Below, piece by piece: positions 1 to 64,000 of a stretch of DNA of 64,000 nucleotides. The DNA is from Pseudodesulfovibrio aespoeensis Aspo-2 (GTDB lineage Bacteria > Desulfobacterota > Desulfovibrionia > Desulfovibrionales > Desulfovibrionaceae). The notes beneath the pieces were generated by a model. It worked only from the letters and a program-made list of their open reading frames with translations. It did not search any database and was not told the origin of the DNA. The first letter of the stretch is position 1. The number at the start of each line of letters is the position of its first letter. A program made the position numbers and the translations under genes. The DNA is taken from positions 2,480,001-2,544,000 of the forward strand of contig NC_014844.1 in the NCBI RefSeq assembly GCF_000176915.2, in the 5' to 3' direction.

Positions 1-1030
1 CGGGATTGGCCGGGGTGCAGGCCTTTTTGAACAACGGACACTCATCGGGCCGCTTGATGCCCTTGAGGATGTCGCCGCACTTGCAGCCGGGCAGGGGCGG
101 GACCTCCTTGATGACGATGCCGAACTCCTTCATGGCGTCGAATTGCTCCCACTCGGGACGGATTTCGAGGCCGCTGCCGGGGATGAGGCCGATGCCGCGC
201 CACAGGGCGTCGGACGGCGCGAAAACCGTGTACATGATCTCGCGCGCCTTGGCGTTGCCTCCGTCGCTGACGATGCGGGTGTAGTTGTTGACCACATGGG
301 CCTCGCCCGCGTTGCGCCACTCGACCATCTGGAGCAGCGACTGGAGGATGTCCAGCGGCTCGAACCCGGTGATCACGGCTGACCTGCCATATTTTTCGGC
401 GATGAACTTGTAGGGCTCAAGACCGATGATGGCCGAGACGTGGCCGGGCAGGATGAACGCCTCGATGCCCGCCTTCTCGTCGGCCAGGAGCACGTCCAGG
501 GCGGCGGGCACGGTCTTGTGAAAACAGAGCACCCGCAGGTTCTCGACGCCCTGTTCGCGGGCCATCATCATGGTGGCGGCAATGGTCGGGGCCGTGGTCT
601 CGAAACCCACGCCGATGAAGACCACCAGATCGCCCGGATTCTCACGGGCCAGCTTGATGGTGTCAAAGGGCGAGTAAACGACCTTGACCCTGGCGCCGTC
701 GGCCTGGGCCTTTTTCAGGTTGCGCCCCTGGTGGCCGGGCACGCGCATCAGGTCGCCGAAGGTGGCCATGATGACCTTGTCCCTGCCCGCCAGGTCGAGA
801 AAGGCGTTGACCTCGGACTCGTGGGTGACGCAGACCGGACAGCCAGGACCGCTCAGGTGGACGATCTCGTCCGGCAGCAGCGAGCGCAGACCGCTCTGGA
901 AGATGGCCACCGTGTGGGTGCCGCAGACCTCCATGAAGCGCAACCCGCCCGAGAGCTCGGCGCGCAGCCGCTCCAACACCTTCCCGCACAATTCGGGATC
1001 GCGAAATTTATTCAGCAATTCAAAGCTCAA
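1..1030 (-). CDS. hypD: Hydrogenase maturation protein HypD (3' end beyond window)
   Basis: HypD is the iron-sulfur scaffold that, with HypC, holds the Fe(CN)2CO unit during assembly of the [NiFe]-hydrogenase active site in the cytoplasm. The visible 343 codons read MEVCGTHT (Cys36), GPGCPVC, GFETTAP, GHVSAIIG and, near the cut end, PLPGCKCGD, which are HypD family signatures in the usual order. The family is about 360-380 residues, so only the last few codons are missing. The reading frame has no ATG or GTG before the conserved part and is closed by an upstream TGA. The only fitting start is TTG at 1030, preceded by a G-rich run. No hypC or hypE lies on this side; they could lie beyond the left edge. 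The gene diverges from the glycine-rich/NifX pair. Confidence 0.93.
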   Translation of the reverse strand, partial: MSFELLNKFRDPELCGKVLERLRAELSGGLRFMEVCGTHTVAIFQSGLRSLLPDEIVHLSGPGCPVCVTHESEVNAFLDLAGRDKVIMATFGDLMRVPGHQGRNLKKAQADGARVKVVYSPFDTIKLARENPGDLVVFIGVGFETTAPTIAATMMMAREQGVENLRVLCFHKTVPAALDVLLADEKAGIEAFILPGHVSAIIGLEPYKFIAEKYGRSAVITGFEPLDILQSLLQMVEWRNAGEAHVVNNYTRIVSDGGNAKAREIMYTVFAPSDALWRGIGLIPGSGLEIRPEWEQFDAMKEFGIVIKEVPPLPGCKCGDILKGIKRPDECPLFKKACTPANP

Positions 1031-1267
1031 ACCATCCCCCCCGCATTGAAAGTGTCACCCCGGCCTTGGGGTCAGGACTCTCCATATACCGATTGCATCC
1101 AACGGGCAAACAAAATCCCGGCACGCACGCCTGAACCGAAACATCGCCCCTTTTGCTCCCCCCTGCCGGACACCGGGCAGCAGCCGGACCTCTCAGAAAC
1201 CGGGCCAGCGTCATGACGCCAACGCCTTGAATTACAATATACTATGCCATGATGCTTCCTTTTTTTG

Positions 1268-1281
1268 TGAACATATGTTCA
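1268..1281. promoter_or_regulatory. 14-bp perfect palindrome, candidate operator
   Basis: The sequence TGAACATATGTTCA is a perfect 14-bp palindrome, 9 bp upstream of a TTGACA hexamer and about 115 bp before the glycine-rich gene. TGAA...TTCA arms resemble winged-helix (ArsR-type) operators. The regulator is not in the window, so the assignment is inference. The rest of the 366-bp gap 1031-1396 between hypD and the glycine-rich gene shows no gene. Confidence 0.5.
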
Positions 1282-1289
1282 ATTTACCC

Positions 1290-1317
1290 TTGACACATAG
1301 ACATATGAGCATATCCT
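1290..1317 (+). promoter_or_regulatory. Sigma-70-like promoter for the glycine-rich/NifX-like pair
   Basis: TTGACA at 1290-1295 is followed after 16 bp by TATCCT at 1312-1317. It faces the glycine-rich gene and lies beside the palindrome, a layout typical of a regulated promoter. A partly repeated CATATGAGCATAT string lies in the spacer. Confidence 0.45.
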
Positions 1318-1396
1318 CATTTGTACAGGCCGACCGCGCCGCTGCGCGCGCGGCAACCCGGATTCTCCGGGTTCGGCCCCAACAACGGAGGTCATC

Positions 1397-1843
1397 ATGC
1401 CTTACTGCAACAAACGAGGAGTGAACGGTCCCCGATTCGCGAACACTACCGAGGCCGCCCCCCTGGGCCAGGGAGCCGGATACGGGTTTGGCCGGGGCAA
1501 CTGCCCCGGACGGGGACAGGGAATGGGACGCGGCATGGGCTGCGGCCAGGGACGCAGCTTTGGCCAGGGCTTTGGCAAAGGTTTTGGCCCCGGTGCCATG
1601 ACCGGACAGGGAGTTGCGCGCGGCCAGGGCGCCGACGGCTACGCCTCACAGATCATGAACCGGGCCATGGCCCAGGACATCGCGACCAGCGTTCCGGGCC
1701 AGGGACGCGGATTCGGCAGGGGCTTCGGCTCTGGAACCGGACTTGCGAACGGTCCGGGAAGCGGGGCCGGATTCGGCGCTGGCTGCCAGATCCGGCGCAG
1801 GCGGCGTGCCCGGATATGCACCACCGATCCCGGAAACGTCTAG
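1397..1843 (+). CDS. Glycine-rich small protein of the NifX-neighbour type
   Basis: This 148-residue protein begins MPYCNKRGVNGPRF and is then dominated by GRG, GQG, GFG and GRGMG runs, with a methionine/alanine stretch (IMNRAMAQD) in the middle and an arginine-rich tail (RRRRRAR). Glycine-rich proteins of this kind (DUF5320-like) commonly lie beside dinitrogenase Fe-Mo cofactor (NifX/MTH1175) domain proteins in anaerobes; their function is not established. The start is supported by GGAGG 7 bases upstream. The NifX-like gene follows after 62 bp and is likely co-transcribed. The Arg-rich tail differs in character from the rest and could reflect a frame change near the end. Confidence 0.65.
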   Translation: MPYCNKRGVNGPRFANTTEAAPLGQGAGYGFGRGNCPGRGQGMGRGMGCGQGRSFGQGFGKGFGPGAMTGQGVARGQGADGYASQIMNRAMAQDIATSVPGQGRGFGRGFGSGTGLANGPGSGAGFGAGCQIRRRRRARICTTDPGNV

Positions 1844-1905
1844 GATCGACGCTGCCCTTACCCAGACCATCCTGGCCCCAACAATTCAGCAGAAAGGAGC
1901 ATCCG

Positions 1906-2274
1906 ATGAAAGTGGCAGTGACAAGCGAGGGGCCGACCCTCGATTACCAAGTCGATCCGCGCTTTGGCCGCGCCGGCGGGTTCGTCGTCGTGGACACCGA
2001 GACCATGGAAACCACCTATGTGGACAACGGCAGCTCCCAGGCGCGGCCACAGGGCGCGGGCATCCAGGCCGCCGAGAACGTGGCCAACGCAGGCGCCCAG
2101 GTAGTCCTGACCGGCTATGTCGGCCCCAAGGCGTTCACGGCCCTGGCCGCCGCCAAGATACGGATCGGCCAGGACGTGGACGGCATGACCGTGCGCGAGG
2201 CCGTGGAGAAATACATCCGGGGCGAGGTGGCCATGGCCGACGCCCCCAATGCCCAGGAAGGCGGCAAGCGCTAG
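1906..2274 (+). CDS. NifX/MTH1175-type dinitrogenase iron-molybdenum cofactor domain protein
   Basis: A 122-residue single-domain protein beginning MKVAVTSEGPTLDYQVDPRFGRA, followed by FVVVDTET, the ARPQGAGIQAAE stretch and VVLTGYVGPKAF. This is the pattern of the PF02579 fold, found in NifX, NafY, NifB C-termini and stand-alone MTH1175-like proteins that bind or carry metal clusters. No nitrogenase genes are present here, so a role in nitrogen fixation should not be assumed; in sulfate reducers such proteins also occur beside MinD-like ATPases. An AAAGGAG ribosome site precedes the ATG. It likely shares a transcript with the glycine-rich gene. Confidence 0.85.
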   Translation: MKVAVTSEGPTLDYQVDPRFGRAGGFVVVDTETMETTYVDNGSSQARPQGAGIQAAENVANAGAQVVLTGYVGPKAFTALAAAKIRIGQDVDGMTVREAVEKYIRGEVAMADAPNAQEGGKR

Positions 2275-2408
2275 CAGGCCGCATGCAGTCTCGTTGCCAA
2301 AACGCCAGGTCGGGGTGGAAATGCCATCTTTCCCGGCCCGGCGTGCTTTATTTTTTCCCCGCCTGCTGGTAGGTTGAATCCGCTGGACGCAATGACGCCT
2401 CCGGCCAG

Positions 2409-2458
2409 ATGAACGGTGCCGACCCGATGGGCGGCACTGACCATGAACGGTGCCGACC
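2409..2458 (+). repeat. Short direct repeat before the HD-domain gene
   Basis: ATGAACGGTGCCGACC occurs at 2409-2424 and again at 2443-2458, 34 bp apart, so the two copies are in different frames. The second copy supplies one candidate start for the next gene. The remainder of the gap 2275-2442 shows nothing else. Confidence 0.6.
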
Positions 2459-3108
2459 AACCTGACATGAGCGCTCCCAAGACATCCCCGCCTCCGGGCC
2501 ACGAGTTCCGCTCGCCGCTGCCCGCCCCGCCGCCCGTGGTCTGCGACCCGACCCTCGGTGTCCCGGACGACAGCCGGTGCATGGAGCACTGGAGCGCCTT
2601 TGCCATGCTCGACAATGTGGCCGCCCACAGTCTGGTGGTGGCCCGGGTCGCCACCTTTCTGGCCGCGCGCGCCAGGGAGCTGGGCATGAACGTGGACGTG
2701 CCCACCGTGCGCGCCTCGGCCATGCTCCACGACATCGCCAAGTCCTACTGCATCCGCCACGGCGGCAACCACAGCCAGCTCGGCGGCGCGTGGACCGTGG
2801 CCCTGACCGGCAACCCGGCCATCGCCACCGGCGTCACCCACCACGTCTGCTGGCCCTTTGACATGGATCTGGACAAATATTTCACGCCGTTGGCAGTCAT
2901 CTACGCGGACAAGCGGGTCCGCCACGACACGCTGGTTGGCATCGGGTCCCGCTTTGTGGACCTGAACGACCGGTACGGAGCCACCGACTTCATCCGTGAG
3001 CGGATCGAGTGCACCAGGGCGCAGGCCGTGGAACTCGAAACCCTGCTCTGCGACACCCTCGAGGTAGACCTGAATGCATGTGATTTTGATAGCGGGCGGC
3101 TGGTCTGA
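2443..3108 (+). CDS. HD-domain (HDIG-type) metal-dependent phosphohydrolase
   Basis: A predicted cytosolic phosphohydrolase of about 221 residues. The metal-binding pattern is visible: a histidine in NVAAHSLVVA, the HD pair in AMLHDIAK, then HGGNHSQLGG and THHVCWPF, and the late aspartate in VIYADKRV. Such small HD proteins act on nucleotides or phosphomonoesters, but the substrate cannot be read from sequence. The start is uncertain: ATG 2443, ATG 2467 or GTG 2416 are in frame and none has a good ribosome site; the conserved part begins only around CMEHWSAF. Its last 35 bases overlap ddl, indicating translational coupling within the ddl-waaA-kdsB-carA run. Confidence 0.8.
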   Translation: MNGADQPDMSAPKTSPPPGHEFRSPLPAPPPVVCDPTLGVPDDSRCMEHWSAFAMLDNVAAHSLVVARVATFLAARARELGMNVDVPTVRASAMLHDIAKSYCIRHGGNHSQLGGAWTVALTGNPAIATGVTHHVCWPFDMDLDKYFTPLAVIYADKRVRHDTLVGIGSRFVDLNDRYGATDFIRERIECTRAQAVELETLLCDTLEVDLNACDFDSGRLV

Positions 3109-3988
3109 CGAACGGGAGGTTTCACTCTCAGGAGCCAAAAAGATTCGGACTGCCCTGGAGGAACTGGGACACCGCGTCACCTTCTTCGACCCGGCGCAGG
3201 ATTTTCGCCATCTGGTGCGCACCGCGCGCGAGGCGGATTTCGCCTTCATCAACCTGCACGGCACCCCCGGCGAGGACGGCCTGATCCAGGCCATGCTCGA
3301 CAAGGCGGGCTGCCCGTATCAGGGAGCCGGGGCCGCCGCCTCCTATCTGGCCCTGGACAAGGGGGCGTCCAAAGAGGTCTTCGAGACCCTGGGCATCGAC
3401 ACCCCGCCGTGGCAGTTCATCACCCCCACCCAGGGCGCGGACACGCCGCTGGCGCTGCCGCTGCCGGTTTTCGTCAAGCCCAACAAGGGCGGCTCCAGCC
3501 TGGGCATGAGCCTGGTCCGCACTGCCGGGGAGTTCCCCTCGGCCCTTTCGAAAGTCTTTGCCATGTGCCAGTCCGCCCTGGTGGAAATCTTCATTCCCGG
3601 CGTGGAGCTGACCTGCGCCGTGCTCGGCGACCGCCCCCTGCCCCTGATCATGATCACGCCCAAGGCGGGCGCGCCCTTTTTCGACTATGAAAACAAATAC
3701 GCCGCCGACGGGGCCGAGGAGGTCTGTCCCGCGCCCGTGTCCGACGCGGTCACGCGGCTGGTCCAGGAGCGGATGCTCGCGGCCCACAACGCCCTGGGGC
3801 TGACCGGCTACAGCCGGGGCGACTTCATCCTGGCCGCAGACGGAACCCCGTACCTGCTTGAAATCAACACCCTGCCGGGCATGACCCCCACCAGCCTGCT
3901 GCCGCGCGCCGCCGGGCAGGTGGGCCTCTCCTTTGCCGCCCTGATCAGCGAGCTGATCCGCCTCGGCCTTGAAGAAAGGGGCCGCTAG
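3074..3988 (+). CDS. ddl: D-alanine--D-alanine ligase
   Basis: Joins two D-alanines using ATP to make the dipeptide end of the peptidoglycan stem. The 304-residue length is typical. Visible motifs: N-terminal GGWSDEREVSLSGA, the central VFVKPNKGGSSLGMS ATP-grasp loop, LVEIFIPGVELTCAVLG, and the C-terminal metal site SRGDFILAADGTPYLLEINTLPGMT. It overlaps the HD-domain gene by 35 bp and is followed after one base by the GTG start of waaA, so all are probably on one envelope transcript. Confidence 0.96.
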   Translation: MHVILIAGGWSDEREVSLSGAKKIRTALEELGHRVTFFDPAQDFRHLVRTAREADFAFINLHGTPGEDGLIQAMLDKAGCPYQGAGAAASYLALDKGASKEVFETLGIDTPPWQFITPTQGADTPLALPLPVFVKPNKGGSSLGMSLVRTAGEFPSALSKVFAMCQSALVEIFIPGVELTCAVLGDRPLPLIMITPKAGAPFFDYENKYAADGAEEVCPAPVSDAVTRLVQERMLAAHNALGLTGYSRGDFILAADGTPYLLEINTLPGMTPTSLLPRAAGQVGLSFAALISELIRLGLEERGR

Positions 3989-3989
3989 C

Positions 3990-5273
3990 GTGGTCTCTGC
4001 CGTCAGCGCGGCCCTGGCCGCCTACGACGCCCTCTGGAAGTGCGCCATCCCGCTACTCAAGCTCAACCACCGGCTGCGCGACGGCTGGGACCAGCGCACC
4101 CTGACGGGCGGCCTGCCTGCCCAGGCCCACCTCTGGGTCCAGGCGGCCAGCGGCGGCGAGGCGTATCTGGCCTGGGAGGTGCTCAAGGGACTTGTCTCGC
4201 CGCCGGGCCAGCCCCTGCGCGTGCTCGCCACCTCGACCACCCGGCAGGGATACGAGACCCTGTGCCGAGCCGCGGACGACATAGCCGGGCGCAAGACCGG
4301 CGTGGCCGTGCAGCCCTGGTATTTCCCCCTGGACGCGCCTTCGATCATGCGCCGGGCCGTGGCCCGGGTCCGGCCCGACTGCGCCCTGATCCTCGAAACC
4401 GAGCTGTGGCCGGGTTTTCTCGATGCCTGCCGCAGGCACGGTACGCGCGTCCTGCTGGCCAACGGGCGCATGACCACCCGGAGCCTGGGCGGCTATCTGG
4501 CCTGGCCCGCCCTGTTCCGCGCCCTGGGACCGGATCGGATCATGGCCGTGTCAGGGACCGACGCCAGCCGCTTTGCCACCCTATTCGGTCGCGAGCGCGT
4601 CCAGATCATGCCCAACATCAAGTTCGACCGCATGGCCGCAGCCAGACCCTCGACCCGCAAGGACAACCCCCTCAGCCACGTGATCCCGGCCAAGGCGCAA
4701 TTCGTGGTCTTCGGCTCGGTGCGCAAGGAGGAACTGGCCGAGGCGACCGGACTGGCCGCCGACCTGCTGCGGACCAGACCCTCAGCCATCATCGGCCTGT
4801 TTCCGCGCCACATGCACCACATCCCCCTGTGGCACAAGGCGCTCGACCGGGCCGGACTGACCTGCGCCCTGCGCTCCGGCCTGACCGACCCGGCTGCGCC
4901 CGGCACCGTGGTGCTCTGGGACACGTTCGGCGAGCTGGTCCCGGCCTACGGCCTTGCCAAGGCGGCCTTTGTGGGCGGCTCCCTCGCGCCGGTGGGCGGG
5001 CAGAATTTCCTGGAGCCCATCACCTGCGGCGTGACCCCGGTCATCGGGCCGCACTGGAAGAACTTCGCCTGGGTCGGCAGTGAGATATTCGACACCGGGC
5101 TGGCCGTGCGGGCAGCCGGTCGGGCCGCCGCCCTGGCCGCCCTGCTCCGGCTCCTTGACGAAACGCCCCGGCGTGCCGATGTATCGGCCAGGGGCCAGGC
5201 CTACATCGCGGACCGCCAGGGCGGCGCGATGGCCGTGCGCAAACAGGTTGCCGATTTTCTCAATAAGGATTAA
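3990..5273 (+). CDS. waaA: 3-deoxy-D-manno-octulosonic acid (Kdo) transferase
   Basis: Transfers Kdo from CMP-Kdo to lipid A on the inner face of the cytoplasmic membrane, the first step of LPS core assembly. The N-terminal half has the family catalytic glutamate region (VQAASGGEAYLA), ETELWPGFLDACRRHG and LANGRMT; the C-terminal half has VFGSVRKEE, GLFPRHMHHIPLW and the sugar-nucleotide region GGSLAPVGGQNFLEPITCGVTPVIGPH. A GTG at 3990 has AAAGGGG 9 bases upstream and is preferred; TTG 3969 would overlap ddl. The CMP-Kdo donor is made by the next gene product, KdsB, so donor synthesis and transfer are neighbours. Confidence 0.94.
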   Translation: MVSAVSAALAAYDALWKCAIPLLKLNHRLRDGWDQRTLTGGLPAQAHLWVQAASGGEAYLAWEVLKGLVSPPGQPLRVLATSTTRQGYETLCRAADDIAGRKTGVAVQPWYFPLDAPSIMRRAVARVRPDCALILETELWPGFLDACRRHGTRVLLANGRMTTRSLGGYLAWPALFRALGPDRIMAVSGTDASRFATLFGRERVQIMPNIKFDRMAAARPSTRKDNPLSHVIPAKAQFVVFGSVRKEELAEATGLAADLLRTRPSAIIGLFPRHMHHIPLWHKALDRAGLTCALRSGLTDPAAPGTVVLWDTFGELVPAYGLAKAAFVGGSLAPVGGQNFLEPITCGVTPVIGPHWKNFAWVGSEIFDTGLAVRAAGRAAALAALLRLLDETPRRADVSARGQAYIADRQGGAMAVRKQVADFLNKD

Positions 5274-5294
5274 CAACCCTCTGCACGAGACGAG

Positions 5295-6035
5295 ATGAGC
5301 ATATTCCCCGAGTGTCACGGAATCATCCCGGCGAGGTACGAATCCTCCCGGTTTCCGGGCAAGCCCCTGGTCGAGATCAAGGGCAGGCCCATGTTCTGGC
5401 ACGTCCACAACCGGGCCAGCCGCTGCCCGCAGCTTGGCAGCGTCACCCTGGCCACGGACGATGCGCGCATCTTTGACGCCGCCCGCAGGCTCGATGTGCC
5501 GGTGGTCATGACCGGCAGCCACCACCAGAGCGGCACGGACCGGGTGCTGGAGGCCGCGCAGCTGCTCGGCATCGCGCCCGATGCCGTGGTGGTCAACATC
5601 CAGGGCGACGAGCCCTGCCTTGAGCCGGAGATGCTGACCGAACTGTTGACCCCGTTCAGGTCGCCCGGAGTGCGCGTGGCCACGCTGGCCACACCCATCG
5701 GCCCGGACAAGGCGGGATCGCCGGACCGCGTCAAGGTGGTCCGGGCGCGCAATGGCCGGGCGCTCTATTTCTCGCGCGCCGTGGTCCCCTATGACCGGGA
5801 CGCCGCGCCCGGAGGCTATCTGCTCCATATCGGACTGTACGCCTTTCGCATGGAGGCCCTACGACGATTCGGGCAGCTTGAGCCTAGCCCGCTCGAACTG
5901 CGGGAAAAACTCGAACAGCTCCGCCTGCTCGAAGACGGCATGGACATTTACGTGACCGAGACGAGGCACGCCTGCCACGGGGTGGACAGGCCCGACGACC
6001 TCGAAATAGTGAAGCATATTCTGGAGAACGACTGA
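5295..6035 (+). CDS. kdsB: CMP-Kdo synthetase (3-deoxy-manno-octulosonate cytidylyltransferase)
   Basis: Activates Kdo with CTP to CMP-Kdo, the donor used by WaaA encoded just upstream. The 246-residue protein starts with the nucleotidyltransferase signature [16 protein letters not shown], then [15 protein letters not shown] and VVNIQGDEP (metal-binding Asp), and later HIGLYAFR and LEQLRLLE, all characteristic of KdsB. Its stop codon overlaps the carA start by one base (TGATG). Confidence 0.96.
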
Positions 6036-7159
6036 TGAAAGCAATCCTGGCCCTTGAAGACGGCACCATATTCAGGGGAACGAGTTTCACCGGCCAAGGC
6101 GAGGCCAGCGGCGAGGTCATCTTCAACACCGGCATGACCGGCTATCAGGAGATCCTGACCGACCCCTCCTACACCGGGCAGATGGTCGTCATGACCTACC
6201 CGCTCATCGGCAACTACGGCGTCAACCCCGACGACGTGGAGTCCAGCAAGGTCCAGGCGGCGGGATTCATCGTCAAGGAGTGCTGCAAGAAGCCGAGCAA
6301 CTGGCGCGCCACCATGTCGCTGCCTGAGTACCTGGCCCAGGCCGGAGTCATGGGCATCGAGGGCATAGACACCCGCGCCCTGACCCGCCACCTGCGCATC
6401 CACGGCGCCCAGCGGGGCTTCATGGCCACCGGCGACGCCAAGCCCGACGAGCTGGTGGACCGGGCCAGAGCCATCGAAAGCATGGAAGGACTCAATCTGG
6501 CCGACCGCGTCTCCTGCGACAAGCCCTACACCTGGGACGGCAAAGGCCCGGTCTTTATCGACAATCTCACTGATTTTTCCTGGGCGGGCACCGGCCCGAA
6601 ACTCGTGGTCTACGACTTCGGCATCAAATGGAACATCCTGCGGCTGCTGGCCGGGCAGGGGTTCGACATGCTGATGGTCCCCTCCTGCTTCAGCGCGGCC
6701 CAGGTGCGCGATCTGGGCCCGGACGCGGTGTTCCTGTCCAACGGCCCCGGCGACCCCGCCGCCGTGAGTTCGGCGGTGGAAGCGACCCGCGATCTGGCCA
6801 CCGATCTGCCCCTGGCTGGCATCTGCCTGGGCCACCAGATCCTCGGCCTGGCCATGGGCGGCAAGACCTTCAAGCTCAAGTTCGGCCACCATGGCTGCAA
6901 CCATCCGGTCATGGACCTGCACACCGAGAAAATCGAAATCTCCTCCCAGAACCACGGCTTTTGCGTGGACATCAAGGGGTTGAATTTTCTCGAAGCCACG
7001 CATATGAATCTCAATGACAGAACCCTCGAAGGGTTCAGGCACCGGGACAAGCCGCTGCTGGCCATCCAGCACCATCCCGAGGCCGGCCCAGGCCCTCACG
7101 ACAGCCGCTATTTCTTTGCGCGTTTTCGTGATATGGTCAGGGACAGCACCGGAAAATAG
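6035..7159 (+). CDS. carA: Carbamoyl-phosphate synthase small subunit (glutaminase)
   Basis: Hydrolyses glutamine and feeds ammonia to CarB for carbamoyl phosphate used in arginine and pyrimidine synthesis. The 374-residue protein has the N-terminal CarA domain ([38 protein letters not shown]) and a C-terminal class I amidotransferase with the nucleophile in [12 protein letters not shown] and the His/Glu pair in [14 protein letters not shown]. It is translationally coupled to kdsB. carB is not in the window. pyrF and gmk lie about 30 kb away on the other strand. Confidence 0.96.
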
Positions 7160-7203
7160 ACCGCCCAGGCGGAAACCGGCACCACAGCAAAGAGCAGGTA
7201 CGC

Positions 7204-8007
7204 ATGTCCTCAGAACTGGTCAAAGCTCGAAAAAAACTGAACTCGGTCACCACCATGCTCAAAAAGGGCAAGTACATGACCGCCATCCAGGGGATTCATG
7301 ACGGCCTCATCCTGCTGCTCAAGACCCCGACCATCAAGTCCGAGCGAGACGAGTTCGAGGAACTCCTGAAAAAGGTCACCTACAGCCTCAGCACCGACGC
7401 CGAGCTGCGCAAGCTCTACCCCCTGGTCATCAGCTACGAGCCGGGCAAGGAGCGCGCCCTGCTCGACGCCATGCGCGAACTTTTGCAGGAATTGCAGAAG
7501 GTTCTCAACGAAGAGGTCCAGGATGACATGCAGGCCATTCTGGGCAGAAAGCGGGACGGGCTCGACGCGGGCCAGAGCCTCCTGGATCAGGAGGACTGGG
7601 ACGGGGCCAAGGAGCTTTTCGATGCCCTGGTCAAGGAGTTCGGCAGCGACACGGACCTCAAGGCCGACATCGCCGACCGCTACCTCAACGCGGGCCGGTT
7701 CAAGGAAGCCTTTCACATGCTCGACGACGCGTTGCGGGACGACCCCAACGCCATACACCTGTACAACCGAATCGGCATGGTCCTGCGCAAGATGAAGGAC
7801 TATGACACGGCGGAAAAGTACTATCTCAAGGCCCTCAGCCTGAGCCACAGCGACGAATATCTGCACTACAACGTGGGTCGCCTCTATTACGACTGGCGTA
7901 AATGGGCCAAGATGGCCAAGGCCGCCGAGGCCGCGGTCAGCCTCAACCCCGACTTTGCCGAAGCCGTCAAGATGCTCAAATTCGCCAGAAAGAAAATGGC
8001 CGAATAG
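7204..8007 (+). CDS. Tetratricopeptide repeat protein
   Basis: A 267-residue soluble protein without signal peptide or membrane segment. The N-terminal half is helical and lysine-rich (KARKKLNSVTTMLKKGKY); the C-terminal half carries about three TPR-type repeats, seen in DWDGAKELFDALVKEF, GRFKEAFHMLDDALRDDPNAIHLYNRIG and DYDTAEKYYLKALSLS. TPR arrays bind other proteins; no catalytic motif is visible. It follows carA after 44 bp and ends at a strong terminator, so it closes the ddl-carA run. The partner is unknown. Confidence 0.8.
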   Translation: MSSELVKARKKLNSVTTMLKKGKYMTAIQGIHDGLILLLKTPTIKSERDEFEELLKKVTYSLSTDAELRKLYPLVISYEPGKERALLDAMRELLQELQKVLNEEVQDDMQAILGRKRDGLDAGQSLLDQEDWDGAKELFDALVKEFGSDTDLKADIADRYLNAGRFKEAFHMLDDALRDDPNAIHLYNRIGMVLRKMKDYDTAEKYYLKALSLSHSDEYLHYNVGRLYYDWRKWAKMAKAAEAAVSLNPDFAEAVKMLKFARKKMAE

Positions 8008-8033
8008 CCGGACAGCACCTCACGACCCTTTAT

Positions 8034-8066
8034 AAATGGCGGCCCAGGCCGCCATTTGTCTTTACA
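8034..8066 (+). terminator. Intrinsic terminator after the TPR gene
   Basis: A perfect 10-bp stem AAATGGCGGC/GCCGCCATTT with a 4-base loop (8034-8057) is followed by GTCTTT. It sits 26 bp after the TPR stop codon. Confidence 0.8.
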
Positions 8067-8122
8067 GGTTGACAACTCCCTGGTAGACACCCCTTCCCCT
8101 TTCCGGGGAGTGGGAGAAACGC

Positions 8123-8236
8123 ATGAATTACTGGTCGGAATTAGGATGGATGGCCGTACCGATGAGCGGAATCGAGATCGGTTTCGCGCTGCTTATGTGC
8201 TACATCTCGCATGTCATGGACAAGAAAAAAGGGTGA
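8123..8236 (+). CDS. 37-residue predicted membrane peptide
   Basis: A short frame encoding 37 residues that starts MNYWSELGWMAVPMSG, continues through a hydrophobic helix-length segment (IEIGFALLMCYISHVM) and ends in a basic tail DKKKG. The ATG is preceded by GGGAG at ideal spacing (about 7 bases), which is the main reason to call it. The topology suggested is one membrane span with a positively charged cytoplasmic end. It lies between the terminator of the upstream run and a strong hairpin before the flavoprotein gene. No family is recognised. Confidence 0.55.
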   Translation: MNYWSELGWMAVPMSGIEIGFALLMCYISHVMDKKKG

Positions 8237-8272
8237 TCGGACGGTGCGCCGTCCCTGCGCCCGGCGCACCCC

Positions 8273-8307
8273 TTTTCCCTTGACCCCGCGCCGGGGTCAG
8301 GGGAAAA
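8273..8307. terminator. 16-bp hairpin between the small membrane gene and the flavoprotein gene
   Basis: TTTTCCCTTGACCCCG pairs with CGGGGTCAGGGGAAAA across a 3-base loop, with one G-T wobble. The T-run of the left arm makes it look like a minus-strand terminator; on the plus strand it has only CGTTT after it, so it may act as an attenuator or leader structure. Two smaller hairpins lie at 8240-8267. Confidence 0.55.
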
Positions 8308-8357
8308 CGTTTCATGGGCGGCCCATTTCGGCCCGGCCCGAAACCCTGCGGCGCGGC

Positions 8358-9836
8358 ATGCCAGACACCCTTCTCACGCCTTCGGGCAACCCGGACTCAG
8401 CCACCCGCCATACGGCCACGGACATCCTCGTGCTTGGCAGCGGCCTGGCCGGTCTGCGCGCAGCCTGGGCCGCCCGCGAGGGCGCGCCGCACCTGCGGGT
8501 GACGGTGGCCTGTCTCAAGAGTGCCCCGTCCGGCTCGTCTTTCACCAACCGCAACAACGCCCTGGGCGTCCAACTGCTCGACACCGAACCCCGCCAGTCT
8601 GCCTTTTGCCACGAGGCCATAGCCCTGGGCAGGCCGGGATTCGTCAACAAGAAGCTGGTGGAAATTCTTGCCAGCGAGAGCCAGGACCGGGTCCGCGAGA
8701 TGGAAGCCCTTGGCCTACGCCTTCGCCGCAACCCGGATGGGTCTCTGGCCCGTTTTCCCGGTTGCGGCAGCCACGATCCACGAGCGGCCATCTTCCATGA
8801 CCTGAACGGCGCATTCAATCAATACAGAATCAAGACAGATAGTTGCGGTGTCGATTTTTCAATCGGCACCGAAATCCTCGGCATTGTGACGGACGCGGGC
8901 GCAGCCAGGGGAGCCTGGGGATGGGACGCTGGCGAAAGCGCGTTCACCGCCGTCCGGGCCAGGGCGGTGATCCTGGCCTTGGGCGGCCCGGCCCCGCTCT
9001 TTGCCCGGCATCAGGCAGGCGGGGCCAATCCGGGATTGAGCCTTGGGCTGCTGGCCGACGCCGGGGTAAAAACCGCCAACGAGCCCTTTCTCCAGTTCAT
9101 GTGGGGGCGCGAGGACGCGTCCTTTCTCAACCCGGCGTCGCTGCTGGCTCCGGGCCACGGGCTGCGGATGCCCGACGGCTCGCGCCTCGACGCCGGGGAG
9201 GCCCTTGGCCCGACCCTGCCGAAACTGCGCGCGCTACGCCTTGCCCACTGCCCCGCCTTCCATCACCAGCCCCAGGCCGCCCTGGACCGACTGCTGCTCC
9301 ACGGGCTGCACCAGGACGGGTTCGCCAGGGTCGAGACCCCGAACGGCGTGATCAAGGCCGGACTCTATGCCCACGCGGGCAACGGCGGGTCCGTGGTGGA
9401 CGAGCATGGCCAAACCTCGCTGCCCGGCCTGTTCGCCATCGGCGAGTGCGCCACAGGCATGCACGGGGCCAACCGGCTGGGCGGGGCCATGGTCCTGGCC
9501 ACCCAGGTCTTTGGCCGCAGGGCCGGGCTGGCCGCGGCCCGGTACGCCGCTGGCGCGGACCTCATGGACGCGAGCCTGTTTCGCAATTGGTGCGATGAAA
9601 GCACCCGACAATGCGGGGCAATGGGAAATGGCAGGAGGACCAGACAGGCCATTGGCCGCGACCTGAGCCGGTACGCGCTTTTCGGCGGAACGCCCGGCGA
9701 CAGGCGCGGGCTTGAAGACTTCCGAACCCGGCTGACTGGGCTGGTCCGGTTGCCCGACCGGCGGACCCGGCTCGCGGCCCTGACCGCCCTGCTCGTGTCC
9801 AGGCCCACAGACGATCCGTTTCAGTACACTCCCTGA
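8358..9836 (+). CDS. FAD-binding protein of the fumarate reductase/NadB flavoprotein family
   Basis: A 492-residue soluble flavoprotein. It has an N-terminal dinucleotide-binding motif (DILVLGSGLAGLRAAW), the NNALG segment that follows the FAD ribityl region in FrdA/NadB proteins, a second FAD strand (ARAVILALGG) and the C-terminal signature LPGLFAIGECATGMHGANRLGGAM. The family includes succinate dehydrogenase/fumarate reductase flavoproteins, L-aspartate oxidase and adenylylsulfate reductase AprA. No iron-sulfur or membrane subunit adjoins, and the capping-domain catalytic residues are not clearly conserved, so the substrate is unknown. The ATG at 8358 immediately precedes the conserved region. 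Confidence 0.75.
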   Translation: MPDTLLTPSGNPDSATRHTATDILVLGSGLAGLRAAWAAREGAPHLRVTVACLKSAPSGSSFTNRNNALGVQLLDTEPRQSAFCHEAIALGRPGFVNKKLVEILASESQDRVREMEALGLRLRRNPDGSLARFPGCGSHDPRAAIFHDLNGAFNQYRIKTDSCGVDFSIGTEILGIVTDAGAARGAWGWDAGESAFTAVRARAVILALGGPAPLFARHQAGGANPGLSLGLLADAGVKTANEPFLQFMWGREDASFLNPASLLAPGHGLRMPDGSRLDAGEALGPTLPKLRALRLAHCPAFHHQPQAALDRLLLHGLHQDGFARVETPNGVIKAGLYAHAGNGGSVVDEHGQTSLPGLFAIGECATGMHGANRLGGAMVLATQVFGRRAGLAAARYAAGADLMDASLFRNWCDESTRQCGAMGNGRRTRQAIGRDLSRYALFGGTPGDRRGLEDFRTRLTGLVRLPDRRTRLAALTALLVSRPTDDPFQYTP

Positions 9837-9859
9837 CCGGCAACGACCGGTTCGGGGCG

Positions 9860-10399
9860 TCAGCCCAATGTGGCGAGAATGTCGGCGGCCTGCAACAGAT
9901 CGTCGGCCACGAAGTCTGCGCTGTCGCGGCACCGGGCCTCGTGCTCTCCCCCCTTGCCGGTGCGCACCAGGATGGTCGCGGCTCCCACGGCCCGACCCAG
10001 GAGCATGTCCACATCCTTGTCGCCGATCATGACGCTCTCGTGGGGATCAAAACCAAGCGACCGGGCCGCCTGCTCCATGAGGCCGGGCGCGGGCTTGCGG
10101 CAGCCGCACGCGGCCTCGGGCTCGTGGGGGCAGAAGAATATCCCGTCAAGGCGCACCCCCTGGGCCAGAAGCAGCTCGGCCATGCGCGCGTTGCAGGCAA
10201 GCACCGACGCCTCGTCGTAGTAGCCGCGCCCCACCCCGCTCTGGTTGGTGAGCACGGCCAGCCCCCAGCCCAGCTCGCGCATGCGGCGCATTCCCTGGGC
10301 CGCGCCGGGCAGCAGCTCCACCCCTGCCGGGTCGTGCAGGTAATGCCGGTCAAAGATGATGGTGCCGTCGCGGTCAAGCAGAACGTATCGTCCGGCCAT
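9860..10399 (-). CDS. gmhB: D-glycero-D-manno-heptose-1,7-bisphosphate 7-phosphatase
   Basis: Removes the 7-phosphate from heptose bisphosphate on the route to ADP-heptose for the LPS inner core. The 179-residue HAD-IIIA protein has the nucleophile motif LLDRDGTIIFDRHYL, LTNQSGVGRGYY, the zinc loop CPHEPEAACGCRKPAPG and the acidic MIGDKDVDMLLG, together diagnostic of GmhB. It lies 3 bp downstream of pdxA on the same strand. Together with waaA and kdsB it indicates a Kdo/heptose LPS core. Confidence 0.93.
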   Translation of the reverse strand: MAGRYVLLDRDGTIIFDRHYLHDPAGVELLPGAAQGMRRMRELGWGLAVLTNQSGVGRGYYDEASVLACNARMAELLLAQGVRLDGIFFCPHEPEAACGCRKPAPGLMEQAARSLGFDPHESVMIGDKDVDMLLGRAVGAATILVRTGKGGEHEARCRDSADFVADDLLQAADILATLG

Positions 10400-10402
10400 G
10401 GG

Positions 10403-11449
10403 TCACGCCTTTGCCAGGGCCAGCAGCCGGACCATGTCCAGAGCGGCCTGGAAGCTCCTGACGGACGCCTTGCCCGTGCCCACCAGATCATAGCCCGTGC
10501 CGTGATCGGGCGAGGTGCGGGGATGGGGCAGGCCGAGGGTGACGTTGACCGCCTGGCTGAAGTGCAGGAGCTTGAGCGGGGCCAGCCCCTGGTCGTGATA
10601 CATGGCCAGCACCGCCGGATAATCGCCCCTGGCCGCGAAGTGGAAGAGGGTGTCCGCAGGGAACGGACCGGCCACGTCGAGCCCCTCCAGCCGCGCCGCC
10701 TCGATGGCGGGCATGATGATCTCGTCCTCTTCGCTGCCGATGCGCCCGGACTCGCCCGCGTGGGGATTGAGACCGCATACGGCCACCGGCCCGACAAGGC
10801 CCAGGGTAGCGACGAACCGGGCCGTCAGCCGCAGACAAGCCAGGATGCGCTCCTGCGTCACCAGACCGGGCACGTCGCGCAGGGGCGGATGGGTGGTGAC
10901 CAGACTCACACGCAGCACCTGCGGGGCCGGCCCCTCAGGATCGGGCTTAAAGGCGGCACCCGCTTCCGGATCATGGCCGCACAAATGCATGCACACCCCG
11001 TCCGCACCTGCGCCCAGCCGCTCGGCCAGAAATTCCGTGTGTCCGGGGAAGTCGAACCCGGCGGCCTGGAACATGGCCTTGTTCAGGGGGCAGGTGAGCA
11101 GACCGTGGGCCAGCCCGGCCTTGAGCAGACCGATGGCCGCCTCCAGGCTCGTCCCGGCGGCCAGGCCGCCCTGCACAGTGGGCTCACCGGGCGGGAACTC
11201 CAGCCCGATGAGCGCGGGCGGCTCGTGGAGATAGACTCCGGCCTCCTGCCGACCAATGGTCTCGGGGTTTTCCAGGACTTCAAAGAATGCAGGCAGATCA
11301 AGCCGTTTCAATTCGCGATGGAGCGGAGCCGCCGGGCCGAGCAGAAGCACACGCTCGTCGCCGCGCCTGCGGGCCTGGGCAAAATGCCTGACCACCAGTT
11401 CGGGGCCGAGGCCGCACGGGTCACCCATGGTCACGCAAAGGGTCAGCAT
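10403..11449 (-). CDS. pdxA: 4-hydroxythreonine-4-phosphate dehydrogenase
   Basis: NAD-dependent oxidation of 4-phosphohydroxy-L-threonine in de novo pyridoxal 5'-phosphate synthesis (DXP-dependent branch). The 348-residue protein starts TLCVTMGDPCGLGPEL and carries GLLTCPLNKAMFQAAG, the metal ligand region PGHTEFLAE, CGLNPHAGESG, AMYHDQGLAPLK and TLGLPHPRTSPDHGTGYDLVG, the PdxA signatures. ATG 11449 has AGGTGG at good spacing; ATG 11455 and GTG 11461 are also possible. A PdxJ partner is not in the window. Confidence 0.95.
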   Translation of the reverse strand: MLTLCVTMGDPCGLGPELVVRHFAQARRRGDERVLLLGPAAPLHRELKRLDLPAFFEVLENPETIGRQEAGVYLHEPPALIGLEFPPGEPTVQGGLAAGTSLEAAIGLLKAGLAHGLLTCPLNKAMFQAAGFDFPGHTEFLAERLGAGADGVCMHLCGHDPEAGAAFKPDPEGPAPQVLRVSLVTTHPPLRDVPGLVTQERILACLRLTARFVATLGLVGPVAVCGLNPHAGESGRIGSEEDEIIMPAIEAARLEGLDVAGPFPADTLFHFAARGDYPAVLAMYHDQGLAPLKLLHFSQAVNVTLGLPHPRTSPDHGTGYDLVGTGKASVRSFQAALDMVRLLALAKA

Positions 11450-11516
11450 AGTCATATCCACCTGATGTGTTTAAGGATCATGGAAGAGTTACTCCGCCCG
11501 CCAAAGTTCCCGGTCT

Positions 11517-11984
11517 TTACGCCGGACGCGCCAGCCGGGCCATGAAATCGGCCAGGATGCGCTCGTGATCAAAGGCGGTGCGCGGCCAGCGGCCCAAGGG
11601 AAAGACCCTGGCCAGGCTCGCGTCGTCGCCCGCCCGGAGCGCGCCGATGTCGCGCGCAAGGCCGGTGTAGACCACGCTCATGGTATGCTGCCTGGGATCG
11701 CGCGCCGGGTCGGAATACACGCCGAGCAGCCCGGTCAGGATCACGTCAAGCCCGATCTCCTCCCGGCATTCGCGCACGGCGGCCTGCTCGCAGGTCTCGC
11801 CGTAGTCCACGAACCCGCCGGGCAGCGCCCAGCCCGACGGCGGGTTGGCCCGCTCGATAAGCACCACCCCGTCATCCCCGCCGGTCAGGCCGGGTACGAA
11901 GACGACCACATCCACGGTGGGCACAGGGTTGCGGTACACGATCACGTCGCCGCTGCAATGGGGACACGGTTTTTTCAGCTCCAC
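11517..11984 (-). CDS. Nudix hydrolase with N-terminal zinc ribbon
   Basis: A 155-residue protein with the Nudix box GGFVDYGETCEQAAVRECREEIGL, which binds divalent metal to cleave nucleoside diphosphate-linked compounds. The N-terminus has a CPHC pair; a second pair is not obvious, so zinc binding is only suggested. ADP-ribose or sugar-nucleotide pyrophosphatase activity is common for this type but the substrate is not determined. GTG 11984 is preferred because GAGGAG lies 8 bases upstream; TTG 12005 is the longer option. The gap to the next upstream gene (12006-12196) shows no gene. Confidence 0.88.
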   Translation of the reverse strand: MELKKPCPHCSGDVIVYRNPVPTVDVVVFVPGLTGGDDGVVLIERANPPSGWALPGGFVDYGETCEQAAVRECREEIGLDVILTGLLGVYSDPARDPRQHTMSVVYTGLARDIGALRAGDDASLARVFPLGRWPRTAFDHERILADFMARLARPA

Positions 11985-12196
11985 AGGGACACTCCTCAAC
12001 GGCAAGACTCAGGCCGCGACCAGACACGGATTCACCCCGCCCTGCCACCGCCCTTGCCCCATGTTGTGGCCCAAGGGGCAGGCCAAGTCAAACCCCATCC
12101 GCACCGGTGGCCTGACCCTGGCGCGAGACACACGCCGCTGACCGGCGCATCAGAAGGATAAAGAAAGGAAGCCGCGACAGGCCCAGAGCGGCCCGC

Positions 12197-12823
12197 CTAT
12201 TGAGGGGCGGCGATGGTGACTGAAAAGCCCTTGTCGCAGAGCTTCTTGACGGACACCGCGCCCTCGCGCAGCACTTCGAGCCGGGTGGCACCGAGCACGC
12301 GGATGACCGTGGACGGCTTGCCGCCCTTGGGCCATGGCGGATCGACGTAGACTGCGCCCGCCAGCTCGACGAGCCTGGGGGAGAGGTCTTCGGGCAGGGC
12401 CACCGGCACTTCGCCGCTCAGGTTGGCGCTGGTGGCCACGATGGGTTTGCGCAGTCGGCGCGAAAGTTCGGAGGCAAAGGGATGGCCGCTCCAGCGCACC
12501 GAGGTGTAGCCGTCCTCGTCGGACAAACAGGACGGCAGTTCGGGCAGCGCCTTGACCAGGATGGAGAGCGGGCCGGGCCAGAAGGAACTGGCAAGCTCTA
12601 GCAGAGCCGCTGGCCTGTCGTCCGTGACCAGCCCGAGCATGTCCACCCCGCCGATGATCAGCGGCAGCGGCTTGACCGCGGAGCGCCCCTTGATGTCCAT
12701 GACCTTCTCGCAGGCGGCCTCGCTGGTGGCATCGCACCCCAGCGCGTAGAGCGTCTCGGTCGGATAGACGACCACGTCGCCTGCGGTCATGGCCTTGAGT
12801 AGATTCTGCACGCGTCCCTCCAT
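12197..12823 (-). CDS. Threonylcarbamoyl-AMP synthase (Sua5/YciO/YrdC family)
   Basis: Likely makes threonylcarbamoyl-AMP from threonine, bicarbonate and ATP for t6A37 of tRNAs. The 208-residue single YrdC domain shows VVYPTETLYALGCDA, KGRSAVKPLPLIIG, WPGPLSILVKAL and ATSANLSGEVP, the RNA/nucleotide-binding motifs of the family. There is no C-terminal Sua5 domain, so it is a TsaC-type protein. The start is ATG 12823 or GTG 12811, the latter with GGAGGG close by. It lies downstream of trmH but beyond that gene's terminator. Confidence 0.88.
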   Translation of the reverse strand: MEGRVQNLLKAMTAGDVVVYPTETLYALGCDATSEAACEKVMDIKGRSAVKPLPLIIGGVDMLGLVTDDRPAALLELASSFWPGPLSILVKALPELPSCLSDEDGYTSVRWSGHPFASELSRRLRKPIVATSANLSGEVPVALPEDLSPRLVELAGAVYVDPPWPKGGKPSTVIRVLGATRLEVLREGAVSVKKLCDKGFSVTIAAPQ

Positions 12824-12924
12824 TCCTTGTTCTGACCGAATGGCCTTTGCCGCCGGGCGCGGCTGCGGGGCCGGGCATGGAAACTTGGCGGAATATGTAT
12901 ACCTGAACGGGCTGTGTTTCAATT

Positions 12925-12954
12925 AAAAAAACCCGCCCGCGCCTCGCCGGGCTT
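12925..12954 (-). terminator. Intrinsic terminator after trmH
   Basis: On the minus strand a GC-rich stem (GCCCG/CGGGC at 12935-12952, extendable through further GC pairing) is followed by seven T. It sits between trmH and the TsaC-type gene. Confidence 0.75.
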
Positions 12955-12969
12955 ATGCCCAGCGCCTGA

Positions 12970-13068
12970 TTATCCTCAACTACATCATCCTTAACTGCAT
13001 CATCCTCAACTGCATCATCCTCAACTGCATCATCCTCAAATTCATTGTCCCCGCTTCATTGTCCCCGC
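12970..13068 (-). repeat. Tandem short repeats downstream of trmH
   Basis: A 15-bp unit reading TTGAGGATGATGCAG on the minus strand is repeated about 4.6 times at 12970-13039, next to two copies of a 14-bp unit (13041-13068). The second of these contains the trmH stop codon. Each 15-bp unit includes GAGGATGATG, resembling a ribosome site plus start codon. There are no spacers, so this is not a CRISPR array. Confidence 0.85.
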
Positions 13069-13676
13069 TGCACGGTCCGCCACTCGGCCCGCAGCGCGGC
13101 CAGCTCCTCGTCGCTGAACGAGGGGGCGTCGTAGAGGCCTGCCCGCTTCCGCTGGGTGAAGGCCTCGTAGAGGATGATGGCGGCGGCCACCGAAACATTG
13201 AGGCTCTGGACCATGCCCTGCATGGGGATGTAGACCTCGTCGGGCACCAGGGCGGCCAGTTCCGGCGAGGTGCCCCGGTGCTCGTTGCTCAGGATGATGG
13301 CCGTGGGGATGGTGAAGTCGAAGTCCATGACCGGCCTGGCCGTGGCCGAAAACCCGGTGCGCAGGATCTGCCCGCCATCATGAGCCGAACCGCCGCCCCC
13401 GACCAGATTGCCGACCATGGTCGCTGCGTCCACATGGCGGATGAGCCGTATCCACTTCATGGCCGAGCCCGAGCTCTTCTTGCCCAGGTCCGGCCACTGC
13501 GAGGTGGTGTAGTAGAGATGAACATCGGACACGCCAAAGGCGTCGCAGCTGCGCAGCACGGCGGAGACGTTGTGCGGGTCCCAGATATTGTCCATGACCA
13601 GGGTCAGGTCTTTTTGCCTTCTGGCGAGCACTTGGTCGATCCGCTGTTTTCTCTTGTCGGATATTTCGCTTTGCAT
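13056..13676 (-). CDS. trmH: TrmH-type tRNA (guanosine-18-2'-O)-methyltransferase
   Basis: A SPOUT-class RNA 2'-O-methyltransferase using S-adenosylmethionine. The 206-residue protein aligns by eye with TrmH: LARRQKDLTLVMDNIWDPHNVSAVLRSCDAFGV (motif 1, catalytic Arg), ILSNEHRGTSPE (motif 2) and IPMQGMVQSLNVSVAAAIILYEA (motif 3, SAM-binding knot). The C-terminal basic extension matches the tRNA-binding tail of TrmH rather than the short TrmL type. ATG 13676 is chosen because conserved sequence begins just after it; ATG 13700 is also possible. It diverges from the chemosensory genes. Confidence 0.9.
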   Translation of the reverse strand: MQSEISDKRKQRIDQVLARRQKDLTLVMDNIWDPHNVSAVLRSCDAFGVSDVHLYYTTSQWPDLGKKSSGSAMKWIRLIRHVDAATMVGNLVGGGGSAHDGGQILRTGFSATARPVMDFDFTIPTAIILSNEHRGTSPELAALVPDEVYIPMQGMVQSLNVSVAAAIILYEAFTQRKRAGLYDAPSFSDEELAALRAEWRTVQRGQ

Positions 13677-13850
13677 GCCGGTTTGGTACCTGATCTTCAT
13701 GCCGTTATGCAAGCCGCCCGCGCACACGGCGCGCATTCGGCGCACTTCGGCTTGAGGCATTATTTTTTGCAGCTATTTATTGACAAATTTTTCCATTACA
13801 TAGGAAAACAATGGTGATGATTTTACATGTCTGAGAATCAGGGGACACCG

Positions 13851-14246
13851 ATGCGAGCACTCATAGTCGAGGATGAATTCCTGAGCCGGAAGGTTCTGAA
13901 ATCTTTCCTCATGACCCTCTTCGAGGTTGAGATCGTGGTCAACGGACGCGAGGCCATAGAGGCATTCAAGCTGGCCCACAGGGAAAACCAGCCCTATGGC
14001 CTCATCCTCATGGATATCATGATGCCCGAGGTGGACGGCATCGAGGCCCTCAAGCAGATCAGAAAACTGGAGGCCGACGAAGACCTGCGGCCACGGGTCA
14101 AGGTGATCATGACCACGGCGCTGGACGATCCGCAGACGGTCATGAGATCCTTCTACGACGGCGAGGCCTCGGCCTACATTGTCAAGCCCGTGGTCAAGGA
14201 AAAGCTCTACAAGGAGCTTGAGAAGCTCAATCTTCTTACCAAGTAG
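13851..14246 (+). CDS. Stand-alone response-regulator receiver (CheY-like)
   Basis: A 131-residue single receiver domain: acidic pair in MRALIVEDEF, phosphoacceptor Asp55 in LILMDIMMPEVDG, switch Thr in VIMTTALDD and the conserved lysine in AYIVKPV. No output domain follows. ATG 13851 has AGGGGA 6 bases upstream; ATG 13827 would add eight residues. It starts a three-gene run with an Hpt-STAS protein and a CheA-like kinase, so it is the probable phosphate acceptor of that relay. An AT-rich stretch with TTGACA at 13780-13785 lies in the divergent promoter region shared with trmH. Confidence 0.93.
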   Translation: MRALIVEDEFLSRKVLKSFLMTLFEVEIVVNGREAIEAFKLAHRENQPYGLILMDIMMPEVDGIEALKQIRKLEADEDLRPRVKVIMTTALDDPQTVMRSFYDGEASAYIVKPVVKEKLYKELEKLNLLTK

Positions 14247-14260
14247 ACAGGGAAAAGAGC

Positions 14261-14986
14261 ATGAGCGACGACCCGATGGTCGAGGAGTTCTTCTCCGAGG
14301 TCAACGACAAGTACTATCCCCAGGTAATGGAGGGGCTGGAACTGCTCGAAGTCAGCGAGGTGGCTCAGGGCATCGAGATTCTTTCACGCCCCCTGCACAC
14401 CATCAAGGGCGTGACCGGCTTCATGGTCGGATTCGAGCCAGCCTCACACTTCACCCACAAGATCGAGGATTTCCTGAAAAAGGTGCAGTCCGGAGATGTG
14501 GAGCCGACCCAGTACAACCTGACCCTGCTCTCGCGCGGGATCAACATGATCTTCCAGGTGCTCGAACAGCTCCGGGACGATGCCGTGGACGAGGAGGAAC
14601 AGGAGGAAGTCCTGGCGCTCATCACCGAGGCGTCAAGCAGCGGCCCGGTGGCTGCCGCAGAGACCGGGGCAGGAGTCACAGTGGAGACACGCGACTCCGT
14701 GACCATCATCCGGGTGCGCGACCATCGCGTCCATCTGGACCGACAGTTCAAGCCCGTCATCTCGGCCATCATGGGGGTCGAGCCCGGCGACAAAATCCTG
14801 ATCGACCTGACCGGCGTGCTCACCTTCGGCTCCACTGCCTGGGCCATGGTGGCCAGCATGGGTTCCACCTTCAAGATCGCGGCCTGCGGACTGAGCCCCG
14901 CCGCCAAGCAGACCTTCTACGCCTGGGGATTTGATACCACCATCGCCGTCTATCCCGACGAAGACACCTATTTCACGACCCAGTAA
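14261..14986 (+). CDS. Hpt-STAS fusion protein (histidine phosphotransfer plus anti-sigma-antagonist-like domain)
   Basis: A 241-residue protein of two modules. Residues 1-110 form a histidine-phosphotransfer domain with the phosphorylatable His46 in RPLHTIKGVTGF. After a short Glu-rich linker (DEEEQEEV), residues about 140-241 form a STAS-like domain: VTIIRVRDHRVHLDRQ, ILIDLTGVLTFGSTAW (Ser in the position phosphorylated in SpoIIAA-type proteins) and a final FDTTIAVYPDEDTYF. It sits 15 bp after the receiver gene and 10 bp before the CheA-like kinase. It may supply the phosphotransfer histidine to that kinase in trans; the STAS end could bind a partner. Both roles are inference from domains. 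Confidence 0.85.
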   Translation: MSDDPMVEEFFSEVNDKYYPQVMEGLELLEVSEVAQGIEILSRPLHTIKGVTGFMVGFEPASHFTHKIEDFLKKVQSGDVEPTQYNLTLLSRGINMIFQVLEQLRDDAVDEEEQEEVLALITEASSSGPVAAAETGAGVTVETRDSVTIIRVRDHRVHLDRQFKPVISAIMGVEPGDKILIDLTGVLTFGSTAWAMVASMGSTFKIAACGLSPAAKQTFYAWGFDTTIAVYPDEDTYFTTQ

Positions 14987-14995
14987 GGAGATTCC

Positions 14996-16687
14996 ATGCA
15001 GGACAGCATCAGCAAGTGCATAGAAGACATCGAGAAACAGATTCTCGACGTGGCCAGCTCCGGCTCCGGTGCCGGAGAAGCGGTCAATGCGCTCGGCCTG
15101 TCCCACATGAAGCTCTCCAGCGCGAGCGTCATCACCATTCTCGACATGCTGACCGACGGCATCACCCCGGTCAACGATGATATCGTCACGGCCATGCTCG
15201 GCGTGTGCGAGGCGCAAAAGCGGTTCCTCTTCGCCGTGGGCGGCCTGCTCCACACCGACGCAACATCCCTTGGCAGGAACGCACCCAGGAGCAAGGCCAT
15301 AGCCAGGCCGGACTTCGAGGACGAGGCCGAGGCGGCCAGGGCCTTCATGGACCCCGCAGCCATGGCCGAAGGGGAGCCAAAGTGCGACCTCGATGCCCAG
15401 GAGACAGGGGAGCAAGCCGACCCGGAGCAGGAGTCCGAACCGGACGTCAAATGCGACCCCAAGACCAAGGGCGGCACACCCGCAACCCAGGCCATCTCGT
15501 CCATCCGCGTGCCCACGGACCGGCTGGACCGGGTCATCGAGCTGGTGGGCAAGCTCATGGTCACCTACGCGGTCATCGCCCAGGGCGGGGCGCGCAATCT
15601 CGCCCAGATGGCCGCGTCGCTGCGCGAGCTCGACAACGTCATCAGCCGCTTGCAAAAAGAGGTGGACGCCATCCGACTGGTGCCCCTGAAACAGATTTTC
15701 ATGCCCATGCACCGGCTGGTCAGGAGCCTGAGCCAGAAGATCGGCAAAAGACTCGAATTCACCGTGCAGGGCGATGACCTGGCCCTGGACAAGACCATTG
15801 TCGAGAGTCTCAACGAGCCCCTGGTGCACCTGCTGCGCAATGCGGTGGACCATGGCCTGGAGACCACCGAGGGCCGCAAGCAGGCAGGCAAGGACGAGAC
15901 CGGCAACGTCATCCTCGCGGCCTGGCGCAAGGGCGACACCGCCTTTATCCAGGTGCGCGACGACGGACGCGGACTGGACCCGGACCGCATCCTGAACAAG
16001 GCCCTGGAAAAAGGACTTGCCGACCCGGACAAGCACTACGAGACAGCGGAAATCCTCCAGTTCGTGCTCCAATCGGGCTTCTCCACAGCCGAGACTATCA
16101 CCGATGTCTCCGGGCGCGGCGTGGGCATGGACGCGGTGGTCAACTCCATCCGCAACACCCTTGACGGCGACATCGCCATCGAGAGCACGCTGGGCAAGGG
16201 CGCGGCCTTCACCATCTCCATCCCCCTGGACCGCTCGGCCAACGAGGGCATCGTGGAAGCCCTGGTCTGCAAGGTGGGCGGCGACACCTTCATCGTCCCC
16301 AGCCGCGACGTGGTCGAGATATACATGCCCAAGATCCACGACGTGGTGGAGCTACCCGACGGGCGCGAAACCGTGGACGTGCGCGGCGAGGTCCACTCGC
16401 TGCTGCGGCTGGCCGACCTGCTGGGGCTCACCCCGGAGGTGACCGACATCGAGATGGCCCAGGCCATCGTGGTCCGGGTGGGCGACTACAAGGCCGCCAT
16501 CCTGGTGGACGAAGTCCTCAGGCAGCAACAGGTGGTCATCACCGGCTTCACCGTGCCGGTCGAGGAAATCTTCCATGTGCCCATCCTCGGCTACGGCATG
16601 ATGGGCGAATCCGACGCCCTGGTCATCGACACCGAGGAAATCCTGCAATACTTCCAGGAACGGCGCGCCATGGCGCGAACATCTTGA
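14996..16687 (+). CDS. CheA-like histidine kinase with degenerate N-terminal phosphotransfer domain
   Basis: 563 residues in CheA order. Residues 1-100 are helical and Hpt-sized but lack the HxxKG signature (LGLSHMKLSSASVI instead). A Glu/Asp-rich linker follows, then the dimerisation domain from about 167 (VPTDRLDRVIELVGKLM), an ATPase domain with N-box HLLRNAVDHGLE (about 277), QVRDDGRGLD and VSGRGVGMD (about 371), and a CheW-like domain from about 410 to the end (VGGDTFIVPSRDV, VRVGDYKAAILVDEV). Canonical CheA autophosphorylates its own P1 histidine; here the preceding Hpt-STAS protein is the likely substitute. No chemoreceptor, CheB or CheR gene adjoins. An RBS GGAG precedes the ATG. Confidence 0.88.
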   Translation: MQDSISKCIEDIEKQILDVASSGSGAGEAVNALGLSHMKLSSASVITILDMLTDGITPVNDDIVTAMLGVCEAQKRFLFAVGGLLHTDATSLGRNAPRSKAIARPDFEDEAEAARAFMDPAAMAEGEPKCDLDAQETGEQADPEQESEPDVKCDPKTKGGTPATQAISSIRVPTDRLDRVIELVGKLMVTYAVIAQGGARNLAQMAASLRELDNVISRLQKEVDAIRLVPLKQIFMPMHRLVRSLSQKIGKRLEFTVQGDDLALDKTIVESLNEPLVHLLRNAVDHGLETTEGRKQAGKDETGNVILAAWRKGDTAFIQVRDDGRGLDPDRILNKALEKGLADPDKHYETAEILQFVLQSGFSTAETITDVSGRGVGMDAVVNSIRNTLDGDIAIESTLGKGAAFTISIPLDRSANEGIVEALVCKVGGDTFIVPSRDVVEIYMPKIHDVVELPDGRETVDVRGEVHSLLRLADLLGLTPEVTDIEMAQAIVVRVGDYKAAILVDEVLRQQQVVITGFTVPVEEIFHVPILGYGMMGESDALVIDTEEILQYFQERRAMARTS

Positions 16688-16719
16688 CTTGGCCACCCCT
16701 GTGGGCATAGTTAGCCAGT

Positions 16720-16868
16720 CTCAGGTGTCCACCAAGGATTGAAAAGGGAATCCCGTGCAAATCGGGAGCGGACCCGCCGCCGTGACGCTCTCATGAACCG
16801 TCTTCATTCATGCCACTGGGAAGGCCCGGGAAGGCGAAGACGGGAGGAGCCAGCCGGAAGACCTGCCT
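16720..16868 (+). ncRNA. Cobalamin riboswitch
   Basis: Conserved elements appear in order: AGGTGTCC with the GAAAAGGGAA turn, CCCGTGCAAATCGGGAGCGG, CCGCCGCCGTGA, then GCCACTGGGAAGGCCCGGGA and the B12 box AGCCAGCCGGAAGACCTGCC. It lies about 150 bp before periplasmic cbiK and controls the cbiK-btuCDF-cbiL-cbiK run. The intrinsic terminator at 16945 indicates transcriptional attenuation when B12 is bound. Confidence 0.95.
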
Positions 16869-16944
16869 GAGCCCGTTTCCACGGTCTGCCTCCGATGGCA
16901 CGAGGGCTTGCCATCCATAGGTATTTGAAGGGAAAAATACGGTT

Positions 16945-16987
16945 CCCCTTCCTCGCTGCCGCATGCGGGGAAGGGGCGTTTTCTTTT
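16945..16987 (+). terminator. Riboswitch expression-platform terminator
   Basis: A 12-bp stem (CCCCTTCCTCGC at 16945-16956 with GCGGGGAAGGGG at 16965-16976, one wobble pair) and an 8-base loop are followed by CGTTTTCTTTT. It ends about 30 bp before the cbiK start and is the likely OFF structure of the riboswitch. A smaller hairpin (GATGGCA/TGCCATC) lies upstream at 16893-16916. Confidence 0.85.
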
Positions 16988-17021
16988 CCCGCCAACCAGC
17001 CCCTCCCGACGAGGAGGAATC

Positions 17022-18023
17022 ATGACTCGTTCCCATTTCCACATTCCTGCCTGCATCCTGACCTACGCACTCTCCCTTGCCTTTGTCTGCCTGTTCTCTC
17101 TGCCCGCCCGGGCCGGACACGGCCACAGCGGCCCGGTCAGGCAGGCCATTGTCCTAGCCGCCTTCGGCACCTCCTACCCCGAGGCCCTCGGCTCCATCCT
17201 GAACATCAGGACGCGGGTGGAGCTGGCCAACCCCGGCATCCCGGTGCGCCTCGCCTTCACCTCAAGCACCATCCGCTCCATCTGGCACGAGCGGCGCGAC
17301 GATGCGGCCTGGATCAAGGACAACCCCGGCGTGCCCGCAGAAGTGTTGTCCGTGAAAACGCCCCTGGCCACCATCGCCGACCTGCAAAACGAGGGCTTCC
17401 GCGACATCACGGTCCAGTCGCTGCATGTCTTTGCGGGCGAGGAGTTCGAGGACCTCAAAGGGCTCATGATCGCGCTCGACTCCATACGCACGGTCAAGGC
17501 CAAGTCCGCCCCCTTTGCCGCCCTCCGCCTGGGCCGTCCGGCGCTGGGCATGCCCGGCGACGCCTACCCCTACACCGACGACATCGCCGCCGGGGTCAAG
17601 GCCCTCAAGGCGGACGTGGACCGGGCCAAGACCATGCGCGCCGCCCTGATCTACATGGGCCACGGCAACGACTTCTTCTCCACCGGCATTTACGCGGAAT
17701 TGCAGAAACAGATGAACGAGGCCTACGATGTGCCCGTGTTCGCGGCCTGCGTGGAGGGCTATCCCGCCTTTGACGACATCCTGGCCGGACTCAAGGCGGC
17801 CAAGGTGAAAAAAGTCCTGCTCAAGCCGCTCATGGTGGTGGCGGGCGACCACGCCTCCAACGACATGGCGGGCGACGAGGACGACGCCTGGAAGATCATC
17901 CTGACCAAGGCCGGGTACCAGGTCACCACCGACCTGACGGGCCTGGGCGCTAACGACGCCTGGGCCGACCTCTATGTGGACCATCTCAAGGACGCCATGA
18001 GCCAGTCCGGACTGCTCCGCTAG
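17022..18023 (+). CDS. cbiK: Periplasmic sirohydrochlorin cobaltochelatase CbiK
   Basis: 333 residues with a signal peptide (basic MTRSHFHIP, a hydrophobic core and the LPARAG cleavage region), so the mature protein is exported. The chelatase fold is seen in AIVLAAFGTSYPEALGSI, TVQSLHVFAGEEFEDL (metal-ligand His), YMGHGNDFF (second His) and VLLKPLMVVAGDHASNDMAGDE. Desulfovibrio vulgaris has a characterised periplasmic CbiK that inserts cobalt or iron into sirohydrochlorin and has been linked to metal or heme transport. Here it heads the riboswitch-controlled run with a BtuCDF-type importer, supporting a role in corrinoid or metal supply. GAGGAGG precedes the ATG. Confidence 0.93.
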   Translation: MTRSHFHIPACILTYALSLAFVCLFSLPARAGHGHSGPVRQAIVLAAFGTSYPEALGSILNIRTRVELANPGIPVRLAFTSSTIRSIWHERRDDAAWIKDNPGVPAEVLSVKTPLATIADLQNEGFRDITVQSLHVFAGEEFEDLKGLMIALDSIRTVKAKSAPFAALRLGRPALGMPGDAYPYTDDIAAGVKALKADVDRAKTMRAALIYMGHGNDFFSTGIYAELQKQMNEAYDVPVFAACVEGYPAFDDILAGLKAAKVKKVLLKPLMVVAGDHASNDMAGDEDDAWKIILTKAGYQVTTDLTGLGANDAWADLYVDHLKDAMSQSGLLR

Positions 18024-18029
18024 ACGACC

Positions 18030-19079
18030 ATGACCACCGCCCCCCGCCCATACCCGCGCCAAAAGGCCCGGACCGGACTGACGCTCCTGCTGCTCGCGGC
18101 AGGGCTGTGCGTCCTTGCGGTCGCGGCCACGGGCATGGGGTTCATCGCCATCACTCCGGGCGAGGTGCTCGCCATTGTCTGGGGCTGGCTGCGGGGGGCG
18201 GCGGATTCCCTGGACCCGCTCACAGCGGGCGTGGTCCTTGAGGTGCGGCTGCCGCGCATCCTGACCTCGATCTTCGTGGGCGCGGCCCTGGCCGTGGCGG
18301 GCGCGGTCTTCCAGGGGCTGCTGCTCAACCCGCTGGCCGATCCCTTCACCCTGGGAGTGTCGTCGGGCGCAGCCTTTGGCGCGGCCCTGGCCCTGCTCCT
18401 GGGGCTGACCTTCCTCGGCCCGGCCACCCTGATCCTGACGGCGTTCATCGGCGCCTGCCTGACCCTGCTGGCGGTCATCGCCATGGCCGGGCGCGACGGC
18501 GAGCTCTCGCCGGTCAACCTGATCCTCTCCGGGGTCATCGTCTCGGCCATCCTCTCGGCGGGCTTGAGCTTCATCAAGTATCTGGCCGACGAGCGCGTGG
18601 CGGTCATCGTTTTCTGGCTCATGGGCAGCTTTGTCTCGCGCACCTGGGGCGACGCCCTGCTCACCGGCGCGGTCTGCCTGCCCGGCTTCGCCGTCTGCCT
18701 CCTCCTGGCCCGCGACCTGAACATCATGAGCCTGGGCGCGCTCCAGGCCAGGAGCCTGGGCGTGAACACGGGCCGGGTTCGCCTCGTCCTGCTGCTCACG
18801 GCCTCGCTCATGAGCGCGGTCTGCGTCTCGGTGTCGGGGGTCATCGGCTTTGTCGGGCTGGTGGTGCCGCATCTGATGCGGCTGGTGACCGGGCCGGACA
18901 ACCGCTGGCTGCTGCCCGCCTCCGGGCTGTGCGGAGGCATGCTCCTGCTGGCCGCGGACACCCTGACCCGGGCGGTCCTGCCCCACGAGGTGCCCATCGG
19001 GGTGCTCACGGCCCTGATCGGCGGGCCGGTCTTCTGCTGGCTGTTCAGCCGCACCCGCGCCGGGAGGCGGCATGACTGA
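18030..19079 (+). CDS. btuC: FecCD/BtuC-type ABC transporter permease
   Basis: A 349-residue inner-membrane permease with about ten hydrophobic segments, starting with a long one (LTLLLLAAGLCVLAVAATGM). Family signatures include RLPRILTSIFVGAALAVAGAVFQGLLLNPLADPFTLGVSSGAAFGAA and VSGVIGFVGLVVPHLMRLVTGPDNR, found in BtuC and siderophore permeases. Position under a cobalamin riboswitch and beside corrinoid genes favours vitamin B12/cobinamide over iron-siderophore. It starts 6 bp after cbiK and overlaps the ATPase gene by 8 bp. Confidence 0.85.
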   Translation: MTTAPRPYPRQKARTGLTLLLLAAGLCVLAVAATGMGFIAITPGEVLAIVWGWLRGAADSLDPLTAGVVLEVRLPRILTSIFVGAALAVAGAVFQGLLLNPLADPFTLGVSSGAAFGAALALLLGLTFLGPATLILTAFIGACLTLLAVIAMAGRDGELSPVNLILSGVIVSAILSAGLSFIKYLADERVAVIVFWLMGSFVSRTWGDALLTGAVCLPGFAVCLLLARDLNIMSLGALQARSLGVNTGRVRLVLLLTASLMSAVCVSVSGVIGFVGLVVPHLMRLVTGPDNRWLLPASGLCGGMLLLAADTLTRAVLPHEVPIGVLTALIGGPVFCWLFSRTRAGRRHD

Positions 19080-19866
19080 GGCCGTCACCTACACCGCGCG
19101 CGCCCTCGGCTTCGCCCATGGCCCCACGCCGGTCCTGCGCGGGCTCGACCTTGAGTTTGGGCCAGGGTTGTTCCACGCCGTGGTCGGTCCCAACGGCAGC
19201 GGCAAATCCACCCTGCTCGACCTCCTGGCCGGATTCAAATCGCCCTCTTCTGGCAGCGTGCTGATCAACGGCGCGCCGGTGTCCGAGGTACGCCCGGCGG
19301 CCATGGCCCGGCTGACCGCCTTGGTGCCGCAGGGGTTTGACTGCAACTTTCCCTTCACGGTGCGCGCGACCGTGCTCATGGGCCGCCACCCGCACATCCC
19401 CCGGTTCTCGCGCCCCTCGGACGCGGACATGGCCGCTGTCTCTTCGGCCATGGAGGCCACGGACGTGGCCCATCTGGCCAGCCGCACCCTGGCCGAGCTT
19501 TCGGGCGGCGAACGCCAGCGCACCGTGGTGGCCAGGGCCCTGGCCCAGGCCACGCCGGGCCTCTTGCTGGACGAGCCCACTTCGAGTATGGACATCCGGC
19601 ACGGGCTGGCCGTCATGGCCGAACTTGGCCGGCTGGCCCGCCAGGATGGGCGCACGGTGGTCGCCGTGCTCCACGACCTCAATCTGGCCGCCACCTGCTG
19701 CGACCGCATCGTCATGCTCGCCCACGGCGCGGTCCACACGCAGGGCAGCCCGGATGCCACTCTCACCCCCGAAACCATCCGGGCCGTGTTCGGCGTCCGC
19801 GCCCTTGTCAGCCGCAGCGGCTCCGGCCCCATGACCATTGCCTACGATCCCAAGGACCACGCATGA
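19072..19866 (+). CDS. btuD: ABC transporter ATPase, BtuD/FecE type
   Basis: A 264-residue ATPase that energises the adjacent permease. Walker A is VVGPNGSGKSTLLDLLAGF, the signature LSGGERQRTVVARAL, Walker B LLLDEPTSSMDIRH and the switch histidine lies in VAVLHDLNLAA. The Q-loop is ALVPQGFDCNFPFTVRATVLMGRHPH. It overlaps the permease gene by 8 bp and the binding-protein gene by 4 bp (ATGA), indicating coupled translation. Cobalamin as cargo is inferred from the riboswitch. Confidence 0.88.
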   Translation: MTEAVTYTARALGFAHGPTPVLRGLDLEFGPGLFHAVVGPNGSGKSTLLDLLAGFKSPSSGSVLINGAPVSEVRPAAMARLTALVPQGFDCNFPFTVRATVLMGRHPHIPRFSRPSDADMAAVSSAMEATDVAHLASRTLAELSGGERQRTVVARALAQATPGLLLDEPTSSMDIRHGLAVMAELGRLARQDGRTVVAVLHDLNLAATCCDRIVMLAHGAVHTQGSPDATLTPETIRAVFGVRALVSRSGSGPMTIAYDPKDHA

Positions 19867-20801
19867 CACGCTCTCCCTGCTCCCGTTCTTTCGCCGCCCT
19901 GGCCCTGACCCTGTGCGCCGCCCTGCTCCTGTCGGCCCCCGGCCCGGCCCGCGCCCAGACCGTCAGGGACGACACGGGCCGCACCATCCCGGTGCGCGGG
20001 CCGTTCACCCGCATCATCTCGCTCTATGCGGCCCACACCGAAAACCTCTTCAAGCTCGGCCTGGACGAGGCCATCATCGGCGTCACCGAAAACGAGGACT
20101 TCCCGTCCACCGCCCTGGAAAGGCCGACCTTCAACGCCCGCGACGGCGTGGAGAAATTTCTGGCCGCCAAGCCCGACCTCGTGCTCATCCGGCCCATGCA
20201 GCAGACCGCCCATCCCGGCCTGTGGACCGCCCTTGAGCGTCACGGCGTCGCCGTGGCCGCCCTGCAGCCCGGCACCATCCCGGAGATGTACGATTACTGG
20301 CGCACACTCGGCATCCTGACCGACAGGGAAGTGCAGGCCGAGAGCATGATCGGCGAGTTCAAGGACGGCCTGAGCCTCGCCCGCCAGCGGCTGGAGAGCA
20401 TCCCCCAGCAGCGGCGGCCCGGCGTCTTTTTCGAGTCCATCCACCGCAAGGTCGCCACCTTCTCCCCTGGCTCCATGCCCATCTTCGTGCTGGAGACCGC
20501 AGGCGGACGCAATGTGGCCGACGACGCCCGGCCACGCCATGACACCAACATCGCTGACTACGGCCTGGAGCGCATGTTGGCCAAGGCCCCGGCCATCGAC
20601 GTGTACCTGACCCAGTATGGCGTGATGAACACGGTGACCATCATGGAAATAGCCACTGGCCCGGCGGCCTCACGCATCAAGGCGGTGCGCGACCGCAACA
20701 TCTTCCTGGTGGACGAGCGGCTGGTCTCGCGGCCCACCATGCGCCTGCTCGCAGGCATTGAGACCGTGTACCAACTGCTCCACCCCACCACCGGCGACTA
20801 G
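19863..20801 (+). CDS. btuF: Periplasmic binding protein, BtuF/FepB type
   Basis: 312 residues with an N-terminal signal peptide (RSFAALALTLCAALLLSAPG, cleavage near ARAQ). The mature part begins VRDDTGRTIPVRGPFTRIISLYAAHTENLFKLGLDEAIIGVTENEDFPS and continues through FLAAKPDLVLIRPMQQ, the class III binding-protein pattern for B12 and iron-siderophore carriers. It delivers substrate to the BtuC/BtuD-like pair encoded upstream. Substrate is inferred from the riboswitch and the corrinoid neighbours. Confidence 0.83.
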   Translation: MTRSPCSRSFAALALTLCAALLLSAPGPARAQTVRDDTGRTIPVRGPFTRIISLYAAHTENLFKLGLDEAIIGVTENEDFPSTALERPTFNARDGVEKFLAAKPDLVLIRPMQQTAHPGLWTALERHGVAVAALQPGTIPEMYDYWRTLGILTDREVQAESMIGEFKDGLSLARQRLESIPQQRRPGVFFESIHRKVATFSPGSMPIFVLETAGGRNVADDARPRHDTNIADYGLERMLAKAPAIDVYLTQYGVMNTVTIMEIATGPAASRIKAVRDRNIFLVDERLVSRPTMRLLAGIETVYQLLHPTTGD

Positions 20802-20858
20802 CGACCCGGCACAACACAGACCCCGGCACGGTTGCGAGTCGGCGGGAGAACACAACGC

Positions 20859-21575
20859 ATGACAGATAAAGGCACCCTCTACGGCATCGGAGTCGGCCCC
20901 GGAGATCCGGAACTGCTCACCCTCAAGGCCATCAAGGCCCTGGGCCGGGTGGACGTGATCTTTGCCGCAGCCTCCACCAAGAACGACTACTCCACGGCCT
21001 ACGACATCGCCCGCCCCCACCTCAAGCAGGGCGTGCGCGTGGAGAACCTCGGCTTTCCCATGACCAAGGACGAGGCTGAACTCAACGCGGCCTGGCAGGC
21101 CAACGCCAAGGCCGTGGCCGCTGTCCTGGACCAGGGGCTCGACGCCGCCTTCCTGACCCTGGGCGACCCCCTGACGTACTCCACATACGGCTACCTCCAG
21201 CGCACCCTGCTGGCCATCGACCCGGCCATCCGGCTTCAGGCCATTCCGGGCATCACCTCGTTCCACGCGGCTGCGGCCAGGATCGGGCTGGTCCTGTGCG
21301 AATCCAAGGAATCGCTGCTGATCACCTCGGGCGTGTCCGACCCGGACCGGCTCGAAGCCCAGCTTGACGTGGCCGACAACGCTGTTATCCTCAAGGCCTA
21401 CAAAAACTTCGAGGAGATCCGGTCCACGCTGGAGCGGCTCAGGCTGTCGGACAAGACCGTGCTCGTGTCGCGCCTGGGCATGGAGGGAGAATCCATCCTC
21501 ATGGACATCAAGGATGCGCCCGCCACGCCGCACTATTTCTCGCTGGCGCTGGTCAAGAAAAACACCGGGAAATAA
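20859..21575 (+). CDS. cbiL: Precorrin-2/cobalt-factor-II C20-methyltransferase
   Basis: Methylates C20 of cobalt-sirohydrochlorin (cobalt-factor II) with SAM, the step directly after cobalt insertion in the anaerobic corrin pathway. The 238-residue protein starts LYGIGVGPGDPELLTLKAIKAL, the glycine loop of tetrapyrrole methyltransferases, and continues with FLTLGDPLTYSTYGYL and AIPGITSFHAAAARIGLVL. ATG 20859 has GGGAGAA upstream; the longer frame from 20832 lacks a ribosome site. The next gene is the cytosolic chelatase that makes its substrate. Confidence 0.93.
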   Translation: MTDKGTLYGIGVGPGDPELLTLKAIKALGRVDVIFAAASTKNDYSTAYDIARPHLKQGVRVENLGFPMTKDEAELNAAWQANAKAVAAVLDQGLDAAFLTLGDPLTYSTYGYLQRTLLAIDPAIRLQAIPGITSFHAAAARIGLVLCESKESLLITSGVSDPDRLEAQLDVADNAVILKAYKNFEEIRSTLERLRLSDKTVLVSRLGMEGESILMDIKDAPATPHYFSLALVKKNTGK

Positions 21576-21587
21576 GAGCACCGGAAC

Positions 21588-22394
21588 ATGAAGAAAGCCA
21601 TTGTCCTCGCCGCCTTCGGCTCCCGCCACGAAAACTCCGTGGCCTCCCTGGCCCACATCACACAGCGCGTGCGCCGGGCGCACCCGGACACGCCCGTGTG
21701 CCTGGCCTACACCTCGCGCACCATCCGGGGCCACATGGCAGAAGCGGGCGAGGCCGTGGAGTCCGTGCCCGACGCCCTGAGCCGACTGCTGGGCGAGGGC
21801 GTCACCCACGTGGTCGTCCAGTCACTGCACCTCATCCCCGGTGCCGAGTTCCACGGGCTGCTCGAACTGGCCAACGATCTGGTCCTCAAAAATGGCGGAT
21901 TCAGCCGGGTCGAGGTGGGATTCCCCCTGGTGGCTGGCGAGGCCGGAGTGGACAGGGTGGTGGACGCCATCCTGGCCGAGACCCTGGCCGAGACCATGGG
22001 CGGGCGCGATGAACACGACGCCGTGCTCTTCATGGGCCACGGCACCAAGCACGACGGCAATGTCTATTACGACTGTCTGCATCAGGCCTTCCAGGCCCGC
22101 GACAGCGCCGTGCACATGGGGGCCATGGAGGCCGAACCGGGCATCGACGCCATCATCGAGCGGTTCACGGAAAGCGGCGTGAAACGGGCCTATCTGCTCC
22201 CGTTCCTCTTTGGCGCGGGCTGGCACGCGGCGCGCGACATGGTGGGCGAGGGCGAGGCCAGCTGGAAATCCCGGCTCGAAGAGGCAGGCATCGAATGCGT
22301 GGCCGTGCTCAAGGGCGCGGGCGAATACGACTCCCTGGTGGACATCTGGCTGACCCACCTGGACGACGCCATGCGCCGCCTGTCGCGCTGCTAG
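21588..22394 (+). CDS. cbiK: Cytosolic sirohydrochlorin cobaltochelatase CbiK
   Basis: A second CbiK of 268 residues, this one without a signal peptide (starts MKKAIVLAAFGSRHENS). Motifs parallel the periplasmic copy: VVVQSLHLIPGAEFHGLLE and LFMGHGTKHDGN carry the metal-ligand histidines and YLLPFLFGAGWHAARDMVGE replaces the C-terminal loop. It inserts cobalt into sirohydrochlorin for the CbiL step encoded 12 bp upstream. Having secreted and cytosolic forms in one riboswitch-led run is notable. Both copies are named cbiK. The metK remnant starts immediately after its stop. Confidence 0.93.
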   Translation: MKKAIVLAAFGSRHENSVASLAHITQRVRRAHPDTPVCLAYTSRTIRGHMAEAGEAVESVPDALSRLLGEGVTHVVVQSLHLIPGAEFHGLLELANDLVLKNGGFSRVEVGFPLVAGEAGVDRVVDAILAETLAETMGGRDEHDAVLFMGHGTKHDGNVYYDCLHQAFQARDSAVHMGAMEAEPGIDAIIERFTESGVKRAYLLPFLFGAGWHAARDMVGEGEASWKSRLEEAGIECVAVLKGAGEYDSLVDIWLTHLDDAMRRLSRC

Positions 22395-22396
22395 CC

Positions 22397-22603
22397 GGGA
22401 CCGGCCAGGTGACCGACGAACAGCTGACCAAGGCCGTCAAAGAGGTCTTTGACATGCGCCCCTACTTCATCCAGGATCGGATCAACCTGCGCCGCCCCAT
22501 CTTTCAGCTGACCACCAACTACGGCCATTTTGGCCGCGAACGCCCGGAGTTCACCTGGGAGATGACCGAAGCGGTGGACGACCCGCGCACCGCCTGCAAG
22601 ATA
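22397..22603 (+). pseudogene. metK: 3' remnant of S-adenosylmethionine synthetase (metK)
   Basis: In frame with no start codon or ribosome site, 22397-22603 encodes the C-terminal end of MetK: GTGQVTDEQLTKAVKEVFDM, RPYFIQDRINLRRPIF and YGHFGRERPEFTWEMTEAV, close to the invariant FDLRP...LRRPI...YGHFGRE..FTWE ending of MetK. Roughly 70 of about 390 residues remain. The frame then runs past the expected end to 22711 through a terminator. The fragment begins exactly at the cytosolic cbiK stop, marking a recombination or deletion junction. A complete metK presumably exists elsewhere because it is essential. Confidence 0.85.
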
Positions 22604-22634
22604 GAGCGCGGCAAGACATCACACGCATACAAGA

Positions 22635-22662
22635 GGCGGAAGCTCCATGCTTCCGCCTTTTT
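22635..22662 (+). terminator. Intrinsic terminator at the metK remnant
   Basis: A perfect 9-bp stem GGCGGAAGC/GCTTCCGCC with loop TCCAT is followed by five T. It now ends transcription from the cobalamin run and may be the original metK terminator. Confidence 0.9.
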
Positions 22663-22663
22663 G

Positions 22664-22690
22664 TTGACAAAAGAGTTTAGCAACTATACA
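22664..22690 (+). promoter_or_regulatory. Candidate promoter of the marR gene
   Basis: TTGACA at 22664-22669 and TATACA at 22685-22690, separated by 15 bp, directly follow the terminator. The short spacing and proximity to ATG 22699 suggest the later ATG at 22717 may be the real start. Confidence 0.45.
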
Positions 22691-22698
22691 CATTGGCC

Positions 22699-23157
22699 AT
22701 GCGCAGCCTGAAAGAAATGAAGACGGAATTTGCTCACCTGGGTGACACTCTTAATAAATTCATAGCGATAAGCAAGAAACCAATGGATTTTGGAGTGGGG
22801 ATACTCATCAACCCGTCCGAAATCCATGCCGTGGCCAAGCTCTGCGATCACGGCCCCATGAGCCTGACCGAACTGGCCGACAGGGCCTTCGTGTCCAAGG
22901 GTGCCATGTCCCAACTGGTGGCCCGGCTGGAGAAGAAAGGGCTCGTATACAGGGAAACGGCTCCGGACAACCAGTCAAAACAGATCCTGCACCCTACGGA
23001 ACTGGGGAAAAAGGCCCAAAATGGCCACATTGAATTCCACATGGATCACGACCGTGAATTCTTCTCCTACGTGGCCTCCATGCCGAACGGGGAATACGCT
23101 GTCTTCAGGGAGCTCTGTAGGCAGATGAACCGTTGGATGGACAACTATCTCAAGTAA
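22699..23157 (+). CDS. MarR-family transcriptional regulator
   Basis: About 152 residues with a winged helix-turn-helix: PSEIHAVAKLCDHGPMSLTELADRAFVSKGAMSQLVARLEKKGLVYRETAPDNQSKQILHPTELGKKA, the wing following DNQSKQ. Flanking helices form the dimer interface (N-terminal FAHLGDTLNKFIAIS, C-terminal FRELCRQMNRWMDNYL). MarR proteins usually repress an adjacent operon in response to small aromatic or other ligands. A perfect 8-bp inverted repeat lies between this gene and the methyltransferase, the likely operator. Start could be ATG 22699 or 22717. The gene looks less GC-rich than the cobalamin genes. Confidence 0.88.
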   Translation: MRSLKEMKTEFAHLGDTLNKFIAISKKPMDFGVGILINPSEIHAVAKLCDHGPMSLTELADRAFVSKGAMSQLVARLEKKGLVYRETAPDNQSKQILHPTELGKKAQNGHIEFHMDHDREFFSYVASMPNGEYAVFRELCRQMNRWMDNYLK

Positions 23158-23172
23158 TATTTTTTGCACCAA

Positions 23173-23191
23173 GTGTTAAGATGCTTAACAC
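23173..23191. promoter_or_regulatory. Palindromic operator between marR and the methyltransferase gene
   Basis: GTGTTAAG and CTTAACAC form perfect 8-bp arms around ATG, 15 bp before the methyltransferase start and 16 bp after the marR stop. Size and symmetry suit a MarR dimer. Confidence 0.7.
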
Positions 23192-23205
23192 AACAGGAGG
23201 CACCC

Positions 23206-24219
23206 ATGCCCTTCCCGACCCCAAAAACATCACTGGCCCCGGTCGAGCATGTGCTCATGGAATCCATCAGCGCCCAGGCAATCATCGACGCCGTGCGCAT
23301 GAACCTGTTCGACCACTTGAGCAGCCAGCCCATGCCCGCGGCGGTACTGGCAAAAGCCATGGAACTGAAGACCGAACCGCTGGAAGCCATGCTGGACGTT
23401 CTGGTGGACCGCCACCTGCTCACTCTGGATGGAAAAATCTACGCCAACACCGAGATGACCGAGGAATACCTGGTGAGCGCCTCACCGCTGTACCAGGGCA
23501 AGGCGCTGAGCTTGCAGCACGGGCACAACGAACTGCTCCGCAAGAGCCTGCCCACCCTGCTCAAGGGCGGCACCATGGAACGGGAAAAAACCGACGAAAG
23601 CTGGGCCGAGGCGGATACCATGGACGGAACCCTCCAGCACGCCCTCAACGGCCAGCTCCAGATGGCGGTCGCCTATCTGAAGGAGCTGCCGGAGTTCGCC
23701 TCCTTCCGCACCATGGCGGACATCGGCGGCAACCATGGGCACTATTCCATGGAACTGCTGGAGCACAACCCCGACCTGACCAGCGCCATCCTGGACCTGC
23801 CCAACGTCACCGCACCGGCCATGCAGCGCTGCACCGCCCTGGGCTACGGCGACCGCATCACCTGCGAGCCCTTTGACCTGCGCAGCGACGAACTGCCCGA
23901 GGAGGCCTACGACTTCGTGTTCACCTCCCATATCCTCTACGGATGCGTGGACGATCTGGAAAATGTCTTCAGGAACATCCACCGCTCGCTCAAGGCCGGA
24001 GGGTGCTTTGCTTCGCACCACCTGTCTCGGGAAGGGGGAGCAAGCCGCCTCTACCAGACCAGCGTGGAACTGATCACCCGGCTCATGGGTTATAAGACCC
24101 ACTTCCTCTCCGGGCGAGACCTGGAAGAACCGCTCACGGCCGCTGGTTTCGGCAACTTCACCCACACCTTTACCGGCTGCGACGGCCAGACACTCCTTTT
24201 GGTAGCACGCAAGCTGTAA
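23206..24219 (+). CDS. SAM-dependent methyltransferase of the O-methyltransferase family 2 type
   Basis: 337 residues. The N-terminal half resembles the dimerisation/winged-helix domain of plant-type and hydroxyneurosporene O-methyltransferases (AQAIIDAVRMNLFDHLSSQP...LDVLVDRHLLTL). The C-terminal Rossmann domain has MADIGGNHGHYSMELLEHNPDLTSAILDLPNV as SAM loop and FVFTSHILYGCVDDL. Such enzymes methylate hydroxyl groups of small molecules; the substrate is unknown. AGGAGG precedes ATG 23206. It pairs with the marR gene and a palindromic operator, so it is probably ligand-induced. A strong terminator follows, making this a self-contained cassette. Confidence 0.85.
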   Translation: MPFPTPKTSLAPVEHVLMESISAQAIIDAVRMNLFDHLSSQPMPAAVLAKAMELKTEPLEAMLDVLVDRHLLTLDGKIYANTEMTEEYLVSASPLYQGKALSLQHGHNELLRKSLPTLLKGGTMEREKTDESWAEADTMDGTLQHALNGQLQMAVAYLKELPEFASFRTMADIGGNHGHYSMELLEHNPDLTSAILDLPNVTAPAMQRCTALGYGDRITCEPFDLRSDELPEEAYDFVFTSHILYGCVDDLENVFRNIHRSLKAGGCFASHHLSREGGASRLYQTSVELITRLMGYKTHFLSGRDLEEPLTAAGFGNFTHTFTGCDGQTLLLVARKL

Positions 24220-24226
24220 GACCACA

Positions 24227-24256
24227 GGGGCGGAGGCTCGGTCCTCCGCCCCTTTT
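24227..24256 (+). terminator. Intrinsic terminator of the marR-methyltransferase cassette
   Basis: A perfect 10-bp stem GGGGCGGAGG/CCTCCGCCCC, 6-base loop, then TTTT, starting 8 bp after the stop codon. Confidence 0.88.
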
Positions 24257-24347
24257 GCCTTCCAGGCCCGGCCCGCAGCGGGCGGCGAGATGCTCATTTA
24301 CAGCCGGGTGGGCATGGGCTAGTCTGCGCGCCACAAGGAACCGCATC

Positions 24348-25901
24348 GTGAGCATACTGATACGCACCCCGGACGGCGGTCGGCTGGCCCTTGAGCCGCG
24401 CCCCGGCGACACCCTGGCCCGGACCATCTTCCTGAGCCGCCTGTGGCACGGCGTGCCCCTGTGCTCGGGTCTGGGCAAGTGCGGCCTGTGCCGCGTGCGC
24501 TACGTTGCCGATCCGCCCGCGCCCACCCGCGAGGAGCTGAAAAAGCTCGGCCAGACCAGCCTGGACCAGGGCTGGCGGCTCTCCTGCCTGCACCCCTCCG
24601 AGCCGTGCGAGGTGGAAATCCCCACCCCGGTGCGCAGCCTGCGCGCCATGCGCACCCTGGCCCCGGCCAGCGGCGACTTTGCCCTGGCTGTGGACCTCGG
24701 CACCACCAGCATCCACTGGACCGCGCTCTCAGGCGACACACCCGTGGCCACGGGCCAGGAGCTGAACCCGCAGACCGGCCTGGGCAGCGAGATCATGTCC
24801 CGGCTGGCCGTGGCCGCCACCGCCGAAGGGCGCTTCGTGCTGCGCGGCCTGATCCTTGACCGGCTGGCCGAGATCGCCACCATGGCCGCCCGCAACATGG
24901 GGGGCGTCTGCACCGCCCTTGCCGTGTCCGGCAACCCGGCCATGACCTATATTCTGCTGGGCATGAAGCCCGACGGGCTTGCCAGCGCGCCCTACGCCCT
25001 GACCTACGCGGGCGACGACGAGCGAAAACTCGGAGCCGGGCTGCCCCCAGCCTACATCCCCCCGCTGCTCGCCCCCTTTGTGGGCGCGGACATCAGCGCC
25101 GGGCTGACCGCCATCGAGTACGGAGACGAACCAAAATTTCCCTTCCTGCTGGCCGATCTCGGCACCAACGGCGAGTTTGTCCTGGCCCTGTCGCCGAGAA
25201 AACGGCTGGTAGCCAGCGTGCCCATGGGCCCGGCCCTGGAGGGCGTGGGCCTCTCCTGTGGCCGCACCGCAGGCCCCGGCGCCATCACCGCATTCCGGCT
25301 GACCCCCAAGGGCCTCGCGCCCGTGCGCTTCGAGGGGGATTCGGCCAACGGACCGCCCACCGGCATGACCGGCACTGGCTATCTTTCCCTGACCGCCCTC
25401 CTGCTCCGCCACGGCGTGCTCGACGACACGGGCCACTTCGCCACCGGCTCCACCCCGCTGGCGGCCCGGCTGGCGGCCCGGCTGACCACCCTGGCGGGCG
25501 AGCCCGCCCTGGCACTCGATGACGCCCTCCTGCTCCCGGCCTCGGACGTGGAGGAAATCCTCAAGGTCAAGGCGGCCTTCAACCTGGCCATGTCCGCCCT
25601 GCTGGCCGAGGCAGGGCTGGCCCCGGCCCGGCTGGCCGTCCTGCACATCGCCGGAGCGCTGGGCGAGCATGTCTCCCTGGACGACCTGGAGACGCTGGGC
25701 TTCCTGCCACCCGGCCTGGGAGCCAGGACAATCAAGGCGGGCAACACCTCGCTCAAGGGCACCGGGATGCTCGCGACCGATCCCGGCGCGCGGGCCTTTG
25801 CCCGGACGCTACCGGACACCATAACCGCGCTCGATCTGGCCGCCGACACCACGTTCGGCGACCGGTTCATGCAAAGGATGCGCTTCACCTATGTCGATTG
25901 A
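24348..25901 (+). CDS. RACE-like corrinoid activation protein (2Fe-2S ferredoxin domain plus ASKHA/DUF4445)
   Basis: 517 residues. The N-terminal domain is a plant-type 2Fe-2S ferredoxin with PLCSGLGKCGLCRVRY and a later cysteine in LSCLHPSEPC. The rest is an ASKHA-type ATPase: LAVDLGTTSIHWTALSG (phosphate 1), ALAVSGNPAMTYILLG, LLADLGTNGEFVLAL, AGPGAITAFR and HIAGALGEHVSLDDLE. RACE proteins (RamA relatives) use ATP to drive reduction of inactive Co(II) corrinoid on methyltransferase systems. GTG 24348 has AAGGA 8 bases before it. No corrinoid protein or methyltransferase partner adjoins, so the target is unknown. Its last 11 bases overlap the next gene. Confidence 0.87.
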   Translation: MSILIRTPDGGRLALEPRPGDTLARTIFLSRLWHGVPLCSGLGKCGLCRVRYVADPPAPTREELKKLGQTSLDQGWRLSCLHPSEPCEVEIPTPVRSLRAMRTLAPASGDFALAVDLGTTSIHWTALSGDTPVATGQELNPQTGLGSEIMSRLAVAATAEGRFVLRGLILDRLAEIATMAARNMGGVCTALAVSGNPAMTYILLGMKPDGLASAPYALTYAGDDERKLGAGLPPAYIPPLLAPFVGADISAGLTAIEYGDEPKFPFLLADLGTNGEFVLALSPRKRLVASVPMGPALEGVGLSCGRTAGPGAITAFRLTPKGLAPVRFEGDSANGPPTGMTGTGYLSLTALLLRHGVLDDTGHFATGSTPLAARLAARLTTLAGEPALALDDALLLPASDVEEILKVKAAFNLAMSALLAEAGLAPARLAVLHIAGALGEHVSLDDLETLGFLPPGLGARTIKAGNTSLKGTGMLATDPGARAFARTLPDTITALDLAADTTFGDRFMQRMRFTYVD

Positions 25902-27018
25902 CAGCCTTTTTCCCAACATCACGGCCGAGAACGAGGCCGAGCTGGAGCGGTTCGGCGAGATCCTCAAGCACATCTGGCCGCTCAAGGCCAAGCACCGCGA
26001 GCAGCTCAAGTATGACATCCGCGACATGTCGCGCAGCCTGACCAACGAACGCTCCGAGCGGCGGCTCGACTACATGGGCGACGCCCGGTTCCTCTCGCCC
26101 TACCTGTGCTATTTCCTGCCGTGGAACCTGTACCGCATGTCGCGGCTGTTCAGCGGCATGGAGCTGGACATCCCTGAAGACGGCGAGATCGTGGACCTCG
26201 GCTCCGGGCCGCTGACCGCAGTCATCGCCCTGTGGATGTCGCGGCCCCACCTGCGCAGCCGCAGGCTGACCTTCACCTGCATGGACCGCGTGCCCAAGGC
26301 CATGCAGGCGGGCCTCCAGCTCTTCAACGCCGTGGCGGGCGACACCCCGTGGCGCGTCAAGACGGTCAAGGCGGCCTTCACCGACCGCATTCTGCGCAAG
26401 GCGGATCTGATCGTGGCCGCCAACGCCTTCAACGAGCTGGACTGGTCGGGCAGGACCGCCCGGCCCCAGGCCGAAAAGCTCGCCCGGCACATGACTGGCG
26501 CGTGCAAGGACACGGGCCGCATCCTGCTCGTCGAGACCGGCGTGCGCCTGACAGGCCGGATCATTGCCGAGATGCGCGGCCAGTTCATGGCCCACGGATT
26601 CAAGCCCATCGCACCCTGCCCCCACGCCGTGGAGTGTCCCATGCCGGCCACCGGCAAAAACGCACCCTGGTGCCATTTCAACTTCTCGGTCAAGGGCGCG
26701 CCCAAGTGGCTCGAACTGCTCTCGTCCGAGGCGCGGCTGGACAAGACCGGGGTGTCCATCAACTTCCTCTACCTCTCGCGCAAGGGGGCCAAGGATTTCG
26801 GCGCGGTGCGCCTCATCTCCGAGCCGTTCTCCCTGCACGGCGGCAACGGGCAGTACGCCTGCTCGGACAAGGGGCTGACCCTGGTGGACTACGGCCCCAA
26901 ACACCGCCCCCTGTTCCCCGGACAGGCCATCATCCCGGAGTGGCCCGCCACCCCCGGAACCGACCTCAAATCCGGCGCGCTGGTGCTGCCTTACAAGCCC
27001 GCCATCCAGGAAAAATGA
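25891..27018 (+). CDS. Rsm22-like methyltransferase with cysteine cluster
   Basis: 375 residues with a Rossmann SAM site ([19 protein letters not shown]), an acidic end of strand 2 ([12 protein letters not shown]) and [14 protein letters not shown]. The C-terminal part holds the cysteine pattern [11 protein letters not shown]...APWCHFNF, which matches the CPH..C...WCHF iron-sulfur motif of Rsm22/METTL17 proteins tied to the small ribosomal subunit. Catalysis has been doubted for several family members, so a ribosome-assembly role is as likely as methylation. It overlaps the RACE-like gene by 11 bp and lipB by 4 bp. Confidence 0.82.
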
Positions 27019-27677
27019 TCCTCACCGACCTCGGACTCATAGGCTACGCCCAGGCTGAAGCGATCCAGCTCGAAACGCTGGAGAGAGTCACGGCGGGCGA
27101 GCGCGGCAACACCCTCTTTGTGCTGGAGCACCCCAGGGTCATCACCCTGGGCCGCCAGGGCGGGGCGGAAAACCTGCATGTGGACGCGTCCTTTCTGGCC
27201 GCCCAAGGCATTGAGCTGGCCCGCACGGCGCGCGGGGGCAACATCACCTGCCACTTCCCCGGCCAGCTGGTGGCCTATCCCATCTGGCGGGTGGAGAAAC
27301 GGCCCGGCGGCATGCGCAAATTCTTCCACGACATGGAGGAGGCGGTCATCGCCACCTGCGCCGCTTTCGGCGTCGAGACCACGCGCCGACCCGGCCACCC
27401 CGGCGTCTGGGTGGACGAAATGCGCAAAATATGCTCCATGGGCATCGGCGTGCGCCGCTGGGTCACCTATCACGGCCTGGCCCTCAATGTGGGCCGCGAC
27501 GTGAGCCTGTTCAACATGATAACCCTGTGCGGCATCCAGGGCGCGCGGCCCACCTCTCTCAGCGCCGAGGCCGGACACGACATCACCATTAAGGAAGTCA
27601 AACATGTCTTTATCCGGGAATTCAGAAAAGCCTTTGCGGATTCCGCCCTGGCTGCGGATCAAACTCCCCAGCAGTGA
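27015..27677 (+). CDS. lipB: Octanoyltransferase
   Basis: Moves the octanoyl group from acyl carrier protein to the lipoyl domains of glycine-cleavage H protein and 2-oxoacid dehydrogenases. The 220-residue protein carries [39 protein letters not shown], the active lysine in [23 protein letters not shown] and the acyl-accepting cysteine in [11 protein letters not shown]. It starts within the stop of the preceding gene (ATGA) and its 3' end overlaps lipA by 74 bp. Confidence 0.95.
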
Positions 27678-28473
27678 GCGGTTCTCCTGCACCGAAGGGC
27701 TCATCGACGACCTGCGCCTGAACACGGTCTGCCAGAGCGCCAAATGCCCCAACAAGTGGGAATGCTTCTCAAGAAACGTGGCTACGTTCCTGATCATGGG
27801 CAGCGTGTGCTCGCGCAACTGCGCCTTCTGCAACATCGCGCCGGGCCGCCTGGAGCCCCTGGAAGCGGACGAGCCCGCCCGCGTGGCCGAGGCCGCCCGC
27901 AGGCTCGACCTCAAGCACGTGGTGGTCACCTCGGTCACCCGTGACGACCTGCCCGACGGCGGGGCCGGACATTTCGCGGCCACCATCCGAGCCGTGCGCC
28001 AGACCCTGCCCAAATGTACCGTGGAAGTGCTTATCCCCGACTTTCTGGGCGACGAGGCCGCCCTGCGCACCGTGCTCGACGCCCGGCCCGACGTGCTCAA
28101 CCACAACCTGGAAACCGTGCCGTCCCTGTATCCGGCCATCCGCCCCCAGGCCGACTATCGCCAGAGCCTGACGCTGCTGGCGCGGTCCAAGGTGCTGGCC
28201 CCGTCCATCCCCACCAAGAGCGGCATCATGGTCGGGCTGGGCGAAACCGATGCCCAGATCCTGCCCGTGCTCGACGACCTGGCCGCCGTCAACTGCGACA
28301 TCGTCACCATCGGCCAGTACATGCGCCCCACCCGCCAGCACCCCCCGGTGGCCCGCTATGTGGAGCCCGCCGCCTTTGACGCCTACGCCGCCCAAGGTCA
28401 GGCACGCGGCATCCGCCACGTCTTCAGCGCCCCCCTGGTCCGCTCCAGCTACAACGCGGCCCAGTTCGTGTAG
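27604..28473 (+). CDS. lipA: Lipoyl synthase
   Basis: Radical-SAM enzyme that inserts two sulfurs into protein-bound octanoyl groups made by LipB. In 289 residues it shows the auxiliary cluster motif [13 protein letters not shown] (CX4CX5C), the radical-SAM triad [10 protein letters not shown], and the C-terminal RSSYNA serine ligand. Characteristic segments include [17 protein letters not shown] and [12 protein letters not shown] 27604 lies inside lipB; the conserved PPWLRIKLP region is still within the overlap, so the overlap is real and not a start-site error. Confidence 0.97.
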
Positions 28474-28552
28474 ACAGGCGGCACAGAGAGAGAAAATTCA
28501 CCTGACACCGCCGCCGCTGGCGGCGTGGACGCCCCCTGCCCATTGGTGAGGA

Positions 28553-28601
28553 GCGCATCGGGTTGCCTCTGGCCGGGAGGATCAGGCCAGGCCCGATGCG
28601 C
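28553..28601. terminator. Two-tier inverted repeat between convergent lipA and fnr-like genes
   Basis: GCGCATCGGG (28553-28562) pairs perfectly with CCCGATGCGC (28592-28601), with an inner CTGGCC/GGCCAG stem. The right arm encodes the last residues of the regulator. There is no T-run on either side, so termination is only inferred. The rest of 28474-28581 has another small GC hairpin. Confidence 0.5.
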
Positions 28602-29259
28602 GACACTGCTCCAATCCCCAGCGGTCCAATATCCGCACCTCCTTGCCCTCGATTTTCAGCAGACCCGCTTCGCTCATCTTCCTGAGGGAGCGGGACAGGG
28701 CTTCGGGCGTGGCCCCAATGATCTTGGCAAGCTCGCGGTGAGTGATGGACAGCGTCATGACGTCTCCCTCGGCAGAGGTCAGGACATAGGCGGCCAGACG
28801 GGACGGCAGCTGCCTGAGCGACAGCGCGTCGATCATGTCCATGGCCTCCTTGAGGCGTCGTGACATGACCCGCAGGATCATCAGCAGCATTCCCGGATCC
28901 TCCGCCACAAGCCTTTCCAGCTCTCCGGGAGGAACAACCAGCACCGTGCTCGGCTCCAGCGCGGCCAGATTGGCCGGAAGCTGACCGTCGGAAAACACCG
29001 AACAGAGACAAAACGGTTCTCCGGGACCGAAAATGAAGATCGTCTGCTCCCGCCCTTCCTCGGACATCCTGAACAGCTTCACCCGCCCCGCAACCAACAG
29101 GTGCAACCCCTGGGCTGCCGCCTGTTCGCTGAAATACAGCCCGCCTGCCGGGATCGTCTCGATATTCGCCGCCCGCGCCAGCCGCTCGATCTGGTTCATC
29201 GCCAGATGGGAGAACAACGGCAGTGTGCTGATGATTTCAACGATTGTGGTTGTGTCCAT
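28582..29259 (-). CDS. Crp/Fnr-family transcriptional regulator with FNR-class recognition helix
   Basis: 225 residues: an N-terminal cyclic-nucleotide-type beta-barrel (LPLFSHLAMNQIERLARAANIETIPAG, LHLLVAGRVKLFRMSEEGREQTIFIFGPGEPF), a long dimer helix (VMSRRLKEAMDMIDAL) and a C-terminal HTH (ITHRELAKIIGATPEALSRSLRKMSEAGLLKIEG). The recognition helix has E-x-x-S-R, the FNR arrangement that reads TTGAT half-sites, and a perfect TTGAT(N4)ATCAA box sits 15 bp upstream of its start. The FNR iron-sulfur cysteine set is absent; only FCLCS is seen, so it may be a DNR/HcpR-like NO, heme or redox sensor. It diverges from the DsrE/permease genes. Confidence 0.88.
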   Translation of the reverse strand: MDTTTIVEIISTLPLFSHLAMNQIERLARAANIETIPAGGLYFSEQAAAQGLHLLVAGRVKLFRMSEEGREQTIFIFGPGEPFCLCSVFSDGQLPANLAALEPSTVLVVPPGELERLVAEDPGMLLMILRVMSRRLKEAMDMIDALSLRQLPSRLAAYVLTSAEGDVMTLSITHRELAKIIGATPEALSRSLRKMSEAGLLKIEGKEVRILDRWGLEQCRASGLA

Positions 29260-29273
29260 TTTTTTCGCCCGTG

Positions 29274-29287
29274 TTGATCGAGATCAA
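29274..29287. promoter_or_regulatory. Perfect FNR-type binding box
   Basis: TTGATCGAGATCAA matches the FNR/DNR consensus TTGATNNNNATCAA at every fixed position. It lies between the divergent regulator and the zinc-ribbon gene and could serve both directions. Confidence 0.88.
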
Positions 29288-29349
29288 TGCCGCCCCGGCC
29301 TCCCTGGGGCATGGTGCAGTCACAACAGCACGCAACCAGGAGGTGTCCC

Positions 29350-29571
29350 ATGCCCGCTTACGACGTTCAATGCCCGTATTGCCACGCTCCGCAGCACACG
29401 GAGCACCCCGGCGGCTATGCCCCGGTGTATGTGAATTGTCCGGCCTGTGAAAAGCGCTTCATCCTCGAACCGGTCGCAAGCGGAGTCAAGACCTACCGAC
29501 TGAACGAGGCTCCCTGCTGCTCGGATCCGGACTGCCGGGCAACGGAGATGGGCGACAGCGGCAACGACTGA
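29350..29571 (+). CDS. Small zinc-ribbon protein with extra cysteines
   Basis: A 73-residue protein starting MPAYDVQCPYCHAPQ with a second pair in VNCPACEKRFI, together a four-cysteine zinc ribbon or rubredoxin-like knuckle. The C-terminal tail adds APCCSDPDCRATEMG. Metal binding is likely; function unknown. AGGAGG lies 6 bases before the ATG. It is the first gene downstream of the FNR-type box and precedes a DsrE-family gene by 28 bp, so it is probably induced with that module. No signal peptide is visible. Confidence 0.8.
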   Translation: MPAYDVQCPYCHAPQHTEHPGGYAPVYVNCPACEKRFILEPVASGVKTYRLNEAPCCSDPDCRATEMGDSGND

Positions 29572-29599
29572 CCTCAACCTGAACAGAACAAGGAACACA

Positions 29600-29959
29600 A
29601 TGAGCAAGTATCAGTTCATCATCTCCGCCGGACCTGAAAACCCGGTGCGCGCCACCCGATCCGTCATGTTCGCCACCAAAGCGGTGGACGATGGGCACGA
29701 GGTCTCCCTCTTCCTGGTGGACGACGCCGTCTACCTGACCAACCCGGCCCTGACAGAGCATGTCCGGGCCGCCACCGGCGACACGCTCATGCAGTATCTC
29801 CAGGTCATCCTGGACCAGAACATCGAAGTCATGGTCTGCCTGCCCTGCGCCAAGGCCCGGGGCATCAACGAATCCGCCCTGCCAAGCCACTGGCGGCTGG
29901 CAAAAGGCATTGAAGTCATCCGTCGCAATGAGGATGGCTGGAATACCTGGACTTTCTAA
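29600..29959 (+). CDS. DsrE/YchN-family sulfur-relay-like protein
   Basis: 119 residues: KYQFIISAGPENPVRATRSVMFATKAVDDGHEVSLFLVDDAVYL forms the Rossmann-like start, and VMVCLPCAKARGINES has the family cysteine in the usual position. DsrE-type proteins bind or shuttle persulfide sulfur, but many stand-alone relatives are uncharacterised. It lies in the FNR-box module between a zinc-ribbon protein and an ACR3/BASS-like permease. Confidence 0.82.
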   Translation: MSKYQFIISAGPENPVRATRSVMFATKAVDDGHEVSLFLVDDAVYLTNPALTEHVRAATGDTLMQYLQVILDQNIEVMVCLPCAKARGINESALPSHWRLAKGIEVIRRNEDGWNTWTF

Positions 29960-29972
29960 CAGGGAGCGCCCC

Positions 29973-30956
29973 ATGTGGTCTTTTCTGCAAACCATCACGA
30001 AAAAACTGACTCTGGTCATCCCGACAATGATGGCCCTTGGATTCCTCTACGGCATCAGCGCAGAGGCCGGCTGGCTCAAGGCCATGATCATACCCTTCAC
30101 CTTCCTCATGGTCTACCCGATGATGGTCACCCTGAACATCAAAAAGGTCTTTGAGGGCGGCGACATCAAGGCGCAGGGCATCACTTTGGGAGTGAACTTC
30201 CTGTTCACGCCGTTTCTGGCCTGGGGCATGGGGCTCGCCTTTTTTGCCGACAAGCCGTACATGGCCCTTGGCCTGCTCCTGGCCGGGCTGGTCCCAACCA
30301 GCGGCATGACCATTTCCTGGACCGGTTTTGCCAAGGGCAACATGGCCGCAGCCGTGAAAATGACCGTTGTCGGGCTTGTGGCCGGATCGCTGGCTACCCC
30401 GTTCTATGTCCGGGCGCTCATGGGCGCGGCCATTGAGGTGGACGTTACAGCCGTGTTCAGCCAGATATTCTTCATCGTCTTCCTGCCCATGACCCTGGGT
30501 TTCATCACCCAGCGCCTCCTGGTCCGCAAATTCGGCCAGGAGCACTTCCAGAAGCGACTCGGCCCGCGGTTCCCGGCGCTGTCCACCATCGGGGTGCTGG
30601 GGATCGTGTTCGTGGCCCTGGCCCTCAAGGCGCGCACCATCGCCGCATCGCCGGAGCTGCTCCTGACCATCCTCCTGCCGTTGGTCCTGCTGTACGGCAT
30701 CAACTTCACCATCAGCACCGTGATAGGCAAGCGGCTGCTGAGTCGCGGCGATGCCATCGCCATGGTCTACGGCACCGTCATGCGCAACCTGTCCATCGCC
30801 CTGGCAATCGCCATGAACGCCTTTGGCGAGAAGGGGGCGGATGCGGCCCTGGTGGTCGCTGCCGCATACATCATCCAGGTGCAGTCCGCCGCCTGGTATG
30901 TGAAACTCACCCCCCGCCTGTTTGGCCCGGCAGCGGCCACATCGGCCCCGGCCTGA
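29973..30956 (+). CDS. ACR3/bile-acid:sodium symporter (BASS) superfamily permease
   Basis: 327 residues with about ten transmembrane segments, starting VIPTMMALGFLYGI and including GVNFLFTPFLAWGMGLAFF, LLLAGLVPTSGMTISWTGFAKGN and SQIFFIVFLPMTLGFITQRLL. The pattern matches the ACR3/BASS superfamily. In arsenite exporters the discontinuous helix has P-C (as in APCTAMV); here the equivalent reads VPTSGMT with no cysteine, so arsenite transport is doubtful. Association with a DsrE protein and an FNR-type box suggests a sulfur or organic anion, but this is inference. ATG 29973 follows the DsrE stop by 13 bp. Confidence 0.82.
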   Translation: MWSFLQTITKKLTLVIPTMMALGFLYGISAEAGWLKAMIIPFTFLMVYPMMVTLNIKKVFEGGDIKAQGITLGVNFLFTPFLAWGMGLAFFADKPYMALGLLLAGLVPTSGMTISWTGFAKGNMAAAVKMTVVGLVAGSLATPFYVRALMGAAIEVDVTAVFSQIFFIVFLPMTLGFITQRLLVRKFGQEHFQKRLGPRFPALSTIGVLGIVFVALALKARTIAASPELLLTILLPLVLLYGINFTISTVIGKRLLSRGDAIAMVYGTVMRNLSIALAIAMNAFGEKGADAALVVAAAYIIQVQSAAWYVKLTPRLFGPAAATSAPA

Positions 30957-30978
30957 ACGGATTCCAAGGAGGAATGCC

Positions 30979-31482
30979 ATGCTCCCGAACATCAAGAACA
31001 TTCTCTATGCCACTGACCTCTCGGCCAATGCCCGGCTGGCTCTGGGCTTCGCGGCGGTCCTGGCCGACAGGCACGACGCCGAGGTCACTGTCCTCCACGT
31101 GCTCCCGGATTCCCTTGAGCTGCTCAGCGAAGAGGCCGGAATGGACCTGGCCCAGACCTTTGGCGAAAAGGCTGCGTACTGGATCGACAAAGGGGAAAAG
31201 GACAAGGCCATTCAAGCCATCCATGAACGTCTGGAAGGCATTGCCAGGGAAGAATTCACGACCCCCGGCAGCCCCGCTCACCTCGCCGGGGCCAGGATCA
31301 AGGTGGTCTGCGGTGATGCAGCGCAACGCATCGTGGCCGAAACCGAGAGCGGAAACTTCGACATGGTTGTCATGGGCACCCACGGCCAGACCGGCCTGAT
31401 GGGCATCCTGCTCGGCAGCGTGGCCACAGAGACAATCCGTCACTGCAAGATCCCGATCCTGGTCGTTCCCCTGCCTGAATAG
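30979..31482 (+). CDS. Universal stress protein (UspA family)
   Basis: 167 residues: N-terminal IKNILYATDLSANARLALGFAAVLADRHDAEVTVLHVLPD and the C-terminal ATP-type loop MGTHGQTGLMGILLGSVATETIRHCKIPILVVP, the G-2x-G-9x-G(S/T) pattern of ATP-binding Usp proteins. It closes the FNR-box module (AAGGAGG precedes the ATG). Usp genes beside transporters in anaerobes often adjust transport or energy status. A 14-bp hairpin follows. Confidence 0.9.
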   Translation: MLPNIKNILYATDLSANARLALGFAAVLADRHDAEVTVLHVLPDSLELLSEEAGMDLAQTFGEKAAYWIDKGEKDKAIQAIHERLEGIAREEFTTPGSPAHLAGARIKVVCGDAAQRIVAETESGNFDMVVMGTHGQTGLMGILLGSVATETIRHCKIPILVVPLPE

Positions 31483-31497
31483 CCCCTCACGCCGCCT

Positions 31498-31531
31498 CAC
31501 GGCAGGCGGGATGCCCTTCCCGCCTGCCGTG
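31498..31531. terminator. 14-bp hairpin between convergent usp and recJ
   Basis: CACGGCAGGCGGGA pairs perfectly with TCCCGCCTGCCGTG across a 6-base loop. There is no T-run, so it may be a weak or factor-dependent terminator for both strands. Nothing else is seen in 31532-31642. Confidence 0.5.
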
Positions 31532-31642
31532 GGCCAAGGAGCATTCAGAATGGACGCAGCCCAGGCCCGGCAGCCTTGAGGTATCCCCCGGAGGAGCCGG
31601 ATCTGGGCGTCGCGACCCGCGCCGTTCATGGCGTTTTGGCGG

Positions 31643-33346
31643 CTACACCAGCCAGTCGCGGATGCGCAGGTCGATGCTGGGGATTCCGCGGAAGCGGTCG
31701 ATCTTGGGGGTGAAGGCAAAGCGCATGGCCTGCCCCTGGGTGTTGCGGGGAAATTCGCGGCCCATGCGCCACGCCTTGCCGGGCAGTCTGGCCCCGGTCT
31801 GTGCATCGGCCAGCACGAGCTTGACGTGTTCGTTCTCGCGGCCAAAAAGCCGGTACTCGGCCACGGTCACGGGCGCGGAGGCAAAGACCGGCTCCGGGTT
31901 GCCAAGGCCGAAGGGTTGCAGCAGTTCCAGCTCGTTGAGCAGGGTGTTGGTGATCTCGGCAAAGGGGAGCTGGCGGTCGAGCTTGAGGGTCGGGGTCAGC
32001 GGCTCCGGGCCGAGCTGGCTGATGACAAACGCGTTGAACTGCTCACGCAGGGCGGCCAGATTCTCCGGCACAAGGGAGAGCCCGGCGGCCTGCTTGTGTC
32101 CGCCGAAACCGGCCAGCAGCGGGCTGACCGCCTTGAGGCTCTCGTGCAGGTCAAACTCCGAAATGCTGCGGCCAGAGCCTTTGATCAGGCCGGTGTCTTG
32201 GCGCGAGCAGAGCATCAGGGTGGGCCGGTAGTACCGCTCCACCACGCGCGAGGCCACGATGCCGATGATGCCCGGATGCCAATGGTCGGCGTGGAGCACC
32301 AGTCCGGCCATGCGCTTCATGGTCTCGGCCTGGGCAAAGGCCTCGTCCGCGATCTCCTGCTCCTGGCGGCGGCGCTCCATGTTGATGGCGTTGAGCTCCT
32401 CGGCAATGGGCATGGCTTCGTCGAAACTCTTGGCCAGGAGCAGGGAGAGCGCCTTGCCAGGATCGCCCATGCGCCCGGCAGCGTTGACCCTCGGAGCGAG
32501 GTTGAAGCCGATCTGCCCGGCCCCCAGCTCGGCCTTGCGCTCGTAGTCGCTGACCACCTTGAGGGCGGCCATGCCGGGCCGGGCCGCCTCCTTGATGACC
32601 AAAAGGCCGTTCTTGACCAGGATGCGGTTCTGCCCGGTGAGCCGGACCACGTCGGCCACGGTGCCAAGGGCCACCAGATCGAGCAGCGGACGCACGTCCG
32701 CCTGTTCGCCCGGCAGCATCCGGTTGAGGGCGCAGACGAGCATGAAGGCCACGCCCACCCCGGCCAGATCGTCGCAGGGGCCGCCCTCGCGCAGCCGGGG
32801 GTTGCACACGGCGTGGGCATCGGGCAGCGCATCGCCGGGCAGGTGGTGGTCCGTGACCGCCACGAGCATGCCCAGCTCGCGGGCGCGGGCCACCGGGCCG
32901 ATGTCGGAGATGCCGCAGTCCACGGTCAGGAGCATCTGCGCGCCGGCCTGGGCCAGTTGCTCCACGCCGGGGATGTTCATGCCGTACCCTTCCTCCATCC
33001 GGTTGGGCAGATGGTGCATGGCGCTGATGCCACGCAGGGCGAGAAACTCCTTGATCAGGGCCGTGGCCGTGATGCCGTCCACGTCGTAGTCGCCCCAGAT
33101 GGCCAGAGTGCGCCCCTCGGCCAGACCGCGTGCCAGAACCTCGGCGGCCTCCATCAGGCCGGGAATCTCCGAGGGCTTGGCCAGATGGCGCAGGCCGGGG
33201 CTGAGGAAACGATCCATGTCCTCCACCGAGGTCAGCCCCCTGTTCCAGAGGATATCGACGATGAGGGGGGAGACGGACAACTGCTCGGCCATGACGGCAG
33301 ACGAGGGCGGCGCGTTTTCGCCGCGGGCTTTCCAGATGCAGGGCAA
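31643..33346 (-). CDS. recJ: Single-stranded-DNA-specific 5'-3' exonuclease RecJ
   Basis: 567 residues of the DHH phosphoesterase class, acting in recombination repair and mismatch repair. Motifs: IWGDYDVDGITATALI (I), LTVDCGISDIGPVARARELGMLVAVTDHHLPGDALP (II-III, DHH), NAAGRMGDP, the DHHA1 loop GLIKGSGRSI and FGGHKQAAGLSL. The first conserved tryptophan (CIWKARG) favours the TTG start at 33346; ATG 33292 is the alternative. It is the last gene of the long minus-strand run from mtaB. Confidence 0.96.
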   Translation of the reverse strand: MPCIWKARGENAPPSSAVMAEQLSVSPLIVDILWNRGLTSVEDMDRFLSPGLRHLAKPSEIPGLMEAAEVLARGLAEGRTLAIWGDYDVDGITATALIKEFLALRGISAMHHLPNRMEEGYGMNIPGVEQLAQAGAQMLLTVDCGISDIGPVARARELGMLVAVTDHHLPGDALPDAHAVCNPRLREGGPCDDLAGVGVAFMLVCALNRMLPGEQADVRPLLDLVALGTVADVVRLTGQNRILVKNGLLVIKEAARPGMAALKVVSDYERKAELGAGQIGFNLAPRVNAAGRMGDPGKALSLLLAKSFDEAMPIAEELNAINMERRRQEQEIADEAFAQAETMKRMAGLVLHADHWHPGIIGIVASRVVERYYRPTLMLCSRQDTGLIKGSGRSISEFDLHESLKAVSPLLAGFGGHKQAAGLSLVPENLAALREQFNAFVISQLGPEPLTPTLKLDRQLPFAEITNTLLNELELLQPFGLGNPEPVFASAPVTVAEYRLFGRENEHVKLVLADAQTGARLPGKAWRMGREFPRNTQGQAMRFAFTPKIDRFRGIPSIDLRIRDWLV

Positions 33347-33361
33347 ATCAATTCCCGTTGG

Positions 33362-34222
33362 TTATGAGAGCAGTCTGATGAACTGTTCGATGTCCTTTGA
33401 TTCGGCCAATTCCTCGGCCACTTCCAAGACCTCTTCGCGCTCCATTTCCAGGTCCGGACACAGGGCATCAAGCCGGCTGTCGTAGCGGTCCTCCTCCTCT
33501 TCCACGGCGTGGGCCGCGCAGTCGGACACACAGATGACCGTGGCCTCGTTGGAGTGGCCGGGCGAAAGCTCCGGAGCGTGGTGCCAGTTGACCGGCTCCA
33601 CCAGGGTAGGCGGCAGATCCCAGGATTTGAGCACCAGGGCGCCGATCACGGCGTGGTCCAGCCCCCAGTACTCTTCCTCGGCCTCGGCGTCGAGCATGTC
33701 CTCGGCATCGGCCAGCTCGCGGATGCCCACCCAGTCTTCCGGGCGGCGCATGGCGATGATGAGCTTGCCGATGTCGTGCAGCAGCCCGGCGGTGAACAGG
33801 TTGTCCGGATTGCCGACCTCGGTGATGCGAGAGAGCTCCCTGGCGATCATGGCCACGAAAAACTGGTGCCGCCAGTACTCGCCCAGGTCGAACCCGTTGG
33901 GCATGGTTCGACCGCGCGTGAGTCCGTTGACGCCCAGGGTGAGCACGATGTTGCGGATCTCGGCCATGCCGAGCACGGCGGCGGCGCGGGACACGGACTG
34001 GACCTCGGCCTGAAGGCCGTAATAGGCCGAATTGGCGAGGCTGAGCACGCGGGTGGTCAATCCCTGGTCATTGCCCAGGGTCTTGCCCACCTCTTCGAGG
34101 GAGGCCAGGGACGAGGCCCCGGTCTGAAAAAAGAGCTTCCTGAACACCTCTGGTGAAAAGGGCAGGTCGTTGCGCATTTTGGGGAGTTCGCGCAAGAAAC
34201 TCTGAATCTTGTCCTGGTTCAT
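33362..34222 (-). CDS. HDOD-domain signalling protein
   Basis: 286 residues made of one HDOD domain: FRKLFFQTGASSLASLEEVGKTLGNDQGLTTRVLSLANSAYYGLQAEVQSVSRAAAVLGMAEIRNIVLTLGV, then a full HD pair in AGLLHDIGKL and later WGLDHAVIGALVL, so it retains more metal ligands than many HDOD proteins. An acidic tail ends the protein. HDOD proteins act in c-di-GMP, stress and motility signalling, usually without known enzymatic activity. ATG 34222 starts MNQDKIQSFL; the longer frame adds nothing conserved. It lies 15 bp upstream of recJ. Confidence 0.85.
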   Translation of the reverse strand: MNQDKIQSFLRELPKMRNDLPFSPEVFRKLFFQTGASSLASLEEVGKTLGNDQGLTTRVLSLANSAYYGLQAEVQSVSRAAAVLGMAEIRNIVLTLGVNGLTRGRTMPNGFDLGEYWRHQFFVAMIARELSRITEVGNPDNLFTAGLLHDIGKLIIAMRRPEDWVGIRELADAEDMLDAEAEEEYWGLDHAVIGALVLKSWDLPPTLVEPVNWHHAPELSPGHSNEATVICVSDCAAHAVEEEEDRYDSRLDALCPDLEMEREEVLEVAEELAESKDIEQFIRLLS

Positions 34223-34295
34223 GACAACTCCCTGCCCGCATCGTGTTTCGCGGCCCGTGCCGCCCATGGAATCCCGAACGACCGAAAACGCCGGG

Positions 34296-35282
34296 TCAGT
34301 CCAGAGTCAGGACCAGCGGAGCCCCAGGCTTGCCGCTGCCCGATTTGCCGTCACCCGATTTGCCGTTTTTCGACTCGCCGTTTTTCGACTCGCCCGTTCC
34401 CGGCTTGCCCGACCCCGGCTTGCCAGCGTCTGCCTGCCCCGCTTCGCGCACCGGCTCCGCTTCCGGCTGGCCGGATTCGGGACCCGGTCCGCCCTCGGCC
34501 TTGTCCACATGCCCCTCGCTCTTGAGAAAGGCCCAGAACATGCGGCTCTCCTTGAGGTCCGGATTGACCTCAAGGCTCTTGCGCAGGTATTTCTTGCACC
34601 CCTCAACGTCGCCCTTTTCATAGAAGCAGCGCGCGATGTTGTGGAACAGGTGCTCGTCGTCCGCCACCAGACCCTCGGCGCGCAGGTAGTATTGCAGGGC
34701 CTGTTCGTACATCTTGTTCTTGCGCATGTTGATGCCGAAATCGTTGAACAGGTGCTTGTGCTCCTCCTCAAAGGCCGCCTCGAGCCCGACGAGGCGCTCG
34801 AAGATGTCGTTGGCCTTCACCTGATCGCCCCGGTCGAGGTAGGTCAGGCCCAGGCCGAAGTTGGCGCGCACGTTCTCCTCGTCAATGGCCGTGGCCTGCT
34901 TGAACTCGAACTCGGCGCTGTAGGCCGCGCCGCGCTCGCGGTGCTTCTCGCCGCGCACCACGGCCTCGTCCATCTGCCTGATGGCCGGATACACGGTGGA
35001 GAGGTAGAATTCGGGCTCAGGATTGAATTTGGTCAGAAATTCGTCGCGCTCAAGGATGCGCTTGGGGCCGGAGGGGACATAGTTGCGGTTGAGAGGCTGC
35101 ACGCCAATGGTGCCGTCCTCCAGCTCCTCGCCACTCCAGTAGGTCTTCTGGATGGTGCGTCGCTGGCTGGTGCCGGTGCCGATCTTGGACACGGACTGGG
35201 TGGAGAAGACCCCCTTGATCTTCTCGGCGCCGTCTCTGACAACCCCCCGTCCGGGGTGCTCGGTGTCACTTCGCTCAGTCAT
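34296..35282 (-). CDS. TPR protein with low-complexity Gly/Lys/Ser tail
   Basis: 328 residues. The N-terminal third (TYWSGEELEDGTIGVQPLNRNYVPSG) has no recognised domain. Residues about 110-250 carry TPR motifs (ANFGLGLTYLDRGDQVKANDIFERLVG, EQALQYYLRAEGLVADDEHLFHNIARCFYEKGDVEGCKKYLRKSLEVNPD). The last about 60 residues are low complexity built from GKPGSG, ESKNG and GKSG repeats, mirrored by tandem DNA repeats at about 34335-34425. No signal peptide is visible. It lies between pyrF and the HDOD gene. TPR proteins of similar head sequence are common in Desulfovibrionales, but the role is unknown. Confidence 0.75.
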   Translation of the reverse strand: MTERSDTEHPGRGVVRDGAEKIKGVFSTQSVSKIGTGTSQRRTIQKTYWSGEELEDGTIGVQPLNRNYVPSGPKRILERDEFLTKFNPEPEFYLSTVYPAIRQMDEAVVRGEKHRERGAAYSAEFEFKQATAIDEENVRANFGLGLTYLDRGDQVKANDIFERLVGLEAAFEEEHKHLFNDFGINMRKNKMYEQALQYYLRAEGLVADDEHLFHNIARCFYEKGDVEGCKKYLRKSLEVNPDLKESRMFWAFLKSEGHVDKAEGGPGPESGQPEAEPVREAGQADAGKPGSGKPGTGESKNGESKNGKSGDGKSGSGKPGAPLVLTLD

Positions 35283-35296
35283 CCGCTCCCCCCTGG

Positions 35297-36022
35297 TCAG
35301 GCTGATCGAATCTCCTCGACAATGACGAGTGCAGCGTCCGCCGGGGACGCGGCCCCGGTGATGGGCCTGCCCACCACGAGATAGTCGGAGCCGGACCGGA
35401 CAGCCTGGGCCGGGGTGACCACCCGACGCTGGTCATCCCCCCCTGCCGAGGCAGGCCGGATGCCCGGGGTCAGGCAGATGAACCGCCCCCCACAGGCCTT
35501 CTTGACCGCCTCGACCTCAAGCCCGGAACAGACCACTCCATTTACGCCATATTGCTTGGCTTTCACAGCCAGGTCAAGGACCATTTCCGAGGGTGGCGGC
35601 GCGCACTCAAGGGGCAGATCGCCCGCGGCCATGCTGGTGAGCATGGTCACAGCCAGGAGCAGCGGCGGCTCCTGGTCGGCGCGCGTCCCTTTGGCGAACC
35701 CCTCTGCACACCCCTCTGCGCACCCCTCCAGGGCCGCGCGGGCCATGCGCTCGCCGCCCAGGGCGTGGATGTTGACCATGTCCACCCCCAGCCGCGCGGC
35801 GGAGCGGGTCGCGCCCCGGACCGTGTTGGGGATGTCGAAGAATTTCATGTCCAGAAAGACCCGAAATCCGAGATCCTTCAGGCCCGTGACCACTGCCGGA
35901 CCTTCAGCCGTGAACAGCTCAAGCCCCACCTTGACCCACGGCACCGCGCCGCGCAGGGAGCGGGCCATGGTCAGGGCGGACGCACCGTCCGGATAATCAA
36001 GGGCGACCACCAGTTCAGCCAT
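35297..36022 (-). CDS. pyrF: Orotidine 5'-phosphate decarboxylase
   Basis: Converts OMP to UMP. The 241-residue protein begins [22 protein letters not shown] and carries the catalytic lysine/aspartate motif [13 protein letters not shown], followed by [11 protein letters not shown] and [19 protein letters not shown] with [10 protein letters not shown]. An unusual insert [14 protein letters not shown], made from short tandem DNA repeats, sits after the [12 protein letters not shown] helix. The ATG overlaps the last 8 bases of gmk, so the two nucleotide genes are translationally coupled. Confidence 0.95.
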
Positions 36023-36656
36023 CGCTCCCCCAGGTGTCGAGGATGGAGTCGAGCATGCCGGGCCGCAGCACGGGCTTGCACCGCCCGGCCAGATACACGG
36101 CCCGCAGTTCCTCATAGGCCGTGTCCAGGTCGTCGTTGACCACCCAGTAGTCGAAGAAGTCGGCCTGCCGCATCTCGCCCGTCGCATTGGTCAATCTGCG
36201 GGCGATGGATTCCCCGGAATCGGTGCCGCGCCGGGTCAGCCTGCGCACCAGCTCGGCGCGCGAGGGCGGCAGCAGGAAGACGAAAGTGCCCTTGTAGAAG
36301 GTCTTGCGCAGCTGCTTGGCCCCCTGCACGTCGATGTCGAAAAGCACGTCGCGGCCCTGGTCCAGCATCGCCTCCACCGGCGCGGTGGCCGTGCCGTAGA
36401 AGTTGCCATGGACCTCGGCCCATTCGCAAAACTCGCCCCGCTCCCGCATTTCCATAAAAACGTCACGGGTGACGAAATGGTATTCCCGCCCGTCCTGCTC
36501 CTGCCCCCTGGGGGCGCGGGTGGTGTAGGAGACGGAAAAACCGAAGTCTGGATACTCCCGCCTGAGCATCTCGATGAGCGTGCTCTTGCCCGTGCCGCTC
36601 GGCGCGCAGACCACCAGGATCTGCCCCAGGCGGATGTTGTGATGGTCACTGCCCAC
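36015..36656 (-). CDS. gmk: Guanylate kinase
   Basis: Phosphorylates GMP to GDP with ATP. The 213-residue protein has the P-loop [17 protein letters not shown], the GMP-binding [22 protein letters not shown], the lid-region [10 protein letters not shown] and [21 protein letters not shown]. It starts right after the remA-like gene (stop at 36657) and overlaps pyrF. The order yicC-remA-gmk is widely conserved in bacteria. Confidence 0.96.
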
Positions 36657-36911
36657 CTATTCCCCCTCTTCGGCGCTGAAACGCTGGCCCACGGTCTCGG
36701 CCTGGATGGCCGAGAGGATGACGTGGTTGGAATCAGTGACGATGATGGCGCGCGTCTTGCGGCCCTGGGTGGCGTCGATGAGCCGCCCCTCCTGGCGCGC
36801 GTCCTCGCGCAGGCGGCGCATGGGCGCGCTGGTGGGGTTGACGATGGAGACCACGCGGCTCAAAACCACGAAGTTGCCAAAGCCCACGTTGAGCAATCCC
36901 TGTTTCTGCAT
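36657..36911 (-). CDS. RemA/DUF370-family DNA-binding regulator
   Basis: 84 residues: [73 protein letters not shown], typical of DUF370. Bacillus RemA is a ring-forming DNA-binding activator of matrix genes; in proteobacteria the protein is uncharacterised but nearly always sits with yicC and gmk, as here. The 64-bp gap to yicC has no visible feature. Confidence 0.92.
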
Positions 36912-36975
36912 AAATACCTACAACTAGTTGAGTCGATTGAGCTGTTTCACTGTCTGACGAGCCAAGCCGGGCGCG

Positions 36976-37857
36976 CTATTCAATGTTCTGCACCTGCTCG
37001 CGGCACCGCTCAAGCTCGGCCTTGAAATCCACCACCAACCGGCTGACCTCCACGTCCTGGGCCTTGTTGCCGCAGGTGTTGATCTCGCGGAAGGTCTCCT
37101 GGATGAGGAAATCGAGCTTCTTGCCCACGTCGCTGCCCGTGCGCAGGGTCTCGCCGATGCGCTGAAGATGAGCGTCGAGCCGGGTCAGCTCCTCGGAGAC
37201 ATCGAGCTTGTCCGTCAGGTAGGCCACCTCCTGGAGCATGCGGTCCTCGGAGAACTCCGCCCCGGCAGAGGCGAGCATGTCGGTGATGCGCTGGCGCAGG
37301 CTGGCCTTCTTCTCTTCCAGAATGCCCGGAACGCGCACGGCCACGGCACGGGTCAACCCGCCCAGGGTCTCGAACCGGGCCAACAGGTCGGCCACCATGG
37401 CCCCACCCTCCACGGTGCGCGAGTGCATCCAGTCCAAAAGCGCGCCCTCAAGCCCGCGTGTCAGGCTCTCGGCCAGACCGGGATCAGGCTCGCTGCCCGA
37501 GTCGCGCCACAGGGACGACATGGACAGGACGCGGTTGTAATCCGGCTCGAACACGCGCCCTTCGCTCTGGGCCAATTTCTCCATCTGGCGGAACATGGCC
37601 CTGGCCATGGTCTCGTTGAAGGTCACGCCGAGCACCCCGGCGTCCATGACCTCCAGGTTGAGGGAGACATCCACCCGGCCCCGCGAGGCATGGGCGCGGA
37701 CGACCTTTTCCCAGCCGTTCTCCAGGCCACGCAAAAAGCCGGGCAGCCGCCACTTCACGTCGAGAAAACGGCCATTGACGCTCTTGATCTCCCAGACGTG
37801 GGTCCAGGCGTCCTCAGTGGTCTCGAACCGGCCAAAACCGGTCATGCTGACAGGCAT
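36976..37857 (-). CDS. yicC: YicC-family endoribonuclease
   Basis: 293 residues: MPVSMTGFGRFE start, WEIKSVNGRFLDVKWRLPGFLRGLE, VDVSLNLEV, and the C-terminal DUF1732 block VAYLTDKLDVSEELTRLDAHLQRIGETL, DVGKKLDFLIQETFREINTCGNKAQD. E. coli YicC is an RNase affecting small RNA turnover; activity here is inferred. It is 4 bp after the DUF4416 gene. Confidence 0.93.
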   Translation of the reverse strand: MPVSMTGFGRFETTEDAWTHVWEIKSVNGRFLDVKWRLPGFLRGLENGWEKVVRAHASRGRVDVSLNLEVMDAGVLGVTFNETMARAMFRQMEKLAQSEGRVFEPDYNRVLSMSSLWRDSGSEPDPGLAESLTRGLEGALLDWMHSRTVEGGAMVADLLARFETLGGLTRAVAVRVPGILEEKKASLRQRITDMLASAGAEFSEDRMLQEVAYLTDKLDVSEELTRLDAHLQRIGETLRTGSDVGKKLDFLIQETFREINTCGNKAQDVEVSRLVVDFKAELERCREQVQNIE

Positions 37858-37861
37858 ATTG

Positions 37862-38398
37862 TCAATCCTTTTGGTTATTGAGCTTGGTTTTATACAACTG
37901 ACGCAACTTTGTCAGCCGCGATTTCATGTCCTCGCCCGCGTAGTCCGGAAAGGTCCAGGGGAAATCCACCCACCCCCGGCGCTGCCAGATGAGCGTCAGG
38001 TCCGCCCAGATGCCGCTGCCAAGGTAAATGCGGTGGGAAAAATTCTTGCCCGTGGCCAGCACCAGCCGCTCCAGGGTGAGGAATCCGGGATCAAGGTTGA
38101 ACAGCCGCCCCCTTTGCCCGGCATGGGCGGTCTCAAGGGCATTGGTCAACAGCTTGATCCCGGCCAGCTCGTCCAGGGGACGCAGGGCGTCAAAGGCGAG
38201 CAGCCGCCGGACGATGGGCGTGCCGAGCTCCTTGTCGTAGTATCCGGTCTGGTCAAAGGGGAACAGGTCCGAGACATGCCCAGCCGGGCCGAAGCGCGCC
38301 TCCAGCTCATGGAGCAGGCCGGGCCAGACATCGTCCCACCGTGCGCTCAGGATGGAGAGGACCAGGAGTCCGGGCAGCGGGGTCTTCGGCGTGCTCAC
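37862..38398 (-). CDS. DUF4416-family protein
   Basis: 178 residues beginning VSTPKTPLPGLLVLSILSARWDD, then FGPAGHVSDLFPFDQTGYYDKELGTPIVRRLLAFD, FNLDPGFLTLERLVLATGKNFSHRIYLGSGIWADLTLIWQ and a tail WTFPDYAGEDMKSRLTKLR. This matches DUF4416, a family of unknown function found mainly in deltaproteobacteria and other anaerobes. The GTG at 38398 has AGGAG 8 bases upstream and overlaps the mtaB stop region. Its placement between mtaB and yicC suggests RNA-related co-expression, which is only inference. Confidence 0.82.
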   Translation of the reverse strand: MSTPKTPLPGLLVLSILSARWDDVWPGLLHELEARFGPAGHVSDLFPFDQTGYYDKELGTPIVRRLLAFDALRPLDELAGIKLLTNALETAHAGQRGRLFNLDPGFLTLERLVLATGKNFSHRIYLGSGIWADLTLIWQRRGWVDFPWTFPDYAGEDMKSRLTKLRQLYKTKLNNQKD

Positions 38399-39738
38399 GA
38401 CGCATTCTCCTGCGGATCGGTCATGGACGCGGCCAGGGGCTCGGCCACGATGACGCCCCGGTCCAGGCCCACGGGCCGGGCACTGACCAGGGAGCGCGGA
38501 CCGGCCCCGTCGGGCAGCCGGGTCAACCGACACCCGGCGTAGAACTCGCTCACCCCGCGCCCCAGTTGGTCCTGCACCAGCACGTCGAGGCAGGGACGCC
38601 CCAGGAGCCGCTCGCCAAAGGCCCGCTTGCGGCGACTGACCAGGGCGCGCAGCCGGGTGGCCCGCTCCTTGCGCACGGGCACGGCCACCTGCCCGGCCAT
38701 GGTCGCGGCTGCCGTGCCGGGCCGCTCGGAATAGGGAAAGACATGGGCATAGGTAAGGGGCAGGACGCGACACAGAGTCAGGGTGTTCTCGAACCCGGCC
38801 TCGTCCTCGCCGGGAAATCCGGTGATGAGATCGGCCCCAAGCCCGATCACGGGCCAGGCCTCGCCCAGCCGAATGAGAAAATCCACCGCGCCCTGCGGGT
38901 CGTAGTGGCCGCGCCCCATGGCTCGGAGCACATCCGGGTCGCCGCTTTGCAGCGAGAGGTGCAGCTGTGGACAGACCATGGACGACCCGGCCAGGGTGTC
39001 CAGCGCCTTGTGGTCAAGCTGGCCCGGCTCCACGGACGACACGCGCAGCCGCGCCCGCCCGGCCCAGCGGGGCGCAAGCTCCCTGTCCAGCCGGGCCAGG
39101 AGATCCCAGAAATCCGTGCGGTCCTGCAACCCCCGGCCATAGTGGCGCAGGTTGATGCCGCTGATGACCAGCTCGCGGAACCCGCTGTCGAGCAGGCGCA
39201 CTGCCTCGGCCACCACCGCGTCCACCGGGCGGCTGACCGACGGTCCGCGCGTCTGCGGGACGATGCAGTAGGTGCAGTGATGCGAGCAGCCGTCCTGGAC
39301 CTTGACCACAGCCCGCGCCCTGGAGTAGCCGGTGATGGAAAATGGTGCAAACCCGCCCAGCGCCCCGGCCTCGCCATCCAACACAGCAGGAGAAACAGGC
39401 GGCGCGGCAGGCCCGGCCAGGAGCGCGCCCTTGTCCGCCTGGGGCACCACCCGGACCACGCCGGGCAGCCCGGCCAGCTCGTCGGCCATGACCTGGGCGG
39501 CGCAGCCGGTGACGATGATCCCGGCTGTGGGACTGGCCCGGTGCAGACTGCGCACGGTCTGGCGCAGGTCGGCCACGGCATTGGCCGTGACAGCGCAGGA
39601 GTTGATCAGGATGAGGTCCGCCTCTTGGGGCGCACCGGTCTCAAACGCCTGCCCGTGGCCGGTCCATGCCTCGGCGATGGACCGGGTCTCGTACTGGTTT
39701 ATCTTGCACCCCAGGGTGGCGGTGTAAAAGCGAATCAT
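38395..39738 (-). CDS. mtaB: tRNA t6A37 methylthiotransferase MtaB-type
   Basis: Radical-SAM methylthiotransferase, 447 residues. The N-terminal UPF0004 domain starts FYTATLGCKINQYETR and has INSCAVTANA and TGCAAQV (auxiliary-cluster cysteines); the radical-SAM triad is QDGCSHHCTYCIVPQTRGPS; a TRAM-like tail follows. TLGCKINQYE and the short tail favour MtaB over MiaB, so the product would be ms2t6A. The TsaC-type gene for t6A formation lies elsewhere in the window. It leads the minus-strand run to recJ. Confidence 0.9.
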   Translation of the reverse strand: MIRFYTATLGCKINQYETRSIAEAWTGHGQAFETGAPQEADLILINSCAVTANAVADLRQTVRSLHRASPTAGIIVTGCAAQVMADELAGLPGVVRVVPQADKGALLAGPAAPPVSPAVLDGEAGALGGFAPFSITGYSRARAVVKVQDGCSHHCTYCIVPQTRGPSVSRPVDAVVAEAVRLLDSGFRELVISGINLRHYGRGLQDRTDFWDLLARLDRELAPRWAGRARLRVSSVEPGQLDHKALDTLAGSSMVCPQLHLSLQSGDPDVLRAMGRGHYDPQGAVDFLIRLGEAWPVIGLGADLITGFPGEDEAGFENTLTLCRVLPLTYAHVFPYSERPGTAAATMAGQVAVPVRKERATRLRALVSRRKRAFGERLLGRPCLDVLVQDQLGRGVSEFYAGCRLTRLPDGAGPRSLVSARPVGLDRGVIVAEPLAASMTDPQENAS

Positions 39739-39795
39739 GTACTATCGGCCTGCTGCGATGATGAACAACCATACACTCTCAAGAAAAGCGAACCC

Positions 39796-40314
39796 ATGAG
39801 ACACACCCTGCCGACCTGCGTCCTTGTCCTGGCCCTGGCCGCATCCCTGTTTGTCCCGCTGGCCGGATGCGGCATGCCCCAGCCCAAGATGGCGGGCAAC
39901 CTGTCCATGACTCTCAAGGACTATGAACAGGCCGTTGTCGAATATCAGAAGGCCCTCAAGGACGACCCGGACTCTGCCCGGCTGCTGACCGGCCTGGGCC
40001 GTGCGTACTACAATCTCGGCGAATACGCCAAGGCCGAGGAGGCGTTCCGCCACGCCGCCGAGGTGGAGGACTACCCCAGCGCGGTCTTCTACACCGGCCT
40101 GTGCCAGATCGCCAGGGGCGACCGACAGGGCGGTTTCGACACCCTGACCCGGTTCCGCTATTCGGGCAAGGTCCAGGTGACCAACTCGGTGCACGACATG
40201 GCCGAGCGGCTGGCCGCCACGCCCGACCTGACCGACGAAGCCATCACCAGGGCCATGTTCCGGGCCTGGGACGAGGGCATGGAGCGCGAGCGGGACATGA
40301 GCCGATCCGGCTAG
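39796..40314 (+). CDS. TPR lipoprotein
   Basis: 172 residues with a lipoprotein signal (basic MRHTLPT, hydrophobic core, lipobox LAGC at about residue 25), so it is likely membrane anchored in the envelope. Two TPR units follow (KDYEQAVVEYQKALKDDPDSARLLTGLGRAYYNLGEYAKAEEAFRHA). The C-terminal part (AVFYTGLCQIARGDRQGGFDTLTRFRYSGKVQVTNSV) is recognisably related to the next gene product, indicating an old tandem duplication. It diverges from mtaB. Confidence 0.82.
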   Translation: MRHTLPTCVLVLALAASLFVPLAGCGMPQPKMAGNLSMTLKDYEQAVVEYQKALKDDPDSARLLTGLGRAYYNLGEYAKAEEAFRHAAEVEDYPSAVFYTGLCQIARGDRQGGFDTLTRFRYSGKVQVTNSVHDMAERLAATPDLTDEAITRAMFRAWDEGMERERDMSRSG

Positions 40315-40359
40315 CCCCCGCCCGTGCGACTAAAGCATTTGCCAACAAGGGTCAATGCC

Positions 40360-40860
40360 ATGAAACAGACGCTACCATTCCTCCTCGCCGCGCTGGCCTT
40401 GCTGACCGGCTGCCTCAGCTACGGCTCAGTGGGCGTGGGCTCCACCTCGGGCGTGGGCGTGGCCTTCAGCAGCCACGGCGACTTCCTGTACAGCGGGCCG
40501 GATGCGGCCTACCGCAGCAACCGCGAAGGGCTGCGCGCCTTTCTCGACCAGGACTACGCCACGGCCCGCACGCACTTTGACGCGACCCTGGATGCGTATC
40601 CCGGCAACCCGGACGCCGTGTTCTACCTCGGCCTGACGCTGCAATTCCTGGACGAACGCGAGCAGGGATTCGCCGTACTCGCCACCTTTCGCGACCCGCT
40701 GAACACGCGCGTCACCCAGGAGGTGCAATGGTGGACAACCTATTGCCGCAAGAAGCCGGAGATGACGCCGGACGACATCCGCCGGACCCTGGTCAACGCC
40801 AGGGGCGAAGGATTCCAGCGCGAACGCGAGGAGAGATGGGAAGACCGCTGGGGCATCTGA
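40360..40860 (+). CDS. Lipoprotein related to the preceding TPR lipoprotein
   Basis: 166 residues with signal KQTLPFLLAALALLTGC (lipobox LTGC), a Gly/Ser/Val-rich stretch after the cysteine (SVGVGSTSGVGVAFSS) and one TPR-like unit (LDQDYATARTHFDATLDAYPGNPDAVFYLGLTLQFLDEREQGFAVLATFRDPLNTRVTQEV). AVFYxGL, QGF, TFR and the RERE tail match the upstream lipoprotein, so the two are paralogues 45 bp apart and probably co-transcribed. Function unknown. Confidence 0.82.
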   Translation: MKQTLPFLLAALALLTGCLSYGSVGVGSTSGVGVAFSSHGDFLYSGPDAAYRSNREGLRAFLDQDYATARTHFDATLDAYPGNPDAVFYLGLTLQFLDEREQGFAVLATFRDPLNTRVTQEVQWWTTYCRKKPEMTPDDIRRTLVNARGEGFQREREERWEDRWGI

Positions 40861-40888
40861 GCCCGGACCTGCTCACCCCTTCTCCCAT

Positions 40889-41938
40889 TCAAGGGCGCTC
40901 CAGGGCATGCTCGATGACCCCGCCGCCCAGGACCGCCCCTGCCTCGTCGTACACCGCCGCCACCTGACCGGGGGCCGGGCGGGTGTGCTCCTCGATGAAA
41001 TGGAAGACCAGCCTGGAGCCGTCCACGGCGAACCGGGCAGGCCGCGCCCGCTGGCGATAGCGGGTCTGGAGCATGACCACCTCGGGCCAGCCAGCCGGGT
41101 CGGTCATGAAGTTGACCTGCCAGGCCACGCAGCCAGGAGCGTGGAGCGAGGGTTTGGGCCCCACGATCAGGGTGTTGTCGGCCACGCGCTTGTCCAGAAC
41201 ATAGAGCGGCTCGGTCCAGGCGATGCCAAGGCCGCGCCGCTGGCCCTGGGTGTGCCGCCACAACCCCTTGTGCCTGCCGATCACCGTGCCGTCCTCAAGC
41301 CGGATGGGACCGGTGCCGGGCATGTTCCCGCGCCGGGTCAGGAACGTCTGGTAGTCGTCGCCCGGCACGAAGCATATCTCCTGGCTCTCGCCCGGCAGGG
41401 GCGGCGTCAGGCCGAGACCGGCCAGGGTCTCCGGCACGTCCCGCTTGCAGATGTCGCCCAGAGGAAAATGGGCCCGGCGCAGGGTCTCGATGGGCACCAG
41501 GGAAAGAAAATAGCTCTGGTCCTTGTCTGGATCGCCCCCGCGCGTGAGCAGAAGACCGGACGGGCCGCGCTCCTCAAGGCGCGCGTAGTGGCCGGTGGCC
41601 AAGGCGTCCGCGCCCAGGGAGAGCGCAAACCGGAAGAGCGCGCCGAACTTCATGCGCGGGTTGCAGACCGCGCACGGATTGGGCGTACGCCCCTGACGGT
41701 AGGCATCGGCAAAAGGCGCGACCACCTCGCGCTCGAACTCGCGGCGCAGATCCGCCACATGCAACGGCACGCCGAGCCGGGCGCACGCCTCGGCCAGCCC
41801 GGCAATCGCCTTGTCCGAATCCGGGCCGGACGGCAGGAACCGGCCATGCACGGCCAGCACCTCATGCCCGCCCGCCCGCATCAGGGCCAGGGCGAGCAGG
41901 CTGTCCATGCCCCCGCTCACGGCTACGGCTGTCTTCAT
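40889..41938 (-). CDS. mnmA: tRNA-specific 2-thiouridylase
   Basis: Adenylates and thiolates U34 of Lys, Glu and Gln tRNAs. The 349-residue protein has the PP-loop AVAVSGGMDSLLALALM, first catalytic cysteine in NPCAVCNPRMKFG, DKDQSYFLSLVP, second catalytic cysteine in ESQEICFVPGDDYQTFL, and RHTQGQRRGLGIAW. ATG 41938 starts MKTAVAVSGG; longer upstream frames are not conserved. The 233-bp gap to the next gene contains small hairpins only. Confidence 0.95.
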   Translation of the reverse strand: MKTAVAVSGGMDSLLALALMRAGGHEVLAVHGRFLPSGPDSDKAIAGLAEACARLGVPLHVADLRREFEREVVAPFADAYRQGRTPNPCAVCNPRMKFGALFRFALSLGADALATGHYARLEERGPSGLLLTRGGDPDKDQSYFLSLVPIETLRRAHFPLGDICKRDVPETLAGLGLTPPLPGESQEICFVPGDDYQTFLTRRGNMPGTGPIRLEDGTVIGRHKGLWRHTQGQRRGLGIAWTEPLYVLDKRVADNTLIVGPKPSLHAPGCVAWQVNFMTDPAGWPEVVMLQTRYRQRARPARFAVDGSRLVFHFIEEHTRPAPGQVAAVYDEAGAVLGGGVIEHALERP

Positions 41939-42171
41939 GCTGTGTCCATGGGTTGAATCCGGGCGCATGGGGAACATCCCGCGCCGACCGCACACATCCT
42001 AAGGAACCGCGCGCGGTTTGCAAGCCTTTAAAAACACCCTCCCCCGGACGGGAAAGACTCTCGCAATCACCGCGCGGATAGGCTATCCCAGTCAAAGCCC
42101 CCCTTCGGGATGCCCTGCGTCGGCAGCCCGCTTTGGGAAACGGGCGGAATCTCGACCCAAAAGGACAAAAA

Positions 42172-43281
42172 ATGACAAGCATCACCTTGTTTCCGGGCCG
42201 GTACATCCAGGGAAGGGACGCCCTGTCCAAGCTGGGCGGCGAATGCGCCCGGCTTGGCGGCAACGTCTTTGTCATCGCCTCCCCCCATCCTCTCAAGCAC
42301 CTGCTGCCCGCGGTCCTCCCTGGCGTCACCGACGCATGCCGGGCCGTGGTCGAACCTTTTGGGCGGGAATGCTCGGACGAGGAGATTCAGCGGCTCCTCA
42401 AGCTGTGCCGCGAAGCAGGCTGCGATCTGGTACTGGGCATGGGCGGCGGCAAGACCCTGGACGCGGCCAAGGCCGTGGCCCATCTGGCCGCAGCGCCCTC
42501 GATCATGGTCCCGACCATTGCCTCCACAGACGCCCCGTGCAGTTCGGTCTGCGTGGTCTACACCAATGACGGCGTGTTCAAGCGCGCCGACATCCTGCCG
42601 CGCAACCCGGACTCGGTCATCGTGGACACCGGGGTCATCGCCCAGGCGTCGCCCCGCTTCCTGGCGGCGGGCATGGGCGACGCCCTGGCCACCTGGTTCG
42701 AGGCCGAGTCGTGCCGCATCAAGCGCGCCCCGAACATCGCGGGCGCGGTCGGGTCCATGACGGCCTATGCCCTGGCCCGGCTGTGCCGGGACACCCTGTT
42801 CGACTACGGCCCGGCGGCGCTGGCCTCCTGCTCGGCCAGAGCGGTCACCCCGGCCCTGGAGCGGGTGGTGGAGGCCAACACCCTCCTGAGCGGGCTTGGC
42901 TTTGAGAGTGCCGGGCTGGCCGCTGCCCATTCCATCCACAACGGACTGACCGCCCTGCCCCGGACCGCCGAGTTCCATCATGGCGAAAAAGTGGCCTTTG
43001 GAACCCTCGTCTCCCTGTTCCTGACCGACGCGCACCCCTCGCTCATGGAGCAGACCTACGGATTCTGCGAGTCCGTGGGCCTGCCCACCACCCTGGCCGA
43101 TCTGGGCCTTGAGGAGGTCTCGGACCAGGAACTGCTCCAGGTGGCCGAGAAGGCGTGCGCTCCGGGGGAGAGCATCCACAACGAACCCGGCGGGATCTCG
43201 CCGGAGACGGTGGCGGAAACGATCAGGGCCGCAGATGCATGGGGCAGGAAAAGGCAAGACGCCTCCGGCTTGCACCGCTAG
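42172..43281 (+). CDS. gldA: Iron-containing alcohol dehydrogenase, glycerol dehydrogenase type
   Basis: 369 residues in the GldA pattern: MTSITLFPGRYIQGRDALSKLG, NAD-binding LVLGMGGGKTLDAAKAVAHL, APSIMVPTIASTDAPCSSVCVVYTNDG, the metal-binding Asp in AAGMGDALATWFEAESC, HSIHNGLTAL and HHGEKVAFGTL (two metal-ligand histidines). The enzyme would oxidise glycerol to dihydroxyacetone or reduce a similar ketone or aldehyde, with zinc bound. No dihydroxyacetone kinase adjoins, so the substrate is not proven. ATG 42172 follows AAAGGAC. Confidence 0.88.
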   Translation: MTSITLFPGRYIQGRDALSKLGGECARLGGNVFVIASPHPLKHLLPAVLPGVTDACRAVVEPFGRECSDEEIQRLLKLCREAGCDLVLGMGGGKTLDAAKAVAHLAAAPSIMVPTIASTDAPCSSVCVVYTNDGVFKRADILPRNPDSVIVDTGVIAQASPRFLAAGMGDALATWFEAESCRIKRAPNIAGAVGSMTAYALARLCRDTLFDYGPAALASCSARAVTPALERVVEANTLLSGLGFESAGLAAAHSIHNGLTALPRTAEFHHGEKVAFGTLVSLFLTDAHPSLMEQTYGFCESVGLPTTLADLGLEEVSDQELLQVAEKACAPGESIHNEPGGISPETVAETIRAADAWGRKRQDASGLHR

Positions 43282-43372
43282 ATGCACAGGCCAACTTTGA
43301 CAGAGGACGAAAGACCATACTGTGTGCTAGAAGCATGGGCATGCTCACCCATATCAGACAAGGAGTTCCCAT

Positions 43373-45115
43373 ATGAAACCGTTGCGCCACTTTCTGCTGG
43401 TCGCCCTGCTGACCACCATGTTGGCCGCGCCCCAGGCCCTGGCCTGCACCACCATGATCATCACGCCCGGAGCCAGCGCCGACGGCTCCATGATGGTCAC
43501 CCACTCGGACGACGACGAACTGGGCGACCAGCGGCTGATCTTCGTGCCTGCCAAGGAGCAGACCGGCAGCCGCAAAATATACCCCGAAGCCTATGCCTAT
43601 CCGCGCATCGTCACCAATGACCGCGGCCCGGCCTACGACACCAGGGGCTATCCTCCCACCGAGCCGGTGGGCACCGTGCCCTACGCCGAGATCTGGAAGA
43701 TCCTGGGCCGGGAGCAGAAGACCTCCTTCGCCTATTTCGACGGCAACTACGGGATCATGAACGAAAAGAACCTGATGATGGGCGAGTGCACCAACGCGGC
43801 CAACTACGAGCCCAAGGCCAACTCCAAGGCAGGGGCTGGCCAGCCGCAGCGCCTCTTCTACAGCTCCGAGCTGTCGCGCATCGCCCTGGAAAACTGCGCC
43901 ACGGCCCGCGAGGCGGTCACCCTCATGGGCGGATTGGTGGACAAGTACGGCGTCTACGACACGGGCGAGACCTTGCTGGTGGCTGACGAGAACGAGGGTT
44001 GGGTCTTTGAGATGTGCGCCCTGCCCGACACCACCTACCACTCGGCCTGGGTGGCCAAACGGGTGCCGGACGGCGAGTTCTTCGTGGCCGCCAACACCTT
44101 CCGCATCCGCGAGGTGATCCGGGACGACCCGGAAAACTTCCGCTATTCCAAGCTCCTGCATCCCGGCCTGAAAAAGCTCAAGTGGTGGGACGAGAAGACC
44201 CAGGGCCCGGTGGACTGGCTGCGCGCCATCAGCCCCGGCGAGTACAACCACCCCTACTACTCCCTGCGCCGCGTCTGGCGGGCCATGGACCGGGTCAACC
44301 CGGACCTGGGCCTCTCCCCCTGGGTCAAGGACACCTACACCACGGACTATCCCTTCTCCATCAAGCCGAGCAGCGGCATTGACGTGGCCAAGATCTTCAG
44401 CATCTACCGCGACCACTACGAGGGCACCCAGTTCGACCTGACCAAGGGCGCGGCTGCCGGTCCCTACGGCGATCCGCACCGCTTTGTCGGCCCCTATGAC
44501 GGCAACCAGAACAACGTGGACGCGGACAAGAAGTTCTACGGCGCGTGGGAGCGGTCCATCTCGGTCTTCTACCAGGGCTACACCTACGTCTGCCAGACCC
44601 GGCCCAAGGCCCCGGAATACACCAAGGGCGTGGTCTGGTTCGGCCCGGACGTGTCCTACACCACCTGCTTCACGCCCTTCTTCGCCAGGGCGGCCCAACT
44701 GCCGCGCCCCTATCAGACAGGCTCGTCCCAGCAGTTCGACCCCGCCTCGGCCTGGTGGCATTTCGATCTGCTGGGCAACTGGTCGCGCCTCAACTTCCAG
44801 CGCATGACCGAGGTGGACATCAAGCCCGTGCAACGCGAGCTTGAAGACGCGGCCATGCAGGACTTCCTGGCCATGGACGAGGCCGTGGCAGGCAAGACCG
44901 ACGAGGAGTCGCTGCGCCTGATCACCGAGTTCGGCTTCAACACCGCGAGCCGGGTGCTCGACAGGTGGCGCAACCTGACCTTCACCCTGTTCGCCAAGTA
45001 CTCCGACGGCTACATCAACATCCCCGGCGGCCCGGTCCTGGCCATCGGCTACCCCTCGGACTGGCTCGACACCACCAACTACAAGGACGGCCCGGTCAGC
45101 TACGACATGAAGTAG
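43373..45115 (+). CDS. Secreted family C69 dipeptidase
   Basis: 580 residues with a signal peptide (RHFLLVALLTTMLAAPQALA) cleaved just before CTTMIITPGASADGSMMVTHSDDD, which leaves Cys as the N-terminal nucleophile, as required for this Ntn hydrolase family. Further C69 motifs: FAYFDGNYGIMNEKNLMMGECTNAAN, SSELSRIALENCATAREAVTLMG, LLVADENEGWVFEMCAL and VAANTFRIREV. It probably hydrolyses dipeptides in the periplasm. The gene has its own GGAG ribosome site 91 bp after the dehydrogenase gene and ends near a strong bidirectional hairpin. Confidence 0.92.
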   Translation: MKPLRHFLLVALLTTMLAAPQALACTTMIITPGASADGSMMVTHSDDDELGDQRLIFVPAKEQTGSRKIYPEAYAYPRIVTNDRGPAYDTRGYPPTEPVGTVPYAEIWKILGREQKTSFAYFDGNYGIMNEKNLMMGECTNAANYEPKANSKAGAGQPQRLFYSSELSRIALENCATAREAVTLMGGLVDKYGVYDTGETLLVADENEGWVFEMCALPDTTYHSAWVAKRVPDGEFFVAANTFRIREVIRDDPENFRYSKLLHPGLKKLKWWDEKTQGPVDWLRAISPGEYNHPYYSLRRVWRAMDRVNPDLGLSPWVKDTYTTDYPFSIKPSSGIDVAKIFSIYRDHYEGTQFDLTKGAAAGPYGDPHRFVGPYDGNQNNVDADKKFYGAWERSISVFYQGYTYVCQTRPKAPEYTKGVVWFGPDVSYTTCFTPFFARAAQLPRPYQTGSSQQFDPASAWWHFDLLGNWSRLNFQRMTEVDIKPVQRELEDAAMQDFLAMDEAVAGKTDEESLRLITEFGFNTASRVLDRWRNLTFTLFAKYSDGYINIPGGPVLAIGYPSDWLDTTNYKDGPVSYDMK

Positions 45116-45139
45116 CCCGCGCCGCGCACACAAGAAAAA

Positions 45140-45173
45140 GAGCCGGTCGCCGAGAATGTTCGGCGACCGGCTC
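45140..45173 (-). terminator. Intrinsic terminator of gatA, possibly bidirectional
   Basis: A perfect 14-bp stem GAGCCGGTCGCCGA/TCGGCGACCGGCTC with 6-base loop. On the minus strand it is followed by TTTTTC, so it ends gatA; it may also stop the dipeptidase transcript. Confidence 0.88.
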
Positions 45174-45199
45174 TCATACTGTCGATCAAGCGGAGCGGG

Positions 45200-46657
45200 C
45201 TACAGCGTCGGCAGCGGCATGGGGTCCAGGTGCCGCTCCAGGCAGTCGGCCACGGAGAGCATGGCCGCTTCCTCAAAGGGGCGGCCCATGAGCTGGAGGC
45301 CCACCGGCATGCCTGAATCGGCGCCAAGGCCCACGGGCAGGCTCATGCCGGGCAGTCCGGCCAGGTTCAGGGAAATGGTGAATATGTCCATGAGGTACAT
45401 CTGGAGCGGGTCGGCCTTGGCCCCGGCCTTGAAGGCCGTGGTCGGGCAGACCGGCCCGGCGATGAGGTCGCACTGGCTGAGGGCCGCGTCGAAGTCCTGG
45501 CGCAGCAGGCGGCGGACCTTGGCGGCCTTGTTGTAGTAGGCGTCGTAGTAGCCGGACGAGAGCACATAGGTGCCCATGATGATGCGCCGCTGCACCTCGT
45601 CGCCGAACCCTTCGGTGCGGCTGGCGGTGTACATGTCGATGAGCTCCTCGGCTTTCTGGCTGCGGTGGCCGAAGCGCACCCCGTCGAAGCGCGACAGGTT
45701 GGACGAGGCCTCGGCCATGGCGATGATGTAGTAGGTGGCGATGGCGTAGTCGGTCAGCGACAGGGAAAGGGGAACTGTTTTGGCCCCCAGCGCCTCGGCC
45801 CTGGCCACGGCGGCGCGGCACGCCCCGGCCACCTCGGCGTCGATGCCCTCGCCCCAGTATTCGCGCGGCAGGCCGATGGTCACGCCCGCAAGGGAGTCGC
45901 GGCCCAGCCCGGCCAGATAATCGGGCACGGGGGTATCCACCGAGGTGGAATCCCTGGGATCGTGTCCGGCGATAACCTGAAGGACGCGGGCCGCATCCTC
46001 CACAGAGCGGGTCATGGGGCCGATCTGGTCCAGGGACGAGCCATAGGCGATCAGCCCGTAGCGCGAAACGCGGCCATAGGTAGGCTTGACCCCCACGATG
46101 CCGCAGAACGAGGCGGGCAGCCGGATGGAGCCGCCCGTGTCTGTGCCCAGCGCGGCAAAGCACTGGCCCGCGGCCACCGACGCGCCCGAGCCGCCGGACG
46201 AGCCGCCCGGCACGCGCGCCGTGTCCCACGGGTTGGCGGTCTGGAAATAGGCGGAATTCTCGGTGGACGAGCCCATGGCGAACTCGTCCATGTTGGCCTT
46301 GCCGATGATCACGGCCCCGGCCTCGCGCAGCCGGGTGACGGTCGTGGCGTCGTAAAAGGGGACGAAATCTTCAAGAATCTTCGAGCCGCAGGTGGTCCTG
46401 ACGCCCCGCGTGGTCAGCAGGTCCTTGAGGACCACGGGCACGCCCCACAGGGGCTTGGACGGGTCCGGCCCCAGGGCGTCCATGGCCTCGGCCTCGCTCC
46501 TGGCCTCGTCGACCATGACCGTGATCAGCGCGCGGACAGACGGCTCCGTGGCCTCGATGCGGTCCAGGCAGGCGGTCACGGCCTGGGCCACGGTGATCTC
46601 GCCGCCTTGCAGCAGCCCGGCCAGCCGGGACAGTGTCTCGGTATGCAGTTCAGACAT
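45200..46657 (-). CDS. gatA: Asp/Glu-tRNA(Asn/Gln) amidotransferase subunit A
   Basis: Generates ammonia from glutamine for amidation of misacylated tRNAs. The 485-residue amidase-signature protein has the catalytic lysine in [27 protein letters not shown] and the Ser-cisSer pair in [14 protein letters not shown], and ends with a [13 protein letters not shown]-like segment typical of GatA. gatC lies 24 bp upstream; gatB is not in the window. Confidence 0.95.
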
Positions 46658-46681
46658 GATTCAATCCTGGGTGTGCGATGA

Positions 46682-46966
46682 TTAGACGATCCTGGGGACG
46701 ATGAAGAACTGGCCGTCGTGCCCGGGCGCATTGGCCAGCACCTCGTCCCGGCCATGCTCCTTGCGCGCCTCGTCGGCCCGCAGCACCGTGGTGTGCTCCA
46801 CCGGGCTGTACATGGGCTCGACGCTGGCTGTGTCCAGCTCTCCGAGCTTGTCCATGTGGCCCAGGATGTCGCCCAGCTGTCCGGCAAACAGCTCCAGCTT
46901 GTCCTGCGGCAGGTCAAGGCGTGCCAGACGCGCGACCTTGGCCACCTGTTCCGGGCTGATCTTCAT
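46682..46966 (-). CDS. gatC: Asp/Glu-tRNA(Asn/Gln) amidotransferase subunit C
   Basis: 94 residues: [89 protein letters not shown]. This is the standard GatC pattern; it wraps GatA and GatB to stabilise the complex. It is directly upstream of gatA on the same strand. Confidence 0.95.
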
Positions 46967-47060
46967 TGATGATGCTCCTTGTCTTGCTCAGGGTCGTGAG
47001 GATGCGGCCTGGGGCGCGACTGCGCCGAGTTGGCCGGGCACGGCCCAAAACCCGGCTATT

Positions 47061-49073
47061 CTAGCGGGTTTTGCCCTCTTCCTGTCGCTTTTCGTACGCA
47101 CCCAGACGCTTGTCGCGCCGGGCCTTGGCCTTGGCGATGCTGTCGGCCAGCGAGGCCGCATTGATCAGCCGCTTGCCGTTGCGGACAGGGCTGAAAAGAT
47201 ACTGTTCCTGGGAGGCCACGCCTTGAGAATCCCAGCTGATGGGGGCCATGCTGAAATCGATGCGGCTGGCCGAGGCGATGCGGGCGTTGACATCGTCCGC
47301 GTCCCACCCGGCGGGCAGGGCTCCCAACCGACCGGCGAAGCGCAGGAAATCGTAGCCCAGGGCCACCCAGAAGTCGGCATTTCCGAGTCCCTCCTCGGTC
47401 AATGCGCCCTGCAGGGCGCGCCCGCCCTCGCTCCCCTCCCACCACGGGCCGGGGCACACGGCCAGCCGGTAATAGTGCTCGTCCGCTATCTGGGCGTTGT
47501 CCAGAGCGCGGCTCCACAGGCTCGGCCCCAGGAACAGGAGCTGGTCGCCTTCGTAGAAGAAGAAGTTGGGCAGCAGGGTCTGGGCCTGGTTCCACCCGTC
47601 GGGCAGAAAGACCGCGCCAAAATCGGGCATGGGCAGCGGCACGTCCTTGTTCTCGCTGAAATTGGCGGGCACCTTGAGCAGCGCGCCCACCCGCTTGCTC
47701 CACTGCTTGAGGTCTCTGGGCGGGTAGGACTGCATGCCGCGAATGCGCCCGCCAAGGGGCGCGGCCTCGCGGTAGAAGGTCTCGGCCATGGACCGGCCAA
47801 ACCCCTCCTCGGGATAGAACACGGCCAGATCCCTGATGCCTAGGTCGTTGACCGCGAGACTGGTCAGGCTGCGCACCTCGTCGTTGTGGCTGGAGAAGAA
47901 CCGCCACGCTTCCCGTCCCTCCTCCATGTCTCCCAGGGAGGAGAGGAAGGTGAAGACCGCCCGGTTGTCGAGCACCCGCTGGCCCGGCGCGATCCCTTCG
48001 TAAAGCTGTTTGAACGCCTGGACACGCAGCGGCCCGCCGACCACGGAATACTGGGCCGGCAGCTCGGCCAGCCGCTTTTCCCAGCCCGGCACCTCGGTGT
48101 TGATGACGCGCAGGTCCACATCCACCGCCTCCTGGGCCAGACGCCACTGGGCCAGCCCGGCACCACGCAGGATCTTGACGCCCACCTTGCCGTAGGGGCC
48201 GGTCAGCGGCAGGGCCAGGGCCAGCCCCACGCGCGGCAGGCCGTAGCGGGCCTCAAGGGTGGCCAGGACGCGGTCCATGGGCGCGCGGTCAACGATCTGC
48301 CCGCGCGCGGCCAGATTGCGCATGGCCCGCCAGACAGTGGACCACGACTCCTTGTCGGTCGCCTTGCGCACGCCCTGCTCGAACCCGACGAGCACGTAGG
48401 GGAAGAGCCACTGGTTCTCGGCGGGAATGGCCTGCGACAACTCCATGACCCGCTTGTCGTCCAGGGCCTTTAGGGTCGCGCGGTAGGCCGTTTCCATGAC
48501 GACCCGGTCGGCGTTGGTCGGCGCCTGGGCATAGAAGGCCGCCAGGGTCTCCAATGAGCGCTCGAACTCGCCCCGGCTGCGGGAGTACTCGCCGTACCAC
48601 AGGCCAGCGTCGCTGCGCGTGGCCCAGGGGAGCGCGCGCGCCGAGAGCAGCCACTTGAGATGGTTCTGGAGCCGCTCGCCCCGGTTCAGGGCGGCCATGG
48701 TATCGAGATAGGTAAGCTCCCAGGACGAAAGCTCAACGGCTTTTGCGTCCATGTTGGCCCAGCTTTCCAGGGCCACCCGCGCCTGATGATAATGGCCGTT
48801 GCGAAAGGCCGAATCGGCCAGCCGATCGTAGACGGTCGGCAGCATGGCCTTATCGAGGTCGGGCCGCTCCAGCAGGGCGGCGTAATACAGCTCGGCAGCC
48901 GGGTAGTTCCTGGCCTTCCAGGCAGTCTCGGCCTCGACGACCAGATTGGGCGTGGCCAGCAGGTCAGCGCTCTTGATGCTCTGTCTCGGAGCGCAACCCA
49001 AGGCGAAAAAAGCCACAAGGGCAAGGAGGGCAATGGTCCTCAGAATGGATGGCATGGCGGTGTGTCTTTTCAT
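47061..49073 (-). CDS. LpoA/LppC-like lipoprotein (penicillin-binding protein activator type)
   Basis: About 670 residues. A lipoprotein signal (IALLALVAFFALGC lipobox) is followed by an N-terminal helical TPR-like half (AETAWKARNYPAAELYYAALLERPD, RLADSAFRNGHYHQARVALESW) and a C-terminal periplasmic-binding-protein-like half (VGLALALPLTGPYGKVGVKILRGAGLAQW, SVVGGPLRVQAFKQLYEG, DLAVFYPEEGFGRSMAETFYREAAPLGG). This is the LppC/LpoA architecture; LpoA stimulates PBP1A from the outer membrane in enterics, which may or may not hold here. The start could be ATG 49073 or ATG 49055. Confidence 0.82.
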   Translation of the reverse strand: MKRHTAMPSILRTIALLALVAFFALGCAPRQSIKSADLLATPNLVVEAETAWKARNYPAAELYYAALLERPDLDKAMLPTVYDRLADSAFRNGHYHQARVALESWANMDAKAVELSSWELTYLDTMAALNRGERLQNHLKWLLSARALPWATRSDAGLWYGEYSRSRGEFERSLETLAAFYAQAPTNADRVVMETAYRATLKALDDKRVMELSQAIPAENQWLFPYVLVGFEQGVRKATDKESWSTVWRAMRNLAARGQIVDRAPMDRVLATLEARYGLPRVGLALALPLTGPYGKVGVKILRGAGLAQWRLAQEAVDVDLRVINTEVPGWEKRLAELPAQYSVVGGPLRVQAFKQLYEGIAPGQRVLDNRAVFTFLSSLGDMEEGREAWRFFSSHNDEVRSLTSLAVNDLGIRDLAVFYPEEGFGRSMAETFYREAAPLGGRIRGMQSYPPRDLKQWSKRVGALLKVPANFSENKDVPLPMPDFGAVFLPDGWNQAQTLLPNFFFYEGDQLLFLGPSLWSRALDNAQIADEHYYRLAVCPGPWWEGSEGGRALQGALTEEGLGNADFWVALGYDFLRFAGRLGALPAGWDADDVNARIASASRIDFSMAPISWDSQGVASQEQYLFSPVRNGKRLINAASLADSIAKAKARRDKRLGAYEKRQEEGKTR

Positions 49074-49118
49074 TGTGCACATGGTGCGTTGTGTCCCGGC
49101 AGCGGGAAGCGGGCAAAC

Positions 49119-49148
49119 AAAAACCCGGCCCGCTTCAGGCGGGCCGGG
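49119..49148 (-). terminator. Intrinsic terminator after dnaK
   Basis: On the minus strand CCCGGCCCGC/GCGGGCCGGG with a 5-base loop is followed by five T. It separates dnaK from the LpoA-like gene. Confidence 0.9.
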
Positions 49149-49187
49149 TAATGCTATACTTCGCTATGCCTCTCAAGGCAAGTTGGA

Positions 49188-51107
<1,920 letters not shown>

Positions 51108-51222
51108 ATGTATAGCCTCCTCAAATATTGCACTGTGAATTTGATTGCTGAAAGATTCGTACTGGTTTCAATAAGCATGCGGTCCTGGTTGTAAAGGGGC
51201 GGACCGCAAGATTCCGCCCTGT

Positions 51223-51346
51223 CAGGCTGTTGAAAAACGGCGATCTGCGTCGTTGCTTCAAAAAGTTCAAACCCTCTCGTACAGGAAGTACGCTTCGGCC
51301 TTGAACTTTTTTCGCGCCTAGCATCTCACCATTTTTGAACAGCCTG
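51223..51346. repeat. 124-bp inverted-repeat (MITE/REP-like) element between grpE and dnaK
   Basis: The ends CAGGCTGTTGAAAAACGG and CCATTTTTGAACAGCCTG are inverted repeats matching at 16 of 18 positions. Inside are a second inverted repeat (AAAAAGTTCAA/TTGAACTTTTT) and a third (CGTAC/GTACG), so the whole element can fold into one long hairpin. It encodes nothing. Ends starting with CAGGCTGTT are, to my recollection, seen in dispersed repeats of sulfate reducers; this is not verified here. The rest of the gap 51108-51374 has no other feature. Confidence 0.75.
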
Positions 51347-51374
51347 CGCGTTCCGACTATTTCAACGACCTGTG

Positions 51375-51998
51375 CTAGCGCTTGTTGACCATGACCTTGG
51401 CCGGGCGCAGCAGGCGTCCCTTGAGGGTGTAGCCCCTCTGCACCACCTGCACGATGCGGTTGTCGTCCAGCTCGCCATCCTCCACGGTGCCCACGGCCTC
51501 GTGGATCTCGGGGTTGAACTCCCCGCCGCGCGCCGCATCGATCTGCACCAGCCCGTGGCCCTTGACCGCGTCGGCAAATATCTTGCGCGTCATGTCCACG
51601 CCGATGACGAAATTCTTGCACGCGCCGTCGAGGTTGCCGGTGTGGGCCAGGGCGAGGTCGAGATTGTCGAGCACGGGCAGCAGGTCGGCCAGGATGGACT
51701 CGCCCGCGTACTTCTTCATCTCCTCGGTCTCGCGCAGCAGCCGCTTCTTGAGGTTCTCGGCATCGGCCAGGGCCCGGAGCCTGATCTCCTCGGCCGCCCT
51801 GTGCACGTCGCAGCCGGGACAGACCGACGCGCGGCACAACGCCTCAAGCTCGTCCTGGCTCAGGGAGACCTCGGCCTGGGCCTCGTCGCCCGCCCGGTCG
51901 GCCTGTGCGCCCGCGACCGCTTCCGGGCCGCCAAAGAGCTTGCCCGCCTCGTCGTACAGCCCGCTGATGGGCCCATCGGATCTTGTTTTCTTCACCAT
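51375..51998 (-). CDS. grpE: Nucleotide-exchange factor GrpE with cysteine motif
   Basis: 207 residues; releases ADP from DnaK encoded just downstream. The core is RLRALADAENLKKRLLRETEEMKKYAGESILADLLPVLDNLDLAL, VIGVDMTRKIFADAVKGHGLVQIDA and the C-terminal beta domain FNPEIHEAVGTVED...VVQRGYTLKGRLLRPAKVMV. Before the coiled coil lies LCRASVCPGCDVHRAAEEI, a C-X5-C-X2-C cluster not part of the standard GrpE fold, possibly metal-binding or redox-sensitive. ATG 51998 has AGGA upstream; no HrcA gene or CIRCE element is visible. Confidence 0.92.
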   Translation of the reverse strand: MVKKTRSDGPISGLYDEAGKLFGGPEAVAGAQADRAGDEAQAEVSLSQDELEALCRASVCPGCDVHRAAEEIRLRALADAENLKKRLLRETEEMKKYAGESILADLLPVLDNLDLALAHTGNLDGACKNFVIGVDMTRKIFADAVKGHGLVQIDAARGGEFNPEIHEAVGTVEDGELDDNRIVQVVQRGYTLKGRLLRPAKVMVNKR

Positions 51999-52068
51999 GT
52001 CGGTCAGATTCCTCGCGCTGGGATTATCGTGAAAAAGCCTCGCCAGGGCGGGGCTTGGGGTGGAAATA

Positions 52069-52090
52069 AGCACCGATGGGAAGGTGTCAA
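52069..52090 (-). promoter_or_regulatory. Weak candidate promoter for grpE
   Basis: On the minus strand TTGACA (52090-52085) is followed after about 16 bp by TATTTC. The -10 is poor and a heat-shock sigma consensus is not evident. Confidence 0.3.
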
Positions 52091-52109
52091 TGGAAAGCGG
52101 CAACAAATG

Positions 52110-52138
52110 TTGACCCGCCAGTGGTTTGCCTCTACAGT
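52110..52138 (+). promoter_or_regulatory. Sigma-70-like promoter of the large TPR gene
   Basis: TTGACC at 52110-52115 and TACAGT at 52133-52138 with the ideal 17-bp spacer, 28 bp before the ATG at 52167. Confidence 0.6.
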
Positions 52139-52166
52139 TTTTCAAACTCGCAATAGAGACAACACG

Positions 52167-54443
52167 ATGACGGAATATTTCGAAATTACCTACACTTGGG
52201 TCGCAGAAAACAAAGAGTGGATTTTTTCTGGGACAGGAATTCTATTGCTTGGCGGCATGGCAAAACACCTTTTCCGCAGAAACACCCCAGGGACAGTCAC
52301 GGCGAGGGACCGAATCACGGCGAAGGGGGCAACCGATTCCGCCATCGGGAATCACGCCACGGTGGACAAATCAGTCACCACCATCACCAACCCCTCTGGC
52401 CCGGTCAATACCGGCTCAGCACACATAGTGGACCAGTCGACCACCATCCATCACGGCATTGCGCCTGAACAATACGCTGCGCTCGCTCAGGAACTGGGCG
52501 TCACGAAAAACGCGCTGATCACTTTCCTTGGTATCTTTGAAAAACAAAACATCCCTCTTTCCGACTATGACCATGAACTCCGCTGCATCGCGGAGCGGTT
52601 CAAGAAATTGGAAGCCCGTCTGGAGCGTTTCGAGACCGCCGACACCGCTATTGCACAGACCAAGCACGAGGCCAGGGAAGCCTTGATAGAAGGCCAACTT
52701 GACAGGGCCGAGGAGCTTCTCCTGGAAGCAATGGCCCTCCAGCTTAAAAAGGCGGACACCGCCGCCCTGGAAGCCGGAGAAACCCTCGCCGAACTGGCGG
52801 CACTGGAAAACCTCCGCTTCGCCTTTGCCAAGGCAGCGGGCTACTATCTAAAAGCCTCAGAGCGAGTCGCCGCTGCGGACACCCACCAATCCATGGCGTA
52901 TCGCCACGAGGCAGGCAAAGCCTTCCGCATGGCCGGGCTTTTCGATCAAGCCCACGACCAATGGGAACGATGCCTGCGCTACAGCGAAACCCTGACGCCA
53001 CTTGACGAAGCGATGATTGCCGGTGCATCCAATAACCTTGCTAACCTCTATGAAACACAACAGCGGTTCGACGAGGCCGAGGAGCTCTACCAAAGATCAA
53101 TAAATATCGGAGAGCGCATTTTTGGCAAGCAGCATCACGAGGTGGCGACTACTTGCAACAACCTCGCCGCTCTATATTATACACAACAACGATTCAAGGA
53201 GGCCGAAGAACTATATAGAAGGGCCCTGGATATCCAGGAGTGCGTCTTCGGTAAAGAACATCATGTGGTGGCGACCACATGCAACAACCTCGCTCTGCTC
53301 TATGACAAGCAACAAAGGTTCGGAGAGGCCGAAGGACTCTACCTGCAAGCCTTGGATATTAAAAAACACGCCTTCGGCAAGGAACATCATGAAGTTGCAG
53401 CCACTTGTAACAACATCGCCTCACTCTATCTTCAACTACAGCAATTCCAGAAGGCCGAGAAGCTCTACCTAAGTGCTCTGGATATCCAGAGGCGCGTCTT
53501 CGGCAAAAACCACCATGAAGTGGCGACTACATGCAACAACCTCGCCCTCCTCTACGATATGCAACAACGGTTCGACGAAGCCAAGGAACTGTACCGGCAA
53601 GCCTTAAAAATCAGAGAGCGCGTCTTCGGTAAGAGGCATCATGAGGTGGCGGCTACCTGCAACAATCTCGCTGGACTCTATTATCGGCAACAGTGTTTCA
53701 TAGAAGCTGAGGAGCTCTACCGAAGAGCCCTGGACATCCTAGAGCGCACCTTGGGCAAGGACCATCATACGGTGGCAGCCACATGCAACAACCTCGCGCT
53801 CCTCTATGATGAACAACAACGGTTCGGCGAAGCTGAGGAACTGTACCGGCAGGCCTTAACAATTCAAGAGTGCGTCTTCGGCAAGAACCATCATGAGGTG
53901 GCGGCTACCTGCAACAATCTCGCTAGACTCTATTATCGACAACGGTGGTTCAAGAAGGCGGAGAGGCTTTACCGAAGAGCCCTTGATATCCAAGAGCGCA
54001 TCTTGGGCAAGGACCATCATACGGTGGCAACCACATGCAACAACCTCGCGCTCCTCTATGATAAGCAACAACGGTTCGGCGAAGCCGAGGAACTGTACCA
54101 GCAAGCCTTATCAATTAAAGAGTGCGTCTTCGGCAAGGACCATCATGAGTTGGCGTCCACCTGCAACAACATCGCTGGCCTCTATGAAACACAACAGCGG
54201 TTCGACGAGGCAGAAGCCCTCTACCGAAGAGCTCTGGACATCAGTGAGCGCGCCTTCGGCAAGAATCATCACGACGTAGCCATGACACAGTACAATCTGG
54301 CGGATTTCCATGCGGCCCAAAATAATCCCGCCAAGGCGAAACCATTGGCCCAGGCGGCTTTGATCACTTTCTCGAAGGTTTTCGGACCGGACCACGTGTA
54401 TACCCGACAGGCGCAGGAGCTTGTGGATACACTACAAGAATAG
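52167..54443 (+). CDS. Membrane-anchored kinesin-light-chain-type TPR protein, probable acquired gene
   Basis: 758 residues. A short N-terminus is followed by one probable membrane segment (WIFSGTGILLLGGMAKHLF, about 18-36), a Thr/Gly-rich stretch (VTTITNPSGPVNTGSAHIV), a segment APEQYAALAQELGVTKNALITFLGIFEKQNIPL, a coiled-coil region, and from about residue 285 ten nearly identical 42-residue TPR units (NNLALLYDxQQRFxEAEELYRRALDIxERVFGKxHHEVAxTC) plus a degenerate last one. Similar long TPR proteins are scaffolds or sensors in accessory regions. The DNA is plainly less GC-rich than its neighbours, suggesting horizontal gain. It has its own promoter and diverges from grpE. Function unknown. 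Confidence 0.85.
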   Translation: MTEYFEITYTWVAENKEWIFSGTGILLLGGMAKHLFRRNTPGTVTARDRITAKGATDSAIGNHATVDKSVTTITNPSGPVNTGSAHIVDQSTTIHHGIAPEQYAALAQELGVTKNALITFLGIFEKQNIPLSDYDHELRCIAERFKKLEARLERFETADTAIAQTKHEAREALIEGQLDRAEELLLEAMALQLKKADTAALEAGETLAELAALENLRFAFAKAAGYYLKASERVAAADTHQSMAYRHEAGKAFRMAGLFDQAHDQWERCLRYSETLTPLDEAMIAGASNNLANLYETQQRFDEAEELYQRSINIGERIFGKQHHEVATTCNNLAALYYTQQRFKEAEELYRRALDIQECVFGKEHHVVATTCNNLALLYDKQQRFGEAEGLYLQALDIKKHAFGKEHHEVAATCNNIASLYLQLQQFQKAEKLYLSALDIQRRVFGKNHHEVATTCNNLALLYDMQQRFDEAKELYRQALKIRERVFGKRHHEVAATCNNLAGLYYRQQCFIEAEELYRRALDILERTLGKDHHTVAATCNNLALLYDEQQRFGEAEELYRQALTIQECVFGKNHHEVAATCNNLARLYYRQRWFKKAERLYRRALDIQERILGKDHHTVATTCNNLALLYDKQQRFGEAEELYQQALSIKECVFGKDHHELASTCNNIAGLYETQQRFDEAEALYRRALDISERAFGKNHHDVAMTQYNLADFHAAQNNPAKAKPLAQAALITFSKVFGPDHVYTRQAQELVDTLQE
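53029..54300 (+). repeat. 126-bp tandem coding repeats in the TPR gene
   Basis: Ten copies of a 126-bp unit encode the 42-residue TPRs. Alternate copies resemble each other more closely (for example the LALLYDKQQRFGEAE type versus the LAGLYYRQ type), which suggests duplication of a two-unit block. Confidence 0.85.
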
Positions 54444-54449
54444 GTCGGT

Positions 54450-55655
54450 TCAGACCCGGAACTCCCCGCCCTCGTAGATCAGCTTCGGCTCGCCGGTCCT
54501 CAGGATGGCCGTGACCCGTTTGGGCTGGGTGTTGACCAAGTCCCAGTGCATGTCGGAGGCGTTGAAACCAAGGGACGCGGCCAGCTCCGGGGTGAGCAGT
54601 TCGGGCGGGCCGGAGAAGCTTTCGAGGACTGAGCCGCCCAGGGCGAGGTGGCAGTTGCCGGTGGCGCCGCCACAGTTCTCGTCGAGCAGGGTGTGGGCCA
54701 TGAACCGGTCCACGCGGGAGAACCGCTTGTCGGTCAGGGAAAACTCGCCCACCCGGCGCGCGCCGGAATCCGAATGCATCTGATTTTGCAGGAAGACCTG
54801 GCCGCGCCCGGCCTCCACCCTGGCGGCCACGCCGTCGGTGAATTCCAGGACCGCGCCCATGACCAGATGGCCGTAGCGCAAGGTGGGCTGGTCCGCATAG
54901 TAGGTGCCGGACACGCCGCGCGCATCAGGCGCAAAATAAATCTCATAGCCAGGGATGTTGGCCCCGCTCACGCCCACAAAGCGGCGGTTCTCGCCCATGG
55001 GCACGGTCAGGTCCACGTCCTCAGACTCCACATGCAGCCGGGCGATGCCCAGCGAATCGAGCCAGTCGCGGACCTCGCCCACCTCGCGCTCCAGCCGCCG
55101 CCACTCGCGCACCGGGTCGGGCATGTTCAGCCAGCAGGCGCGCAGCACGGCGTGGGCGTATCCCTCAAGGGTCATGCCCGATGCCTCGGCCAGGGCCTGG
55201 GTGGGATACAGGCAGGTGGTCCAGCCGAGCGTGCCCGCGAGCCTGCGCCGCTCCAGGATGCGCCGATTGGGGCCGTCCGCCTTGCGCGCCTCGGCAATGG
55301 TGCGCGGGTCCACGGTCTGGAGGTGGGTCAGGTCTTCGGGGGCCAGGATGTTGATGACCCCGGCGGCCTGGGAATAAAGCTCGGCCACGCCCGGCTGCTG
55401 AAAGACGAGCTGGCCGAAGCTGGAATTGAGGTAGCGCTCCATCTCCATGGCGGGCGTGGGCAGGGCCACGGGCACGGGCATGAGATGGGCGTCCATGAGC
55501 CGCGAGTACACGGCCTCGGCCAGGGCCAGCCCCGGAATATCGTAGCGGATGAGCACCACGTCGCCATGCTTGAGGGGCAGGGTCCGGGTCTTGCCCAGGG
55601 CCCAGAGCATGACCCCGGCGTAATTCTCCAGATCAACGGCATCGAAAAGCGGCAC
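54450..55655 (-). CDS. M29-family (thermophilic) aminopeptidase
   Basis: 401 residues: VLIRYDIPGLALAEAVYSRLMDAHLMPVPV start domain, then VDLTVPMGENRRFVGVSGANIPGYEIYFAPDARGVSG, FTDGVAARVEAGRG, DSGARRVGEFSL, MAHTLLDENCGGATGNCHLALGG and NASDMHWDLV. The Glu/His/Asp metal ligands of M29 aminopeptidases (AmpS, AmpT) are in these blocks. GTG 55655 follows AGGAG by 5 bases and is preferred over longer frames that run into the divergent yheT-like gene. Only 6 bp separate its stop from the convergent TPR gene. Confidence 0.9.
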   Translation of the reverse strand: MPLFDAVDLENYAGVMLWALGKTRTLPLKHGDVVLIRYDIPGLALAEAVYSRLMDAHLMPVPVALPTPAMEMERYLNSSFGQLVFQQPGVAELYSQAAGVINILAPEDLTHLQTVDPRTIAEARKADGPNRRILERRRLAGTLGWTTCLYPTQALAEASGMTLEGYAHAVLRACWLNMPDPVREWRRLEREVGEVRDWLDSLGIARLHVESEDVDLTVPMGENRRFVGVSGANIPGYEIYFAPDARGVSGTYYADQPTLRYGHLVMGAVLEFTDGVAARVEAGRGQVFLQNQMHSDSGARRVGEFSLTDKRFSRVDRFMAHTLLDENCGGATGNCHLALGGSVLESFSGPPELLTPELAASLGFNASDMHWDLVNTQPKRVTAILRTGEPKLIYEGGEFRV

Positions 55656-55781
55656 GCGGTCTCCTAAATTTGCAACGGATTCGCCAGGGCTTGGGGGGCG
55701 GCCCCTGCCGCCCCTGTCCCCGCCACTCTGCCCGGCCACTGGGATTTTGACAACAGGCCGGTTCGGACGTACCTCTCTCAC

Positions 55782-56762
55782 ATGCCTGTTCTGCCCACGC
55801 CCGACTACCGCCCCCCGTTCCCCTTTTGCAGCGGCAACCTGGCCACGCTCTACCCGCCGCTGCTGCGTCGCGCCCCGGCCTGCTCGCCCCGGCCCACACG
55901 CATGGACACGCCGGACGGGGATTTTCTCGACATGGACGTGCACCGCAGCCGCATCGGGACCACGCGCAGGCTGGCGATCATCAGCCACGGGCTGGAGGGG
56001 AACTCGCGGAAAAAATACGTCCTTGGCATGGCGGCCATGGTCACGGCCCTCGGCCTGGACGCGGCCTGCTGGACCCAGCGCGGGTGCGGTCTTGAACCCA
56101 ACCGCCTGCCCCGGCTCTATCACTCGGGCGAGACAGGCGACCTGCACACGGTCATCACCCACTGCCTTGGGACCGGCGCATACGACGAGGTGGTCCTCAT
56201 CGGCTTCAGCATGGGCGGCAACCAGATCCTCAAATATCTGGGCGAGGAACCCGACCGGGTGCCGCCCCAGGTGAAAGGGGCCGCCATTTTCTCGGTGCCG
56301 TGCGATCTCTCGTCTGCCGAGCGGGTCATCAGCCGGGCCGCGCTGGGCATCTATCTGGAGTATTTCATGCGTGGCCTGCGGGCCAAGGTGCGCGCCAAGG
56401 CCAGGGAATTCCCCGACATCTACGACGCGTCACGGCTCAAGGGCATCGACTCGCTACGCGCCTTTGACGACCGCTACACCGCGCCTGTCAACGGCTTTGC
56501 CGATGCCGAGGACTACTACGCCCGGTCGAGCTGCGCCCGCGTCCTCGACGGCGTCCGCGTGCCCGCCCTGCTGGTCAACGCCCGCAACGACCCCTTCCTG
56601 ACCAGCCGCTGCCTGCCGGTGGCCCAGGCCCGGCGCAACCCGTCCCTGCTGCTCGAAATGCCCCGCTTCGGCGGCCACGTGGGCTTTGTCGGACAGAGCG
56701 GCACCTACTGGTCGGAGACGCGCGCCCGCCAGTTTCTGGTCGAGCTGCTGGGACTGGGCTGA
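55782..56762 (+). CDS. YheT-family alpha/beta hydrolase
   Basis: 326 residues: GNLATLYPPLLRRAP lead, oxyanion segment IISHGLEGNSRKKYVLGMAAMV, nucleophile elbow LIGFSMGGNQILKYLGE (Ser), acid in VNARNDPFLTSRCLP and catalytic histidine in RFGGHVGFVG. This is the YheT/ABHD1-3 esterase pattern; substrate unknown. No signal peptide is visible. It diverges from the aminopeptidase gene and converges on the MFS gene; the 120-bp gap to it holds nothing clear. Confidence 0.9.
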   Translation: MPVLPTPDYRPPFPFCSGNLATLYPPLLRRAPACSPRPTRMDTPDGDFLDMDVHRSRIGTTRRLAIISHGLEGNSRKKYVLGMAAMVTALGLDAACWTQRGCGLEPNRLPRLYHSGETGDLHTVITHCLGTGAYDEVVLIGFSMGGNQILKYLGEEPDRVPPQVKGAAIFSVPCDLSSAERVISRAALGIYLEYFMRGLRAKVRAKAREFPDIYDASRLKGIDSLRAFDDRYTAPVNGFADAEDYYARSSCARVLDGVRVPALLVNARNDPFLTSRCLPVAQARRNPSLLLEMPRFGGHVGFVGQSGTYWSETRARQFLVELLGLG

Positions 56763-56882
56763 GGGCGATCACGCAGCCAAGGCCAAGAGGGGAAGGAGCT
56801 TCAGCAGGGTGCTCTTGCTCATGCATGCGTCCCTTGGTCAGTGTATTCAATGCCCATTCACCTTCCCCCTGCATACTCCGCG

Positions 56883-58052
56883 TTACTCTGCCTGCTCCGG
56901 GCGACGGCCAAAGAAGCGGAGCATGACCCAGAGCAGGATCAGGGGGATGAGGGTGCCGATGACGGCGAGCTGGCCGATGAAGGCGGGCTTGGAGGGCCAG
57001 TCGAGGCCGATCAGGGCCATGGAACCGGCTCCGATAGAAAAGATGGTGAAGGTGAGGATGGACGAGGCCGCGCCGATATCGGTGGTCACCTGCTCCAGGC
57101 ACATGTTGTTGCTGATGGGCCGGGACACGCCGATGAAGAAGGTGATGCAGAACATGAGCGCGGCCATGGTCATGGGCGTGGACGCGCCCGTGATGGCCAG
57201 GGTCAGCCCGGCGGCAAGCACGCCGAAGAGCGAGACGAACAGGATGCGCACCGAGCTGAAAGAGACCACGAGCCGGGTGCAGGTGAAGGAGCCGAGCATG
57301 ATCCCCAGGGCGTTGACGCCGAAATAGTAGCCGAACACATGCTCGGACACGCCGAATCCGGTGATATAGATGTCGGGCGAGCCGCCGATGAAGGCGAAAT
57401 GGGGCAGGATCATGACCGAAAAGGCCAGGGTCATGGCCATGAAACGGCCATTGCCAAGCACCTTGCGGTAGCGGCCCATGACGGCCAGGACTCCACCGGA
57501 GGTGAACTCTGTCAGCGGCTCCTTGAGGCGCACCGCGCCGTAGAGCACCACCAGGGCCAGCACCGCCTGGCAGGCGAATATCCACCGCCAGGACGCCACC
57601 TGGAGCATCAGCCCGCCCAGAAAGGGCGCGAGCATGGGGCACACGGCCAGGATGACCCCGATATAGCCCAGGATTTTCTGACGCATCGGCCCCTCGTACA
57701 GATCCTTGGACAGAGCCAGCGCCAAGGCCGACGCCGCCGCGGCCCCGGCGGCCTGGACCACCCGGGCCACGATGAGCATGGTGATGGAGTTGGCCACGGC
57801 GCACAGGCCGCAGCCCACGATGAAGAGCGTGATGCCACCCAGCAGCACCGGGCGGCGGCCAAACCGGTCCGAGAGGGGGCCGTGCACGAGCAGGAAAAGG
57901 CTGAAGGCCAGGAAGAAGACCACCAGCGACATGTTGGCCTCGACCACCGAGATGCCCCACAACGCCTGCAAGGTGGGCAGGGCCGGCAGGTACATGTCCG
58001 TGGACAGGGCGGGAAAGGCGGCAAGCATGGAAAGCAGAAGCAGATTGGGCAT
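56883..58052 (-). CDS. MFS drug-resistance transporter, Bcr/CflA type
   Basis: 389 residues with 12 hydrophobic segments: LLLLSMLAAFPALSTDMYLPALPTLQALWGIS, the MFS loop GPLSDRFGRRPVLLGGI, AAAASALALALSKDLYEGPMRQKILGYIG, PMLAPFLGGLMLQVASWRWIFACQAVLALVVL. This is the Bcr/CflA signature set (DMYLPALP near the start, P.LAP..GG). It would export hydrophobic drugs or similar compounds by proton antiport. ATG 58052 has AAGGA 8 bases upstream. It lies downstream of clpB but beyond its terminator. Confidence 0.9.
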   Translation of the reverse strand: MPNLLLLSMLAAFPALSTDMYLPALPTLQALWGISVVEANMSLVVFFLAFSLFLLVHGPLSDRFGRRPVLLGGITLFIVGCGLCAVANSITMLIVARVVQAAGAAAASALALALSKDLYEGPMRQKILGYIGVILAVCPMLAPFLGGLMLQVASWRWIFACQAVLALVVLYGAVRLKEPLTEFTSGGVLAVMGRYRKVLGNGRFMAMTLAFSVMILPHFAFIGGSPDIYITGFGVSEHVFGYYFGVNALGIMLGSFTCTRLVVSFSSVRILFVSLFGVLAAGLTLAITGASTPMTMAALMFCITFFIGVSRPISNNMCLEQVTTDIGAASSILTFTIFSIGAGSMALIGLDWPSKPAFIGQLAVIGTLIPLILLWVMLRFFGRRPEQAE

Positions 58053-58072
58053 CAATGGCGTCCTTGAAAATA

Positions 58073-58103
58073 AAGGCACCCTGCCATCTCGACAGGGTGC
58101 CTT
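58073..58103 (-). terminator. Intrinsic terminator after clpB
   Basis: An 11-bp perfect stem AAGGCACCCTG/CAGGGTGCCTT with 9-base loop; on the minus strand it continues into TTTATTTT. It ends the cbpA-cbpM-clpB transcript before the MFS gene. Confidence 0.88.
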
Positions 58104-58130
58104 CCTGATACGCCTCGATCTTTTGAAACG

Positions 58131-60728
<2,598 letters not shown>

Positions 60729-60825
60729 GACGGTTCTCCTTATTCGGACGGGGCGTCTGCGAATCAGCGTGGCCGGGCGTACCGGGTACAGTCATATCCC
60801 GCTCCGGGCAACGCCCGCCTGATCG

Positions 60826-61161
60826 TCAAACGAGCCTTCTGAGTTCCACTATTTCCTTTTCCAGCTCCTCGATGCGCTCAAGCAGGTCCACGATGATGGA
60901 CCCGCCGCCAAACGAGATATCAAGATCCTTGACCAGCCGCATGAGCTTGTGGATGCGGTAGACATCGCGCAGCCGGAACAGGTATTCCGACGCCCCTGTC
61001 CGGGCCGGAGTGATCCAGCCGAGGTCCACCAGCTCGGCCACCTGGGCGGGCTCGATGCTGGTCAGCTCCACAAGCTGCGCCCAGGCAACATATTCGCTGC
61101 GCTCGGGCAGGTTCAGGCCGGGCAGCCGCATCATGATCTGTTCAAGTCGTTTGGTCGTCAT
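60826..61161 (-). CDS. cbpM: CbpM-like chaperone modulator
   Basis: 111 residues of MerR-like winged helix: YVAWAQLVELTSIEPAQVAELVDLGWITPARTGASEYLFRLRDVYRIHKLMRLVKDLDISFGGGSIIVDLLERIEELEKEIVELRRLV, ending in a coiled coil. E. coli CbpM binds the J domain of CbpA and limits its activity. Here the gene lies 12 bp after a cbpA-type gene, the standard pairing. Confidence 0.88.
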   Translation of the reverse strand: MTTKRLEQIMMRLPGLNLPERSEYVAWAQLVELTSIEPAQVAELVDLGWITPARTGASEYLFRLRDVYRIHKLMRLVKDLDISFGGGSIIVDLLERIEELEKEIVELRRLV

Positions 61162-61173
61162 ATCCGGTATCCT

Positions 61174-62142
61174 CTAAAAGTCTCTTGGCGTGAATGAGGA
61201 GGCTTCCTGCAACTCTTCCCACAGCCGCCGCTCCTCGCTCGAAAGCCTGTCGGGCGACTGGATCATGAGGCGCACGAACTGGTCGCCGCGCCGCGCGCCG
61301 CTGCCCAGGCCGCGCCCCTTGATGCGCAGCTTCTTGCCCGAGCCGATGCCCGGCGGTATCTTCATCTCCACCGCGCCGTCCAGGGTCGGGATGCGCACTG
61401 TGGCACCCAGCACGGCCTCCCATGGGGCCAGCGGCAGGTCGAGGATGACATCGTTGTCCGTGACCTTGTAAAGGTGATGCGGCAACAGCTTGATGCGCAG
61501 ATAGAGGTCGCCCCTGGGGCCGCCGTTCATGCCAGGGTTGCCCTGCCCGGCCAGCCGGATCTTCTGGCCGTCCTTGACCCCGGCGGGCACCTTGACGTCC
61601 AGGGTCTTGGTGGACATGCGCGGGATGCCGTCCGGCCCGGCCACCTGCTCTTGCAGGGTGATGGACTTGGAGCCGCCGCGGTACGCCTCGTCCAGGGTCA
61701 GTTCATACACGGCCTCGGAATCCGAACCGCGCCGGGGCCGGGGCTGATAGCTCTGGCCTCCATATCCGCCCTGGGAGAAACCGCCGCGAAAGCTGCCGCC
61801 ACCGCCACCGCCGCTGCCCCCGAAAATTGTCTCGAAAAAGTCCGAGAAGCCGCCTTGGGAAAAACCGCCTCCATACCCGGCATTCTCATAGCCCGGCGGG
61901 GGCTGGAAATTCTGCCCATGCTCCCAGTCGGCTCCGAACTGGTCGTAGAGCTTGCGCTTCTTCTCGTCCTTGAGCACCTCGTAGGCCTCGTTGATTTCCT
62001 TGAACTTGCCCTCGGCCTTGGGGTCGCTGGGGTTGAGATCGGGGTGGTACTTGCGGGCCAGCTTCTTGAAGGCCTTGCCGATCTCGTCCTTGGACGCGGA
62101 CCGGGACACGCCAAGCAGTTTGTAGTAGTCTTTGTATTCCAT
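61174..62142 (-). CDS. cbpA: DnaJ-family co-chaperone, CbpA type
   Basis: 322 residues: J domain ([41 protein letters not shown] present), a Gly/Phe/Ser-rich linker with a long glycine run, then the two beta-barrel substrate domains ([68 protein letters not shown]). The CxxCxGxG zinc domain of true DnaJ is absent, hence CbpA type. It leads the cbpA-cbpM-clpB run and supplies a J partner for DnaK. ATG 62142 begins MEYKDYYK. Confidence 0.94.
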
Positions 62143-62248
62143 ACGGCAGCATGTTCCTTTGCTGGACAAAAAACATTTTATCGATTCGAGATTCTAAGGT
62201 AATATGCTTTCACGACGTGTCAAGAAAGGAACCTCAGCCGGACCGACA

Positions 62249-62272
62249 TTTTTTCCACAGTTTTTTCCACAG
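62249..62272 (+). repeat. Tandem 12-bp repeat containing two DnaA-box-like sequences
   Basis: TTTTTTCCACAG occurs twice without a gap. Each copy contains TTTTCCACA, which fits the relaxed DnaA box TTWTNCACA. It lies between cbpA and the BON gene. Two boxes alone do not make an origin. Confidence 0.55.
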
Positions 62273-62290
62273 AGACCCAAGGGAGGGCCC

Positions 62291-62848
62291 ATGAATCACG
62301 CCTCAAAAACCATTGCCTGCCTCGGACTCCTCGTCCTGGCCCTGGCCTGTGTCGCCTGGACCCCGTGGGGGGCCATATACGACAGCGCACGCGACGAACG
62401 CAGCGTGGGCGACCAGGCGACGGACAAGAAGATATCCCTGACCATCAAGGGCGCCCTGGCTGATCGCGACGCGAAGATGGCCCTCAAGATACACGTCTAT
62501 TGCTTCCTGCGCCACGTATACCTTGTCGGGGCCATTGACGACAGGGATTTTCAGGACTTTGCCGTGGACACTGCCAAGAAGACCGACGGCGTCACCCAGG
62601 TCTACACCCATCTGGTCGGGGAGACCGATACCCTGACCGATGACCTGACCATAGCGGCCAAGGTCCGTGCGGCCCTCATTGCCGAGGAAAACCTGAGCTC
62701 CACCCAAGTGGAGACCGAGGTCATGAACGGCGAGGTGGTCATGGTCGGCATGGTGCGCAGCGAGGACGATGCCCAACTGGCGGTCAGGATCGCCCAGGGC
62801 GTGGATGGTGTGCGCAAGGTGACCTCGTACCTGATACCGCCGAAGTAG
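62291..62848 (+). CDS. BON-domain envelope protein
   Basis: 185 residues with an N-terminal export signal (TIACLGLLVLALAC; LALAC could be a lipobox). Two BON-type units follow: ISLTIKGALADRDAKMALKIHVYCFLRHVYLVGAIDDRDFQDFAVDTAKKTDGVTQVYTHL, then LTIAAKVRAALIAEENLSSTQVETEVMNGEVVMVGMVRSEDDAQLAVRIAQGVDGVRKVTSYL. This arrangement matches OsmY/DolP-like periplasmic proteins that bind phospholipid and protect the envelope. A GGGAGG site precedes the ATG. It diverges from the chaperone run. Confidence 0.87.
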   Translation: MNHASKTIACLGLLVLALACVAWTPWGAIYDSARDERSVGDQATDKKISLTIKGALADRDAKMALKIHVYCFLRHVYLVGAIDDRDFQDFAVDTAKKTDGVTQVYTHLVGETDTLTDDLTIAAKVRAALIAEENLSSTQVETEVMNGEVVMVGMVRSEDDAQLAVRIAQGVDGVRKVTSYLIPPK

Positions 62849-62922
62849 CGAGAGACAGCGAACGCCCGGCAGCGGCCAGCCCCTGCCCGCGGTGCGCACC
62901 ACCCTTTTCATATGGAGAGACC

Positions 62923-64000
62923 GTGCCCAACACCTGTGTCATGATCCTGCTCGACGGCCTGGGCGACCGGGCCCATGCCGAACTCGGCCACCGGACCCCG
63001 CTGCAAGCCGCCGAAACCCCGACCCTGGACCGCCTCGCCGCCATGGGCAGTGTGGGACTCTACCACGCTGGCAAGCTTGGCCGCCCCATGCCCAGCGAAA
63101 ACGCCCACTTCGCCATGTTCGGCTCGCCAAGCTCCGAGTTTCCCGGGCGCGGCCCGCTGGAGGCCATGGGAGCCGGGGTGGAGCTGGGGGACGACGCCAT
63201 TGCCATGCTCGCCCACTTCACCTGCGTGCTCAAGTCGCTGGAGAATCATCTCATCGTCAAGTACGACCGCATCTGCGGAACGCCCGACGAGATCAACGCC
63301 TATCACGAGGCTGTGGCCAATTATTCGAAAAACGGCATTGCCATAGATCTGCACCGCACCGGCGGCATGTCCAGCGTCCTGACCATGCGCGGCGATGTTT
63401 CGCCCTGCATCACGGACTCGAATCCCATGGCCGATGGCCGGTTCGTCTCGGCGGTCAGACCCATGGCCTCCCACGCCGACGACCCCGCCGCCGTGCGCAC
63501 CGCCGAGACCCTGACCGAATACCTGCGCTGGGCCTACAAGCGGCTGTGCGAGGTGCCGCAAAACAGGCTGCGCGTGCGCCAGACCCTGCCGCCCATCAAC
63601 GGGCTGGTCACCCAGCGGGCGGGCAGACTGACCCGCCGCGTATCCCTGCGCGACCGCTATGGCCTGTGCGGCCTGTCCATGGCCAGCGGGTTCATGTACA
63701 AGGGGTTGGCCGCGTTCCTGGGCATGGAGTTCCGCAGGATGCGCGACAGCCGTGATCCGGCCCGCGATATGGCCGAGCGCGTTGCCATCGCCGCCGAAAA
63801 CATCAACCGGTACGATTTCATCCACATCCACCACAAGGCAGCGGACAGGGCCGCCCACACCAAGAGCCCCAGAGGCAAGGCCAAGGCCATCGAGGCCCTG
63901 GACCGGGGATTGGGCGAGGCCATCGGCCCGCTGCTCGACAACGAGGACGTGCTGCTGGTGGTCACCTCCGACCACTCCACTCCCAGCTGCGGCCCGCTCA
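62923..64000 (+). CDS. Archaeal-type 2,3-bisphosphoglycerate-independent phosphoglycerate mutase (3' end beyond window)
   Basis: About 359 codons are visible. The N-terminus NTCVMILLDGLGDRAHAELGHRTPLQAAETPTLDRLAAMGSVGLYH has the metal-binding DGLGDR of alkaline-phosphatase-superfamily mutases; SENAHFAMFG supplies the nucleophile serine, and the C-terminal metal block begins at FIHIHHKAADRAAH and LLVVTSDHSTPS. This is the ApgM pattern of archaea and some anaerobic bacteria, interconverting 3- and 2-phosphoglycerate without bisphosphoglycerate. The start is GTG 62923 with GGAGAG just upstream; ATG 62941 is also possible. A role in other phosphoesters is not excluded. Confidence 0.85.
   Translation, partial: MPNTCVMILLDGLGDRAHAELGHRTPLQAAETPTLDRLAAMGSVGLYHAGKLGRPMPSENAHFAMFGSPSSEFPGRGPLEAMGAGVELGDDAIAMLAHFTCVLKSLENHLIVKYDRICGTPDEINAYHEAVANYSKNGIAIDLHRTGGMSSVLTMRGDVSPCITDSNPMADGRFVSAVRPMASHADDPAAVRTAETLTEYLRWAYKRLCEVPQNRLRVRQTLPPINGLVTQRAGRLTRRVSLRDRYGLCGLSMASGFMYKGLAAFLGMEFRRMRDSRDPARDMAERVAIAAENINRYDFIHIHHKAADRAAHTKSPRGKAKAIEALDRGLGEAIGPLLDNEDVLLVVTSDHSTPSCGPL

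Follow-up and report, generated by a model that had tools for sequence, protein, structure and literature searches.

The window, a 64,000-nucleotide stretch of the Pseudodesulfovibrio aespoeensis Aspo-2 genome, contains three close-packed genes encoding, in order, a single-domain receiver, a protein in which an Hpt domain is fused to a STAS-like domain, and a CheA-like kinase (Table 1). The coordinates proposed in a first-pass annotation were borne out by an open reading frame and Pfam check, as was the placing of a lone receiver with a phosphoacceptor Asp55 as the first gene. A longer receiver reading frame from position 13827 would add 8 residues; many relatives begin at the conserved MRALIV, and it is from this start that the phosphoacceptor is counted as D55. 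D8, D55 and K112 are present in all 57 distinct receiver rows. Because receiver paralogues with 48% and 45% identity exist in the same genome, the pairing of this receiver with the Hpt-STAS protein rests on gene order.

Table 1. Features of the receiver, Hpt-STAS and CheA-like kinase genes, in window coordinates
Feature	Position	Strand	Evidence and key residues
Single-domain receiver (CheY-like)	13851..14246	+	Pfam Response_reg 72.5 bits; phospho-Asp55 codon 14013-14015
Hpt-STAS protein, 241 aa	14261..14986	+	Pfam, profile and fold comparison
Hpt (CheA P1-type) domain, residues 1-106	14261..14578	+	Phospho-His46 codon 14396-14398, HTIKG, E69
STAS domain, residues 138-241	14672..14983	+	Ser191 codon 14831-14833, antagonist phospho-serine position
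CheA-like kinase without phosphotransfer histidine, 563 aa	14996..16687	+	Pfam, structure matches
Kinase N-terminal helical domain, residues 1-85	14996..15250	+	Predicted helices; possibly vestigial P1 without histidine helix
Kinase core: dimerisation (168-223), ATPase (to 412), CheW-like (422-551)	15497..16648	+	Pfam

From N- to C-terminus the kinase carries H-kinase_dim, HATPase_c and CheW domains, all above the Pfam cut-off, and it has no Pfam match to Hpt or P2. CheA core structures match it by sequence, and 8c5v, 3ja6, 1b3q and 6s1k match its model with Z scores of 27.9-24.7 over 363-380 residues and rmsd of 6.2-9.5, a comparison that mostly tests residues 221-414 and is uninformative on the N-terminus. 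The N-box and G-box positions that were checked are kept in 67/67 rows with letters there. The annotation had described a kinase with intact N and G boxes and an N-terminus devoid of an HxxKG motif, and both descriptions hold: the motif is found in 0 of 68 aligned kinase N-termini, a set that includes some genes twice at different cut lengths and a few broken or partial N-termini (L013, L060/L077 and L108). A conserved phosphoryl-accepting histidine is supplied instead by the Hpt-STAS gene next door, in which HTIKG, containing His46, is invariant across the 59 distinct rows that are unbroken; the sixtieth distinct row is a broken frame (G032, L059) and was not counted.

The identification of this neighbor as an Hpt domain fused to a STAS-like domain agrees with both the profile and the fold comparisons. 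The Hpt half scores 26.8 bits against a Pfam cut-off of 24.6, its best profile matches among solved structures are CheA P1 domains, and its predicted fold is that of CheA P1; the protein has no Pfam match to CheW. The STAS half, at 17.1 bits, lies under its Pfam cut-off of 22.6. When the predicted C-terminus was searched with Foldseek, anti-sigma-factor antagonists ranked first, with E values down to 8.1e-5 and a TM score by target of 0.69-0.75 over the eight best rows; a misread P2 domain was rejected on this ranking. In a search of PDB sequences with a STAS-only profile, two designed repeat proteins outrank the antagonists. Residue S191 is the third most conserved among 104 STAS columns, being Ser in 57/60 rows and replaced in the other three by Thr (L083), Pro (L116) or Arg (L117), and it aligns with the serine of the GS pair in 4qtp, 8ih8 and 3t6o. 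The modeled fold supports the assignment of the C-terminus to STAS domains of the anti-sigma-factor-antagonist type.

The arrangement is conserved well beyond the window. All three genes were found in the same order, with the receiver directly preceding the Hpt-STAS/kinase pair, in 71/74 loci examined, a count in which some genomes appear twice; repeats were removed by identical sequence, and this fails for kinases of differing cut length. No receiver match was found at L116 or L118 (E 1e-8), and hence these loci are without the full trio. The order is also kept where the Hpt-STAS proteins of relatives are only 38-41% identical, which rules out a chance arrangement. The Hpt-STAS and kinase genes share a reading frame in the window, where 9 bases separate them, but neither stop-codon read-through nor a split frame accounts for the pair: spacing varies among relatives (9, -4, 10, 18, -1, 2 and others; -4 to +18 bases in 66/72 loci), and therefore these are separate genes. 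In the kinase tree, which has long branches, kinases paired with Hpt-STAS separate from 11 other CheAs (support 96/87) and the window-type kinases form one clade (support 100/97); L096 was dropped, L079 was not included, and L118 and L058 were excepted as RsbW-type.

The Hpt-STAS profile was matched in 84/348 genomes of the order. Across the phylum, 102/395 genomes match profile A2 at E 1e-9; except in G000, G060 and G088, these matches are confined to the Hpt part or extend slightly beyond it. The furthest-reaching of them extends to position 198 and belongs to a G662 CheA that has its own Hpt; those in G372 and G615, whose frames measure 905 and 955 aa, also extend past the Hpt. Outside the order, the Hpt profile picks up the P1 domain of one-piece CheAs. 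A contig peptide-pattern scan, using the patterns of close relatives, gave 18 loci from Desulfovibrio-type organisms or uncultured delta-proteobacteria. Alignment A3 is without L079 (contig end) and takes in part of L077 (broken frame), A4 draws on 13 of 18 named loci and A8 on 14 of 18, and A5 is without L077.

It is likely, judging from the sequences, predicted folds, gene order and conservation of catalytic and acceptor residues, that the trio is a bipartite CheA system in which the kinase phosphorylates the Hpt-STAS protein in trans and then the receiver, with STAS as an interaction module. The P3-P4-P5 kinase would be a complete catalytic and receptor-coupling core, phosphorylating His46 of the separate Hpt-STAS protein, from which the phosphoryl group would pass to Asp55 of the co-encoded receiver. 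Since the substrate would be a different protein, the annotation's term autophosphorylation in trans would not strictly apply. The kinase would be coupled to chemoreceptors, genes for which are present elsewhere in the window's genome. The STAS half would be a protein-interaction module with past or present contact with an RsbW/PP2C partner-switch circuit, and it might affect a sigma factor; that circuit is not encoded beside STAS in the window's lineage. The position of the receiver gene directly before the pair makes the receiver look like the main output in this lineage.

There is a realistic possibility that the STAS domain is instead a tether, or a P2 substitute, holding the Hpt near the kinase or receiver with no sigma-factor output. 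Such a role would fit the lack of a P2 match in the kinase, its poorly conserved linker (mean identity 0.228), which is modeled with low confidence, the place of the receiver gene directly before the pair, and the faster drift of STAS than of Hpt (mean pairwise identity 0.405 vs 0.670). However, G575 encodes a receiver, a lone Hpt and a P1-less CheA without any STAS, suggesting that a tether is dispensable, and a tether leaves the near-invariant serine unexplained.

The gene neighborhood bears on whether the STAS domain acts in a partner switch. The ten window flanking genes scanned include no chemotaxis gene of any kind, with chemoreceptor, CheB and CheR genes all absent as had been noted at the outset, and no gene for an RsbW-type kinase or PP2C phosphatase. 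A chemoreceptor gene is adjacent in 1/49 loci scanned; in the relative G226, a chemoreceptor gene begins 15 bases behind the kinase. RsbW/PP2C genes occur at 2/49 loci scanned and are absent at 47/49. At two divergent loci, G044/L058 and G238/L118, an RsbW-like kinase gene lies directly upstream of the Hpt-STAS gene, and a SpoIIE-type (PP2C) phosphatase gene is found in the same stretch. The C-terminal tails of these two RsbW-like proteins match the STAS profile of the Hpt-STAS protein (hhalign 92.9%, E 3.6e-7); the tail falls under the Pfam STAS cut-off in G044, that of G238 has no Pfam STAS match, and a profile search with the STAS-like tail found no STAS structure. The link to an anti-sigma-type partner switch proposed in the first-pass annotation is thus sustained in part: it agrees with the two divergent loci and the conserved serine, whereas the window and most of its relatives have no such genes alongside.

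A more direct role is possible but rather unlikely, namely that Hpt-STAS is itself an anti-sigma-factor antagonist, that phosphorylation of His46 alters binding of STAS to an RsbW-type kinase encoded elsewhere, and that the receiver is mainly a phosphate drain. The two divergent loci and the serine at the antagonist position would fit this, as would the RsbW-like frames of the window's genome, of which three are short and one, 563 aa long, clearly matches HATPase_c_2. Against it, no RsbW or PP2C gene lies beside the window cassette, each of the three short RsbW-like genes adjoins a STAS gene of its own, and the G044 RsbW-STAS protein has no match in the window's genome at E 1e-6. More doubtful still is the idea that phosphorylation of His46 switches STAS-STAS or STAS-RsbW contacts, such that a chemoreceptor array would control a partner switch with no intervening receiver. 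If CheA did write directly on an antagonist, then its counterpart in the switch would be the RsbW-STAS proteins encoded in G044 and G238, the window's lineage would have the same module with its output handed to CheY, and chemoreceptors would govern gene expression or another output via the partner switch.

Separate Hpt genes are already known for CheA (Berry 2023). The known bipartite CheA shares with the system proposed here a CheA core without Hpt and an adjacent Hpt gene, although the term STAS is absent from the main text of that paper and the passages describing the system include no remnant N-terminal domain. CheA3/CheA4 of Rhodobacter sphaeroides, as outlined in PMC10782961 and PMC6829392, likewise pass phosphate from a P1-less kinase to a histidine domain on another protein and on to CheY; CheA3, however, combines CheW with a degenerate kinase region, where Hpt-STAS has STAS. 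In the sections on F7 stage 1 systems (PMC7184735) and Shewanella che1 with CrsR/CrsA (PMC9855816), CheA, CheY and an antagonist, together with a serine phosphatase or CrsR, are co-encoded, but there the antagonist has its own gene and no split-off Hpt is described, whereas in the present system Hpt and the antagonist fold are parts of one protein. The Pseudomonas aeruginosa HptB-HsbR-HsbA pathway, according to the relevant passages of PMC6482189, also has an Hpt protein feeding a partner switch that includes an anti-sigma-factor antagonist; in contrast, HptB and HsbA are separate proteins linked via the HsbR receiver, and HptB is fed by hybrid kinases rather than CheA. Within the same phylum, a G314 cluster (CheA, Hpt-CheW, REC-PP2C and REC-RsbW) similarly has a CheA-type phosphorelay beside partner-switch genes, but its CheA retains its own Hpt and no STAS is fused to Hpt.

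We did not find an Hpt-STAS fusion described in the literature searched on CheA, Hpt, STAS domain and Desulfovibrio. The passages of Ray 2014 on D. vulgaris CheA1-3 (PMC3944678) contain neither STAS nor Hpt, and a published CheA survey regards Hpt as a core component for which separation is the most that can happen. What appears new is that a split-off Hpt has acquired STAS, a domain from the different signaling world of anti-sigma-factor antagonists, and that the arrangement persists in many genera of a single bacterial order. It offers a testable case in which one protein of sulfate reducers may join a histidine-based relay to a serine-based partner switch.

The N-terminus of the window's kinase contains His37 and His86. 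It is very improbable that His37 is the kinase's own phosphoacceptor and that Hpt-STAS serves another kinase: residue 37 is H in 38/68 rows, another residue in 28 and a gap in 2, it lies in a predicted loop, and every unbroken Hpt-STAS row has HTIKG; His37 was rejected as acceptor on conservation. No further position in the first 110 kinase residues has H in >15/68 rows. Even less probable is a pseudo-kinase or broken gene, given that all tested ATP-site positions are kept, even though three relatives (G001, G032 and Salidesulfovibrio brasiliensis) have an interruption in the kinase or Hpt-STAS frame. Helices are predicted at residues 2-22, 26-32, 43-53 and 61-81, and the N-terminus matches P1 weakly in the P1 register (hhalign probability 5%, E 0.007). 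This helical domain is probably the remnant of a decayed P1. In the phylum scan, A5, the profile of the kinase N-terminus, matched 6 genomes outside the family at E 0.0006-0.009, and in one of them, G325, the match coincides with the place matched by the Hpt profile.

The receiver, Hpt-STAS and CheA-like kinase genes form a real and conserved cassette, a probable bipartite CheA whose proposed acceptor is fused to a STAS domain. The window's kinase and Hpt-STAS correspond to the bipartite CheA arrangement as described in sections of Berry et al. 2023; that arrangement is already known, and it is the STAS-fused acceptor that is new here. Going by the relevant passages of PMC10782961, the pair would work like CheA4/CheA3 of Rhodobacter sphaeroides, yet it is not that pair. 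The most likely scheme is trans-phosphorylation of Hpt-STAS at His46 by the kinase, after which the receiver would take the phosphate. The role of the STAS domain may be that of a tether or of a partner-switch contact. No report of an Hpt-STAS fusion was found in the open-licence literature searched.

Features of the cassette and its downstream flank (window positions)
Feature	Position	Strand	Remark
Receiver	13851-14246	+	gap to Hpt-STAS 14 bases
Hpt-STAS	14261-14986	+	gap to kinase 9 bases
Kinase	14996-16687	+	
Cobalamin riboswitch	16706-16884		downstream of kinase; 106.4 bits
Gene run after riboswitch	17022-22394		CbiK, FecCD, ABC ATPase, periplasmic binding protein, tetrapyrrole methylase, second CbiK

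The domain reading of the first-pass annotation, with a lone receiver, an Hpt domain fused to a STAS-like one and a CheA-like kinase, is right on balance, as judged from Pfam, profile matches and the Foldseek ranking. In Pfam the receiver scores above cut-off for Response_reg, and the kinase does so for H-kinase_dim, HATPase_c and CheW; the Hpt domain is narrowly above its cut-off (26.8 vs 24.6 bits) and the STAS domain is under it (17.1 vs 22.6 bits). A profile built from 19 Hpt-STAS sequences matched CheA P1 structures (2ld6 at E 4.1e-9), keeping the histidine, the lysine-glycine and a glutamate further on (E69) in register. It also matched anti-sigma-factor antagonists, at E 0.004-0.018. 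A STAS-only profile gave a more ambiguous picture: the antagonists (E 0.0024-0.057) came below two designed repeat proteins (E 0.00027 and 0.0019). The AlphaFold2 model of Hpt-STAS (pLDDT 86.0, pTM 0.52) combines a helix bundle with an alpha/beta domain; for this model Foldseek placed antagonists at the top (8ih8, 4qtp, 1tid, 4hyl and 1th8; E 8.1e-5 to 1.6e-4) and found CheA P1 chains at E 3.5e-3.

HTIKG is kept in all 59 unbroken distinct Hpt-STAS rows (row 60 is a broken frame), D55 of the receiver is aspartate in 57/57 rows, and the kinase ATP-site positions H278, N282, D285, H286, D322, G324, G373, G375 and G377 are kept in 67/67 rows with letters. Kinase residues 1-85 are conserved (mean pairwise identity 0.552), and HxxKG occurs in none of the 68 N-terminal rows; of these, 38 have histidine at residue 37, 28 have some other amino acid there and two have a gap. 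The kinase model (pLDDT 70.1; 77-90 in the first eight ten-residue blocks) places N-terminal helices at 2-22, 26-32, 43-53 and 61-81, leaving residue 37 in a loop. The helix bearing His46 in Hpt-STAS spans 34-54, and its kinase counterpart would be the short helix 26-32. We tentatively infer that this N-terminus is a decayed P1. A low-probability profile comparison (5%, E 0.007) pairs kinase 34-81 with Hpt 57-104, and in a phylum scan the kinase N-terminal profile hit a CheA-like frame of genome G325 at E 0.0016, in the same part as a match of the Hpt profile.

Among 348 genomes of the order Desulfovibrionales, 84 matched the Hpt-STAS profile at E 1e-15, including one with the Hpt part only (G296), one cut (G710) and one split by a broken frame (G032); no Hpt-STAS was recognised outside the order in a profile scan of phylum genomes. 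Within the window's genus the profile matches 35 of the 36 genomes; G007, the one without a match, is 82% complete. Seven named loci have 73-84% identical Hpt-STAS, six titled Pseudodesulfovibrio and one Desulfovibrionaceae. We read 74 loci, some genomes twice, scoring gene presence by BLAST at E 1e-8: all three genes are present in 72 and in order on one strand in 71. The receiver lies 3.2 kb off in L058, and L116 and L118 gave no receiver match at that threshold. The order holds in 18/18 named loci, of which one is truncated at the end of its contig and another has an interrupted kinase frame; all 18 also have a homologue of the window's SpoU-type methylase. In a kinase core tree of 49 rows, the 36 window-type kinases form one clade (100/97), joined by two kinases from RsbW-type loci, apart from 11 other CheAs (96/87); the RsbW-type-locus pair (86/66) sits on long branches, and its placement is unsure.

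In the 3,629,109-base single-contig genome, of which the window takes positions 2480001-2544000, the cassette is solitary and its neighbours unrelated, since it is flanked by a SpoU-type methylase gene upstream on the opposite strand and, downstream, by the riboswitch and CbiK, transporter and methylase genes. This cobalt/corrinoid gene run lies directly behind the kinase. With 25 MCP-signal matches, spread over 24 open frames, plus three CheA-type and seven other CheW-domain frames in the genome, the kinase could join a chemoreceptor array through its CheW-like domain. Just beyond the window's edge, some 15 kb before the cassette, is a CheW-domain gene of CheV size, with a 347-aa frame (G000:C1:2477995-2478375). 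Across 49 loci scanned, a chemoreceptor gene is directly adjacent only in genome G226, 15 bases past the kinase; one lies about 5-7 kb away in L108 and L122, and L083 and L114 have a weak 23% match. Receiver cross-talk is possible, judging by two closer paralogues of the receiver (48% and 45%) elsewhere in the genome.

Two loci tie the cassette to partner switching. Genome G044, from another family of the order, encodes on one strand, in this sequence, a receiver, HD_5, a SpoIIE phosphatase, an RsbW-like HATPase_c_2 protein, Hpt-STAS and the kinase. G238, from the window's family, has an RsbW-like gene ahead of Hpt-STAS and the kinase, and a downstream receiver-SpoIIE gene converging on them. 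These are the only two of the 49 loci with RsbW and PP2C genes near the cassette. Over the part they share, the two RsbW-like proteins have 41% identity. Their C-terminal tails are relatives of the STAS half of Hpt-STAS by BLAST (31% over 83 columns, E 4e-9) and by hhalign (92.9%, E 3.6e-7). Against this relationship, the G044 tail scores under the Pfam STAS cut-off, the G238 tail gives no Pfam STAS match, and a profile of the two tails matches no STAS structure. The STAS half of the fusion diverges faster than the Hpt half (mean pairwise identity 0.405 vs 0.670). Its S191 is the third most conserved of 104 STAS columns, being serine in 57/60 rows and replaced in L083 (T), L116 (P) and L117 (R). 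S191 aligns with the serine of the GS pair in solved antagonists, which we take to be the phosphorylated serine of that family. Its retention is possibly explained by the RsbW-like and SpoIIE genes near Hpt-STAS in G044 and G238.

F7 stage 1 clusters (in the part of PMC7184735 concerned) and Shewanella che1 (likewise in PMC9855816) have chemosensory genes next to partner-switch genes, and the Pseudomonas aeruginosa HptB-HsbR-HsbA system has an Hpt feeding into a partner switch (in the corresponding section of PMC6482189). As these sources present them in those portions, Hpt and antagonist are separate proteins in all three, unlike Hpt-STAS.

Several loci depart from the cassette. L137 of genome G048 (8308-11608) has HD, phosphatase and RsbW-STAS genes, with a short HATPase_c gene next, in the stead of Hpt-STAS; Hpt-STAS was found neither in the 18 kb read, save a short match inside RsbW-STAS, nor genome-wide at E 1e-15. 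L142 (183-8742; G314, another family of the phylum) is a chemosensory cluster with different partner-switch wiring: receiver, CheA with Hpt, Hpt-CheW, then REC-SpoIIE and REC-RsbW-like. In L141 of G575 (4490-6936) a receiver and a lone Hpt accompany a CheA that gives no Hpt match, making a bipartite CheA that has no STAS. The Hpt-STAS frame of L059 (G032) and the kinase N-terminal frames of L066 (G001) and L077 (Salidesulfovibrio brasiliensis) are interrupted, either genuinely or by sequencing error. In L116 (G223, 3716-8194), where the STAS serine is proline, the place of the lone receiver is taken by a large hybrid kinase that carries receiver and Hpt domains and ends 24 bases ahead of the Hpt-STAS frame.
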